DNA from: Lentinula raphanica
Lineage: Eukaryota > Basidiomycota > Agaricomycetes > Agaricales > Omphalotaceae
Direction: 5' to 3'
Length of the DNA stretch: 64,000 bases
Assembly (NCBI GenBank): GCA_027919835.1
Contig: JANVFP010000001.1
Location: 558,001 to 622,000 of the forward strand
Of this stretch, positions 1 through 64,000 are shown piece by piece. The notes below the pieces were generated by a model. That model was not told where the DNA came from. It made no database searches and saw only the letters and a program-made list of their open reading frames with translations. How positions within the stretch are numbered: position 1 is the stretch's first letter; every line of letters begins with the position of its first letter. The position numbers were made by a program, and so were the translations under genes.

Positions 1-1300
1 GCAGGAGCAGTACCAGATGAAGGCATAGAACTGGATGAAGGACCCGATGAGGCAGGCACGCCGTTATTGGATTGGTCCATGTCCGTGTCCTCATCTTCTT
101 GAGTGTTCTCGCTTGGAGGAGACAAAGTCGTCACGGGTGGATTTCGAGGTGTCCTTTGATGGCCCTTAGCCTTGTTTCTGAGCTCGACAATCTCACTTTC
201 ACGTTCCGCCTGTATGAGGATGAGTGCGGAGTAGAAAGTAGATCATGGGAATGTAGTTACCTTTTCCTTCAATGCCTGGTTACACTGGCGCATCTACGAC
301 TCGTATTAACTTGAATCAGATAGATTGAGCATGAAATCACATACCAAGTCCTGAACTTGTTGCTCAAACCAGTCTTTCTCCCTCTGTGCATGCTCTTGCT
401 CTCGCACCTGGAAATGTCCGCAGATGAATCAACTAGCTAAGCTTTTGAGAATGTATGACATACCAGTTGTGCAATTTCATCAGCAGTTGGTTGTGGAGTC
501 TGCTGCTGCTGGGTGGCTCGGTTCTCCTACAATTGATTGTCAAGCAGTCACATTACATGGGCAATAGAAGAACATACGAGGACAGTGATTGACGTATCAT
601 CACCATCAGGTTTGGAACTCCCTGAAGGCATATCAGGGTCGTTCATGTGGCCTGGAGTTGAAGCCTGCGAAAACACATTAATACGAACAAGCCTCGCCTC
701 AAACAGGCCACTCACTGAAAGATCAAGGTCCATGCTGGGAGCTGGAATTTGACTGCGTAGTTCCGAAACTTCTTGTTCCTGTTATGAAAAATTCAGCATA
801 AGCCCCAAGGACTAATGAGTTGTTACCTTTAGCATAAATGATACCTTTGCTTCTTCAAGTAGCGATTCTGATTGATTCTTCGCCTCTGTCAAAAGCATAT
901 TGGCTCTCTTCAGCTCTTCGAGTTGCTGCACCAGTTGAAGATTTCTTGCACGTTCCTGTCAATCGTTAACTGAGTCAGAAGCAGAATGGAAACAGAAGTG
1001 ATCATGTACTTCATTAAGGATCATTTGTTCAGGACCTACTACCACTCTCCATTTGTCTTTCTTGTCATATGGCGTGGAGCTTGTGGTTGAAGTTGCAGCA
1101 TTGTTGTTGTCCTCCGTGTCATTATCATTGGTTCGTTTCCGTGAGTATGTTTGATAGGCCTGAATCGGCTGAGGAACTGAGGAAAGCCCAGCATCATTGC
1201 TATCCTCCGCGTCAGTATTGTTGATTCATTTCCGAGACTACATTTGATAGGCGCGTATCGGCTGAGGGCCTGAAGAAGACAGGCTTTCGATGTTGTCGCT
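1..1300 (-). CDS. Intron-rich coiled-coil protein gene, partial, runs off the left edge
   Basis: I do not recognise the family. On the minus strand a chain of exons can be read with GT-AG introns, all in phase 0: about 1199-1010, 955-845, 778-716, 664-578, 526-464, 407-345, 275-261 and 209 to the window edge. Four exons encode heptad-rich, Glu/Gln-rich helix (for example the 955-845 exon and 407-345 with EQEHAQREKDWFEQQVQDL), which suggests a coiled coil. The last exon is Ser/Pro/Asp-rich. Three exons are exactly 63 nt, 21 codons or three heptads, and one is a 15-nt micro-exon. The 5' end is lost: coding sequence runs back into a degenerate repeat with stops and then into an LTR near 1305. 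The exon chain is well supported; function and true start are unknown. Confidence 0.6.
1111..1296 (-). repeat. 93-bp tandem duplication in the coiled-coil gene
   Basis: Two adjacent copies with a period of 93 bases, a whole number of codons. The copy at 1111-1203 is open and reads through SRKRTNDNDTED. The copy at 1204-1296 has two in-frame stops (TAG and TGA) where the intact copy has TAC and CGA. The gene therefore cannot be translated through the outer copy. Confidence 0.6.
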
Positions 1301-1304
1301 AACG

Positions 1305-3041
1305 AGGTTTAAAGTCGGTTCTTAGTATAATGCCTTATGACAGGTCACTTAGCACGAACACAGAGTACGACTTCACGGATTCGTCAATCAAATTGTATTT
1401 ATAGCGAGGTGTGGGGCGTTGTCAGAGATTCCGCACTATCTTATATCTCAAGTCAAACACAGTCTTGTAAGATCTTTTAGATCAGCAATACTGGTCAGCA
1501 GAACGAAGTGACACGGATATACCAGTCGTAAGATCTGGACTAAGGGTTTTGTTTTGAGTGGCTTCCACTTGGATAAGGGGTTTTAGGCTCGGAAAGCAAC
1601 GGGGTACCAGACGTTATGGTAGACCAATCGATTCCGCTCCCGGGTGAAGCAGTACTGATCACTATTCTCAGTAAAACCTCGAAGATCACGCAGATCACCA
1701 ATCACTATTCTCAGTAAAACCTCGAAGATCACGCAGATCACCAATCACTACGTGTCAACTTGAACAGAGCCACCAAAACTCTGCACGTTCACTCGGCACA
1801 ACCTGAGACCAAGTCCTCTGTATCTCTGGAACGGAGTCTACCTTCAACTAGCAAGTGACAGACACCAAGTCAAACCACTCAAAAGTCGGGCTTATCGCGA
1901 TGAAGTAACACACTTAATCTGCAAGGTCCGGTACAGCTTAGAAGCCTTTACTCCCACGTATGGATGAAAAGGGTTACCAGTTCAGAGAGATCTGGGCGCA
2001 AAACTTATCTTATTTGTGCGGATACAGGTCTTTAAGTACACTACGAAAAGTGCAATACCCGTATTTGTCCTTGATCTAGTAGATCTAGCTATTTCTACAG
2101 ATGGAGTCCGATAATATACACTTAAATAGTAAAATATGACTGAAACAACACAAACACGCAAGGAAATAGTAAGGAAAACAGATAAAAAGATGAAACTTGT
2201 CCGTATTTTGTCGTACTTTCGCCAGATCTAGAAGATCAAGCAAGTTCCAACCATGGTCTGTGCGGCCTCCACATGCTAGGGTGCCTAACTTGTCAGAGTG
2301 GCTCCTGCCTGTGTTGCTCAAGTGTTTCCGACAAATTTGCTTCTGCAGAATAGTAGTGGTCTTCCCCAGTTAAGGAGATGGACTCGTAACCGTGGTTGAT
2401 CTCGCGGATCAGGTTGGTCTAGTCCATAGCTTTCGAACGGTATGCATATAGCCTGGTGTTCTGGAGCGGCCAACGAAGGTAAATGCTTCAGAAGTGTTTT
2501 CTGTAGGTTTCCGCACGTTTTCGTGAGTGCTGGTCAAAGCTGTACATAGCATACGCCATATCCCAGTTTAGAATGTGAACATATGCGTGTTTCCGCTGCG
2601 GGTTTCACCTGTACTGCCATGGAAATACTAGATCATCATGTTTCCGATAGTTTCCGCTACTTTGCGTAGGGTTTCCGTGCGGTAACTCGTCCGGATAGGT
2701 TCTCATTGTGTCTGATCTGCTAGATCAAGTGAAATTTCCGTCATCACAGCCAAGTACCAAACTCAGTTGTGCCGATCCGGCAGATCTTGATACTAAGTCG
2801 ATATTCCCTTGGTGTGCTTGTACCAGTAGTCAGCATTCCTGAAGGATCCCCGACCAAGGGTGCGAGCAATAGCTCTAAGTGGATATTAATGGCTGATCCT
2901 GCCAAAGGATCTGTATCCTAGCTTATACTGATACAAGTTTGACTGCTAGTTCGGGCTCACTACAGTCCTTATTGATACTATGCAACGGTCTAAGTTGATC
3001 TTTTTGATCATTGCACGCCTGCGCGGAAAAACCGCGCAACA
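1305..3041 (-). mobile_element. Isolated Gypsy LTR (about 1.74 kb)
   Basis: Read on the minus strand this matches the LTR of the large Gypsy element at 25319-26878, and its first ~150 bases match the 3' LTR start at 40430-40577. It begins TGTTGCGCGG at 3041 and ends near CCTCGTTA at 1305. It has an extra 43-bp tandem duplication around 1660-1746 that the other copy lacks. GTTTCCG-type motifs and GATCT-AGATC palindromes recur in it. I see no matching target duplication at the two ends, so it may be a rearranged end rather than a clean solo LTR. Confidence 0.8.
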
Positions 3042-3430
3042 TTGCGGAAACCAAAAACCATGTCGGAACAGTTGGGAGTAGTGAAAGAAGAAATTGGCTA
3101 AGGAGTGGAGAGGAATATGGGCACCAGGCCTGTAGAAAAAGATAAGTGTAACGTTGGAAGGCAAGACTCTTTGAACGGATTATTTAAAGTCGTTTCGGCT
3201 CCTAACTTAGATAGTGCTTCAAGTATGCCAAGATAAAGGCATATAGAGGAGAACAAAAAAGCAAAAAAAAAAAAAAGCTGCAGGCGACTTCCATTCATTC
3301 CATTCAGGTGATCAGAGGAGACTTACTTATTATCTTTTCAGAGTTTTGACCCAGGGATCGATAGGGAGGATCAGGTAGCGTCAGTCATTATTGTCTTTTG
3401 ATTGCGATTGCATGCGCCTCTGTTTTATCA
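3042..3430. other. Unassigned stretch
   Basis: No gene or clear repeat is seen. It contains a poly-A run near 3263-3278 and starts directly at the LTR edge. Confidence 0.4.
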
Positions 3431-3795
3431 GGAATGGTAGTGATCGCTAGCGAGGAAATTAAGGCATACACTATACCGCTTTCTTTGACAATGCTTCTTA
3501 ATTGTTCTTTCGTTCTGGTAGTTTAGGCATGCATATCTCATCACCTCTGTTTGTTCAGGAATGTTAGTGATTGCTAGTGGAGAAATTAAGGCATACACTA
3601 TACCGTATTCTTCGACAATGCTTCTTAATTGTTCTTTCGTTCCGGTAATTTAGGCGTGCACATCTGATTGCCTCTGTTCATTCAGGAATGTTAGTTATCA
3701 CTAGCACATCAATTAAGGCATACACTATACCATATTCTTCGACTTAATTGTTCTTTCATTCTGGTAATTTAGGCGTGCATATCTCATTCATGATC
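3431..3795. repeat. 127-bp tandem repeat, three copies
   Basis: GGAATG(G/T)TAG recurs at 3431, 3558 and 3685, a period of 127 bases. Each unit includes AATTAAGGCATACACTATAC and a TTAATTGTTCTTTC block. The third copy lacks several bases next to TTCGAC. No coding sense is evident. Confidence 0.85.
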
Positions 3796-4833
3796 ATAAT
3801 GAAGAAGTATCAAGAAAGTTTAAGGCATTGCTATCAAAGAACGCCACTAATACATTCACAAAATAATTATTGGCTTGATCCGTCGACGCTGTCCAAATTG
3901 GAAATGGGCCAGATGAGGTGCAACACTTGGTAACATTATCAGCAAACGTTGAGGGTAGGGACAATTTCACATTACCGTTTAGCAAGAGTGCAAATGCGTA
4001 TGCTGTCGCGGGCACGAGGATTGACTACATTTTGGATATTCCTGGATCCGACACGCATTACTACGAGATCCCCTGCAATGCGGAGAACCGGGTTTCTGCG
4101 TAGTTTTTTGTGTCGTTGGAAAAAGACCCTATACCGACACTGACGATATATCACGTCGATATCATGTATATATGATTGGGGAGCAGGCCAACCCTTGAAA
4201 CCACTCTCCACTAATGGGAGACGGGTTACATCTTGGTAGTGTACTAGGTGAGTGGAAACAGTGGAGATATCAATCGGAGTGGTGGTATTCAATGTCGAGA
4301 TATGGAATCCTCTGACTTGAAATGTAATAGATGCCTAGTCAATGAGATGAGAAGACTTCCAACCTCCACACACAATTTCTTACATGAGGAAGGGACTTGT
4401 GAGTTTGTGGCATATTGTAACGAGTGTGGAAGCAGCGTAATAGTGTAGAAGAAGTGTAACAAGGGTTGGAAGCAGCCTGCTGCAGTTGAACAAGGTTTCG
4501 TGAGTTGGGAATAGAGCTGGCGAAGGTACGCAGTTGCCTTGCTTTTATCAATCGCGAGGCTCCTGCGGTGAAAATCAAGAACAATTAGAACTATTATTCA
4601 CTAGTCGCGACCTGCGAATCACGCGAAATGACGCATCTTAACGCCTCTTGATGCCTTTTGATGCCTAGCCTCACAGATAGCGGTACTAATCGGATTCGCA
4701 CTGGATTCGCATCAGAATTGAGAAGCGCCGTTGGAAGAAAGACAATACGATTCAATCTAAATGGTAATTCCATACTATGATACGTTCTACTTTTCTGTTT
4801 CCCTCTCCCCCCCCTTCTCCTTTTTTCCCTTAC
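3796..4833. other. Unassigned stretch with short open frames
   Basis: Opposite strands both carry frames of about 60-106 codons around 3918-4292. The plus frame near 3940-4103 reads SANVEGRDNFTLPF and then a YYEIPCNAENR segment, faintly like the C-terminal part of a pepsin-type aspartic protease, but it ends in a stop and has no catalytic triads. I do not call a gene here. Confidence 0.25.
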
Positions 4834-5751
4834 GTGCTTCAGCTTTAGTCCGAGTGTCTTCACGCTCTTGAGCTGATCTCTGGTGATCTTCATGAACTTT
4901 GAAGAACACTGCAACAGATTCAACCTGATATTGCATTGTTGGAACAGTTTTAAGATAAATAAAAGAGCGACTTACATGGTCTACAGCTTCAGTGAGGGCA
5001 GTTGTATCTTGCGAGGCGAGGGAAATGTGGTGGTCAAGATAACGTTCTACCGCTTCCCTAGCTTTAGACTATGATATTGATATCAGCCAACTGAGAGAAC
5101 AAGATTCGGAGAACATCACATATACGATAAGCTTTCAATGAAGCTGGTGCCCAGCCAACTCTGTTGATGTTGGGATTGTTGGGCTGTGGGATAAAGATTG
5201 GACGTGCCTCCGCATCAGGAAAAATATTCTCATCTCTAGAGTCCCCAGAGATACCCCCCAATTCCTAGGCTGCCCAGAGATTTTTGTGAACTTTGAAAGA
5301 TCAAAAAACATCCTAGAGATCCTGAAAGATCCTGAAAGCATCTGAAAGCACCAGAAAGCACCAGAAAGCACCCAGAGAATTTTAGAAGCCTCAAAGAACT
5401 CATATACTCTAGGCTCTCTGAGACTACCTAGGAATTAGGGGTATCTCTGGGGACTCTAGAGACGGCGGTGTGGCATCGCAGCCAGTGTCGGTTGAAAAGG
5501 CATCATCAACTGGTGTGAGGGGAGATCCTGGTTCTTCAGAAGAGATGCCAGAGGCAGACGACATATTGACGGAAACAGGTTTGGGACATGCGTAAGGCTT
5601 CGGAGGTAGGTTATGGTGTAAAATGAGAGGATGTCTAGCCCAACGAGATACGGAGGTTGCATAGAGGGGAATGACTCGCGGTCGTGCAGCAGTTCTCGAG
5701 GTTGTGAACATTGAGATGGGCACAGACTCGGTAGTTGGAAATTCAGACATT
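4834..5751 (-). pseudogene. Small unknown gene split by a MITE
   Basis: Unknown family. On the minus strand an ATG at 5751 opens MSEFPTTESVPISMF and stays open to about 5462. There a family-C MITE (5213-5461) interrupts the frame, and coding sense resumes at 5212 with PIFIPQPNNPN. Further exons with GT-AG borders follow at 5068-4976 (SKAREAVERYLDHHIS) and 4924-4834 (VESVAVFFKVHEDHQRS), which are helical and charged. The donor for the intron before 5068 is weak, and the 3' end is not resolved because of a purine-rich run near 4800. I infer one gene broken by the insertion; alternatively these are pieces of two genes. Confidence 0.45.
5213..5461. mobile_element. Family-C MITE, right end truncated
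   Basis: The left end is CATCAGGAAAAATATTCTC followed by a CTCTAGAGTCCCCAGAGATA block. The right end carries the inverse of that block but stops before the terminal CCTGATG. The same family recurs at 11456, 12559-12758 and 58417-59571. It has no coding capacity. Confidence 0.75.
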
Positions 5752-6255
5752 GTTGGACGTAATATGCGCCGGCGCAAAGTGGGTGAAAGAATGAAAGTAG
5801 AATGAAGGACTTGGACTTGGATATCGTTTAACGAATGGCCCTTCGTAGATTCAATATTTGAAGGCCCGAATTAACAATAACCACCTATTCACATGGAGTT
5901 GTTCCGATTTTCCGCAAACTTGCTTTAACGCAGTTTGACCCCCCAATGGCAGTAGTACTTTTGATACAAGTCCTTGGAATGAAAACACAATAGAACTGTC
6001 CCTGACTGTCCTCATTACTGGTTGGACGACTTCGAATTTGGTCGTCGAAGTGCCCAAAGTGGTTTGAGCTCAAATCTGGGCATCCCTTTGTAAAAAAAAG
6101 AACAATAAGTCAATGTTAGATCTAGCGATAAAAAGAGGCATATCAATCTTACAACTCACATTCACAAACTCACAGCTATGAACATTTTCAGAAGCAACTC
6201 AGGCTCCATCGTTAGTGAGCACTGCAGATATAACCTACGCGGGACGCTCGAAGCA
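5752..6255. other. Unassigned stretch
   Basis: This lies between the split gene and a foldback element. Only short overlapping frames are present and nothing is recognisable. Confidence 0.4.
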
Positions 6256-8333
6256 CAGGATACTGTGAAGCTTTTGTAAAAAGGTCCGATGAGTTTTCGA
6301 GGAACGTTTGAAAAAACCTGCGATAACTTGGAGGGGGCTCCGGAAATGGCTCCGGGGGTGGTCATGCCTATCACCACCTATCACATAGGGCCTATATTTA
6401 CTGTTTTGGGTAATTAATAATTATCCAGATATTAAATAAGCAGTACATCTTCAAAAAAACCCGAAAATTCATTAAAAATCTAAAAAAACCAGATTAGGTC
6501 AGATCAGGGTATGTAAGCAAATGACCTCATATGATCAAAAATGATATAGGGTGAATCTAGGTACTAAAGATAGCCAAAAAAATCACTCAAAATGCTAAAA
6601 ATATTTAGGGATGGTAGAGGGCCTATTGCAGACTCCTTCCCATTCGCTCTTGCCGTTAAAAAAATTTGAGATCGAGGAACGATGGTCACCCTATATAGTA
6701 TATCGTATATCTTATCAGCTTATCAATATCTTATCAGTATTACATAATTGTTGAATTTTTTTAATGGACAAGAGCGACTGGCAAAACTTGCATGGGCACT
6801 TGTTGCACTTGTTTGGTTTCGGCGCTTAAAGACTTGTAGCGCCTGAACCTTTTGCTTGTTCATGTTCGTTCTGAGTATGAAATGAAGTTTTTTAACCATA
6901 ACTCGACTAGTAGATACTATGTCATATGAGAGGCCAGAGATTGACTTGATTTAAGCTCAGGAGATTTTGCACTAATCAGGTTCTGAATTAAAAATTAGCG
7001 CTGAAGCCAAACATGTGCAACAAGCGCCCATGCAAGTTTTGCCAGTGGCTCTTGTCCGTTAAAAAAATTCGAATCATGTATAGACACTGCCAGTAGACTG
7101 TAGGACAGCTTTCCTCATGAACTAGCATCAGTATACTTGCACTACATGAACATATGTATTGGCATTTACATAAAACACTATTATATCACACAAGATCACA
7201 GTATAGCTAGCCACACAGGTTGTAATTTCGAGTTCTCTGAATTATATCTAAAAGAATATGATATAGACAACATCCTGACACAATATTGAGCCCACACAAA
7301 AATTATTGAGTGTGCTATTAATGAATTTCGACTCAAAAACACCAAATAAGCGCCCAAAACTCATTGTTATAAGTGTGTTATAGTATAACAATAAGTGTGT
7401 TATGTATACAAGTAATATTGTTCCGACTTTTTGACTGTTAAGTGTGTTAAGTATAGCAACTGATAACACTGTTTTGAGTATTTGTTGTCAACTGTGTTAG
7501 ACATAATACATATCACTACTGTTCCGAGTTTTAGTATGTTAGGTGTGATAAGTACCAAGTGTACTGAACATATTGAGCAATAAAAATTGTTCTGAGTGTT
7601 CAAGGGTACCAGGTGTGCTAAAAATATCATGTACATTATATTTACTTAATGTTGCCAGTTTGGTGTAATTCTTAAGTGATATAAGCAATTATGAGTGATT
7701 GAGGGTGCTAGAGGTGCTAAAAATAGCATATACATTATATATTCTGACTGTATAGTGGATTTGGTATGATTTGGAGTGATAAAATTTTTTACACTTGTTG
7801 CGTATTTTTTTTTAATTTTGCGTTTTCAGAGCCAGTGAGCCACCCCTGAATTTTTTGACTATTTGTATGATTTTTTTCAGATTTTTTGCTACAAGATGAC
7901 ATCATGATCAAATTTTTCCTTTTTTGGTAATTTTGATGTGCCTGGACCTGCAATAGGCCCTCTACCATCCCTAAATATTTTAGCATTTTGAGTGATTTTT
8001 TTGGCTATTTTTAGTACCTAGATTCACCCTACATCATTTTTGATCATATGAGGTCATTTGCTTACATACCCTGATCTGACCTAATCTGGCTTTTTTAGGT
8101 TTTTTTAGATTTTTTATGAATTTTCGGGTTTTTGAAAATGTACTGCTTATTTAATATCTGGATAATTATTAATTAACCAAAACAGTAAATATAGGCCCCA
8201 TGTGACAGGTGGTGACAGGCATGACCACCCCCCGGAGCCATTTCCGGAGCCCCCTCTGAGTTATCGCAGGTTTTTTCAAATGTTCCTCGAAAACTCATTG
8301 GTACTTTTTACAAAAGTTTCACAGTATCAGCTG
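6256..8333. mobile_element. Foldback TIR element Y1, non-autonomous
   Basis: The ends are CAGGATACTGTGAAGCTTTT at 6256 and, inverted, CAGCTGATACTGTGAAACTT ending at 8333. Inverted arms of about 390 bp are readable on both sides (about 6256-6645 and 7940-8333). The interior is AT-rich and holds the motif AAATAAGCGCCCAAAACTC near 7346-7364, shared with the X family. No transposase frame is present. Flanking direct repeats are not convincing here. A TTAA-flanked MITE is nested at 6765-7058. Confidence 0.8.
6765..7058. mobile_element. TTAA-flanked MITE nested in Y1
   Basis: The element has inverted ends (T/C)GGACAAGAGC followed by ACTGGCAAAACTTGCATGGG, readable for about 45 bp from both sides. 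It is bordered by TTAA at 6761-6764 and 7059-7062. TTAA target duplication is the hallmark of piggyBac-type elements; the superfamily is inferred only from that. Confidence 0.75.
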
Positions 8334-9016
8334 GTGGCGAAGAGCCTGCCTCAAGTGGCCGTTACACTTCTCATCTTCCTTACTCTCCTCTTCAAAACTC
8401 CACGTTTGGCAAAACCTTGTCTATCCAACTGGCTCCAGCCTTTTAGTCTACAATTGGATTCGTCCATTGTAGTGTGTGGTCCATGGCTACGGCCTGGGAT
8501 GACATGACAGGGTGGAGTCTCCAGGTCTCTCAAGGATGGTGGACCACTTCAGTGTTTTCATGTCACAACGTGATTGTCAGGTCAGCACGTTGGTGCTTTC
8601 CAGGCTTGTCTTCAATCTCCATATTGCGCCGGTGCTCTCAAAGTATGGCGTAGCTCTCATAGCATGTGGAAATGGCTTGAGATGGATCGATACACTCGTG
8701 TGTGTCTTCGGAGATGACAGTGATACTAGGACTTCATGGTTATATCACAACGTTTGCTTGTACTCGAATAATGACAGAAAATAGATGTTCTAGTGCTTTG
8801 AAGCACATTACTTCTCATTCTGGGATGGGTTCTCCATAAGTTCAAGAAGAATTGGTACCTTGGTGCTAGACAAGCACATGGTGATTCTGAGCTGGTGACT
8901 GTACCCTTAACAAGCAATGTATTTGTACTGAAGACCAAGTGCTACGAATTGAGATTCCCTAGATCACCAAGCAGGTATTCCTTGTCTCTGTTATCCTCAA
9001 TATCAGTTATCCTGGT
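8334..9016. other. Unassigned host-like stretch between two foldback elements
   Basis: Higher GC than its neighbours, with open frames of up to about 100 codons that do not join into a recognisable protein. It may be a remnant of a host gene, but I cannot say which or on which strand. Confidence 0.3.
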
Positions 9017-11213
9017 CAGCTGAAGCTGTAAAACCTCCGCAAAGTAGTCCGATAAGTCTCCACCACAGCTTCGCGAAGTAACAGGACTCGCTCTCAAAGC
9101 TCAACAAACCCTTCCGGGTAGGCCAGTAGGGCTCCGGGGGGTGCTCAGCTATTTAGTATATTTAATAATATTTGATAACTCATTTATTATTTAATAGGTA
9201 TATTATAATCAATCTACTTTGCGAAGCTGTACTGCACTTCGCGAAATGACTACATTTACGGCAATCATGAAATCAGGTAAATTAGGGTTAGATCATTACG
9301 TCATTGATTTCCTTTTTGGGTTATGATATTTCTGAATAGAAAAAAGCATAGAATGATATTATTGATCTTGAGATGCTAAAACATGACAGAGGAAACCAAA
9401 AATAGCTACAATGAGGTATTGGCTACCTCAGGCACATCAAAATTGCGTAAAAAGGAAATTGGTCCAAAAATAGAACTTGATCTCATCAGATAGCAAAAAG
9501 TCTGAAAAAATCATAAAAAATACTCAAAAAATTCAGGGTTGCCTTGTTGGCCCTGAAAACACAAAATAAAAAAAAATACGCGACAAGTGTAAAAATATTA
9601 TCACTCCAAATCATACTAAATCTAGATATATATGATGTACATGTTATTTTTAGCACACCCAGTACCCTCAGACACTTAGAATGGCTTATATCATTCAATT
9701 TATTAAACTTAACACATTTGACAATGAAAAAACTCAGAACAGTAGTAATGTATATTATACTCAATACACTTAACACACTCAACAATGAAAAACCTCAAAA
9801 CAATGTTCATATGTGTTATACTTAAAACTCATAATACACTTAACAATGAAAAGTCTCGGAACAATACTAATGTATATCATACTCAACACACTTCACAATG
9901 AAAAAACTTGGCACAGTGCTCATGTGTGTTATACTTGATACACTTCATCAATCAATATAACACACTTCACAATGAAAAACTTGAAGTAGTGTAATCACTC
10001 AAAGTTATACTTGTCACACTGAACACACTTCATCAGTAAGTATAACAGGCCTATAATGGGACATTGTTATACTACAACACACATATAACAACGAGTTTTG
10101 GGCGCTTATGGGCACTTATTTGGTGTTTTTGAGTCGAAAATCATTAATAACACACTCAATAATTTTATGTGGCCTTTATATTGTGTCAGAATGTTGTTTA
10201 TATCATACCTTCCTAGATACAAATTGGAGAACCAAAAAATACAGCCTATAGAGCTGGATATATGATGATCTTTTATGATTTTACACTGTTTTGTCACGGC
10301 ACAGGTAGAGGTTTGAGAAGTCTGTAGGGACGATGCCTACGGGATTTATTCCGACCACAAGTTGTACAAGATGAGACATAATCCTTAATAAATTCTCATA
10401 CCATTGGCCAGGCGTGTGAGCTCTATATTGTGTCAGGATGTTGTCTATATCATATTCCTCTAGATATAATTCAGACAACTCAAAAATACAACCTGTGTGG
10501 CTAGCTATAGTATAATCTTTTGTATATTCCGAGTTTCTTCATTGTTATGTGTGTTAAGTATAATAAGCATTGAGTGTGCTGAATATATTGAATGATATAA
10601 GCCATTTTGAGTGTCTGAGTGTACTAGGGGTGTTGAAAATAGCATGTACATCATATATACTCAATGTATAGAGGATCTGGTACAATTTGGAGTGATAAAA
10701 ATTTTCACACTTGTTGCATATTTTTTTTTATTTTGCGTTTTCAGGGCCAACGAGATGACCCTGAATTTTTCGAGTATTTTTTATGATTTTTTCGGATTTT
10801 TTGCTACCTAATGAGATCAAGTTCTATTTTTTGACCAATTTCCTTCTTAGGCAACTTTGATGTGCCTGGGATACCCTACATGCTTCCTATATGATATTTC
10901 CCATTTTTAAACACTCATATGCACTCTCATGACCCCTGGTTTCAATATAAATGTTTTTTTCCCAAAAAGGCAAATCAATGATGCAAATCTCATCATTTTG
11001 GCTGATACCAGCATTTGTGACATTTGCCACACCGCTTTGCAAAGCTGTCTATTTTTTAATGGAAAATACAGTTAATATATATATATATATATTATTAAAA
11101 AATAATAGCCCCCAGAGCCAAAATTTGACCCTTTGAGAGAGTATCGGTGTACTGCGCGAAGCTGTGCTCAAGACTTATCAGAGTACTTCGCATAGATTCT
11201 ACAGCTATGGGTG
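9017..11213 (+). mobile_element. Foldback TIR element X3, non-autonomous
   Basis: The left end CAGCTGAAGCTGTAAAACCT at 9017 and the right end CTACAGCTATGGGTG at 11213 match the ends of the X elements at 43363 and 46407. Internal inverted arms carry periodic blocks such as AACACACTTAACAATGAAAA and a GGGCGCTTATGGGCACTTAT core near 10099. The right arm is a divergent subfamily. There is no protein-coding gene. No matching target duplication is seen. Confidence 0.75.
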
Positions 11214-11405
11214 ATACTCGAGTAGACACTTGAGTCATGATTTGAATAAATTACCTTGAATATCTGTGGCACTCGCACTCGAGTGTCTGTTACTTAGAAA
11301 CACTTGAGTATAGACTTGAGTCACAATTGCTGATTTTGAGTAATGAATATTCATGTCACGAGTGGCAAGTACACTTGAGTGTGCACTCGTGAGCACCTCT
11401 ACCCT
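11202..11405. mobile_element. Possible hAT-like MITE rich in CTCGAGT/ACTTGAG
   Basis: The right end reads inward as CAGGGTAGAGGTGCTCACGA, and the left end has a partly matching CAGCTATGGGTGATACTCGA. Inverted copies of CACTTGAGT and ACTCGAGT fill the interior. The left end overlaps the X3 end, so the border is uncertain. Confidence 0.4.
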
Positions 11406-11455
11406 GAGAGATGTTGGGAATATGATTCTAAGATCTAGTGGAACAATGCATGAGA

Positions 11456-11545
11456 CATCAGGAAAAATATTCTCATCTCTAGAGTCCCCAGAGATACCCC
11501 CCAATTCCTAGGTAGTCTCAGAGAGCCTAGAGTATCTGAGTTCAC
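11456..11545. mobile_element. Family-C MITE end fragment
   Basis: Starts CATCAGGAAAAATATTCTC and continues for about 90 bases as the inverse of the right end of the copy at 5213-5461, including the terminal part missing there. It then stops abruptly. Confidence 0.7.
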
Positions 11546-11792
11546 ATACAGTGTACACTCAGCTGAAACAGGCTAAAATAGAGAATTTTTCATACTCAGG
11601 AGCAAGGGATTAAGTGTGATGAACAAAGAGAGAGTAAGATTCTAAGTTGTGCATAGGGATCCTCCTCTACATGATATAAGCATGTGTATATTATATATCT
11701 AATATCTTCACCTCATGTATAGGGCATAGGGTGTCCGTGAATGCGGATTCCATGCATGGTCCTTATTTCATCCTGTAAGAATGAAAATAAAC

Positions 11793-11864
11793 CAGCCAAG
11801 CCAGGGATTGAACCTGGGCCTCCTGCCTTTCCAGTGCAGTGCTCTACCACTGAGCTACTGGGCC
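11793..11864 (-). tRNA. tRNA-like sequence, probably a pseudogene or SINE head
   Basis: On the minus strand a 72-nt cloverleaf can be drawn. The acceptor GGCCCAG pairs with CTTGGCT with one mismatch, the D arm is GCTC-AGTGGTA-GAGC, the anticodon stem is CTGCA/GGCAG with one mismatch, and the T arm is CCAGG-TTCAATC-CCTGG. The loop CTGGAAA places GGA at the anticodon position, but a serine tRNA should have a long variable arm and this has a short one. Internal promoter boxes A and B look conserved. A decayed or SINE-derived copy is more likely than a working tRNA gene. Confidence 0.45.
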
Positions 11865-12200
11865 ATATTCCAATGGATATTGGATTTCACAATCCTAACA
11901 CATCCTTACAGAAGCATTCTGCAGGAGTTTATCTTTCATACATGGGAATCTATTGCTTTTACCAAATCAACATTCAGGATAAACTCATACTATGTAGGGA
12001 GAAATGTCAATAGATCTACAGAAGTTAGAACTATAATTTGAACTGTTTATTATCATAGATACAGATGCGCCTTATGCCATTTGCAAGTCATACAATCCTG
12101 ATTCCTATGAGGAATGAAGTAATACTAACATCATCTTAACCAACTGATATACTTATTTTACCAGCCCTTCCAAGTATTGAAATTTGGCTTTGCTCAGCTA

Positions 12201-12469
12201 CATCAACAAAAACCTGGGTTTTGCTCTCCAGCACTTCCAGCATTGTATTGTGCTGGACAGCACTGAATAGATTCAGCTAATAGAATTTAACATTGTGAGA
12301 GAATTTGAGCCTTTGCAGAGAAATGCTGAGAAATTCCATACCAAAACCTATCAAAAAGTGTTGTGGCACTGTCCAGCAGCACCAGCCACCTTTGCTGGAA
12401 GTGCTGGGAGTGCTGAAGCTGATGGAAAGTGTCACAGTATTGTCCAGCAACACTCTGTTTTGCTGGTGT
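12201..12469. mobile_element. Family-D MITE copy 1
   Basis: Begins CATCAACAAAAACCTGGGTT and contains TCCAGCACTTCCAGCATTGT and TGTGCTGGACAG. It ends CCAGCAACACTCTGTTTTGC. The copy at 17706-17947 is the same family in the opposite orientation, and the 15.8-17.2 kb palindrome carries related blocks. Confidence 0.65.
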
Positions 12470-12558
12470 CAATGCTCATGCAATCAAAAGCAAGAAAACA
12501 GACATTCTCATTTGAGGCAGAATCAGAAGAGAGTTAGATGTATTGCTTCTGGAAGATT

Positions 12559-12758
12559 CATCAGGAAAAATACCTCAGCTCCAAAGACTCTAGAGACACC
12601 CCCCAAAAGCCCTGAGATCTTTGAAGTGCTCCAGAGAATCTGAAAGCACTTTGAGGATGCCTGGAGAAACTCAAAGTGCTTTCAAAATCTCTGGTGTCTC
12701 CAGGCTTTGGGGGGGGGTGTCTCAGAAGACTTCAGAGCCAGAAACATTTTTCCTGATG
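12559..12758. mobile_element. Family-C MITE, complete 200-bp copy
   Basis: Both ends are present: CATCAGGAAAAATACCTC at 12559 and TTTTTCCTGATG ending at 12758. Inside are the inverse blocks AGACACCCCCC and GGGGGGTGTCT, plus repeated CTTTGA/TCAAAG words. It has no coding capacity. Confidence 0.8.
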
Positions 12759-13782
12759 TTCTTACTGTGAAAACAATCTAAGTAGATAAGCTTGATCTGC
12801 AGCTGCTCTGAGCCTGCTTAACTAGGTGAGGCACTTGTAATTGATTGGAAACTGGACCACAGGCTCTTGACTTAAAGGATAACTTGACTCTTTTGCTTTA
12901 TGGTGAAGAAAGAGTTATTGGTTCAAGCAAGGACCATACGAGGCTTCAGTCAGGTCTCATTTGTAGGTTAGCGGTAGAAAGTTTTGTAGATGTTTTTCTG
13001 TAAATTTTGGTTAGTAACTAAATCAAAGAAAACTCACTCTGGTCGCCTCTTCTGGCGACGACAATGTTCTGTAATACACACACACGAGAGTCAATGGTCA
13101 AGAGAGATAGATTTCATACATATTTTGCAATGACTTTGGCTCGACAGCCGCGCGTACTCTTGCGCCATCGGACACCCAGTAGATAAGTAACATAGGTAAT
13201 TCAAAATCAAATGAGCATTCCATGGTTCGAAGTTGAAAGAGATAGCCGTTCCATCATCATCAGCACATCGAGAGCCCCACAGGATACGTACGAGATGAGT
13301 AAACAGTGTAGGTTACTTCGCTGCTGCCCTCAGCGAAGACAAACGAGCTGCCCAGATTTGTCACCCATACACAGGTACGATCCAATGGTAGTTCGATGCC
13401 CTAGACTCTGGTCAAGCGAGGGGATTGGTGGGATAAGAATTGAATGGAAGGAAATTGGAGAATTGGAAAATTATAAGTGTCATCCACCAAACCCAGACCC
13501 ATCTGATTGTTTCTGCGCTCCCGATGTCCAGGTGATCCTTGATCCATGTCGATACGATCCAGACGAGAGTGAGAAAATGTATAGCAAAGGGCAAGTCGAA
13601 GTGGAACAATGTGGAAGAAAAGAAAAAGGAACCGAAGTTGAGTCTAATGTACAGTAAGCAATACATGTGACCGATTTGGTCGTAGAAATCGGAATGAAGG
13701 AAAATCAAACAACAAGAGCCTCAAGAAGAAAACCTATGCAAAGGATACTGTCTACCAACGAGGCAGACAGCACTCCCACAAC
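12759..13782. other. Unassigned stretch with a 148-codon frame
   Basis: The longest frame is 13211-13657 on the plus strand, starting MSIPWFEVERDSR. It has several cysteines but no motif I know, and an opposite-strand frame overlaps it. Just upstream, 13040-13160 has a CGCCTCTTCTGGCGACGAC palindrome next to TGTTCTGTAATACACACA. A retroelement remnant is possible, but I cannot support one. Confidence 0.25.
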
Positions 13783-13950
13783 AGTATGTTCAGGAACCGG
13801 TAATGTTTAATGCTTACTGCTATATTTCATTACATTTAAACTATATATGGAAGTTATAATGACCAGTAACAGACTGTTTTGGGCGCTGATTCTCATATAA
13901 AGGCAAAATGGACTGGTAAGCGTTAAGCATTACCAGTTCCCAAACATACT
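13783..13950. mobile_element. 168-bp MITE
   Basis: Inverted ends of about 35 bp: AGTATGTTCAGGAACCGGTA on the left and, read inward from the right, AGTATGTTTGGGAACTGGTA. Both continue into ATGYTTAAYGCTTAC. It includes TTTTGGGCGCTGATTC, echoing the GGGCGC core of the X and Y families. The target duplication is unclear. Confidence 0.65.
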
Positions 13951-14142
13951 CTTAAATTCCAGGTGATTTCATCACAAGTCATCCTAGCATGTAGAAGATC
14001 TCATGCTAAGAGTCAAACTCATGAGTTTACTCTAAGTTCTCTTTCATCCCCCCTTTGTTCTTCCTGGTAGGCATCATGCCTAGTCACTGTATTGTACATA
14101 GGAAATCTAGAAACTTTACCAATAGTACTTAGTGCTATTTAA

Positions 14143-15394
14143 TTAGACACAAGGAAGCAAGTCCACTAGCCGTGTCTTTTGAATCATGGCACCTTGCTTC
14201 CCAAAATACCGCTCACTTTCAAAACACCAACAATCATTAGCTCTAACCCAATTCCCTAGGCCATCCAGATATGACAGTGCTGTATCACTGGCAAGTTGCT
14301 CATGTAATACCATATATGTCTCCTGGAATGATTCTGCCAGATTATCATGAAAGTTGGATATCCATAGCAGAGCTTCATTGAGATTGAGAGACATGCTTGT
14401 CATCACAACAGTGACCATATTATGACCATCATCACCCCGAGCCTGTTCAATATTGTAAGAGCAGATATCCTGTGAGTTTTAAAACTTGTCAGTCATATTG
14501 GGTAATATTGACCTTTATAGAGTACTCACATTTCCAATGATTAGCATGTCTATTGCAAGAGTAGATATGTTCTCTACAAGGGGATCAGACAGAAAGCCTT
14601 CTGGCAGGTCTGTTGCTAGATAAAGCAAAGCAAACGAGGGCTTGGCTCCTATGGTATCACGCCGAACCCTAAGGTATGAATCAACATTGCTGTGAATGTA
14701 ATGAGTGACCCGATCCTCTGCTTGTTCCACAACAGAAGTTGTATAAGCATCAAAGGTCTCAACAAATATATGCTGTGCAACTTCAGTGGATGTTTTCTTT
14801 GCCAATGTCCAAAATCTATAATAGAATGAGTTTCAATATTATCAGACTCTTTGTCCTGTCAAATATGAAGTACTCACTGTCTGGTGATTTCACCTATAAC
14901 AGATTCATTTGGGGGTCGAGGTGATTCTGGATTTCTAAGTGCATCCATGACAGCATCTGCAAGTCTTCTGGCTTCTTGAGCATCACAGACATCAGTGTAT
15001 TCATCGAACACAAAGAACAAGTTCATTAGGTCACAACCAGTCCTGAGATGTTCTGGTAGTTTTAGACATATTAAATGAAGTGCAGAAGTACACATAGAGT
15101 TGTCCAATAACATACCAGCTGCTGCATTTGGATAAGCAAGTGAGGCCAGCAAATCTTTGAGTAGCAGTTTGAATTAGTAGTAAGAAATTATAAAATCTGC
15201 TACACACTGAAATCACAGTGATTGAAGGCATTCTGTGCTTTGGGTGGAAATGCATGAAAGCTCTCAAGCCATGCTTGAGACTCTGCCTTGACTTCCTTGT
15301 AATTTGGATTCAGCTTTCGCTTCCATGGCCATGAATGGAGTGTGTTTGGGAGTATGAACTGTACAGGGTGTTGAGAGATACTACTAGTATCCAT
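14143..15394 (-). CDS. Sesquiterpene synthase (class I terpene cyclase), five exons
   Basis: It should cyclise farnesyl diphosphate in the cytosol after Mg-dependent loss of diphosphate. Exons on the minus strand are 15394-15208, 15154-15116, 15052-14878, 14815-14530 and 14469-14143. Together they give 338 codons in frame, a 337-residue protein, normal for fungal sesquiterpene synthases. The metal-binding motif DEYTD is at residues 92-96. The NSE motif NDICSYNIE is at 229-237 and is joined across the last intron. The conserved RY pair (SERYFG) is at 316-317. The N-terminal [19 protein letters not shown] and [12 protein letters not shown] blocks are typical of basidiomycete family members. No P450 or other pathway gene is nearby; neighbours are MITEs. 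All catalytic motifs are intact, so it may be functional. The product cannot be predicted from sequence alone. Confidence 0.88.
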
Positions 15395-15785
15395 TCTGTA
15401 GTTATCCAACAACAAATCATGAACGGTATTTAAAGTGTACCAGACTTAGGCCTAATGCAGTAGCTACAGTAACTTTTAGATATCTATGGAGGTGCAAGAA
15501 TGCAGTTGCCCTTATTTAGTACTGAGGCACAATTTTTAGTAGCTAGAGATCTTGGGGTTGAATTGTAATTATACTGTATGAATACAACTGTATGTTCACA
15601 TGGTGTTATGTGTTATGCCATGAACTTGGTTTTTACAAAGTTCATGCTACTAAATATAGTATACTGGCAAAGCTAGCAGCTAAAAAATTACTATAAATAG
15701 TAGTAGGTTATCAGCTCTGACGTCTGTTAGCTGTTATCTGTTTCAAAACACTCAAGTTCATGGGGTTATGTTATCTGTCACCTGA
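15395..15785. other. Upstream region of the terpene synthase gene
   Basis: An AT-rich, non-coding 390 bp that should hold the promoter of the minus-strand synthase. No clear TATA box stands out near the start codon. Confidence 0.35.
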
Positions 15786-17158
15786 ACTGATAGCCATATT
15801 CATACATTAGTCCTGAGCTCGGGAGCATTTACAACTGACAGTTGAAATGGAACAACAATATATGATATCAGTAGCTCCACAATTCATGTCAATATGAAAA
15901 CTTCTTAATCAAACCACTACCCCTCAAGAGATTATCAATCAGGTACTATCCTCCAATAAGCTGAACTAGGGGTTTCAATGCTTATGATCAAGGATGTACA
16001 TTGGAAATAGTACTACTATGTCTATCCGACCCTATGAGTTTTCTCTTCAGTAGAAATTTAGAATTGATCAAAAATCAAGGGTGTTGGTGCAAGCTGGTGC
16101 TAGGTATCTGGGAGGGCATCAGCAAAACCTGGGTGGACACTCCCAGCTTTGTATTATTGTGCTGGACACTGCTGACCAGCAATGAATTGCACTGTCCAGC
16201 AATCAGTAGAAATAATTGTATTGATAAGCTGGTCACCATGACATTCTCATGGCTCAACTTCTCAAATTGCTGGAGGTGCTGGGACTGTCTACTGTTCAAA
16301 GCTTCTCTCAATTGAGTGTGAGCACAATTTGAGAAGTTGAGCCATGAGAATGACATGGTGACCAACTTATCAATACAATTATTTCTATTGACTGCTGGAC
16401 AATGCAATTCATTGCTGTTCAGCAGTGTCCAGCACAATACAAAGCTGGGAGTGTCCACCCAGGTTTTGTTGATGGCCCTCCCAGATACCTAGCAACAGCT
16501 TGCACCAACACCCTTGATCTTTGATCAATTCTAAATTTCTACTGAAGAGAAAACTCACAGGGTCGGATAGACATAGTAGTACTATTTCCAATGTACATCC
16601 TTAATCATAAGCATTGAAAACCCTAGTTTAACTTATTGGAGGATAGTACCTGATTGATAATCTCTTGAGGGGTAGTGGTTTGATTAAGAAGTTTTCATAT
16701 TTATATGAATTGTGGAGTTACTGGTATCATGTACTGTACCGTTTTGACCACTTGTTCACAGCATGTGACAGGTGACACCCCCTGTTCAGTATTTTGGGTG
16801 TTCATAATTTTGTATGACCTGTGACAACCCCAAGAACAGTTGTTCACTGGGGGTTACACAACTCATATTCAGTACCTCTAGCAAAAATAACATCATCTAC
16901 ATTGTTTTATTGCATTGGCAAAGAAAAATAGCCTTCCAGACACCCTTCCAACTGAGAAAATTTTGTTTAATTTTGGTTGTCACGGTGTTCACAGACCTAG
17001 GTGACTGGTGACACCCCCTTGTGAACTGTTCATTTTGGGCCTGTGTGACCTGTGACTGAACATGTGGTCGAAACGATACAGTATTGTTGTTCCATTTCAA
17101 CTGTCAGTTGTAAATGCTCCCGAGTTCAGGACTAATATATGAATATGACTATCAGCTC
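15786..17158. repeat. 1.4-kb imperfect palindrome with D-like core
   Basis: The left arm 15786-16290 and right arm about 16300-17158 are inverted copies centred near 16296. The outer words GGGAGCATTTACAACTGACA (left) and the inverse at 17096-17125 pair. Inner words such as TGTCTATCCGACCCTATGAG pair with the inverse at 16560-16575. A 348-bp MITE interrupts the right arm only. CCAGCAAT-type and CAGCAAAACCTGGGTGGA words tie it to the family-D MITEs. No protein is encoded. Confidence 0.8.
16734..17081. mobile_element. TA-flanked MITE inside the palindrome
   Basis: The inverted ends are CTGTACCGTTTTGACCAC and, from the right, CTGTATCGTTTCGACCAC. TA lies on both sides (16732-16733 and 17082-17083). 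The opposite palindrome arm, near 15875-15885, still has the empty site with a single TA, which fixes the ends exactly. GTGACAGGTGACACCCC-type words repeat inside. TA duplication fits a Tc1/mariner-type origin. Confidence 0.8.
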
Positions 17159-17705
17159 TGTCCAGCAGTACTATGTTCTGCTGATGGATGATCCAAGATG
17201 TTGAAGAGCTATGTAACAAAAGTTTAGTTAGAATTAGTACATAATTTGGTTGGAGGTTAATTAATTTACTTTACAAATATTGTAATATTAATAAATCAAT
17301 CTTTCTTGATGCTGAGACATTCTGTTGAATGAAATCATGGATTCTTCATAAGTTCTAATGAGACAGCCATGTGTAACTCAGTGCAAAGGTAAAAAGATTC
17401 AGAAGACAGTGCCTAGTAACATAAACAGACCCATGATAAGAGCTGATAATAGCCAATGGCTTCCCATCCTTGGAGCAATTTACAATCTCCTCCCAACCAT
17501 GCTATCTGTCAATGATGCACAATTAACAAAATACATTCACAATTAAGAACTTTCATAAACAAACTGGGTGAGGCATTGCAAAGCTACATTCTTTTCTTGC
17601 TTGGAATTTGCTAAAAGAAGATAGTCTTGATCACCCACTGAGTCTTACTAGAATACTAGTAGTGGAGTAGGTGGAGCAGGATAAGTTTGGACTTACATAA
17701 GTAAA
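17159..17705. other. Unassigned AT-rich stretch
   Basis: Only short frames and no repeats with internal matches that I could find. Confidence 0.35.
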
Positions 17706-17947
17706 ACAGGGTGTTGCTGGATAATACTGTTCAGCAGCTCCAGCATTCAGTTTTGATAGATTTTGGTATAGAATTTCTCAGCATTTCTCAACAAAGGCTC
17801 AAATTCTTTTACAATATCAAATTTCTATTAGCTGAATTTATTCAGTGCTGTCGAGCATCAATTCCATTTGATAATGGACAGTGGCACTGTCTAGCACAAT
17901 ACAATGCTGGAAGTGCTGGAGGGCAAAAGCCAGGTTTTGCTGATGCT
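17706..17947. mobile_element. Family-D MITE copy 2, inverted relative to copy 1
   Basis: Begins GTGTTGCTGGATAATACTGT, contains CTAGCACAATACAATGCTGG and ends near GCCAGGTTTTGCTGATG. It is the reverse orientation of the copy at 12201-12469. Confidence 0.65.
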
Positions 17948-18116
17948 ACCTATGGACAGAGGGGCAGCATGAATCATAATAGATAGTCAGCTCAATGTCA
18001 GTACTTCAAGAGTCTCTATTATGACAATATCTCCACTCAAACCTTTTGCTTGCAGTAGTAAGTCAGTCAGAGTTTTATTTTTCTATAGTACCTGCATCAT
18101 CACAGGACATCAAAAC

Positions 18117-18300
18117 TATAAGACCAGTATAAGTACAATATTTTCAGTAGTGCACAATAGAGCATGAACAACTCTTATTAACTACCTGTAAGACCAGTAT
18201 AAGTACAATATCTACATGTATAGTAGTCAGTACAAGCAATACAGGTACAACAACAAGACAGATGCATCCTCAGTAGCGCATGATAGAGCATGAACAACTG
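18117..18300. repeat. Local duplication
   Basis: AAGACCAGTATAAGTACAAT occurs at about 18120 and 18188, and the block AGAGCATGAACAACT follows each at about 18160 and 18285. The second copy carries about 58 extra bases with TACAGGTACAACAACAAGAC. Confidence 0.6.
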
Positions 18301-18483
18301 AGGGGGTGAATGAAAATCTACAAAATATAAATAAAATTCTATTTGAAAATTTTCTGAGATTTTTACATCTATTGAAATCATGAGGTAAGAAATATTCAAA
18401 ATCATTCAAGACCATCTTGAAACTTTTACCTTCCAACTGAAGGCTATATTCAATGTCCAACCAGGGCTCTTTCCCTGAGTATC

Positions 18484-19490
18484 TAGTGTTTGGCACGGGT
18501 GAGCCAGGTTGAGCCAGGTTCTGGGTTGGGTGGCCAACTTGGGCCGGGTTGGTTCAGCTCTTGGAGACCCGGGACCCAGGTGACATACCCGACTCTTTTT
18601 TGACTTGCCTATTTCCTTGCTGCTGTTGACTCAAGGCCCGTTACAAAAGCTCTCAATATCTTTTTGAATTGATTCAAATTTTTGCCATATTTTTCTTCAT
18701 TTTTTGAGGCTTAAAAATACTCAATTTTGCCCTCTGCCAGCTGGCGCTTATTTGACATTGTTATCTTTTTCCCACACTTTCTCTTTCTCATTACTTCCAT
18801 CTACATCCCATCTTCTCACCCCACAACTACAGGACCAGACAAGGAGGACCAACAAAGAGATGAGGAGGATGAGGCTGAGGACAAAAATAGAAGAGACAGG
18901 AGATGGAGGAGATGAACCCAAGGCAAGAATTATGGCAAAGCAATCACAACAATAAAGCAAACACACCAACACAGTAATCATGGTCACGAAGCAATGATGA
19001 TGACAATGCAACAATGACAACAACGAAACAGTGACAACAATGAAGCAGTGATGACAACAAAGAAGCAACACCAACAACAAAGCAACAACAACAACAAAGC
19101 AATGACAACAAAGAAGCAACGACAATGACAAAGCAATGATGACAAAGAAGCAACAACAATGACAAAGCAATGATGACAAAGAAGCAACACTGATGACAAA
19201 ATCCTCTTGCATTGCATCCCTCCTCTCTCTCATATCCCTGCTCTCTCGCATTCTCACTTTCTCACGTCTTCTTCTCTCTTTCTCCTCCTCCCGAGGCAAT
19301 GAGACGATAAGACAACTAAGTGACAAAATGACTAAGGCTCTTCACGAGTCCCGGTCACCGGCCAGTACCTGTCGGTTTGACCCGTGGGATTACTTGCAGG
19401 TCCCGGTTACCGGCTCCATGGGTCAGCTGCTGGTCACAGGTCAAGGTTTTTACAGATTTCAATAACCGGCAGGTACCTGTGACCTGCTGA
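18484..19490. mobile_element. Decayed hAT-like element with low-complexity core
   Basis: The left end TAGTGTTTGGCACGGGTG resembles that of the element at 48759-50022, as do the (A/G)CCCGGGACCC words and a CCAGCTGGCGCTTATT block that appears inverted there near 49755. The core 18940-19200 is a CAACAATGACAAAGCAATGA minisatellite. The right end is rich in GGTCCCGGTTACCGGC words but has no clear terminal CACTA, so the border is approximate. Confidence 0.5.
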
Positions 19491-19586
19491 TGTCTTATTA
19501 CTGTGGCACATATTAGAATGGAAAAAATTTTGCATATAGCTGTTCTCGATAACTGTATACAGAATATTTTTTGTCATCTCAAATCA

Positions 19587-20060
19587 AGCCACAGCCCATA
19601 ACCTCAATGCAACCCCAACCCTAAACCAAACAAGACCATACAGATGGTCCAAAATTTTGGACATTTGGTATGGTCGTGTTTGGATTTGCACATGACCTTT
19701 CTGAGTAGCTGTGTACACATTTACTTTTTTTTCTAGAGTCACAGCCACAGCCCATAGCCCATAACCGGAACCTCCCAACCCTAAACCAAACAAGACCATA
19801 CAGATGGTCCAAAATTTCGGACATTTGGTATGGTCTTGTTTGGATTTGCACATGACCTTTCTGAGTGGCTGTGTACATATCTACTTTTTTTTAGAATCAC
19901 AGCCACAGTTCATAACCTTAATGCAAACCCAACCCTAAACCAAACAAGATCATACAGATGATCCAAAATTTTGGACATTTGGTATGGTCATGTTTGGATT
20001 TGCACATGACCTTCCTGAGTGGCTGTGTACATATCTACTTTTTTTTCAGAGTCACAGCCA
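19587..20060. repeat. About 156-bp tandem repeat, three copies
   Basis: AGCCACAGCCCATA starts units at 19587, 19743 and 19901, and a fourth start at 20056 is cut off. Each unit holds the inverted pair CAAACAAGACCATACAGATG and the inverse of it around a central CCAAAATTTTGGACATTTGG, so every unit can fold into a hairpin. It also contains AACCCTAAACC words. Confidence 0.85.
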
Positions 20061-20137
20061 CCACTACTGTTGTCGACTTTCAATAAATTCAGAGGGAATA
20101 TTCAGATTATACAGTTGGTTTCTTTCAGTTTCATAGT

Positions 20138-22373
20138 ATGTCTCTGATATATAATATCCCGAGAACAGAGATGGAGATGCAACAGTTCATTGCCGTGGAA
20201 GATCTCAGTCTGTCAGAAGGATTGATCTTTGAGAAAATACTCGAGGATCGAGATGGCATGAAGGCAGGGGATTATGTTCAGTTGGATCCGGTGGTAGCTT
20301 TTCTTCATGATGTTGATGAAAATGATTCACGTCGTGATATGACTATAGTAGCCACTATGGGAAATGGCTTAAGATCTATGTGGCCAATTGTGAATAATCG
20401 AGACAATCTAGACATCGAGAGTGTATTAGACTCTGGATCTCAGATTGTTGCTATCGATATATGTGTTGCCTTAGGATTAGGACTAGGTTGGGATCCAAAA
20501 GTGGCCATCCAAATGCAGAATGTGCATGGAGGTCTGGCCTGTACCAAAGGACTGTCCAGGAACGTACCATTCCAATTTGGACCCATAACACTGTATCTAC
20601 AGTGCCATGTGCAGGAAAAGGCACCCTTCGAAATTCTGTTGGGTAGACCTTTCAATGTACTGACAGAAAGTGTCATCCATATATTTGGATCTGGTGACCA
20701 AGAGTTAACCATAACAGATCTGAACACTGGAAAGCAATACACCATAGGGACTAGTCCAAGAGGACAGAGTCCTAAAGCTCAGAAACGGCAGTTGGATAAA
20801 CAGAAGTATGCTCAGACTTGGACAGAGACTCCAGATCCAAATCAGGAGACCAGTCCCAAAGAGGAGGAGAAAACTGCTGAACCAAATTTTTAGATAACCT
20901 CGGTGATCTGAGTAGCAATCAGGGAGAGGTTGAAATCGCTGTGAGTGGGTATGGGATCCGTTAGGTGAAGAAGTAGTCATTGAGTTGACCAAAGTGAAAG
21001 AAGGAGTGTTCCAAGACGAAGAATTGGCTGAACTATATGTTAATTATAGCCAACCCTTGTTTAGGGATTCACTTCCTGAAGTCGCTGAAACCATAGATCT
21101 ATACCTAAACAAAGGTGTGGACCATCAACAAAATCGTGTGATCAATCCTTGGAAGGAAGGATTTCGAACTGATCCGAACATGGAACAACTTGAACAGTCA
21201 TTTTATCAGTCTATTAAAGCTAAAAGTCTGATGAGAGACGTTCATGGGTTGTCCCGGCCAAGTGATCACACTACAGATCTGGACCATGTAAGTCCAGATC
21301 AACCGGATAATTCCCAGTCCAATGACTTGAGGAGTGCCCGGGAACGAGTTCAAATGTGGGAACAAAAGAATGGGACATCTGAACAGCATATAGGCGCATA
21401 TAGTGACCCAATGTCATCATATTCAAATGTATCTGTCTTTGGTTCTTGAAAATATAAGCCTGTTGCGTTGAAAGTACGCCCGGTTAAGGCTGAACTTCCT
21501 GAGGAATTTAGGGTTCGTCGTCATATCTTTGGAGATCCTTTGGAAGGATTGCCAGATCTGCCAACACATCCACCTGAATTCACTCTGGGAGTCCGATACA
21601 TGCAGGAGCATAAGGAGATTATTGACAAGAACCATCCAGAAGGATTCCTAACAGATGAGGTTCATCATCTGATGAAGGTTCAGGAAATGGGTTTTGCCTG
21701 GGATCAATCCGAAGGTGGAACTTTCAGAGAGGATTTCTTCCCTCCAGTAAAGATTCCAGTTATACCTCACGAACCCTGGGTTGAGAAAAACATTCCTGTG
21801 CCTCCAGGAATCTTTCCTAAGGTTTGTAAGATAATCAAGGATAAGATCCTTGCAGGAGTTTATGAACCATCGAGTGCAAGCTACAGATCTAAATGGTTCT
21901 GTGTGGTGAAAAAGGATGGAACGAGCCTAAGATTGGTGCACAGTCTGGAGCCTTTGAATAAGGTTACTATACGGCACTCTGGGGTTCCCCCTGCTACTGC
22001 GGACATTGCTAGACACTTTGCAGGCAGAGCATGTGGAGGGATCTTAGATATCTTTGTGGGCTACGATGAGAGACATATAGACATTGGATCTAGGGATCTT
22101 ACAACTTTCCAAACTCCTTATGGACCACATCGTCTCGTCAAATTGTCTATGGGATGGACCAACTTGGTACCAATATTCCACAACTATGTAACCTACTTGT
22201 TAGGAGACAAAATTCCTGAATGTACTATCCCTTACATTGATGATGTACCTGTGCAAGGACCCAAGAGTCAATATGAGTTACCAGGTGGTGGATATGAAAC
22301 CATTCCGGAAAACCCACAGATCCGTCGATTCGCTATAAAAGTATTAGTTCTGAACAAACACCCCAGGTCATAG
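20138..22373 (+). pseudogene. Decayed Gypsy fragment: protease to reverse transcriptase
   Basis: This is a second, older copy of the Gypsy coding region found at 29.6-31.7 kb. The first frame (20138-20893) holds the aspartic protease with DSGS (VLDSGSQIVAID) and the ILLGRPF block. It ends in TAG just after AAATTTT (20884-20890), where a -1 frame continues. A one-base loss near 20955 shifts the frame again, and CGA has become TGA at 21447. The last part (21468-22373) keeps RT motifs: ILDIFVGYDERHID with the motif-A aspartate, TTFQTPYG and the catalytic PYIDDV. It stops after ENPQIRRF, so the rest of RT, RNase H and integrase are absent. It cannot be functional, but it holds the RT part that the main element lost. 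Confidence 0.88.
20884..20890 (+). promoter_or_regulatory. Putative -1 frameshift heptamer AAATTTT (fragment copy)
   Basis: Zero-frame codons CCA-AAT-TTT are followed by the TAG stop. Slipping back one base at this site leads into the RT-side frame starting LDNLGDLS. The same arrangement occurs at 30369-30375. Confidence 0.55.
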
Positions 22374-22620
22374 CCAGGCTGAATTAAACAGCAATAAACA
22401 CAATGTATTAAACAGTGTACTACATAAACATAGTAGAACTGAATCAAACAGCCTATAATAAACACCACAACTACCAGCATTTAAACACCAGTAAGAATAA
22501 ACCACAAGTTAGGTTGAATGAACAGAATAAAACACATGTTATTAAACACCACCGGCCTAGGAAATGAATGCTGTAAATGAACAGCTGATTAAACAGCTCA
22601 GATGACTTACTTCATGTTGA
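22374..22620. repeat. Short-motif repeat rich in TTAAACA/ATAAACA
   Basis: Words such as ATTAAACA, ATAAACAC and TGAACAG recur irregularly at about 20-30 base spacing between the Gypsy fragment and the next gene. There is no fixed period. Confidence 0.5.
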
Positions 22621-22623
22621 CTC

Positions 22624-23570
22624 TCAAGTATTGGAATGCTTGCGCTTGTTCGAAGAGTCTACACCCTCCTCATCAAAAACAGGGACACGAATATCTCCAA
22701 ACCCTTGAACATGTGTTGTTGAATCCTTGAATGATGGTCGATTTGCCCAACTAGAATAGAAGAAATGTTAATACTCAGCGCATCTATCAAAGCACAAAGA
22801 TAATTTACTGGTTAAAGTTGAACAGCTTCTCCTCCTCTTGTTGCCACTTCAACACATTGTTTGCCAAAGTTTTCCCTTTTGAGATGTTGCAAAGACCAGG
22901 TATACCACATTGTCTGTACTTTGCTTGAGCATCGGAACATAAGGACTCTAGCATATCCGAATGTTCCTTAGCATAGGCAACGTGGCCAGGCAAAGATGCA
23001 TATGGGAGTTGAGCAAGCTCCGTCCATGCGTCGCGTGCATATGCAGAAGCATTGATGAGTCTCATGAAATCCCCATGCTTCTTCTCAACTTCTTCTTGCC
23101 AACACTCAAAGTCAGCCTCTGCTCTAGCCCATTGTATTCTATTATCTATAGAATACCGTTAGTCGCTAACACAAAAGGAAAATGATGTGCATACTTATCT
23201 GCTCCCATTGCTCAATCTCCTGCATTGACATGTTTTTCATTTGTCCTGCAGACCAGATCCACCCATCTGCGTCAACCCCTGGATTGTCAGTGTGCTCCGA
23301 GATTTCATGAGGTGGCTCAAACACTGATTTGATGTTAACTTCGGATTGCTGTAAAGATCTTGCTGAAGAGATATCAGTCAGCCTCACGGACATTGACCAG
23401 CAAAGTTTGATATGACTAACCTTGATGGAGAGACATCTGCATGCCTAAGATACTGTTAGCCCGAAGTCTTTAAACATAATCAAAGGCCTACCTGAATAGT
23501 TCAAAACATTCTCATTGAATATAGATTCTTTACCCGCTCCTCCACACAATCCCTCGCCTATGTTGTTAAC
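22624..23570 (-). pseudogene. 3' part of a KDZ-transposase-like gene, 5' end cut by an LTR
   Basis: Minus-strand exons with GT-AG borders are about 23570-23492, 23444-23421, 23362-23195, 23145-22809 and 22750-22624, ending in TGA. The protein reads through GWIWSAGQMKNMSMQEIEQW and RIQWARAEADFECWQEE to AYARDAWTELAQLP and YAKEHSDMLESLCSDAQAKY. From memory of Agaricomycete families, a WIW segment followed by RVQWxRAEAEMxRWQE and a run of helical aromatic residues is typical of the C-terminal region of Kyakuja-Dileera-Zisupton transposase-related proteins; this is recognition, not a search. The N-terminal part with the catalytic core is missing, because the frame runs into an LTR at 23568. What remains is a fragment. 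Confidence 0.5.
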
Positions 23571-23781
23571 GAGGTATAAAGTCGGTTCTTAGTATAATGC
23601 CTTATGACAGGTCACTTAGCACGAACACACAGTACGACTTCACAGATTTGTCAATCAAATTGTTTTTATAGCGAGGTGTGGGGCATTGTCAGAGATTCTG
23701 CACTATCTTATATCTCAAGTCAAACGCAGTCTTGTAAGATCTTTTAGATCAGCAATACTGGTCAGCAGAATGAAGTGACAC
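23568..23781 (-). mobile_element. Gypsy LTR 3'-end fragment
   Basis: Nearly the same as the LTR end at 1305-1520 and 26660-26876: GTATAAAGTCGGTTCTTAG, then a TTTATAGCGAGGTGTGGG stretch. It breaks off at 23781 where a second LTR end begins. Confidence 0.75.
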
Positions 23782-25031
23782 GGTAACGAGGATATGAAGG
23801 GTGCAATTTAATGCTTCGTTGGATAGATCTAATGACCTAGTGACTTTATCACTGAACACTGATCACCAATATACTTCTTATGTCGTTTGTCAATTGTATT
23901 TAAGCGAGGTGTGGGGCGTTGTCAGAGATTCCGCACGATCTTATACCTTAGAACGAACTGGTAGTCTTAAAAGATCTACTGGATCCGCAATACAGGTCAA
24001 CAGAGCGAAGTGACACGGAAGTACAGATCTTTTGATCTGGACTCGAAGGGGGTGAGTGATCCACTCAAAGGGTTTACAAGGAACGAGAGAACTCGTATAG
24101 ATCAGACTTTATGACCACACAAATACTATCAGAACCAGGTTGAAGATCTACTGATCACCGATCACAGGAAACCTTCACAGCTCGTATGGATCACCGATCA
24201 CCACACGTCTGCTTGAACAGAGCCACCGAAACTCTGAACGCTCACTTGGAACAACCGAGAACCAAGTCCTCTGTATCTCCACGATAGGAGTCTACCTTTG
24301 ATTCAAATCTAGCTGAGACTTTATCAACTGACAAGATATCGGGCCTAACGAGATGAGAATTTCACAACCACTTTCAAAGACCGCCCGGCTTACAAAGCCT
24401 TTACTCCTCACGTATGAGAGCAAAGGTTAGCTAGTCAGAGAAACTGGGCACAAAACCTGAACTATATTTTTGTAGGCTACGTCCTTAAGTACTTCTACGA
24501 ATAGATCTGTAGCCAATTTACTATTTTATGGAATAGATCTATAGATTTGAGAGAACGGAGTCCGAGATCTGATACAAATAAGGAAAGATAGGACGAGAAA
24601 CAATACAAACACCAGAGAAACAGAGAGTAAAAAGGATAAAAACAAGTAAAATGTCCATTTCTGGTGGTCCTTCGTCGAGATCTAGTTGCCTGACCTTCAA
24701 ATCCGGACCTGGTCTGTGCGTCCATCCACATGCTGGTGGTTAAAGGGCACGGATAAGCTCCTGCACAGGTAACTCAAACGTTTCCTCATTTGATTCCGCT
24801 ATGTGAATGGTTGTATGCCTCTCCAACTGAATGGGAGTACATATAAAGGGGGGAAACCTGTCCCAATAGGTTCGTTTGGCTTCTAGCTTTCCAACGATAT
24901 GCATATATCGAATAGATCCAGAGGTTTGACAATGGTGAAGTCGAAAGATCTACCCTTGCAACACTCCTGGTCAAAGCTGTACATCTCAGGCGTCTATTTC
25001 CCATTTAGGAAACGTCCACATGTAACTGCAA
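23782..25031 (-). mobile_element. Gypsy LTR, divergent subfamily, truncated
   Basis: Starts with its own 3' end, TAACGAGGATATGAAGGGTG, and runs parallel to the main LTR with much divergence; shared words include AAGTCCTCTGTATCTC, CTGGTCAAAGCTGTACAT and TGTGCG. It is cut at about 25031 by an X-element end. Confidence 0.7.
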
Positions 25032-25318
25032 TGACGTAATGATCTAACCCTAATTTACCTGATTTCATGATTGCCGTAAACATAGTCACTTCGCGAAGTG
25101 CAGTATAGCTTCGCAAAGTAGATTTATTATAATATATCTATTAAATAATAAAAGAATTATTAAATATTATTAAATATACTAAATAGCCGAGCACCCCCCG
25201 GAGCCCTACTGGCCTACCCGGAAGGGTTTGTTGAGCTTCGAGAGCGAGTCCTGTTACTTTGCGAAGCTGTGGTGGAGACTTATCGGACTACTTCGCGGAG
25301 TTTTTACAGCTTCAGCTG
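25032..25318 (-). mobile_element. X-element terminal fragment inside the 5' LTR
   Basis: This is the last 287 bases of the left (CAGCTGAAGC) end of family X in reverse orientation, ending TTACAGCTTCAGCTG at 25318. AGGATCA follows at 25319-25325. The same AGGATCA precedes the X end at 40578 in the 3' LTR, so together they look like the two copies of one target duplication in the LTR. Confidence 0.8.
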
Positions 25319-26878
25319 AGGATCAGCCATGAATATCCACTTAGAGCTCTTGCTCGCACCCTTGGTCGGGGATCCTTCAAGAATGCTGACTACTGGTACG
25401 AGCACATCAAGGGAATATCGACTTAGTATCAAGATCTGCCGGATCGGCACAACTGAGTTTGGTACTTGGCTGTGATGACGGAAATTTCACTTGATCTAGC
25501 AGATCAGACACGATGAGAACCTATCCGGATGAGTTACCACACGGAAACCCTACGCAAAGTAGCGGAAACCGTCGGAAACATGATGATCTAGCATTTCCGT
25601 GGCAGTACGGGTGAAACCCGCCGCGGAAACACGCATATGTTCAAGTTCTAAACTGGGATATAGCGTATGCTATGTACAGCTTTGACCAGCACTCACGGAA
25701 ACGCGCGGAAACCTACGGAAAACACTTCTGAAGCATTTACCTTCGTTGTCCGCTCCAGAACACCAGGCTATATGCATACCGTTCGAAAGCTACGGACCAG
25801 ATCTACCTGATCCGCGAGATCAACCACTGTTATGAGTCTATCTCATTAACTTGGGAAGACCACTACTATTCCGCGGAAGCAAATTCGTCGGAAACACTTG
25901 AGCAACACAGGCAGGAGCCACTCTGATGAGTTAGGCACCCTAGCATGTGGAGGCTGCACAGACCATGGTCGGAACTTGCTTGGTCTTCTAGATCTGGCAA
26001 AAGTACGACGAAATACGGACAAGTTTCAGCTTTTTCTCTGTTTTCCTTACTATTTCCTTGAGTGTTTGTATCGTTTCAGTCATATTTTACTATTTAAGTG
26101 TATATTATCGGACTCCGTCCATAGAAATAGCTAGATCTACTAGATCAAGGACAAATACGGGTATCGGACTTTTTGTAGTGTACTTAAAGACCTGTATCCG
26201 CACAAATGAAACAAGTTTCGCACCCAGATCTCTCTGAACTGGTAATCCTTTTCATCCATACGTGGGAGTAAAGGCTTCTAAGCCGTACCGGACCTTGCAG
26301 ATTAAGTGTGTTACTTCATCGCGATAAGCCCGACTTTTGAGTGGTTTGACTTGGTGTCTGTCACTTGCTAGTTGAAGGTAGACTCCGTTCCGGAGATACA
26401 GAGGACTTGGTCTCAGGTTGTGCCGAGTGAACGTGCAGAGTTTTGGTGGCTCTGTTCAAGTTGACACGTAGTGATTGGTGATCTGCGTGATCTTCGAGGT
26501 TTTACTGAGAATAGTGATCAGTACTGCTTCACCCGGGAGCGGAATCGATTGGTCTACCATAACGTCTGGTACCCCGTTGCTTTCCGAGCCTAAAAACCCT
26601 TATCCGAGTGGAAGCCACTCAAAACAAACCCTTTAGTCCAGATCTTATGACTGGTATATCCGTGTCACTTTGTTCTGCTGACCAGTATTGCTGATCTAAA
26701 AGATCTTACAAGACTGCGTTCGACTTGAGATATAAGATAGTGCGGAATCTCTGACAACGCCCCACACCTCGCTATAAATACAATTTGATTGACGAATCCG
26801 TGAAGTCGTACTCTGTGTTCGTGCTAAGTGACCTGTCATAAGGCATTATACTAAGAACCAACTTTATACCTCGTTATC
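25319..26878 (+). repeat. 5' LTR of the large Gypsy element (lacking its first ~170 bases)
   Basis: Matches the minus-strand LTR at 1305-3041 from the AGGATCAGCC position onward. It carries the retroelement TATA box, many GATCT-AGATC palindromes and TTTCCG words. The 3' border is set by the end of homology near CCTCGTTA and the adjacent primer-binding TGG. Confidence 0.85.
26773..26780 (+). promoter_or_regulatory. TATA box TATAAATA of the 5' LTR
   Basis: TATAAATA in CTCGCTATAAATACAATTTG, about 100 bases before the LTR end. It is kept as TATTTATA (inverse) in the isolated LTR near 1396. It is the likely start signal for the genomic RNA. Confidence 0.6.
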
Positions 26879-26896
26879 TGGAGCCCACCGCAAGGG
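26879..26896 (+). other. Putative primer-binding site
   Basis: TGGAGCCCACCGCAAGGG begins two bases after the end of LTR homology, with the TGG expected to pair with a tRNA CCA end. I cannot name the tRNA. Confidence 0.5.
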
Positions 26897-27319
26897 GTGG
26901 AATCTATATTTTGGTCGAACTCGAGAGATCTTCTTGATTTCTCAAAACTACTGCCTTTGATCAAATTTATTTGATCATTAAAAATAGCTCCAAGAGCTAC
27001 TCGGACTTCGAAGAACGCGGGCTCAGCAGATTTCTTTGATCCAGCGATACAAGCTTCAGATCAGCGAAAGTGCGCAACAAAGAAACCCTCTGTACCTGTT
27101 TACGATCCGAGAAACCTCGGAAGAGCGAGTACTAGCAATCCAGATAACGGGAGAGCTCCTAGACCATCTTCGGAACAACCAGTAACAAAGAGATCTAACG
27201 TAGTGCCAGGAAACGGTAGACAGAAGGCAGCTACTGTTGGACCAGATCCGCAATCTAGTTCAGATCCTACATTACAACCCGAACCATTTGATTTGATACG
27301 ACTGTTTTTACCCAACAAT

Positions 27320-28891
27320 ATGTCCGAAGTACACAACGGAAATGATCAGGGAGCCGCGGGAGCGAATGCTAACGCACCAGCAAACCCGGCTGCCCAACAA
27401 AAACGACCAGAGGATCAACTCGACATCATAAGGATGCTTGGTCCACCTGAACTGACTTCTGCGGAACAAGCAGAGTATAACAATACCAAGTTTCCGCTTA
27501 CGCACAAAACTGCTATGATCCTGGACTTGGCCAATCCGAGCATGATCCCCGAGTGGGTGAGGTTCTGTTTGAACACGTTCCAGGCTACGGAAGTTACCTC
27601 CAAGAAGGTGAAGATGCAAAAGATCTTTTCTTGGATGACCCTTCAGACCAAGCAGGCTCTCGAGCATCTTCCCGGCGCGCAGGAGGGAAGGGAAGACGCG
27701 GACTGTTTTCTGCGTTCCCTGTGTGAAAGATTCCCAGCATCTCTAGGGAGACCAATGGGTTCGAAGAATACGCTCTTGCAGATCGTACAGAACTATGCTC
27801 CTTTGGGTGTCCGGGACGGAGATAGGTTGCTCGGATATTGTCTGTTGATGGAGGTAGAAGCCAATAAGTTGTTGAAACCGCCTCCGGCGATAGGAAACAC
27901 GGAATTGGTGTCTCTTTTCCTGTCAGCATTTGATGACGAGCTACGGAAAGCTGTGAATCGAAAGGTTCAACAGCAGGTACCTGCTTTCCGCGTAGAGAAA
28001 CATTGGGTCGATGATCCATATCTGTTTGTAGAGTACAAGGAAGCAGCAGAGGCCGTAGCAAGGCACCCACCCTTGGAATCGTTGTACCGGACGGTAACAA
28101 GTCGGGATGGTGTGGTCTTCAATGCGGAAACCCACTCAAGAGGAGGTGTATACGTTCCGATTGGTGGTCCTCCGGTGATCAAAGAAGAAGTACCGGATCT
28201 CTCGCATTTCTTCCGGTCTGCAACTAAGCCCGTTGAAGTCAAACGAGAGGCCTCCGAGGAAACGGAAAGAGCACTAGCTGCAAATAGGGACCAGTACAGT
28301 GTGTTGGTCAAAGATTTGGGAGCACTTAAGGCTACCTACAAAGAGGAACTTGAGACGTTGGCTCAAATGCTGGCTAACATCAAGACCGGAAATGTACAAC
28401 CTGCGCAACGGGTGCAGCCCCATACTGTCGCTTCTGGTAGTGGTAATCCCGGAAACAGTGGGCCTCCCCGCGGAATCATTAACACGAATCCGAATAATGC
28501 ACAAGGTCAAAGGTCTGAGATGTTGTGTTTCCTTTGTCGGGAACCGAATCATATGATGCAAAGTTGTCCAATGTTCTTGGAACTCTTAGGGAAAGGTTGG
28601 ATTATGCGTGATCCGCAAGATCCAAAGCGTCTTAAGTTAAAGGATGGGTCTCCGCTACCGAACAACTTCGGAAGTGAGAGTAGATACCAAAAGATCATGA
28701 AATATGGTCAGGCCAAAGGATGGCCCGAGGTTTCGACGATGATGAACGAGATGATCCCGGACAATGAGGATTACTCGGAACAGTTGGCCGGATCCCCAGC
28801 TTGGATGGTCATTGCCAATCTGGCAGAGATGGTGCAAGGGAGATCTAGCAATGGTGTGGCTATGGTGTACACGAACGAGTCAGGAAACTGA
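27320..28891 (+). CDS. gag: Gypsy Gag with CCHC zinc knuckle
   Basis: Structural protein that should assemble into the virus-like particle and bind the element RNA. It has 523 residues from the ATG at 27320 (MSEVHNGND), which I prefer to the earlier GTG because the open frame further upstream has no ATG. A helical capsid-like region is followed by a zinc knuckle CFLCREPNHMMQSC (Cys-X2-Cys-X4-His-X4-Cys) around residues 402-415. The stretch before the knuckle is Gly/Asn/Pro-rich. The frame is undamaged. The next frame overlaps its end and lies one base back (-1). Confidence 0.85.
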   Translation: MSEVHNGNDQGAAGANANAPANPAAQQKRPEDQLDIIRMLGPPELTSAEQAEYNNTKFPLTHKTAMILDLANPSMIPEWVRFCLNTFQATEVTSKKVKMQKIFSWMTLQTKQALEHLPGAQEGREDADCFLRSLCERFPASLGRPMGSKNTLLQIVQNYAPLGVRDGDRLLGYCLLMEVEANKLLKPPPAIGNTELVSLFLSAFDDELRKAVNRKVQQQVPAFRVEKHWVDDPYLFVEYKEAAEAVARHPPLESLYRTVTSRDGVVFNAETHSRGGVYVPIGGPPVIKEEVPDLSHFFRSATKPVEVKREASEETERALAANRDQYSVLVKDLGALKATYKEELETLAQMLANIKTGNVQPAQRVQPHTVASGSGNPGNSGPPRGIINTNPNNAQGQRSEMLCFLCREPNHMMQSCPMFLELLGKGWIMRDPQDPKRLKLKDGSPLPNNFGSESRYQKIMKYGQAKGWPEVSTMMNEMIPDNEDYSEQLAGSPAWMVIANLAEMVQGRSSNGVAMVYTNESGN

Positions 28892-28899
28892 AGAATCCA

Positions 28900-30378
28900 A
28901 TGATTGAGTTGACCTCTGGGCCAAGGACACGGTCTCAGCAACAGGCAACAACTCATGAGGGTGCCCCAAAGCCTAACTCACCAAAAGCAATACCTGCCGT
29001 CAAGAATAAATGCTTTGACGGGGTGCATATACCCATAGATCGAAATAACCCTAGTAAAAACAAAACATCCGAAAAACCGAAGTCCAATCTGAACAATTCT
29101 ACGCCTAATCATGACAGATCTGCTGGATCAGACCCTGATTCTTCTCAATCACTGAGGGAAGCTGCTTTGGAAAGGATACAGTCAGTGACCATTGACGATT
29201 TAACGGATGAGAGTGCGTTAGGTTCGGAACGCGAGCCTGATCAGGCAGATCAACGGAAATCGAAGCAAGTACGATTCCGCGATCCGTCACCTCCTCGTAC
29301 GGAAAATCCGAGGAGACCATTTGATGATGTTCAGCCCAGAGAAGTTACACCTCACCCTCGAAATCAACCCAAGCCGGAAAAGATACCTGAATCTAAGGGA
29401 TCTTCGAAGGCACCAAAATACAGGCTGCAGAATGAACTGTTTACGCCTGGTCTAGAGGAAGAGCTTGCTGACCGGATAGTGCAAAAGACGATTGAATTGA
29501 CTTCTTCCGAAGCTTTACAGCTTTCGGGGAAGATCAGGCAGATCGTAGCACGAAAGATACGGAACAAGCGAGTACTTCCGCAAGATCGAAAGAAAATGCT
29601 GCTGAACTTGGCTGATCAACAAGATCTAGCTACGGAAACACTTTCAAATGATGATTCCGAAGACGAACAAGTCATTTCCGTGGATGATCTAGCATTACCC
29701 GAAGCTTGGGCTTTTGAAAGATTATCTGAGGATCGGGATGGGATGAAAGCAGGAGCGTTTGTTCAAGTAGATCCAGTAGAATCATTCTTAAGTGATGTAG
29801 ATGAGAATGATGAACGACGGGATATGACCATAGTTGCTACCATAGGCAATGGTCTCCGGGCAGTGTGGCCTGTTGTGAATGATCGGGAAGATCTCGAAGT
29901 AGAGAACCTCCTGGACTCAGGATCACAGATAGTCGCAATCGATATGAGCGTGGCGTTAGGCTTAGGTCTAGGTTGGGATCCCGGAATCACCATACAGATG
30001 CAAAATGTACATGGCGGGATCGCGCGGACCAAAGGTTTAGCCCGAAATGTGCCCTTTCGATTTGGACCGGTCACAGTGTATTTACAGTTACATGTTCAAG
30101 AAAAGGCTCCCTTCGAAATACTGTTGGGACGTCCGTTTGATGTGTTAACTGAGAGTGTCATTCAGACATTTGGATCGGGTGATCAGGAACTCACGATTAC
30201 GGATCCGAATACTGGAAAACGGTATACCATGGGTGCATATCCGAAAGGACATGGACTGAGAGCACCAAGAAAGGTGGTGGAACGAAAAGTATCACAACCA
30301 ACTCAACAGTTGCAACCCGAATCAAGACGGGAAGACACTCACAAGGAGGCAGAGAAAGTTCCACAACCAAATTTTTGA
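28900..30378 (+). CDS. Gypsy protease (aspartic) frame
   Basis: Cleaves the polyprotein in the particle. It has 492 residues from the ATG at 28900, but the frame is open upstream into gag, so it may be reached by -1 frameshifting. The first 300 residues are Ser/Pro/Asp-rich and charged. The retropepsin motif is LLDSGSQIVAID around residues 334-345 (catalytic Asp in DSGS), and the ILLGRPFD block follows about 65 residues later. A dimeric retropepsin is expected. It ends in TGA directly after AAATTTT. It appears intact, unlike the RT frame that follows. Confidence 0.82.
   Translation: MIELTSGPRTRSQQQATTHEGAPKPNSPKAIPAVKNKCFDGVHIPIDRNNPSKNKTSEKPKSNLNNSTPNHDRSAGSDPDSSQSLREAALERIQSVTIDDLTDESALGSEREPDQADQRKSKQVRFRDPSPPRTENPRRPFDDVQPREVTPHPRNQPKPEKIPESKGSSKAPKYRLQNELFTPGLEEELADRIVQKTIELTSSEALQLSGKIRQIVARKIRNKRVLPQDRKKMLLNLADQQDLATETLSNDDSEDEQVISVDDLALPEAWAFERLSEDRDGMKAGAFVQVDPVESFLSDVDENDERRDMTIVATIGNGLRAVWPVVNDREDLEVENLLDSGSQIVAIDMSVALGLGLGWDPGITIQMQNVHGGIARTKGLARNVPFRFGPVTVYLQLHVQEKAPFEILLGRPFDVLTESVIQTFGSGDQELTITDPNTGKRYTMGAYPKGHGLRAPRKVVERKVSQPTQQLQPESRREDTHKEAEKVPQPNF
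30369..30375 (+). promoter_or_regulatory. Putative -1 frameshift heptamer AAATTTT at the PR/RT junction
   Basis: Zero-frame CCA-AAT-TTT-TGA. Slipping -1 on AAATTTT, which fits the X-XXY-YYZ rule, continues as TTG-AAT-AAC into the RT frame. The older copy at 20884-20890 has the same heptamer before a different stop, which supports selection on the site. Confidence 0.6.
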
Positions 30379-33300
30379 ATAACCTCTGGGATCTGAGTAG
30401 CGACCAGGGAGAGGTAGAAATCGCTCTTAGTGGGTACTGGGATGCTCAAGCGGAGGAAGTGGTTATAGAGTCGAATCAGGTGAAACGAGGTACCTTCTCA
30501 GATGAAGAATTAGCGGACGTGTATGTACAATGCTGTCTGCCAACGATCGAGAAGTCGCACCCCGGAATTGCCGAAACCATGTCACTATACCTGAACAAAG
30601 GTGTAGATCATCAACAAAATTGTGTGATCAACCCATGGAAGGAAGGATTTAGAGCTGATCCGACCGTTGAGGACCTGAAGGAGACCTTTTACCAGTCCAT
30701 GACAAAGGACGTTAGGTGGAAAGACTTACATGGGTTAACTTGTCCATATGATAACACGGAAGATCTACCAGATCAAGTAGATCAAACAAAAGATGTGGAA
30801 TTGTCTTCAATGACCCAAGATTTGGAGGCTGCGATGCATTGTGTTAAGCTCTGGGAACTCAAGAACGAGACGATTGACCAGCATATATGCGCATATAATG
30901 ATGTGTTTTTGCCAGATCAGCCAGTTTCGGTCTTCGGTTCTCGAAAATATAAGCCTGTAGCGGTGAAAATTTGCCCTGTCAAGGCTGATCTACCGGAAGA
31001 ATTCCGTGTGCGGAGACACATTTACAGAGATCCTTTGGCTGATCTACCAGATCTACCAACTCATCCACCGGAATTCACGCCGGGTATCCGGTATACGCAA
31101 GAAGGGAAAGAGATCATCGAGAAAAATCATGTGGAAGGTTTCCTTACGGACGAGGAGATGAAGCTAGTTCATCATATGATGAAGTTGCAGGAAATGGGTT
31201 TTGCTTGGGAAGCTTCCGAGGGCGGGACATTCAGAGAGGACTTCTTTCCTCCCGTGAAAATTCTGGTCATACCTCATGAGCCCTGGGTCGAACGAAACAT
31301 TCCAATTCCTCCCGGAATCTTCGAAAAGGTTTGTAAGATCATCAAGGATAAGATTGATGCTGGAGTTTATGAACCATCTTGCTCGAGTTATCGTTCAAAA
31401 TGGTTTTGTGTGGTCAAGAAGGATGGAACGAGTCTTCGTAAAGTTGCCTATGGGTTGGACGAACTCTGTTCCGATATTCCATGACGATGTAACTTACATG
31501 ATGCGAGATGAAATTCCGGAATATACGATTCCTTACGTCGATGATGTTCCTATCAGAGGCCCCGGGACTTGTTATGAATTACCGGGTGGCGGATACGAAA
31601 CTATCCCTGAAAATCCTTTGATCAGACGATTTGTCTGGGAGCATCTCCAAAATGTGAACCGAATCATTCAGCGGATGCGGTATTGCGGCGGAAACCGGAA
31701 GATAGAATCGCAACTACGGTTCTGACTTGGCCTCCGTGCTCTTCTAAGACACAGGTCTGAGCCTTTCTGGGAACTGTTGGTCAGCTCCGGATGTTCATTC
31801 ACAACTACGCTAAGAAAGCCTCACCTTTGACCAAATTAACGGCGAATATGCCATTTGAGTGGAAGGATGAGCATGTCATAGCCATGGACCTGTTGAAAGA
31901 TGGAGTCCGTAATGCACCAGCCTTAAGAGTCATAGTATACGACTGGGAAACACACTTAGCAGTGGATAGTTCTTACATGGGTACGGGATTTTACATCTAT
32001 CAGATTGATCCTGTAGATCAGACGAAGATTTACTATAATTACTTCGGATCCATCCCGTATAACGAACGGGAAGCTCGGTTTTCTCAATCTAAGCGTGAAC
32101 TCTATGGTTTGAAGGTTGCTCTCCGAGCAACACACTATCTTCTTTATGGGTGTCGGAAACTCACGGTAGAAACGGATGCTAGCTATATTCAAGGAATGCT
32201 TGAAAATCCGAGTAGTGGTCCAAACGCTACGATCAACCGTTGGATTGAAGATATCCATAAATTCCATTTCGATTTGATTCATGTCAAAGGAGCAACCTTT
32301 GGACCTGATGGTTTGTCTCGAAGACCTCTGGGAGGTTGGACTACCCCTCGTCGGGAAACCGAAGAGGATCTAGCAGAAGATGCAGATGACTCCAACAACG
32401 TTAGGTTCTTCAAAGCGGACGAAGCGGACGATCCATTGCCCTTTGAATCATTCAAAGATCATATAGATTCCCGGACAGGATACTTTTGCGAGACCATTGA
32501 AGATGAGTTTGCGGAAGATCTTCAAGTTGCCCGGGAGGAAGAGATCCAGCATGCATTCCTCAAAGAACGTTTAGAGGCCTCGGGAATGCCGTTGACCTCT
32601 CAGTTTCTGCAGTATACTGCGATCCCCGACAATGCTACGTGGGGACCTGATCACAAATATCCAATATCTCATAGATCGGATGGCGGAAACCGTCTAGATC
32701 AGCAGTTACCGGAAATTCGAGCATGGCTTAAGGACCCGAATGCTGAACAATTCGCGAAGTTGGACAAGAGACAACGAGCGGAAATGGACCGGAAAACGCT
32801 GTCCTTTTCAATAGACTCGGAAGGTCGACTGTTCCACCGGAAACCATCCACAGATCAACTGCGTTTAGTGGTTGAACCGGAAAAACGAATGTATCTATTG
32901 CACAGTGCTCATGATGCCTTAGGACACAAGGGTACATATGCTACGAAAGACTTCTTAGAAAAGAGGTTTTGGTGGCCTGATCTGGAGAAAGACGTGGAGT
33001 GGTATGTGAAAACATGTCAAGCCTGCCAAGATCGACTTAGGTCTTTGGTACGGATCCCTCCAACGGTGACCTTCACGCCATCCTTGTTCCAAAAGATACA
33101 TATCGATACGATGGTTATGTCTCCGGCCAGTAATGGTTGTAGATATATCGTCCACGGACGGGATTCGTTGTCGAGTTGGTCGGAAGCTAGGGCACTGAGA
33201 GTTGAAAACGCGAGATCACTCGCGGAATGGTTCTTTGAAGACATCATATGTAGATGGGGATGTCTGGAAATCGTGGTCTCGGACAATGCACCACAGATGA

Positions 33301-34265
33301 AGCTTATGTTGCGATGGCTCGAACAGAAATACGGGATCCGTGGAATACAGATATTGCCTTACAATTCACAAGCTAACGGAAAGATTGAGCGTGCTCACTT
33401 TGATCTGAGACAAGCACTTGCGAAAGCGTGTGCGGGAGATCTGTCAAAATGGTACTACTTCTTGAAACCGATACTTTGGGCTGATCGTATTACTGCACAG
33501 AGAGGTTTAGGATGTTCACCATACTTCGTGGCTACCGGTACGGAACCTCTGCTACCTTTCGATATTGTTGAATCTACATACTTGGTCAATCCACCAAATC
33601 GAATACTATCACGGGAAGAGCTACTGGGCTTCCGGGCTCAGGCTCTTTCCAAACATCGTTCCTTCGTCGAGAACATGAAATCACAGATTGACGAGAACAA
33701 ACGTCGAGAAGCGAGAGTTTTCGAGGAAAAGTACAAGTACACGATTAAGGACTGGGATTTCAAACCGGGTACCTTAGTACAAGTACGGAACACCGCCATC
33801 GAGAAGAATTTGGATCGGAAAATGTACCTTCGATATCATGGACCTATGGTTGTTATCTGGAGGACACGAGGAGGCGCATATATCATAGCGGAAATGGATG
33901 GCACTGTGCTTAAAGACAAAGTGGGTGCTTTCCGTGTGATCCCGCATCATGCTCGTTACGAACCGATTGAACTGCCGGAAAATATACATGATCTGATAGA
34001 TCTGTCGCCCAAGCAGTTAGAATCTATGGTACAGGATGAGGAAGACGAACCTGAGGAAGTGGAGGACTTTATTTTCAGTACTGTCCCTCGAATAAACATT
34101 TCCGGTGATGATCAGTCGAATTCCGTTGAACCACCATTGGTTCCGCCTGTTGAACAGCTTGATCCGGAGGATCTGAAGGCTGCTGAGTCCGAAGATCAAG
34201 AGGAAGAGTCGAACCCGTCCCTGCCGAATGGTCCACGACGAGGTGGTCGACGGAAATCTTTCTAA
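30375..34265 (+). pseudogene. pol: Gypsy RT-RNase H-integrase frame, RT disabled
   Basis: Should copy the element RNA and integrate the DNA. The frame from 30375 opens with NNLWDLSSDQGEVEIA and runs to GTSLR near 31438. About 0.2 kb of RT, including the motif-A aspartate, is missing there, and the frame shifts to that of 31276-31725, which keeps PYVDDV. A second deletion after RYCGG near 31685 restores the original frame, and TGA at 31758 replaces the CGA of QVRAFLG. From 31791 the frame is open for 824 codons. It contains RNase H (LAVDSSY, SKREL, VETDAS, GPDGLSRRP), the integrase zinc finger (His-X4-His, then CQAC) and the DDE core (HIDTM, SDNAP, GKIERAH). A GPMVV segment lies near the C-terminus. 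RNase H and integrase look intact. Confidence 0.88.
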
Positions 34266-34288
34266 ACATGCCTGATCCAACAGATCAG

Positions 34289-34302
34289 TTAGTTTGGGGG
34301 AG
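34289..34302 (+). other. Polypurine-tract-like motif TTAGTTTGGGGGAG, copy 1
   Basis: Lies 24 bases after the pol stop codon. The identical 14-mer occurs at 36553-36566 and at 40415-40428, the last directly before the 3' LTR. Confidence 0.6.
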
Positions 34303-34476
34303 TTTCCGCGATGTTTCAACTTATTCTATCTCAATAATCACTCGAGGAATTTAGTTGCCACTGGATTACCTCAAAAACTACCAATAATACTTGACTTGAC
34401 AAAAGTACAGGTATAAAAATAGGCGACAGGGCAGAATGAACGATGATCTAGATGGTCAGCCTCGATAAGCACTTGT

Positions 34477-36463
34477 TTAAGGTGCGGAGCGTGGCCCTTG
34501 CATTGCAGGATCCTCTAAGTCTGTCTGCGCAATTTTAATTACGGGTGGCAGCGACGGTGGTGCGGAAAACACGTACACCTCTTCAACGTCGGCAGGAGTC
34601 ATGGTGGTGTCCTCGTCTTTGGGCAGAGGTTCACCAGCCTTCCGAGCAGCCCTGGCGTTGTCGATGATCCGTTGACTAGCCTCCCCACGGTGTGCATAGA
34701 AACGAGCTTTCATAACACAGTCGAAGAGTTGGGTCGTATGGAAGTTGATGAAGGCATTGTACTGCTCTTCGGTGTACGATTCAACCTCCGGGTTGTGGGC
34801 GAGTCCGATGTTGTGAAGAAGTTGCACGAGATCTCGATGATCTGTATCGTCGGGGGTACCTGTAACGATAATCAGTAACACGAAGCTTGCGGAAGGTCTC
34901 CGGACTATGCAAAACGAAATTATCTAACGGAAAATGCGTGATCTAGCAGATCAACGAGTTTCCGTAGAAGTCTGTACGAAAAAGCGGAAAATGGAAGTGG
35001 TACTCACTGGTATCCGCGAGTTCCAACGAATACTTCACCCTCTTAATCAGATCTTCACCAACAGCACGAGGCTGGGAGATCGCGGTTACAGCATGCACAG
35101 TGCTATGTGCTTGAGGAGACAGAGCCCGCTCAGTCTCATCACCGTCCGCGGGACCAACGTCGCGTTCGGAACGTTTGCGCTTGCTCTTGGTTTTGGAAGA
35201 CTTCGGAGTGTCATCGTCGCTTAGCCTTCGCAGGAGTTGAATCCTCGACGTTGTCAGCCATCTATGGCACGGGTTAGTCATGAACTTGTCTGATCTACAA
35301 GATCAGCCACGTACCGAGACATCCTGATCGGCCAGAGCGGCGGGTTCGTCGTCAGGGGATTTCTTCTTGCTTTTGGACCGAGTAGAGGGCCTGGTAGGAG
35401 GAGGAGGAGTAGCTTCCGCGGTCTTCTTCCCCTTCTCGCCTTTTTCACGTTCCTCCTTGGCGTGCTTGATCCTTTCGTCCATACCAATGATATGATCGAT
35501 GACGAGTTCAGCACGACGAGGCTGGATAAACAGTTAGCAGCTGATCTAACAGATCAAGGTCCAATACTTACCGGAGGATCATACCGCGGAACAGACACAC
35601 CCATACGCAGGGATTCTTGCATATCAAAGCGTTGCTCGCGTGGACTACGGAAGTGGCCTCGCATGGGAAGTCCGCGGCCTCGTAAATGGTTAGCAAGTGC
35701 GCCTCGAGGACCTTTTGGAGGAGAAGGACCATGTTCTGCAAGATCAGCATCCTGGGACCTTTACTTAGTAAATGAATCTTCGTAAATAGTTGCGGAAACG
35801 CACCACCTCGGCCATGAACTTGGCGTCAGCATCGGAAACTGCTGGATCTGCTGGATCAGTCGCAACTTCCTTGCCTTTCGACTTGGATTTCGACGGTCCT
35901 TCAGGATCAGCAGGTGGAACACTAGGTCCGCGAGTACTGACAGCAGGAGAACCCTGTCTGCCTTGGTCCTCACGGAGCTTTTTGCGACGAAGGTCGTTCA
36001 GCTGAATGTAGAAACTGACGATCTCAGCGTTCTTCCCTCCCTCTTCAGAGAGTTTGGGAAACTGCTTAGGGATTTCGTCACGGATAGTGCGGTACGCATT
36101 CACGGCGGAAAGTAATTCCTCCGCGAGATTGTCGTACGCCCGCAGATATTCCTTGTTCATACACGCAGCGTCGCAGGACACTCGAATGAGCTAACGGAAA
36201 ATGGTTAGTTTTGTTAGATCTAGCAGATCAAACGATTTCCGTACCAAATGAGTATACGCGCAACGAACATCGTTCAAAAAGATCGTTTTGTTGGACGTGG
36301 TGAACTCGACCTTGTCCTTGCTAGAACTGTACTTGGCACCTTGCCAGGCCAGGCTCTTGTCATCGCTAACACGAGCAGCCCAGTACTCCGCGTCGACGCA
36401 CCAGTTGGCAAAGTCAGCTTCAAGCGAGATAGGGAGATTGTGGTACTCGAAGTTGGGAGCCAT
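34477..36463 (-). CDS. Antisense cargo gene 1 of the Gypsy element, six exons
   Basis: Unknown protein of about 522 residues carried inside the retroelement on the strand opposite to gag and pol. Exons are 36463-36245, 36190-35804, 35751-35572, 35521-35315, 35200-35008 and 34859-34477, with all frames joining. The start MAPNFEYHNLPIS is chosen because a TATA box lies 42 bases upstream. Helical N-terminal parts (ADFANWCVDAEYWAA; LAEELLSAVNAYRTIRDEI) are followed by a long Lys/Pro/Ser-rich region with basic runs such as KSKRKRSERD, a likely nuclear signal. The conserved-looking C-terminal exon begins TPDDTDHRDLVQLLHNIGL. The fifth intron must be 114 nt to keep the frame; the obvious 53-nt version leads to a stop after MADNVEDSTPAKAKRR. 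Several introns contain GATCT-NNN-AGATC palindromes. Confidence 0.68.
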
Positions 36464-36504
36464 TTTTTTCGTTGAGTTGGGAGTCGGATCTCTTAGATCA
36501 AGGG

Positions 36505-36512
36505 CTTTTATA
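36505..36512 (-). promoter_or_regulatory. TATA box of antisense gene 1
   Basis: TATAAAAG on the minus strand, 42 bases before the ATG at 36463, with A-rich context right before the start. It implies a promoter of its own inside the retroelement. Confidence 0.6.
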
Positions 36513-36552
36513 CCTTTTCCGATGCTTCGGGTCAACAGGGGACTGCTGAGCT

Positions 36553-36566
36553 TTAGTTTGGGGGAG
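36553..36566 (+). other. Polypurine-tract-like motif, copy 2
   Basis: TTAGTTTGGGGGAG followed by GGGAC, just upstream of antisense gene 1. It is identical to the copies next to pol and next to the 3' LTR. Confidence 0.55.
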
Positions 36567-36579
36567 GGGACACACGGTG

Positions 36580-37226
36580 TTTCAAGAATTTTCAGAAATT
36601 TTCATGAAAATTTTACGAGATCTAAAAGACCTGTGCTCATTGACAGCTTAAGCATGCGTACAATGCAAAGACTTAGATCTAAAACCGACGCAGCTTGCAA
36701 TTTGTAAAGCCCAATGGATTTAACATGCCATATGAGGCTGCAACCACCAACTTGATAACCGAAGAATCAACATTGATGGGTCTGATCTAGCTGATCAGAC
36801 CGAAATTTGTGCTTCAGGAATGACAAGAGCAATGCAACAGCTGTAGAAATGTCAAAAGACAAACACTTAGAAGAGTACATGGTATCAATAAAGTACTTAC
36901 AGTGCTCTATCAGGTGTTGGTTAAGGGCAAGAGACCTAAAAACTTAAAGTCAACTTAGAGAAAACTCAGAGGACATCTTAAAGGATATCTCAAGTATCTT
37001 GAAGAGTAATTTAGGGAGTCTTAAGGAGATCTCAGACAATGCAAAGACAACATAAAGCCCACAGGGCATTGACATTCAAGATTGGTGCTAGATACTGGGG
37101 ACCAAGAGGAAGAATCAGGTACAGTGGTACAACACTAAAAGCTGCGGTAGTCTGGCTCAGAAAAACAATGTGCGAGTCCGATCACTACCATAAGCTATAG
37201 CTAAAGCAATACCATACACAAAATGT
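36580..37226. other. Spacer between the two antisense genes
   Basis: No gene. It contains GGTCTGATCTAGCTGATCAG (36779 region) and repeated AAGGA-TATCTC / TCTTAAGGAGATCTC words around 36960-37040. It should hold the terminator of gene 2 and the upstream region of gene 1. Confidence 0.4.
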
Positions 37227-39972
37227 CTAGTCCGCGTCAGCGTCGTCATCTCCCTCCCCCTCGTACTCTGTAAGAAGGCTTCGACCGGGAGTGGCTTGCG
37301 CAAGCCCCTCTTTGTCATCCGATCCCTCACCCACCACGGTTGCAGAGGGAGGTGGTGCCGATGAGGTGGAAGGAGTCTGAAAGGCACGGCGTAAAGGAAA
37401 GTTGACAGGAACGGCGGCGGCGGGGCGATGCTTCGATTTCAGAACTGGCTGACGCACCGTACCGACAACGGGTTCCGAAGACGTAGGTGCTTTGGAAGGA
37501 GAAGGCTGGCTCTGAGGAAGAGGTTTCGAAGAAGTTGGCGGTTCGGGATCGAGTTGAAGAAGGAAAGCCTCTAGTTTTGCAATGTCAGAAGGATTCGAGA
37601 GGAACTGAGCTACGTTGCAAGAAGTATTCCAACCAAAGAGCGTGGAGAACCAAGACACGGTCTCGAAATCAACGGGGGTGTTGGGATTCTCCTCGGCCCA
37701 GTGAGAAAGTACAACGTTGGCGTCAAACCCCTGCGCACGCAGGTTGCGCATTTTCGCGGACAAGTCTTGACGAGCATCAGCAAAGAGAGGTTCGAAAGAG
37801 GTCTGGAGGTGCGTGTAACGATCTAAGGATTTCTCGAACTCAATCACGGCCTTGGCGTACCCAACGGGAAAGCCTTGTACGGTTTGATGGATGGCGTGAA
37901 AGCGATCCTGGTGTTCTTCAAGACCGAGGCAGCTAGGACACGTACGATGGGTGGCCTCGCAATTGTTGCAGGATCCATTGGACTTGCTGCCCCCTTCACA
38001 GACAAGCCCGCGACTAAGACAAGTAAGACAATTGGAGGTGGAATAGATGGAATCGTGGGCCGGAAGGGTGCAGGAGTTGAGTGTTCGTAAATGGCAAGAA
38101 GTGAGATAATTGTAGCGGCTAAGGGCCTGAAGCGAAAAGGTGACTTCGGGAGTTGACAAGAAAGCACCTAGATCCCTCAACTCATCGGCAATTAAAAACT
38201 TGGGGGGACGGAGAAGTGGGGTTCGGGCGCCGCGGCGAGTATTAGAGGACGTTTGCAAGATATCAGCAAACCCGGTGGTAATGGTGAAAGCTGGATTGAG
38301 AAGAGAAAGGGTCAGACCAGGATCGCGGGTGTCGTCGCCTTCAAAATAGTCCGGGGGACCCTCTTGGATACGAAGAGGTAGAGGTTCGGAAGGTCCGGCC
38401 TCTGGCACCAGGGATGCGGAAGGGGAAGCTGCCCGGGATTTTCCTGCTGCCTTTTGCGATTTCTTCTTCTTGGCAGGAGGACCTTCGGGGATCTGTGATC
38501 AAGTCAGTTTGAAGGAAACGGATGGGAGCAGTGGGGTCGACGTACATATGAATCGTCAGGAGGAGTAACGTGTCGCTCCCTCTTCGCGGGAAGTTGCACA
38601 AAGGGTTGGCTCGCCGGAGGATCGGTTTTGCTGGCTCCCACACGACCACGCGCTTTGGCAGCTCGAGCAATGCTTTCGCGAATTTCTGGTAGAAGGCCCA
38701 GCAGGATCAGTAGGCATCATAGACAACCCAACAACGACTTACTCGGAATCTCCAGCTCAATGGGCTCCGAGTCGTCGGCAACCAAGGGTTCGGGCGTGTC
38801 GGGTTCTTCATCGTCAAGTTCGATGTCGGAATAAGCAGCAGGAGGAGGACGACGTTTCTTGACGGGAGAACGTACAGGCACGGGCGAACGATCGGAATCA
38901 GAATCCTCATTTGGTGTCAGACTCCGGGGGACGGCACGAATAAACCCTGAAGGGTCAGGAAGAAGCGAGACATGGGAGTAGGGATGAATGAGTTGAGAGC
39001 CCAGAGGCCCTTTCTGACACACGGTGATGATTAGCTGGCCCTCCTTGGTGGAAGGATCCAGAGGCAGTGGAATGGCAAGGGAGGTAAGGGTTACCAAGAC
39101 ATCCGGAAAGGAAGACTGTTGGCAGAAGCAAAAGCAGGTTTAGGCGAGGCGCGACGACATGCAGCTAAAATCGTACCTTTATCTGGCGACGGCTCCGCTT
39201 ACTCATGCCTCCGCCAGTCCGCTCCTCTTTGTCATACAGGTACTCTTGGTACTCCTCGATCGAAAGAAGGTTTTCACAATAGTCGCAGAATAGAGCCATA
39301 AAGAGAGCCGCGAAGAGAGGACAATCCTGCCCCCGATGCCAAAACGAGCGATAGTGATCCTAGACGGTCTGGATAAGTACCGAAACCGCTGAAAAGGGAG
39401 AAAACACAAACCAAGCAGGCGGTAATACAATCCGACTCTAACAGTTCTAGTATCAGTTCATGGTTTCGAGCCCTGGACGCGTGTTTATGGATGATGTGGG
39501 ACACGGCCACTTGCAGGGAGGCAATAGCTTGGTACAACAAGTAGCCCTCGGCACGGGTCGCAGGACCTTTTGAGAAGGAATCTACAAGGCGAACAAAGGA
39601 GCTGGGATAATACGTCGAAGGAACCTGGGTTGAGGTGTCAACAAAGAGGGAAGTGCTAAGGTCGGCTGTCTCTGGGGAAGCGTAGCGAGGAAGTTCAAAG
39701 GCAGAGGAAAACGAGTTGGGAAACTGTTTCCAGCTTTTCTGAAGGCGTCTACTCTCAGCAGGAGTGGCTGGTAAGAAAAGGACGCCCTCTGTGTTGAAGG
39801 TACCTCCCGCAGGGCGAACGTCCTTGTTAATGGAAAGGGTCGGCAGAGAAGACACCGTCGTAGGGGAGTCACGAATGAGTGCGTCAGCTGGGAATAAGTA
39901 GGATTTCTTCATCTTGCCTGGAGGAAGCTCGATTCTCTTCTTAGAAGAGGACGCTTTCGATGAGGAGGCCAT
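37227..39972 (-). CDS. Antisense cargo gene 2: 840-residue protein with a Zn2Cys6-like cluster
   Basis: Five exons (39972-39412, 39359-39177, 39115-38743, 38685-38546, 38492-37227) join in frame to 841 codons; introns are 52-61 nt. The N-terminus MASSSKASSSKKRIELPP is basic. Exon 2 encodes DHYRSFWHRGQDCPLFAALF. Exons 3-4 are acidic, Pro-rich and then basic (VRSPVKKRRPPP, a likely nuclear signal). Residues 574-604 have Cys spaced X2, X6, X9, X2, X6 (CLTCLSRGLVC, then CNNC and C), the spacing of the fungal GAL4-type binuclear zinc cluster. It lacks the usual run of basic residues between the first cysteines, so DNA binding is uncertain. The C-terminus is Pro/Ser-rich and acidic. It lies antisense between pol and the 3' LTR. 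The function is unknown, but the gene reads as intact while pol is broken. Confidence 0.75.
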
Positions 39973-40414
39973 CGTGTCTAGAGCGAGGACAACGATGGGA
40001 GAGAGGAAGAAACGAACTTAGAAAATTTTCCAAGTCCATTGAACCTTTGTCAGCACTTACTAATCCCAGGCCTAGGCATAGGGATAGTATGTAAAATGTT
40101 GAAAAGAAGTTGTTTCGAGGAAGTGTGTATGTGATGTGATAGAATTAGAAGCGTGATTTACGTCATGATATCACACTCGGAAATTAAGCGCCGATAACAA
40201 ACCGAGGACTTAGCGTCTTTGACAAGAGGACAGCGGAGTTGTCGGTACGGGTGCCAAGATCAACGGATCAACTTGATCTGTTAGATCACCGGGTATAATC
40301 AAGTCAGAATGTTGCGGAAAAAGTGATTGATCTGTCGGATCAGCTACAGTACCACTCCTTTCAAGGGATACGAGCCTACACTACCCATAGCGATGACCGG
40401 GGACGGTCAGATCT
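39973..40414. other. Upstream region of antisense gene 2
   Basis: Non-coding. On the minus strand a pyrimidine-rich run (TTCTTCCTCTCTCCCATC) precedes the ATG and no TATA box is obvious. Two GATC palindromes (CTTGATCTGTTAGATCAC and TTGATCTGTCGGATCAG) lie at 40272-40345. Confidence 0.45.
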
Positions 40415-40428
40415 TTAGTTTGGGGGAG
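40415..40428 (+). other. Polypurine tract of the Gypsy element
   Basis: TTAGTTTGGGGGAG ends one base before the TGTTGCGCGG start of the 3' LTR, the expected place for the plus-strand primer. Confidence 0.75.
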
Positions 40429-40429
40429 A

Positions 40430-40577
40430 TGTTGCGCGGTTTTTCCGCGCAGGCGTGCAATGATCAAAAAGATCAACTTAGACCGTTGCATAGTATCAAT
40501 AAGGACTGTAGTGAGCCCGAACTAGCAGTCAAACTCATATCAGTATAAGCTGGGATACAGATCCTTTGGCAGGATCA
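40430..40577 (+). repeat. 3' LTR fragment of the Gypsy element
   Basis: TGTTGCGCGGTTTTTCCGCG matches the start of the isolated LTR at 3041 (inverse) and runs to TTTGGCAGGATCA at 40577. There an X element begins. The rest of the LTR is absent on this side. Confidence 0.85.
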
Positions 40578-43362
40578 CACCCGTAGCTGTAGAAACTTCG
40601 CAAAGTAATCCGATAAGTTCCCACCACAGCTTCGCGAAGTAACAGGACTCGCTCTTGAAGCTTAAAGAACCCTTCCGGGTAGGCCAGTAGGGCTCCGGGG
40701 GGTCCTCGGCTATTTAGTATATTTAATAATATTTAATAATTCTTTTATTATTTAATAGATATATTATAATAAATCTACTTTGCGAAGCTATACTGCACTT
40801 CGCGAAGTGACTATGTTTACGGCAATCATGAAATCAGGTAAATTAGGGTTAGATCATTACGTCATTGATTTCCTTTTTGGGTTATGATATTTTTGAATAG
40901 AAAAAAGCATAGAATGATATTATTGACCTTGAGGTGCTAAAACATGACAGAGGAAACCAAAAATAGCTACAATGAGGTATTGGCTACCTCAGACACATCA
41001 AAATTGCCTAAAAAGGAAATTGGTCCAAAAATAGAACTTGATCTCATCAGATAGCAAAAAATCTGAAAAAAATCATTAAAAATACTCAAAAAATTCAGGA
41101 TTGCCTCATTGGCCCTGAAAACGCAAAATAAAAAAAATATGCGACAAAATGTTATCACTCCAAATCATACTAAATCTAGGTATATATGATGTACATGCTA
41201 TTTTTAGCACACCTAGTACCCTCAAACACTTAGAATGGCTTATATCATTCAATATATTCAGCACACTCAATGCTTGTTAAACTTAACACACTTGTTAATG
41301 AAAAACTCAGAACAGTAGTAATGTATTTCATACTCAATACACTTAACACACTCAATAATTAAAAACTTCAAAACAGTGTTCATATGTGTTATACTTAAAA
41401 CACATAATACACTTAACAATGAAAAGTCTCGGAACAATACTAATGTATATCATGCTCAACACACTTAACACACTCAACAATGAAAACCCTCAAAAAGTGT
41501 TCATGTGTGTTATACTTGAAACACATAATACACTTAACAATGAAAAGTCTCAGAGCAATACTAATGTATATCATGCTCAACACACTTTACAATGAAAAAA
41601 GTCGGAACAGTGCTCATGTGTATTATACTTGATACACTTCATCAATCAATATAACACACTTAACAATAAAAAATCAGAGTAGTGTAATCACTCATAACAC
41701 ATATCACACTGAACACACTTCATCAGTAAGAATAACATACCTTTAATAGGACATTGTTATACTATAACACACATATAACAACGAGTTTTGGGCGCTTATG
41801 GGCGCTTATTTGATGTTTTTGAGTTGAAATTCATTAATACCTAACTCAATTATTTTTGTGAGGACTTTTTGTTGTGTCAGGATGTTATATACATCATACT
41901 CCCCTAGATACAATTCGGAGAACTCAAAATTACAGCCTGTAGGGATGGCTATATCATGATCTTTTATGATTTAACAGTGTTTTAGGTAAATGACAATACA
42001 TATGTCCATGTATTGCATAGATACCAAAGCTGTCTTATGGGGAGAGCACTCCTACAGTCTACTAACAGTGTATGAACATGATTCAGATACTCACCATGAC
42101 CATTGGACTCTGTAATATACATCTACATATTTCATGTATATTGGTGATATGTATACTTGCATGTAACTACAGATGTCATACTCAATGACTCCCATTGTAA
42201 GTCTCTTGGCTTTATAACACAGAGTAAGCATAGAATAGGCTGTAGGATGTCTCCTTTCATTGCCCAGAAGGAGTTTGACTTCATAACATGGATGTATGCA
42301 CTGTGATTTACACAAAACAGTGTAAAATCATAAAAGATCATCATATATCCAGCTCTATAGGCTGTATTTTCTGGTTCTCCAAATTGTATCTAGGAAGGTA
42401 TGATATAAATAACATTTTGACACAATATAAAGTCCACATAAAAATTATTGAATGTGTTATCAATGATTTTCGACTCAAAAACACCAAATAAGCGCCCATA
42501 AGCGCCCAAAACTCGTTGTTATATATGTGTTATAATATAACAATGTCCCATTCAAATAGGTGTGTTATACTTACTGATGAAGTGTGTTCAGTGTGTTATA
42601 CTTACTGATGAAGTGTGTTCAGTGTGATAAGTATAATGAGTGATTGCACTACTCCAAGTTTTTGATTGTGAGGTGTGTTATATTGATTGATGAAGTGTAT
42701 TGAGTATAATACACATGAGTACTGTTCCGAGTTTTTTCATTGTGGAGTGTGTTGAGTATGATATACATTAGTATTGTTCCGAGACTTTTCATTGTTAAGT
42801 GTATTATGAGTTTTAAGTATAACACATATGAACATTGTTTTGAGGTTTTTCATTGTTGAGTGTGTTAAGTGTATTGAGTATAATATACATTACTACTGTT
42901 CTGAGTTTTTTCATTGTCAAATGTGTTAAGTTTAATAAATTGAATGATATAAGCCATTCTAAGTGTCTGAGGGTACTGGGTGTGCTAAAAATAACATGTA
43001 CATCATATATATCTAGATTTAGTACGATTTGGAGTGATAATATTTTTACCCTTGTCGCGTATTTATTTTTATTTTGTGTTTTCAGGGCCAACAAGGCAAC
43101 CCTGAATTTTTTGAGTATTTTTTATGATTTTTTCAGATTTTTTGCTATCTGATGAGATCAAGTTCTATTTTGGGACCAATTTCCTTTTTAGGCAATTTTG
43201 ATGTGCCTGAAGTAGCCAATACCTCATTGTAGCTATTTTTGGTTTCCTCTGTCATGTTTTAGCACCTCAAGATCAATAATATTATTTTATGCTTTTTTCT
43301 ATTCAAAAATATCATAACCCAAAAAGGAAATCAATGACGTAATGATCTAACCCTAATTTACC
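40578..43362 (-). mobile_element. Foldback element X1, lacking its left end
   Basis: The outer end CACCCGTAGCTGTAGAAACT at 40578 is the X right end and sits after AGGATCA of the LTR. The inner end stops at CCCTAATTTACC. The interior holds blocks like ACACACTTAACAATGAAAA and the GGGCGCTTATGGGCGCTTAT core (41789 and, inverted, 42492). No coding capacity. Confidence 0.85.
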
Positions 43363-46300
43363 CAGCTGAAGCTGTAAAAACTCCGCGAAGTAGTCCGATA
43401 AGTCTCCACCACAGCTTCGCAAAGTAACAGGACTCGCTCTCGAAGCTCAACAAACCCTTCCGGGTAGGCCAGTAGGGCTCCGGGGGGTGCTCGGCTATTT
43501 AGTATATTTAATAATATTTAATAATTCTTTTATTATTTAATAGATATATTATAATAAATCTACTTTGCGAAGCTATACTGCACTTCGCGAAGTGACTATG
43601 TTTACGGCAATCATGAAATCAGGTAAATTAGGGTTAGATCATTATGTCATTGATTTCCTTTTTGGGTTATGATATTTTTGAATAGAAAAAAGCATAGAAT
43701 GATATTATTGACCTTGAGGTGCTAAAACATGACAGAGGAAACCAAAAATAGCTACAATGAGGTATTGGCTACTTCAGGCACATCAAAATTGCCTAAAAAG
43801 GAAATTGGTCCAAAAATAGAACTTGATCTCATCAGATAGCAAAAAATCTGAAAAAATCATAAAAAATACTCAAAAAATTCAGGGTTGCCTTGTTGGCCCT
43901 GAAAACACAAAATAAAAATAAATACGCGACAAGGGTAAAAATATTATCACTCCAAATCGTACTAAATCTAGATATATATGATGTACATGTTATTTTTAGC
44001 ACACCCAGTACCCTCAGACACTTAGAATGGCTTATATCATTCAATTTATTAAACTTAACACATTTGACAATGAAAAAACTCAGAACAGTAGTAATGTATA
44101 TTATACTCAATACACTTAACACACTCAACAATGAAAAACCTCAAAACAATGTTCATATGTGTTATACTTAAAACTCATAATACACTTAACAATGAAAAGT
44201 CTCGGAACAATACTAATGTATATCATACTCAACACACTCCACAATGAAAAAACTCGGAACAGTACTCATGTGTATTATACTCAATACACTTCATCAATCA
44301 ATATAACACACCTCACAATCAAAAACTTGGAGTAGTGCAATCACTCATTATACTTATCACACTGAACACACTTCATCAGTAAGTATAACACACTGAACAC
44401 ACTTCATCAGTAAGTATAACACACCTATTTGAATGGGACATTGTTATATTATAACACATATATAACAACGAGTTTTGGGCGCTTATGGGCGCTTATTTGG
44501 TGTTTTTGAGTCGAAAATCATTGATAACACATTCAATAATTTTTATGTGGACTTTATATTGTGTCAAAATGTTATTTATATCATACCTTCCTAGATACAA
44601 TTTGGAGAACCAGAAAATACAGCCTATAGAGCTGGATATATGATGATCTTTTATGATTTTACACTGTTTTGTGTAAATCACAGTGCATACATCCATGTTA
44701 TGAAGTCAAACTCCTTCTGGGCAATGAAAGGAGACATCCTACAGCCTATTCTATGCTTACTCTGTGTTATAAAGCCAAGAGACTTACAATGGGAGTCATT
44801 GAGTATGACATCTGTAGTTACATGCAAGTATACATATCACCAATATACATGAAATATGTAGATGTATATTACAGAGTCCAATGGTCATGGTGAGTATCTA
44901 AATCATGTTCATACACTGTTAGTAGACTGTAGGAGTGCTCTCCCCATAAGACAGCTTTGGTATCTATGCAATACATGGACATATGTATTGTCATTTACCT
45001 AAAACACTGTTAAATCATAAAAGATCATGATATAGCCATCCCTACAGGCTGTAATTTTGAGTTCTCCGAATTGTATCTAGGGGAGTATGATGTATATAAC
45101 ATCCTGACACAACAAAAAGTCCTCACAAAAATAATTGAGTTAGGTATTAATGAATTTCAACTCAAAAACATCAAATAAGCGCCCATAAGCGCCCAAAACT
45201 CGTTGTTATATGTGTGTTATAGTATAACAATGTCCTATTAAAGGTATGTTATTCTTACTGATGAAGTGTGTTCAGTGTGATATGTGTTATGAGTGATTAC
45301 ACTACTCTGATTTTTTATTGTTAAGTGTGTTATATTGATTGATGAAGTGTATCAAGTATAATACACATGAGCACTGTTCCGACTTTTTTCATTGTAAAGT
45401 GTGTTGAGCATGATATACATTAGTATTGCTCTGAGACTTTTCATTGTTAAGTGTATTATGTGTTTCAAGTATAACACACATGAACACTTTTTTGAGGGTT
45501 TTCATTGTTGAGTGTGTTAAGTGTGTTGAGCATGATATACATTAGTATTGTTCCGAGACTTTTCATTGTTAAGTGTATTATGTGTTTTAAGTATAACACA
45601 TATGAACACTGTTTTGAAGTTTTTAATTATTGAGTGTGTTAAGTGTATTGAGTATGAAATACATTACTACTGTTCTGAGTTTTTCATTAACAAGTGTGTT
45701 AAGTTTAACAAGCATTGAGTGTGCTGAATATATTGAATGATATAAGCCATTCTAAGTGTTTGAGGGTACTAGGTGTGCTAAAAATAGCATGTACATCATA
45801 TATACCTAGATTTAGTATGATTTGGAGTGATAACATTTTGTCGCATATTTTTTTTATTTTGCGTTTTCAGGGCCAATGAGGCAATCCTGAATTTTTTGAG
45901 TATTTTTAATGATTTTTTTCAGATTTTTTGCTATCTGATGAGATCAAGTTCTATTTTTGGACCAATTTCCTTTTTAGGCAATTTTGATGTGTCTGAGGTA
46001 GCCAATACCTCATTGTAGCTATTTTTGGTTTCCTCTGTCATGTTTTAGCACCTCAAGGTCAATAATATCATTCTATGCTTTTTTCTATTCAAAAATATCA
46101 TAACCCAAAAAGGAAATCAATGACGTAATGATCTAACCCTAATTTACCTGATTTCATGATTGCCGTAAACATAGTCACTTCGCGAAGTGCAGTATAGCTT
46201 CGCAAAGTAGATTTATTATAATATATCTATTAAATAATAAAAGAATTATTAAATATTATTAAATATACTAAATAGCCGAGGACCCCCCGGAGCCCTACTG

Positions 46301-46407
46301 GCCTACCCGGAAGGGTTCTTTAAGCTTCAAGAGCGAGTCCTGTTACTTCGCGAAGCTGTGGTGGGAACTTATCGGATTACTTTGCGAAGTTTCTACAGCT
46401 ACGGGTG
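43363..46407 (+). mobile_element. Foldback element X2, full length (3045 bp)
   Basis: The left end CAGCTGAAGCTGTAAAAACT is at 43363 and the right end TTTCTACAGCTACGGGTG ends at 46407. Its own arms are inverted over more than 1 kb (for example GGTAAATTAGGGTTAGATCA at 43622 and the inverse at 46131). The GGGCGC core appears twice, at 44476 and inverted at 45180. No transposase is present. The right side abuts a decayed gene; the left side abuts X1. Confidence 0.85.
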
Positions 46408-46599
46408 GACAATGATACATACCAAGAGAATTACTCGTGTCAAAAGAAATGCTACCAAAGTCCAAATCATCGAAGTTGTTCAATGTACTGTAATCGAAAT
46501 TCATGGGGTCGAAGGGGTCATCCATGTTGTCATCTGTGTTCTTGAAGCATTCCAGAGTAAGTCTTGGGCTCCGTCCATCCCACGAACATTGAGATTCAT
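46408..46599 (-). pseudogene. 5' remnant of the left copy of gene A
   Basis: Paralogue of the first exon of the gene at 59781-61711. It shares the ATG-AAT-CTC-AAT start (46599) and the PFDPMNFDYS block. The start frame and the DPFDPMNF frame differ by one base, so there is a frameshift. Everything after the first intron border is missing, replaced by the X2 end at 46407. Confidence 0.7.
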
Positions 46600-46955
46600 G
46601 CTGAGACGGCAATGTATATCTGTTGAAGAAATTGTCAAAATATTATATTTGTTGAATTTCGCTTGATTTACTGGCAAGCAAACGCATACGCGCGCACGCC
46701 CTTCGTTTATTGTGTCCCCGCCACCATGCCATAGAGTAGTTCAGGGTAGATTGTGTTGTAGGATGGACAACCGTAGGATACCGTCAGAGACTGTTGGTTA
46801 AAGACATGAAGTACAGGAGTGAGATTAACCGAGTGTGAGACATGCGGCCTGGGCTGAAGTCTCTCAGATCAAGTCCATCAAATCGATTCTTTCTTCCCCC
46901 CACTTTCTCACTCAGTGTTTCTTCCTAGTCTTCGAAGCTTACGGTGACTGGTAAG
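46600..46955. promoter_or_regulatory. Divergent promoter region, left copy
   Basis: Aligns with 61712-62062, for example AAGACATGAAGTACAGGA and CTTTCTTCCCCCCACTTTCT. It separates the minus-strand gene A remnant from the plus-strand gene B remnant. Confidence 0.55.
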
Positions 46956-48758
46956 CTTGTATATATCCTCTCTGATGCTCTGAGACTGACTGCGATATTT
47001 TTTAGCACTGAAAAAGTACCAAGAAAGCTGTGTGGAGGAAACCACAAACTCGGGAAGTAAGTAGGACTGTCCTCAACAAAACTTTTCTTCAAAATTTTGT
47101 CCCCGTGTCTTAGATAACCAGCACGGACCCCAAGTCGACCAGCCGAATTCAACTACCAGCAAGGGATCTTCCCAAAAGCCAAACCTTGTTTGGATTTCAA
47201 GTGACAAAGACAATGGAAAGGGCGTCTCTGACGACGACACTTCCAATGATGGTTAGTAGGTCCAATAATCTGATGCATGAATAGACTCATCATATCGCTT
47301 CAAGAGTTTTTAAGCAAAAAACTTTGGAATATGTCAGGTAGGTGCATTCCACCTATTTACAGTACTTAAAGTTATTTTGTCCATAGTTATCAATGTATCA
47401 GTGAAAAGTACACCTCCGGCGACTCCTACTCAACCCTCGGCTCCCAAAGTGTCGGTCTCGAAGTTCCCCGGCTCACCTGCTGTGTCGACTATTTCAACCT
47501 TGACTCCAAAACCTGGTCCTCAAACTGGGAATGCTGCGTCCTCCGTCTCCACTCCGTATCAGGCTCCAGCTACACCTGGCAGACAAGGAAAGTTTAATGC
47601 ATATGTAGTCTACTCTGGGATGGCTCCATTCTACTATGACCAGTGGTATGGCTTTTGATTCTCTGCTTGCTTTATTCTAGAATCTAAACAACTAATGTTC
47701 TAACAGGGCACGAGTAAAATCCCTCTTTGAGTCTGACAAAAGTCTCGTGTTCAAGGGTTTCCACAGGATACAGTAAAGCTTTTGTAAAAAACACTGATAA
47801 GTTATCAGGTACCTATTGCAAATAGTTGTGATAACCCAGAGGGAGTCCCGGAAATGGCCCCGGGGGGTGGTCATGCCTGTCACATATGGCTTATATTTAC
47901 TGTTTTGGGTAATTAATAATCATCCAGATATTAAATAAGCAGTACATTTTCAAAAAAAACCCGAAAATTCATAAAAATTCATAAAAAACCTAAAATGGCC
48001 TGATTAGGTCAGATCAGAATATGTAAGTAAATGACCTCATATGATAAAAAATGATGTAGGGCCAATGTAGGTACTAAAAATAGCCCAAAAAATCACTAAA
48101 AATGCAAGAAATATTGAGGGATGGTATAGAGCCTATTGCAGGCCCAGGCACATCAAAATTATCAAAAAAGGAAAATTTTGATCATGATCTCATCTAGTAG
48201 CAAAAAAATCTGAAAAAAATCCTAAAAATAGTTGAAAAATTCAGGGGTGCCTTGTTGGCCCTGAAAATGCAAAATAAAAAAAATACGCAACAAGTGTAAA
48301 AATTTTTATCACTTCAAATCATTCCAAATCCACTATACAGTCAGTATATATGATGTATATGCTATATTTAGCATCCTAGTACCTTTATTGGGCTAAAAAT
48401 AAAACTTGATCTCATCTGGTAGCAAAAAATCTGAAAAAATCATAAAAATACTCAAAAAATTCAGGGGTGCCTCATTGGCCCTGAAAATGCAAAATAAAAA
48501 AATTTACATGACACAATTGAAAAACAACATCACTCCAAATCATACCAAATCCACTACACAGTCAGTATATATCATGTATATACTATTTTTAGCACCTCTA
48601 GTACCTTCAATCACTCAGTATAGCTTATATCACTTGAGATTCGAGAATCATATCAGACTGACAACATTCAGTAAATATAATGTACATGATATTTTTAGCA
48701 CACCTAGTATCCTTAATGACTCAGAACAATTTATATTACTCAATATGTTCAGTACACT

Positions 48759-50022
48759 TAGTGTGGCACACGGGTCGGGTTGGGTGCTCCTGAAGCCAAC
48801 CCGACCCGGGACCCGGCCAACACCCGTACCCGAGACCCCGGGTGCCGAGTACCCGACATCTCCGGGTGATGGGTTTTTCTTGTCGGGTTGGTAGTTTTTT
48901 CACGTCGGGTGGGTCTGTTAGTAGTGAAGGTGCCTTGCAAGAGCTAGCAGAGCCTTGCCTAAGGAGGGGCTGGGCATCTGCTGGCTCTTGCAGGAGATAG
49001 ATGATGTAAAACCAAGATATATTAGATAAAACTAAGTACTAATATAAGTACTTGTCTGATCTAGTGCAGTCCTCCTTGTGTTGCACTAGCAGCTCGTGTC
49101 GCTCGTGTTGTCTGTGTCGCTTGTTTAGCCCGCGTTGCCCATGTTGATCGTTTCACCCGTGTCACCTGTATCGCTCGTGTCGCCCGTATCGCCCGTATTG
49201 CTCGCGTCGCGGTCCACCCCGCGTCTTCTGGTGCCCGTCTTCAGGAGAGAGAGAGAGGGAGAAAAGGGAGAAGAGGAAGAGGGAGGAGAAAGAGAAGGAG
49301 GAGAGGAAGGAGAGGGAGAGGGAGCAGAGGGAGGAGAGGGAGAGGGATTGTCTGCTTGTCATTGTTGTATGCTCCATCGTTGATGTGTACTCACCGTGGT
49401 TGTCTGCTGTCTGCTCATCTGTGCACCTGTCGTCGTTGTCTGCTGTCCGCTCCGTCGTCGTTTGTCCGCTCCGTTGTCGTTGTCTGCTGTCCGCTCCATC
49501 GCCATTGTCTGCTGTCCACTCGTCGTTGTTTCCTCCTCCTTCTCGTTGTCGTCGTGTTCTCGTGTTCTCGTTGTCTTCTCCTTCTCCTTGTCTTCTCCTT
49601 CTCCTTGTCTTCTCCTTCTCATTGTTGATGTATTCCTTGTTGTTGTTGTTTTGGTGGTCCTGAGGTGTTGAGGGTCAAGAGAAAGAAGAGCGAGGAAGAG
49701 AAGGGAGTGTGGGAGAAAGTAAAGTACCGAGACGCTGAATAAGCGCCAGCTCGGCATGGGCTCGGCTAATGACAGAAAAGGCGTTATAGAGACTGCTTAG
49801 GGTCAAATAAATCAGTAAAAATTGTAGGAAATTCAGGAAAAATTCAGGAATATACTGGGAATATTAAAGGAATTTATGAGTGCAGTAGAAATTATATTAT
49901 GCTTCATAACAAGTGTCAAACCAAAAGAGAACCGGGTATGCAAGCCGGGTCCCGGGTTTCAGATACCTGAACCGACCCGACCCGGAACCCGGCACCACCC
50001 GGCCCACCCGTGATCTTCACTA
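48759..50022. mobile_element. hAT-like non-autonomous element with 8-bp target duplication
   Basis: Inverted ends TAGTGTGGCACACGGGTCGG and, from the right, TAGTGAAGATCACGGGTGGG. The perfect 8-bp repeat AGTACACT is at 48751-48758 and 50023-50030. The inverse arm of Y2, near 50920, has the empty site. ACCCGACCCG words fill the ends. The core is GA-rich (49250-49345) and CT-rich (49480-49630) with no reliable protein. Eight-base duplication and TAGTG ends fit hAT. Confidence 0.82.
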
Positions 50023-51269
50023 AGTACACTTAACACTCATCAAACCTCACACATGAAAACTCATAACAGTACTTATATGTATTATACTTAACACAGTTGA
50101 CAATGAAAATACTCCAAACAGTATTATCAGTCACTATACTTAACACACTTAACAGTTAAAAAGTCGGAACAATGTTACTTCATACACATGACACACTCAT
50201 AACAATGAGTTTTGGGTGCTTATGGGTGCTTATTTGGTGTTTTTGAGTTGAAATTCATTAATAGCACACTCATTAATTTTTGTGTGGGCTCTATACTGTG
50301 TCAGAATGTTGTCTATATCATATTCCTCTAAATACAATTCAGAGAACTCGAAAATTCAACCTGTGGGGCTGGCTATATTGTGATCTTTTGTAATATAACA
50401 GTGTTTTATGTAAATGTCAATGCATATGTCCATGTAATGCAAGTATACTGATGGTGGTTCATGAAGGAATCACTCCTACAGTCTACTCTCTTGGCTGTAT
50501 CACATAGAGTTAGCATAGAATAGGTTGTAGGATGACTCCTCTCATGACCCAGTAGCAGTTTGACTTCATAACATGGGTGTATGCATTGACATTTACATAA
50601 AACACTGTTATATCACAAAAGATCACAATATAGCCAGTCCCAAAAGATGTAATCTTAAGTTCTCCGAATTGTATCAAGTGTAATATGATATAAACAATAT
50701 CCTTACACCATATAGAGCCCACACAAAAATTATTGAGTGTGCTATTAATGAATTTCGAGTCAAAACACCAAATAAGCGCCCAAAACTCGATGTTATGAGT
50801 ATGTTATAGTATAACAATGTCCCAGTAAAGGTGTGTTATACTTACTGATGAAGTGTATTGTCAACTGTATTAAGTATAATACATATGACTACTATTCTGA
50901 GTTTTAGTGTGTTAGGTATGATGAGTACTAAGTGTACTGAACATATTGCATGATATAAATTGTTCTGAGTTTTTTAGATTACTAGGTAGTATCATGTACA
51001 TTATATTTACTCAATGTTGTCAGTTTGGTATGATTCTTGAGTGATATAAGTGATTGAGGGTATGAGGGGGGCTATAAATGTGATATATACTTGGTCTGAT
51101 TCTTGAGTGATATAAGTGATTGAGGGTATGAGGGGGCTATAAATGTGATATATACTAACTGTATAGTAAATTTGGTATGATTTGGAGTAATGTTGTTTTC
51201 AATTGTGTTGTGTAATTTTTTTTATTTTGCATTTTCAGATAAAGGTACTATGATGCTAAATATAGCATA

Positions 51270-52897
51270 TCCTATATTATAAAACCTCTGGGTCCCGAAG
51301 CTTACTTAATAATTATCTAAGATTACAAATCATTTTGGGCGCTTTTTTCTTGCAGCTCAGCGCTCATTTCTCACTGCCATCACATTTCTTGAGCTCTTTC
51401 AATCCAATTGCAGCACACTGTAGCAAGGAGGCTCAAGATTCAATGAAACTCAAATTTTCCATTATAAACATATTCCTTCTGGCTTCATTTTCTACTGCTT
51501 GAACTCCATAATTTGGTAATTTTGAACTTTCTATGAGCAATCTTTCCATTTGTGTATTTATTTTCTGGATTGAGAAAAGTTTGTATAAATCAGAATGCAT
51601 ATCCTACTTACTGCTTACTGCTCAGAGAGATCAGAAATTTATCACTGCAAGTTTCTATTTTTACTTGAGAGCCAAAAAGAATCAAAGATATTTGAGTGCA
51701 AGAATTTCAGGTGGTTTGCCATTCTAATTCTGGGACTGGGATGTTTTTATTTCTCAAGTTTTAACAAATATATCATAAGATCTTTATAGTCTTTTCGAAG
51801 AGTGATAGTTATTGGAGACAATGAGGAAGTTGGAAGTTGAGATTAAAAATATCATAAAAAGTAAAAGTTTAAAACACAATTGCTAATGAAATAAAAATTC
51901 AAAAATGTGGTCAATCAAGAAACCAATTACCATACAAGTGTCATCAATGGGAAGAGAAATTAATGGATGTTGAATGTAATTAGACTGTGAAACCTAAGAG
52001 TAGCTAGGACACCCCAGACCCTTAACTAAGGCTACTTGATCTCAAACAGAGTGAAGGATAATGGACATCATTGGAGTTGAGCATACCTATATTATATGCA
52101 CATGTCATATAAAATTGATTTTGAAGAACTGAGAGATTATGAGTTATGAAAAATAATGAATTGTGTATCAGAATTGAAGAACTGAGAGATTATGAGTTAT
52201 GAAAAATAATGAATTGTGTATCAGAATTGAAGAACTGAGAGATTATGAGTTATAAAAATAATGAATTGTGTATCAGAATAAGTCATTGAAGAAAGCTTTG
52301 CCAGCCCTGTTCCACTACATCAACACAATGGAAAGGCTTCAGCACATCTATGGGGAGCTACCGGACATGAAAGAAGAGGAGGATGAAGATGGAGGTGAGG
52401 GGTAGAGAGAGAGGTTGAAGGACTACACTCATAACATACACAACAGTTAATTCCTACTCTAACTTCTACTTATGACCTTGGGTATATGGACACTTAGGAC
52501 TATATATACTCTGACCATCATGGTCAGACACCTACACATCATGGCTTCCAATAGGAACCGACAATGGTTGGATGGGCTTTCAAGGAGAGATGGATGGCTG
52601 ATCAGGTTACTTACAAGAGTGTATTTACTACTATATGCTGCGGCACAACAGTGACTAAACATGATACAAAAAAAAAAAAATTGGGGAAGTGAAATTAGAA
52701 GCAGAGAGGTCAGGGGAAGATTGAGAGTCAAGATTGAAGGAATAGGAATAAATCAGTTGGTCACATTGGGAGTTGAGAAATTAGGTGCTGGGAAGAAGGG
52801 CAACAAATTATGAGCTGAGACTGGACAGTTAAATATGCATGTGACTGGGATAAAGCATTTGCGTACTGCCGTGACGAAGTCACGGGTATCAAGCTTG
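51270..52897 (+). mobile_element. Non-autonomous Helitron, 1628 bp
   Basis: Starts TCCTATATTATAAAACCTCT and ends with the hairpin CCGTGAC-GAA-GTCACGG (52869-52885) followed by GTATCAAGCTTG. It lies between A (51269) and T (52898) with no target duplication. The other Y2 arm, near 48340-48375, shows the same sequence uninterrupted (AGCATATACATCAT when read inversely). TC start, A-T site and 3' hairpin are Helitron hallmarks. The terminal CTTG differs from the usual CTRR. No Rep/helicase is present. Confidence 0.82.
52118..52280 (+). repeat. 53-bp tandem repeat, three copies, in the Helitron
   Basis: GAAGAACTGAGAGATTATGA recurs three times at about 53-base steps, each followed by AATAATGAATTGTGTATCAG. 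Confidence 0.85.
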
Positions 52898-53831
52898 TAC
52901 ATCATATATACTGACTGTATAGTGGATTTGGAATGATTTGGAGTGATAAAAATTTTTACACTTGTCGCGTATTTTTTTTATTTTGCATTTTCAGGGCCAA
53001 CAAGGCACCTCTGAATTTTTCAACTATTTTTAGGATTTTTTTCAGATTTTTTGCTACTAGATGAGATCATGATCAAAATTTTCCTTTTTTGGTAATTTTG
53101 ATGTGCCTGGGCCTGCAATAGGCTCTATACCATCCCTCAATATTTCTTGCATTTTTAGTGATTTTTTGGGCTATTTTTAGTACCTACATTGGCCCTACAT
53201 CATTTTTTATCATATGAGGTCATTTGCTTACATATCCTGATCTGACCTAATCAGGCCATTTGAGGTTTTTTTTATGAATTTTTATGAATTTTCAGGTTTT
53301 TTTGAAAATGTACTGCTTATTTTATTAATTACCCAAAACAGTAAATATAAGCTATATGTGACAGGTAGTGACAGGCATGACCACCCCCCGGGGCCATTTC
53401 TGGGACCCCCTCCGGGTTATCACAACTATTTGCAATAGGTACCCAATAACTTATCAGTACTTTTTACAAAAGTTTTACAGTATCAGCTGGGGTTTCTACA
53501 CTCTTGAGCAAGCCAAAGAGGCCTATCACACCGCAGGGCCACAACTCAGGTGTCATCGGCACAATCCGCATTGGTGCTGGTCGACCAATCTGGAGCGTTA
53601 CAGAAGGTGTCCGCCCAGCCATATATGAGTCCGTGTAAGTGTTTTTTCTGATAATTGTTTTTACTGTTCACTGAAGTGACCAGACACGATGCTCTTCGAG
53701 AAGGGTTAGAATGGGGCGCTGGTCATCTGAAGGGGTTTTCGAATGAAGCTGATGCGAAAGAGGACTGGGTGGCCAAAGCTAGTACTAATCCCTCTCATAT
53801 CATTGCAACTGCTAGTCCTGGTTTTTTTTAA

Positions 53832-54914
53832 ATAGTCCATATTACTTTGTAAACCAGTAGATACAGATTGTGTATGCTACTGTCAGGTTTCAGTACACCT
53901 AAGAGATAGAACTCAGAAGCTTCAAGTCCAATGCCGGTTGATCACGGCACCGCCATTTATGGTGCATATTGCCTTTCTTGATCCTTAAGCGCCCACTTCT
54001 CGAAAGTCATTCTGCTTCCTCTCTTACTACAATCCATGCCAGCAACAAGGAGCATGCAGATAGGGATTTCTACAGTGCCCATATGTGTGGAGAGAATGAT
54101 ATGTGCTATAAATGGATCATCAATATTATCTTTCATCAGTTCCGTCTCTCGGCATCAGTTCTTGAGTGTTTGATATGTGTCAATGACGAAGGAGGTTGGC
54201 AGGTCAATCAGCGGTATGGCTCTGTCGGAGTCTGATCACTCACTTCACCGAGTACCAAGTTGTTGATCCACGAGCACGAATCTTGATATATATCTCGTGT
54301 GTTCTGTCATGATGATTCTGTCTGATGTAGAAAATACTGAACGAGTCGATAATCCAAATGAAATGTTTTGATTTTTGGTCTTCTACATCAAGCGTTCGGC
54401 ATGCAACATCATCTGAACTGGACATGAATATCTCGATTGGATGACGATGAATGCCGAGCTCGATCCTATCAGATATGCCCAATCGTCATGAGATTTTGTA
54501 ACCGTGTGCTACTCTTCAAGCTGTACAGATGAAGTATGGGTACATCAGTGGTGAGGGAGTCGAGTGCAAGACGAGCTTACAGTTCAAGGGGGTTCTCCTC
54601 TATTTTCAGATTCTCCAAGTATACAAGAGTAGGAGCAGGCTCTGACTATGAGGTGCCAGAAGCCAGAGCCTTCTTGATCAACAGGACTATGGACAAGTCG
54701 CATTCCGATCTTGCAAGGCGGCGAGTCACAGCTCATGATGCTTGCCAACTGCTTCCAGATTGAAGGTCTTGTTATGGCACAAAGTCAGATCGGAGTAGTA
54801 AGTTGATGTTAGACTAATACCTGTATGGCTGATCTCGAGTTCGTTGATGAACAGAACTGAATTTTGTGGAGGTGGTAAGAGCAGTTGGAATAGACGCCTA
54901 ACCTGAATCGTTCA
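53832..54914. other. 3' flank of the left gene B copy, part of the segmental duplication
   Basis: Aligns in patches with 63190-63999, for example AGGAGCATGCAGATAG versus AGGAGCATATCATACA and GATGAAGTATGGGTACATCA versus GATGAAGTATGGGTGCATCA. Short open frames on both strands have no recognisable product. Confidence 0.5.
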
Positions 54915-56704
54915 CAGCTGATACTGTAAAGCTTTTGTAAAAAGACCTGATGAGTTATCCAGGAACTTTTGAAAATAGTTGTGACGACACAGAGGGGGCT
55001 CCAGAAATGGCTCCGGGGGGTGGGCATGCCTGTCACCACCTGTCACATCTGACCTATATTTACTGTTTTGGGTAATTAATAATTATCCAGATATTAAATA
55101 AGCGGTACATTTGTAAAAAATCCTGATAAACTATAAAAATTCAAAAAAACCCAAAAAAACCTAATTAGGTCAAATCGGGGTATGTAAACAAAATAGCCTT
55201 ATATGGTAAAAAATGCTGTAGGATCTATCTAGGTGCTAAAAATAGCCAAAAAAAATCACTAAAAATGCTAAAAATATGTAGGAATGGTATATAGCCTATT
55301 GCAGATCCAGGCATCCAAAAATTACCAAAAAAGGAAATTTTTGATGATGATGTCATCTTGTAGCAAAAAATCTGAAAAAAATCCTAAAAATAGTCAAAAA
55401 AATTCAAAGGTGCCTTGTTGGCCCTGAAAATGCAAAATAAAAAAAAATACGCGACAAGTGTAAAAATTTTCATCACTCAAGAATCCTACCAAACTGACAA
55501 CATTGAGTAAATGTAATGTACATGGTATTTTTAGCACACTTAGTACCCTTAAAAACTCAGAACAATTTATATCACTCAATATGTTCAGTATACTTAGTAC
55601 TCATCACATTTAACACACTAAAACTTGGAACAGTACTTATATGTATCATACTTAACACAGTTGGCAATGAAAATACTCAAAACAGTGTTATCAGTCACTA
55701 TACTTAACACACTTAACAGTCAAAAAGTCGGAACAATGTTACTTGATATACATAACACACTGATTGTTATACTACAACACACTTATAACAACGAGTTTTG
55801 GGCGCTTATGGGCGCTTATTTGGTATTTTTGAGTCGAAATTCATTAATAGCACACTCAATAATTTTTGTGTGGGGTTTATACTGTGTAAGGATGTTGTCT
55901 ATATTATATTCTTCTAGATACAATTCAGAGAACTCGAAAATTCAACCTGTGGGGTTGGCTATATTGTGATCTTTTGTAATATAACAGTGTTTTATGTAAA
56001 TGTCAATGCATATGTCCATGTAATGCAAGTATACTGATAGTGGTTCATGAAGGAATCACTCCTACAGTCTACTAGAAGTGTCTGGACATGGTTCAGATAC
56101 TCACTATGACTATTGGACTCTGTGATATATATGTACATGTTTCATGTACACTATAGATGTCTACACCTACATGTAACAATAGATGTCATATTCAATGACC
56201 CCCCATTACAGATCTCTTGGCTGTATCACATAGAGTTAGCATGGAATAGGTTGTAGGATGACTCTTTCCATGACCCAGTAGCAGTTTGACTTCATAACAT
56301 AGGTGTATGCATTGACATTTACATAAAACACTGTTATATCACAAAAGATCACAATATAGCCAACCCCACAGGTTGAATTTTCGAGTTCTCTGGATTGTAT
56401 CTAGAAGAATATGATATAGACAACATCCTTACACAGTATAAACCCCACACAAAAATTATTGAGTGTGCTATTAATGAATTTCGACTCAAAAATACCAAAT
56501 AAGCGCCCATAAGCGCCCAAAACTCGTTGTTATAAGTGTGTTGTAGTATAACAATCAGTGTGTTATGTATATCAAGTAACATTGTTCCGACTTTTTGACT
56601 GTTAAGTGTGTTAAGTATAGTGACTGATAACACTGTTTTGAGTATTTTCATTGCCAACTGTGTTAAGTATAATACATATAAGTACTGTTCCAAGTTTTAG
56701 TGTG
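54915..56704. mobile_element. Foldback element Y3, right end truncated
   Basis: Starts CAGCTGATACTGTAAAGCTT at 54915. Inverted arms mirror around 56159; for example the block at 55625-55969 is nearly the inverse of 56349-56693. The second arm stops at 56704, well before its terminal repeat. AGTTTTGGGCGCTTATGGGC lies at 55795 with its inverse at 56503. No coding capacity. Confidence 0.8.
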
Positions 56705-57080
56705 TTAAATATGATGAGTCCTCACATACATCCATGAAGAAAGTACTTACATCCAGCTCAAGGCAAAAGAAGTTCAGCAAAGGGATCCCCTCCTTTCCAT
56801 TCAGATACAGAAATATGGCTGGGAACGTGCAAGTTGTAATGACCTGCACATCATCAGGCTGCAGAAGTTGGCCAAGATACCTGGGTTTACAGGCTCTTTG
56901 ACTCCCGGGCATGGCGCGCTCTATCCACTCATAGAAGCAGCTACAGTAGGTCCCCTCAAATCTACGACGCCAAATGATCATGATGATGACCAAGATGGGC
57001 CGCCGCTGGAAGAAGATAGTGATGATGAGGATGATGAGCTCACGGAACTGACTACTGTTTTGCAGATATCTTCAGACTAG
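56705..57080 (+). pseudogene. C-terminal fragment of an unknown Agaricomycete-type protein
   Basis: Open from the Y3 border to TAG at 57080. It reads RDPLLSIQIQKYGWERAS, NDLHIIRLQKLAKIPGFTG and ends in an acidic tail (PPLEEDSDDEDDEL). The combination of KYGWERA, NDLHI.RL and a PGFTG segment reminds me of a hypothetical family common in mushroom genomes, but I cannot name a function. The opposite frame also stays open for about 99 codons; the acidic hydrophilic tail favours the plus strand. The 5' part was removed by Y3. Confidence 0.45.
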
Positions 57081-57172
57081 TATATATGTATGTTTGTATT
57101 GTATCACTTTATCATACACCAGAGCAAGCTTAAAAACTAACAAATGGGGAACTATAGGCGGGAAGTGCTAGA

Positions 57173-57310
57173 GGCGTGTGAGCACGGAAGGCGCGTGAGT
57201 ACAGAAGGCGTGTGAGTACGGAAGGCGCGTGAGTACGGAAGGCGTGTGAGTACGGAAGGCGCGTGAGTATGGGAGGCGTGTGAGTACGGGAGGTACGGGA
57301 GGCGTGTGAT
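57173..57310. repeat. 17-bp minisatellite in the left arm
   Basis: GGCG(T/C)GTGAGTACGGAA repeats about eight times. The right arm has only two or three related units (GCGCCTCCCGTACTCAT near 59660), so the array has expanded on one side. Confidence 0.75.
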
Positions 57311-57504
57311 GATATGATAAGCGCTTGAGCGCTCGGAAGCTACCATCCGGCTATCCGACAACATTATATGTGCTAAGTCCCTGACAAATTATACAGCTTT
57401 TATTCCGCTACCGTGAGTTACTGGAACAGCATAACAATTATCACTACCAACACCCCCCCCCCCCCCTTGGCTAAGGCTATATACTACGGTTAATGGGATT
57501 ATGA

Positions 57505-57957
57505 GGTGCCAAGCCATATGCTGATGCTCATCCGGAGATCGCTTCTGGAGTGAACACAAAAGGCGCTTCTGCATCTGCTGTTTCCCTGTCGTCATCAGCA
57601 TCATCTTCCTCCTCATACAACTCCTTATCTGCCTCGCCGACGTCTACTCCCGTGAAGAGTAAAACAACCAAAGCCGGATCCGGCGCGCTCGCTAAATCTC
57701 CACCCAAAAGCAAGAAAGACAGGTTCCTCGCGAATGGACTGGGAAACGGAGGTGGAGGTGCACCGTGCAAGGACTGTGGGCAGATTCATAAGGAGATATT
57801 TGAGTTTGCGAGAGTTCCAAAACGGGCCAAGGGACAGAAGGGGAAAAAGGTTGGTGCGAAGAAACGTGTGGATGTGGACTATTATGGAATGGAATGGGAA
57901 AGTATTGTGAAGAAGGTGATAGATGAATGGGGTACGTTCGTTGAGAATTATGTGTAA
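57505..57957 (+). CDS. Unknown Lys-rich protein ORF inside the TIR element
   Basis: The frame is open from 57505 to TAA at 57957 and has no in-frame ATG near its start, so an upstream exon or a lost start is likely. It begins Ser-rich (ASASAVSLSSSASSSSS), then has a CKDCGQIH pair of cysteines and a basic KRAKGQKGKKVGAKKR run, and ends with YYGMEWESIVKKVIDEWGTF. The last helix looks like genuine coding sequence. It is probably a host gene fragment picked up by the element. Confidence 0.4.
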   Translation, partial: GAKPYADAHPEIASGVNTKGASASAVSLSSSASSSSSYNSLSASPTSTPVKSKTTKAGSGALAKSPPKSKKDRFLANGLGNGGGGAPCKDCGQIHKEIFEFARVPKRAKGQKGKKVGAKKRVDVDYYGMEWESIVKKVIDEWGTFVENYV

Positions 57958-58416
57958 CTTGGAGGAGGATGAAGGATATAGGACATTCGAACTTACGCTG
58001 GACGTGCTACTCATCATATTTGGATCGCATAGGGACATTTTCGAAATCGCAAGCGCTCGCTGTCTGTACAATATCTAGAAGAAATGTACACAATGTTCCA
58101 TCACACCCAGCTCGTGTTCAGGATGCCAGGCAGAATCGCTGTAACTGAAGGCTAATTTCGACGCTGTCATATGGCAATCCTCGCTATTTCTCCGGGTCAA
58201 CATTCGCGGGATGTTGTCCTCTGTGCTAATCTTCTACCACAGGTTGTTCCTTGATGCATATGGAACAAGCAAGCTCACCTCATAATCCCATTAACCATAG
58301 AATATAGTATTAGCCAAGGGGGGGGGGGGGGGGGTGTTGGTAGTGATAGTTGTTATGAAGTTTCAGTAGCTCACGGTAGCGGAATATAAGCTGAATATTT
58401 TGTCAGGGACTTAGCA

Positions 58417-59571
58417 CATCAGCAAAAATGTTCTGTGCTCAGGGCTACCCAACATAGATCTCAAAGAATTCCAGGTTGCCTGGGGTCTCTAGAGTCTTCA
58501 GTGTCTTTGGTGTCTCCTGAGACACCCCCCAAAACCTAAAGCCTTCAGAGTTCCTTGAATGTCTTTCAAAATCTCTGAATTTCTTTGGATATCTTTGAAA
58601 ATCTTTGAATATCTTTAGAAACTCTGAGAGTCTTCCAGAGATATTTAGATATCTTTCAAAGATTTTCCAAAGCTCTTTAATGAGTTCAAATGATTCAAAA
58701 ACTTATTCAATCACTTTTACTTTATCATATCATACTCTATCTATTGTTCTTATATTGACTAAATCTACTAACACCCATATATTATGATATACTGTATTTG
58801 AACTTGATAACTATTAATTTCGGAACACATTCTGATTATATGTATCATAATACATTATTACAACTATTATATATGTGTAATGTTTACAAATATAAGAGAT
58901 AACAATGTATATAGTATATATTATTATAGCTATATTCAGATTTTGACCTGGTGAAGTTCCTTTTGATTGTACACAGTCCACGGTGGCAGGTCATGTGACC
59001 ACCTATATTATTGACAACTGTGAGTTGTAATATTTTAACTGATATTTAGACTGTATTACTACACTATACTATCTTCTAGATCTTAAGATGCAATAGTATC
59101 TTATTTCATATTCAATATCTCAAATTTTGAATTTTTACAAACACTCAAAGTCTTCAGAGATGCTCAAATATCTTTCAAAGATGCTCAAAGATATTCAAAG
59201 ATATTCAAAGATCTTTCAAAGATGCTCAAAGATATTCAAAGATCTTTCAAAGATATTCAAAGAACATGAAAAATCTCAAGAAATCTTCAGGATATTGGAA
59301 AAAACCTGGGCAGCTCAGAGTATCCAAGCTCTCTAGAGTATCTGAAGAGCTCAGGTTATTTCTAAAAACCTGGAGCATTTTGGGGATCTCTGAGTTACCT
59401 TTGAACTACTCAGCAACAATTCTAAAGAATTTCAAGGAAACCAGATTTTGAGCCCTTTTCCCAAAGAGTTCTGAGAGTCTAGATACTTTAAACTATTTAA
59501 AAGACTTTAGACTTTTGGGGGAATCTCTGGTGTCTTTGAAAGACCTCTGGTCAGGGGTATTTTTCCTGATG
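58417..59571. mobile_element. Family-C element, long copy, nested in the TIR element
   Basis: Ends CATCAGCAAAAATGTTCTG (58417) and TATTTTTCCTGATG (to 59571). Terminal blocks TGAGACACCCCCCAAAACCT and TTTGGGGGAATCTCTGGTGT match the short copies. The interior is AT-rich with repeated TTCAAAGAT/ATCTTTGAA words. It interrupts the right arm of the surrounding element right after CTTAGCA. Confidence 0.7.
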
Positions 59572-59780
59572 CACATAACACTGTCGGGTACAGCGGGCAA
59601 TACTTTCTGAGCGCTCAAGCGCTTATCACACCATCACGCGCCTCCGTAATGCGCCTCCCGTACTCATGCGCCTCCCGAACAATTCCCGCCATTCTCATGT
59701 AACATTAGAAGAGCAATATATTAGATAACAAGATTGACATATAGCAGATACTGAAGCTCTAAGGGTCCGTATCGATACAA

Positions 59781-61711
59781 TTAGTCACTGGACGTGCCAT
59801 CACTTTCGTCGTCATCACTGTTGATGAACTCCCGACTACGGGGAGGCAGCTGCTTCGAGATCCTGGATTTCTTTTGTCCCGCCTTTCCGTTAGCACCCGA
59901 CTTTTGAGAACGCTTTCGCGAATCGGCTTTGTTTTCGCTGTTGACTTTGTTGTTGTCATCGTTGTCGTTGTCATCGTCATCGTCGCGTTGTCGGCTACCG
60001 CGCTTTTTCCCCTTGTCACTCCGTACCGCTCGTTCCTTGACTTCCTGCGTTGCCAACCAGGCAGAATGTTCCTTGATCTCGTTTTCACTCATCCTAGACC
60101 AGCAACAGGTCCCTGTTTCGAGGACAGTGAAGAGGGCCTCGAGCGTTGCTTGGTCGTTGATGCTATGAGGCTTAACAGGTCCATTGGCCTCCTTGAAGAT
60201 GGTGCAGTCCGGAAGGCCGATGAGTCGAACGTGATACTTTGCAACTATGCCCGTGTGGTAGCTGGCATAGTTCATCTTAATGGTTTTGTCACTGAGAGCA
60301 TAACCTAGTAATGTATCAGCTTGCGAGCTTGTGTCGTTAAAAGGCAGACTTACGAAGACCTGCAGCAATAGCCGCAGCAGTGTCAGATTGTAGTTGTGCT
60401 ACCGTTTTTGGTTTCTCTATGGAATGCATCAGCGTCACACGTAGCGTTTGAGAATCACAACCTTACCTGACTTGTTCGTGTTTGCCCATAGCTCAAGGTT
60501 GCCCACAAGGTCCCACATTGTCGTATTCAAGTACTTCCGGACGAAGTCCGTACTCTTTGTTCCAGCAACGAACCAGATCGGTTGGCCTCTATCGTCTCTG
60601 GACGCTGGCGCGAGGACACCGAATCCTACCGCAGACGTTCGAAGGTTGAGATGATCGAACTGCATTACATACATCACATCAGAAAGCGAGAGTTAAAAAA
60701 CATGCGTACGACTTACCTCCTTCTTCAACCGCTCTGTAGTTGCGGTGAAATCCTTGCCAGTAGAGGCGATGCTGGGTCGTGCACCCTTCAATGACAACAG
60801 TCTTTTCTCCTCCACCTCTCGTCTTGCCTCTTCGAGCTTCTCGTCAGAGAGAGCAAGTAGCGCCAGATCTTTTTTCACTTCTTCTCTGATTTCTGGAGCC
60901 TTAAGTTTACTTCCTACAGGACGGTCTTGAACCGAGTCAGTGCGTGTTTCAAATGTGTCAATTTACACGTACTACTAGCATTGATTTCCTGAGCTTTAAT
61001 ATGTATCAACGTCTGCATTCTCCCCGCCGCCCTCTTGTGCTTGTAGTCAGAGGCCGTCGAATACATTCGTTTGATGAGGTCCACAGAAACGGAGTGTGTT
61101 TCTGCAAGAGAAGATATCTTCTCCTCATGTTCTTCGAGTAATTTCATGACTTCCACCTTGACCGTCTGCAAGAGTTGTCGTTTAGCTGCCTTAGCCTCGT
61201 TCATGGTATGAATCTGCGCAGCGTTAAGAGTACACTTAGGAGCACGTTGTCGAACCGCTTGAGTTGGAAGCAACGGGTTACGGTGAATCTGAGCAGTAGG
61301 CGCGAAGGAAAAGAAGCCATCGGAGAGGATGTCGTTAGGAGTGTCCGTGGAAAATCCATTTGCAGTTGTAGAAGCTGAAGATGGTTCAATGGACTCGGTG
61401 GACACCGAGTCATTGGTGGATGACTGGTCAAGATTCGGAGAAGAAGGGGAAGGAAGGAAAAGAGGAGGGTCATTGGGGTCAGCGAAAAGATTCGCTGGGT
61501 AATGGTCAGACAAGAGTTACATATGCAATGATGAGCTTTGCATACCAAAGGCATCATCTGTGTTAGAAGCAATGTTGTCCAAGTTGAAATCGTCGAAGTT
61601 AGTCATAGAGGTATAATCAAAGTTCATGGGGTCAAAGGGGTCGCCTGTGTTGCTTGGAATACTCCAAAGCATGTTTTGGACTTCACCCTCACCGAATTCA
61701 TTGAGATTCAT
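59781..61711 (-). CDS. Gene A: conserved Agaricomycete hypothetical protein, six exons
   Basis: Exons 61711-61546, 61494-60973, 60913-60717, 60659-60467, 60416-60354 and 60304-59781 join to 555 codons, a 554-residue protein. The ATG at 61711 (MNLNEFGEG) is conserved in the decayed copy at 46599. The N-terminus is acidic and Ser/Pro-rich (DPFDPMNFDY). A helical region follows (EKLEEARREVEEKRLL), then a folded block from residue 296 (FDHLNLRTSAVGFGVLAP) and, near 391, NYASYHTGIVAKYHVRLIGL with ALFTVLETGTCCW. The tail is basic then acidic with a likely nuclear signal (KKRGSRQR). I remember the NYxxY....IV.KY.V.L.GWP pattern as a multi-copy family in mushroom genomes of unknown function. It is divergent from gene B and shares its promoter region. 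Confidence 0.72.
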
Positions 61712-62062
61712 GACGAGAAGGCAAGGGGTGTCTGGCAAAGGAGTCGTTAGGTCAGATTGTTGACTCACCACGACTTACTGGCAATACAACGCGTACGCAG
61801 GCGCGCTCTTTGTTTATCATGTCCCCACCACCACACCGTGTCTGAATAGCGGTGCAGGGTGAACTGTGTTGTAGGTTGGCCATCCGTAGGGGACCGTCGG
61901 AGTCGACTGGTTGAAGACATGAAGTACAGGATTAAGATTAACCAATCGTGCGACATGCGGCCCGGGCTGATGTCTCTCGAAATGAAGTCCGACAAATCGA
62001 TTCTTTCTTCCCCCCCACTTTCTCACTCAGTTTTTTCTCTTGCCTGGCCCTCAACAACTACG
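61712..62062. promoter_or_regulatory. Bidirectional promoter region of genes A and B
   Basis: A 351-bp gap between divergent start codons. Conserved with 46600-46955, including AAGACATGAAGTACAGGA and the pyrimidine run TTTCTTCCCCCCCACTTTCT about 45 bases before the gene B start. No clear TATA box. Confidence 0.55.
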
Positions 62063-63189
62063 ATGACTGGTGACGCTCCTCATAATCGCTCCGAAATTTA
62101 CTGATAATTTCATTAGCCTTGAAAAAGTACCCAGAAAGAAGTCCTGTGACGGACACCACAAACTCGGAAGGTAAGTAGCTCTGCCTTTAACAATACCTCT
62201 ACTCTGATATCCTACTCTCGTGTTTCCAGATAAAGAACATATACCCCAGATCGACCGCAAGGAGTCTTCCCAAAAGGATGCAAAACTTCCAACCCTCGTT
62301 TGGATTTCAAGTGACGAAGAAGTCGAAGCAGGGGGCGTTGGCGAAGATGAGCCTTCTGATGATGGTAAGCTCAATAGACTGATGTACGAACATACTCATA
62401 TTATATCTCTCTAAGAATGGTTGAGTCAAAAACTTCAGGTTATGTCAGGTAGGTGCATTCTAACAATTTACACTGCCTGAATTCACCCCACCTATAGTTG
62501 TCAATGTCTCAGCAAAGGGTACACCTCCGGTGACTCCTACTCGACCCTCGGCTACCAAAGCATCGGTCCCCGCCTCACCTGCCGTGTCGACTGCTTCAAC
62601 CTCCACTCCGAAAGCTGGCCCCAAAAAATATAAGAGTGCTGGATCCTCTGTGCCCACTCCATCTCCGGCTCCAGCTACACCTGGTAGACAGGGGAAGTTC
62701 AATGCTTATGTAGTTTATTCTGGGTCGTTTCCATACTACTACGACCAGTGGTACGCCTTCTCTATAGATGCTTAATACTGACAGCTAATGATATAACAGG
62801 GCGCGAGTAAAAGGCCTCTTCGAATCAGACAAGAGTCTTGTGTTCAAGGGTTTTTTTACCCTTGAGCAAGCTAAACAGGCCTACTTCGCTGCGCACCACT
62901 CAGGTGTCATCAAAGCGATCCGCATTGGTGCTGGACGACCTATCTGGAGTGTTACAGAAGGTGTCAGGCCCGCAGTATATCACTCTCTGTAAGTAATTTC
63001 ATTTGCCTTTGTTTTTTCTGTTTGCTCAATAGAAGGATCAGGCATGATGCTCTTCGAGACGGGTTAGAATGGGGCGCTGGTCATCTGAAAGGATTTTCGA
63101 ATGAAGCCGATGCTGAAGAGGACTGGGAGGAGAAATCTAGTACTAACCCCCCTTGTATCATTGCGACTGCTAGTCCTGGTTTCTTTTAA
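62063..63189 (+). CDS. Gene B: protein with an RNase H1 N-terminal (viroplasmin-like) domain, six exons
   Basis: Exons 62063-62069, 62117-62170, 62230-62364, 62498-62750, 62800-62988 and 63033-63189 give 265 codons, a 264-residue protein. The first coding exon is only seven bases (ATG-ACT-G). The N-terminal half is disordered, with LVWISSDEEVE and a Thr/Pro/Ser-rich linker. Residues about 133-180 (FNAYVVYSG, YYYDQWARVKGLF, FKGFFTLEQAKQAY) fit the Cauli_VI/RNase H1 N-terminal fold, which binds RNA-DNA hybrids or double-stranded RNA. A second conserved block is IRIGAGRPIWSVTEGVRPA, and the end is WGAGHLKGFSNEADAEEDW. No RNase H catalytic domain follows, so a nuclease role is not supported. Intact, unlike the left copy. 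Confidence 0.82.
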
Positions 63190-64000
63190 ATAGTCAATGT
63201 TACTTTGGAGCACAGTAGATAAAGAATGCAGATGTTATTATGGCTTTACTACAGTATATGCTTGTAAGAGAAACTTTCGTTCATCATGCTGCTTGATCAC
63301 AGCGCACCCAATCATGGTGAAAATTGCCATTTTGAATCTTTAGGCGCTCAGGTCTTATCGATCAACATACGAGGTTGTCGTTACATCCTCTTCCAACCAT
63401 TGATGTTAGAAAGAAGGAGCATATCATACACGTCTACAGTAGTTGTATATATGAGCACATTGATATTAGCCACCAAAATTTATGTCTACATCATCCTGAT
63501 ATTGTCTTCATAAATGAACACGCAAAGAAGCCTGAAGCTGAAGCATCGAAGAATATTTGCGAAGACTGGCAGACATCTGTTGCCATGACTCAAGAGTGTA
63601 CTGATTCTTCGAGCGAAGTAAGTCTCAGTATGGGTGTATCAGTATTGGATGTGTGTCGATGAGGTTTGCTGCGTCGGTGGGTTGTAGTATATGAAGTATC
63701 CGACATGCAACTTCATCAGCACGGGGAGTAAGTATTTTGTTTGCACTGCGATGGGTGCCGAATTTAGGCTTGTCAGCGTTTTAGACTGTTTCGAGCTTAC
63801 CGAGTCTACTGCCATTATCTGCGATGTATGGATGAAGTATGGGTGCATCAGTGAGAAGCCGAGTGCAAGGGAAGTGAGCTTACAATCTGATTGGGATCTT
63901 CATTGTTCCGAACATGATTGAAGATGGTAGGTAGGAAGCCGGATGGCTGCTGCTCATCGCGTCTTCAGCTTAAGCCTCTTGGTCCGCACTACGATGTCAA
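63190..64000. other. 3' flank of gene B, part of the segmental duplication
   Basis: Shares patches with 53832-54914. Several short frames overlap and none is recognisable. The window ends here. Confidence 0.4.

Follow-up and report, generated by a model that had tools for sequence, protein, structure and literature searches.

Anatomy of the element and its two antisense genes

The window analysed here is a 64,000-nucleotide stretch of contig JANVFP010000001.1 from Lentinula raphanica (Agaricales, Omphalotaceae), a relative of shiitake whose genome assembly (G000) comprises 49 Mb in 75 contigs. It contains a Ty3/Gypsy element on the plus strand, with Pfam domains in PR-RT-RH-INT order (Asp_protease_2, RT_RNaseH_2, Integrase_H2C2), two LTRs, and a purine-rich 14-nt tract adjoining the LTR (Table 1). 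Between the end of the integrase frame at 34265 and the start of the 3' LTR at 40429 lie two minus-strand genes, here called A and B, as a first-pass annotation of this DNA had reported.

Table 1. Features of the Gypsy element, by position in the 64,000-nt window
Feature	Position	Strand	Basis
5' LTR, distal part	25319..26876	+	window self-comparison; 98% identity to 39 other matches listed
gag frame, degenerate CCHC knuckle	26975..28891	+	ORF; 97-98% among other matches listed
Aspartic protease frame	28849..30378	+	Pfam Asp_protease_2 2.2e-05
RT region, broken	30183..31725	+	ORFs; spacing of matches
RNase H-integrase frame, open	31761..34265	+	Pfam RT_RNaseH_2, Integrase_H2C2
Internal polypurine-tract-like 14-mer TTAGTTTGGGGGAG, integrase-A border	34289..34302	+	exact match; same place in family 2
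Gene A, six exons	36463-34477	-	spliced alignment; five GT-AG introns
Gene A exons	36463-36245, 36190-35804, 35751-35572, 35521-35315, 35261-35008 (frameshift in window copy), 34859-34480	-	
TATAAAA box of gene A	36506..36512	-	49 nt before ATG
Second internal polypurine-tract-like 14-mer TTAGTTTGGGGGAG, A-B border	36553..36566	+	exact match
Hypervariable cassette (gene B and adjoining B-A spacer)	36785..39972	-	sliding identity; inner limit approximate
Gene B, five exons	37227..39972	-	spliced alignment; predicted proteins of same species
Gene B exons	39972-39412, 39359-39177, 39115-38743, 38685-38546, 38492-37227	-	
Conserved 5' flank of gene B, probable promoter/5' UTR	39973..40414	-	93-98% identity among listed matches ending there
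3' polypurine tract TTAGTTTGGGGGAG, directly before LTR	40415..40428	+	exact match
3' LTR, first 149 bp	40429..40577	+	self-comparison; remainder replaced by insert 40578-46407

The LTR measures about 1.7 kb in other copies, and at nine loci paired LTR matches lie on one strand 15.5-15.8 kb apart, with a tenth pair at 18.8 kb (judged by eye among the matches listed); a complete element is therefore about 17 kb long. The gag zinc knuckle (zf-CCHC) reached a Pfam E of 0.19, below the family cut-off. The RT frame is interrupted, which bears out the earlier reading of a broken RT: the gag-to-integrase distance is 5900 bp in the window copy against a usual 6184 bp (worked out by eye) and 6174-6215 bp in 20 other copies, with a few longer or shorter (by eye), and the window element is about 284 bp short of the usual length between 31400 and 32900. 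Pfam gave no RT match in the scanned pieces of the main element or in a related fragment at 21450-22373, and no match to the integrase core (rve) in the main element.

Copies of this element, hereafter family 1, are numerous and closely alike. Among the matches listed, protease-RT is 97-98% and integrase 96-98% identical between copies, and a query with 34266-35400 (the 3' half of gene A plus spacer) returned at least 40 matches in the genome at 94-99% identity. For each body query (A region, integrase, gag, protease-RT and LTR) about 40 scored matches were listed, and the true totals are at least this. The A-region matches directly adjoin integrase in 36 of the 40 listed. Many insertions were found in place of a single recent one. 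Given the number of A-region matches and the low dN/dS of both genes, given below, the antisense pair goes beyond chance.

Several further repeats surround the element. At 40578-46407 lies a palindromic insert of 5.8 kb, whose inverted arms (about 2785 bp, 99.7% identical) enclose a 259-bp centre; the insert's 290-bp end also occurs at 25029-25318, where it replaces the first ~149 bp of the 5' LTR, and both LTRs are thus interrupted at the identical LTR position. A Gypsy protease-RT fragment at 20087-22373 is 65-67% identical to the main element in long matches. The interval 47760-56720 is a dense cluster of related direct and inverted repeats, about 80-95% identical, which also match 6254-10868.

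Spliced alignment of gene A recovered the six exons and ordinary GT-AG introns described earlier. The TATA box formerly assigned to one of the two genes belongs to gene A, and in the second family described below (L040) a TATAAAA stands about 46 nt upstream of the A start (distance counted by eye); this promoter of its own would drive gene A transcription. Both genes had been read as open in the window. That holds for gene B, with 842 codons; gene A is frameshifted here, since its exon 5 is 28 bp shorter than in open copies, and is open in relatives (552 codons without lesion in three, L004, L005 and L008, of the first seven other copies inspected).

For gene B, the proposed model of five exons and about 840 open codons with GT-AG introns was likewise recovered. 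The 842-codon frame has four such introns and no frameshift, and becomes about 840 codons with the first splice site of the public models. The public protein models of the L. raphanica assembly (C8R42DRAFT series), which are themselves predictions, include P0017, P0019, P0014 and P0003, which fit copies C31a, C13, C24b and C5b with GT-AG introns and a rounded identity of 100%. Another public model, P0001 (C8R42DRAFT_717634), appears to step round a frameshift in copy C5a by means of an extra intron. Intron retention would break the frame in 107 of the 115 introns of the B models from both families, a total that includes three instances of the extra intron as in P0001. No TATA[AT]A motif was found within the first 200 bp upstream of gene B, and the conserved flank beside the 3' LTR would drive its transcription. 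The introns would persist through retrotransposition since the genomic RNA that is packaged carries them in complementary form, which is not spliceable; the arrangement shows a route by which intron-containing genes can live in a retroelement.

Homologues of B in the same genome are not confined to sites outside retroelements. Among the B N-termini listed, 31 of 36 start at the 3' flank of the element on the opposite strand, and one of the remaining five (C4a) does have the 3' flank in its retrieved stretch. The matches listed include no B that lies apart from element flanks.

Gene B is a hypervariable module in an otherwise near-identical element

Gene A is nearly uniform within each family, and gene B is not. 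A query with the B region retrieved two other copies at 98% and three at 76-78% identity, and the other 34 listed matches cover the last 400-470 bp alone; B homologues were present in all 15 retrieved copies that had matched by flank alone. When the window was compared with four divergent copies by sliding identity, values fell to 36-62% in B and stood at 96-99% past its start codon and in A. Closer alleles gave 60-84% (window against C5b) and 78-94% (C5b against C48b). The drop starts at the B start codon, and identity recovers gradually in the B-A spacer near 36785.

The family-1 B set comprised 18 of 21 copies, the three with inserts being dropped, and resolved into 13 alleles at a 95% amino-acid cut-off. 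These form two deep clades with 38-42% amino-acid identity. B was free of frameshifts and stops in 14 of the 18 copies, taking the better gene model per copy, and its allele lineages reappear in other strains at 88-94% identity (12 pairs, from a database clustered at 90%). These comparisons show that B is a hypervariable module of many old alleles in an otherwise near-identical element. The usual picture of a transposable-element family is one of near-identical copies; here one inner gene has many old alleles. Because the first-pass annotation viewed one copy, both the hypervariability and the exchange of B were invisible to it.

Divergence of the flanks (0.016-0.038) and amino-acid divergence of B (0.01-0.62) were uncorrelated (Spearman -0.05, p 0.76, over 36 non-independent pairs from 9 copies), indicating that alleles move between copies. 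C24b and C11 carry one and the same B allele (dS 0.013), yet their integrases stand at a dS of 0.083; C31a and C4c also share one (dS 0.020), with an integrase dS of 0.026 and so no such contrast. Mosaic alleles were also found. C18x and C20x differ by a dS of 0-0.3 over the first 320 codons and by about 1 or more thereafter, and between P0015 and P0023 identity reaches 94% in the final alignment block against 32-61% elsewhere. We regard the combination of a two-gene antisense anatomy with exchange of B between copies as highly probable. Reverse transcription is the step at which alleles would swap, either through a template switch or through priming from the internal polypurine tracts that border each gene.

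A second Gypsy family with the same gene pair

Distant B matches led to L040 and L041, which represent a second Gypsy family. At six further loci of this family (L042-L047), integrase lies on the opposite strand beside A, and the order LTR, antisense B, antisense A, integrase is the same as in family 1. Between the families, identity is about 77% in integrase (long matches), 32-44% in A over matched exons and 29-36% in B. Within family 2, another 19 full-length matches to the A region show 97-99% identity. Nine copies carry eight B alleles at 39-87% identity, with one pair at 98%; B has a single stop in two of these copies and no lesion in the other seven. Against L040, the copies that were aligned separately show 95-98% identity in the LTR-side flank and 81-91% in the A-side spacer next to B. 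A 23-row tree of B places the alleles in two fully supported groups, one per family and each with two deep clades, the depth being uncertain where long branches meet. The pair of spliced antisense genes is thus shown to be a family feature, resident between integrase and the 3' LTR. The earlier placing of both genes inside a Gypsy element therefore extends to two Gypsy-type families of a basidiomycete.

Two fragments were noted beside these sequences. A piece of family-2 LTR lies at 23778-25028 of the window, in opposite orientation to the main element, and L040:2-793, beside the family-2 LTR, holds the C-terminal part of an integrase from another Gypsy, of Tf2 type (Pfam SH3_Tf2-1 1.9e-18).

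The families also share the borders of the two genes. The 14-mer TTAGTTTGGGGGAG occurs in three perfect copies in the window, against 0.01 matches expected, and all three stand at corresponding places in L040 with no mismatch. When the window was aligned with L040, three non-coding blocks outside the LTR body proved to contain these 14-mers. With one mismatch allowed, the 14-mers are kept in most retrieved family-1 stretches that extend to their sites; the middle one is absent in C4a and has one mismatch in L031, and none was seen in L034, which is interrupted by an insert and may stop short of the border. The internal polypurine tracts may act as plus-strand primers and promote segment exchange.

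The pattern could have arisen as a mosaic with no selection for diversity, the B genes of old lineages being kept by chance at one end and recombination and recent expansion homogenising the body. The mosaic alleles, the lack of correlation between flanks and B, and the two deep B clades in each family all fit this account. It sits poorly with the identical, confined hypervariability in two families that have separate allele pools, and with a limit of variability that coincides with the B start codon while the neighbours of B on its two sides, gene A and the LTR, are uniform. We consider it unlikely, though it retains an appreciable share of the probability.

Selection, possible role of gene B and known counterparts

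Purifying selection acts on both A and B. The dN/dS comparison among copies called for by the first-pass annotation gave low values for both genes. Calculated as mean dN over mean dS, the ratio was 0.17 for gene A (9 copies) and 0.10 for integrase (494-codon part, 12 copies). For B it was 0.05-0.12 between alleles in the printed pairs with finite dS (family 1 0.06-0.11, from 19 printed of 153 pairs; family 2 0.05-0.12), synonymous sites being otherwise saturated, and higher within alleles at 0.11-0.28 (family 1 0.11-0.26; 0.28 in the single same-allele family-2 pair). Within family 1, A and B over this whole range of values thus show conservation of the kind expected of an aORF, comparable to gag-pol; between families both are less conserved than integrase.

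These values bear on two further accounts. Self-recognition might act at the RNA level, with the antisense B transcript pairing with genomic RNA of the same allele and triggering RNA silencing, so that divergence is favoured and the protein kept. High or saturated synonymous divergence with low dN/dS agrees with this, as does the complementarity of the B transcript to the genomic RNA by orientation; gene A, however, is also antisense yet varies little within a family, and the deep B clades differ strongly in protein too. We judge this account improbable. A gene drive-like poison/antidote system, in which B would be a killer-type gene with matched specificity, is highly improbable: B is indeed hypervariable and intron-containing with many alleles, but dN/dS between alleles is low and the predicted structure gives no hint of such a function.

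Thirteen copies were scored for all three genes. B was without lesion in 11 of them, against 7 for integrase (494 codons) and 6 for A, with lesions per codons for B, integrase and A of 8/11171, 14/6422 and 23/7176, respectively. Seven of the eight B lesions lie in C4a, without which the figures become 1/10314 for B, 13/5928 for integrase and 16/6624 for A. These events are not independent, most integrase and A lesions falling in few copies, and the B models are the best of several references where integrase and A had one reference each; small binomial p-values therefore overstate the case. The retention of B after decay of the element is a lead, not a proof. In the decayed copies C31a and C4c, which share an allele, dN/dS is 0.26 for integrase and 0.15 for B, on very few changes. 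The earlier suggestion that the cargo genes are conserved for another reason gains some support from B and none from A. One such reason would be host benefit, the B allele repertoire being kept, for example, as protection against new insertions. The greater intactness of B and its fewer lesions per codon point this way, and they are weakened by the clustering of lesions and the choice of references just described; B off the element flanks, moreover, was not seen among the matches listed. The chance of this account being right appears slim.

The predicted B protein offers few clues from known families. Pfam gave no family at its cut-off in the A or B proteins scanned, a PDB sequence search with B gave no credible match (one at E 1.2), and a structure search with B gave no standout fold match in the library. 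The AlphaFold model has a confident, mostly helical N-terminal part (~43-302), a low-confidence middle that is probably disordered, and a less certain helical C-terminal part. A Cys/His cluster and basic stretches were noted by eye in the alignment, and the predicted protein is compatible with a nuclear, nucleic-acid-binding role. Profile comparison found no similarity between B and the element's gag (probability 0.2%, E 0.34). Such a protein might serve as a cis-preference tag that binds the RNA or proteins of its own copy for packaging or integration, its variation blocking exploitation by other copies. The basic stretches, the Cys/His cluster and the probably disordered middle would suit that role, and the B-A spacer varies together with B; set against this, no co-varying region was found elsewhere in the element, and we give the idea only a small probability.

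Our tentative preference, which we rate at somewhat less than an even chance, is that B acts as an allele-specific regulator or self-restriction factor of transposition. We propose this because of the diversity pattern of B and the precedent of Ty1. Copies sharing a B allele would limit one another, a copy picking up a rare allele would escape limitation, and negative frequency dependence would keep many alleles; the scheme would resemble Ty1 copy-number control, with an unrelated gene of the element's own. In its favour, B alone varies, from its start codon onward; its alleles are exchanged and mosaic; family 2 repeats the pattern with an allele group of its own; dN/dS between alleles is low; retained introns would mostly break the frame; and B stays open in most copies with decayed integrase or A. 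Against it, the searches described above gave B no Pfam domain and no clear fold match, and B has no gag similarity, unlike the Ty1 factor. A DNA or RNA site through which B restricted other copies should vary along with B, and only the B-A spacer does so. Within alleles, moreover, dN/dS is higher than between them. Allele diversity could also persist through recombination without frequency dependence. Still more tentatively, B may be an exchangeable, hypervariable antisense identity gene whose alleles are kept by negative frequency-dependent selection; it would then be to a eukaryotic retroelement what immunity modules are to phages, and the internal polypurine tracts would act as cassette borders. 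B may be likened to an immune or mating-type locus, present here in two related families whose allele pools are distinct, and self-recognition and self-regulation of retrotransposons thereby become a directly testable question.

Self-encoded restriction has a parallel in Saccharomyces. Self-restriction of Ty1 is subfamily specific, and canonical Ty1 owes its gag to horizontal transfer and recombination (PMC7055915, PMC12530519). Ty1 copy-number control (p22/p18) is thus self-encoded and subfamily-specific, with a specificity gene moved by recombination, which resembles the proposed role of B in principle; the Ty1 factor, however, derives from gag, whereas B is a separate antisense gene without gag similarity and its restricting function is putative.

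Antisense accessory genes are themselves well documented. One study reportedly concerns the hypervariable 3' UTR of plant elements. The plant elements Retand, Grande (gene23), RIRE2 and PvRetro13 carry antisense accessory ORFs between pol and the 3' LTR, and the Grande gene encodes a nuclear protein and has its own promoter; the passages available from these sources mention neither introns nor allelic protein hypervariability in the plant ORFs (PMC11963269, PMC7264820). Compared with this Retand/Grande group, the L. raphanica element has two genes, both multi-exon, one of them hypervariable and exchanged. None of the A and B proteins scanned matched the TRP28 domain (PF04195), a hallmark of Retand, at E <= 1. 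The HBZ gene of HTLV is spliced and starts in the 3' LTR, and to our knowledge it is a single gene without such allele pools. HBZ is likewise an antisense accessory gene of a retroelement (PMC11963269), a likeness to B at the level of description.

Among fungi, Boty/BcGypsy1 of Botrytis cinerea carries the antisense gene brtn, cited in PMC7264820 and PMC8365987. As cited there, Boty too is an LTR element of a fungus that has gained an antisense gene beyond the usual set; it differs in belonging to an ascomycete and in having one extra gene named, and the comparison is by description, not by sequence. Of the novelty claimed in the first-pass annotation, the spliced antisense pair in a basidiomycete Gypsy element stands, and antisense genes in fungal LTR elements as such were already known through brtn, to judge from the same citations. 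In the open-access literature searched, with subscription papers mostly outside it, no hypervariable exchanged antisense gene, no multi-exon pair and no such Lentinula element was found. Antisense accessory genes are thus known already, and one that is hypervariable and exchangeable is apparently new.

Two short motifs are enriched in the family-1 element. On the plus strand of 25319-40577, CGGAAA is found 42 times against 5.3 expected by shuffling, and its reverse complement 12 times against 2.8; it is present just once inside gene B and is rare in the two family-2 stretches examined (3 and 1). The palindrome GATCTNNNAGATC occurs 12 times in the element against 0.1 expected, at positions that include 34940, 35292, 35543, 36217, 36487 and 40275. 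It sits in four of the five gene A introns and in the LTR and is absent inside gene B, and eight of the nine copies aligned have a double palindrome related to it where the variable cassette borders on conserved sequence.
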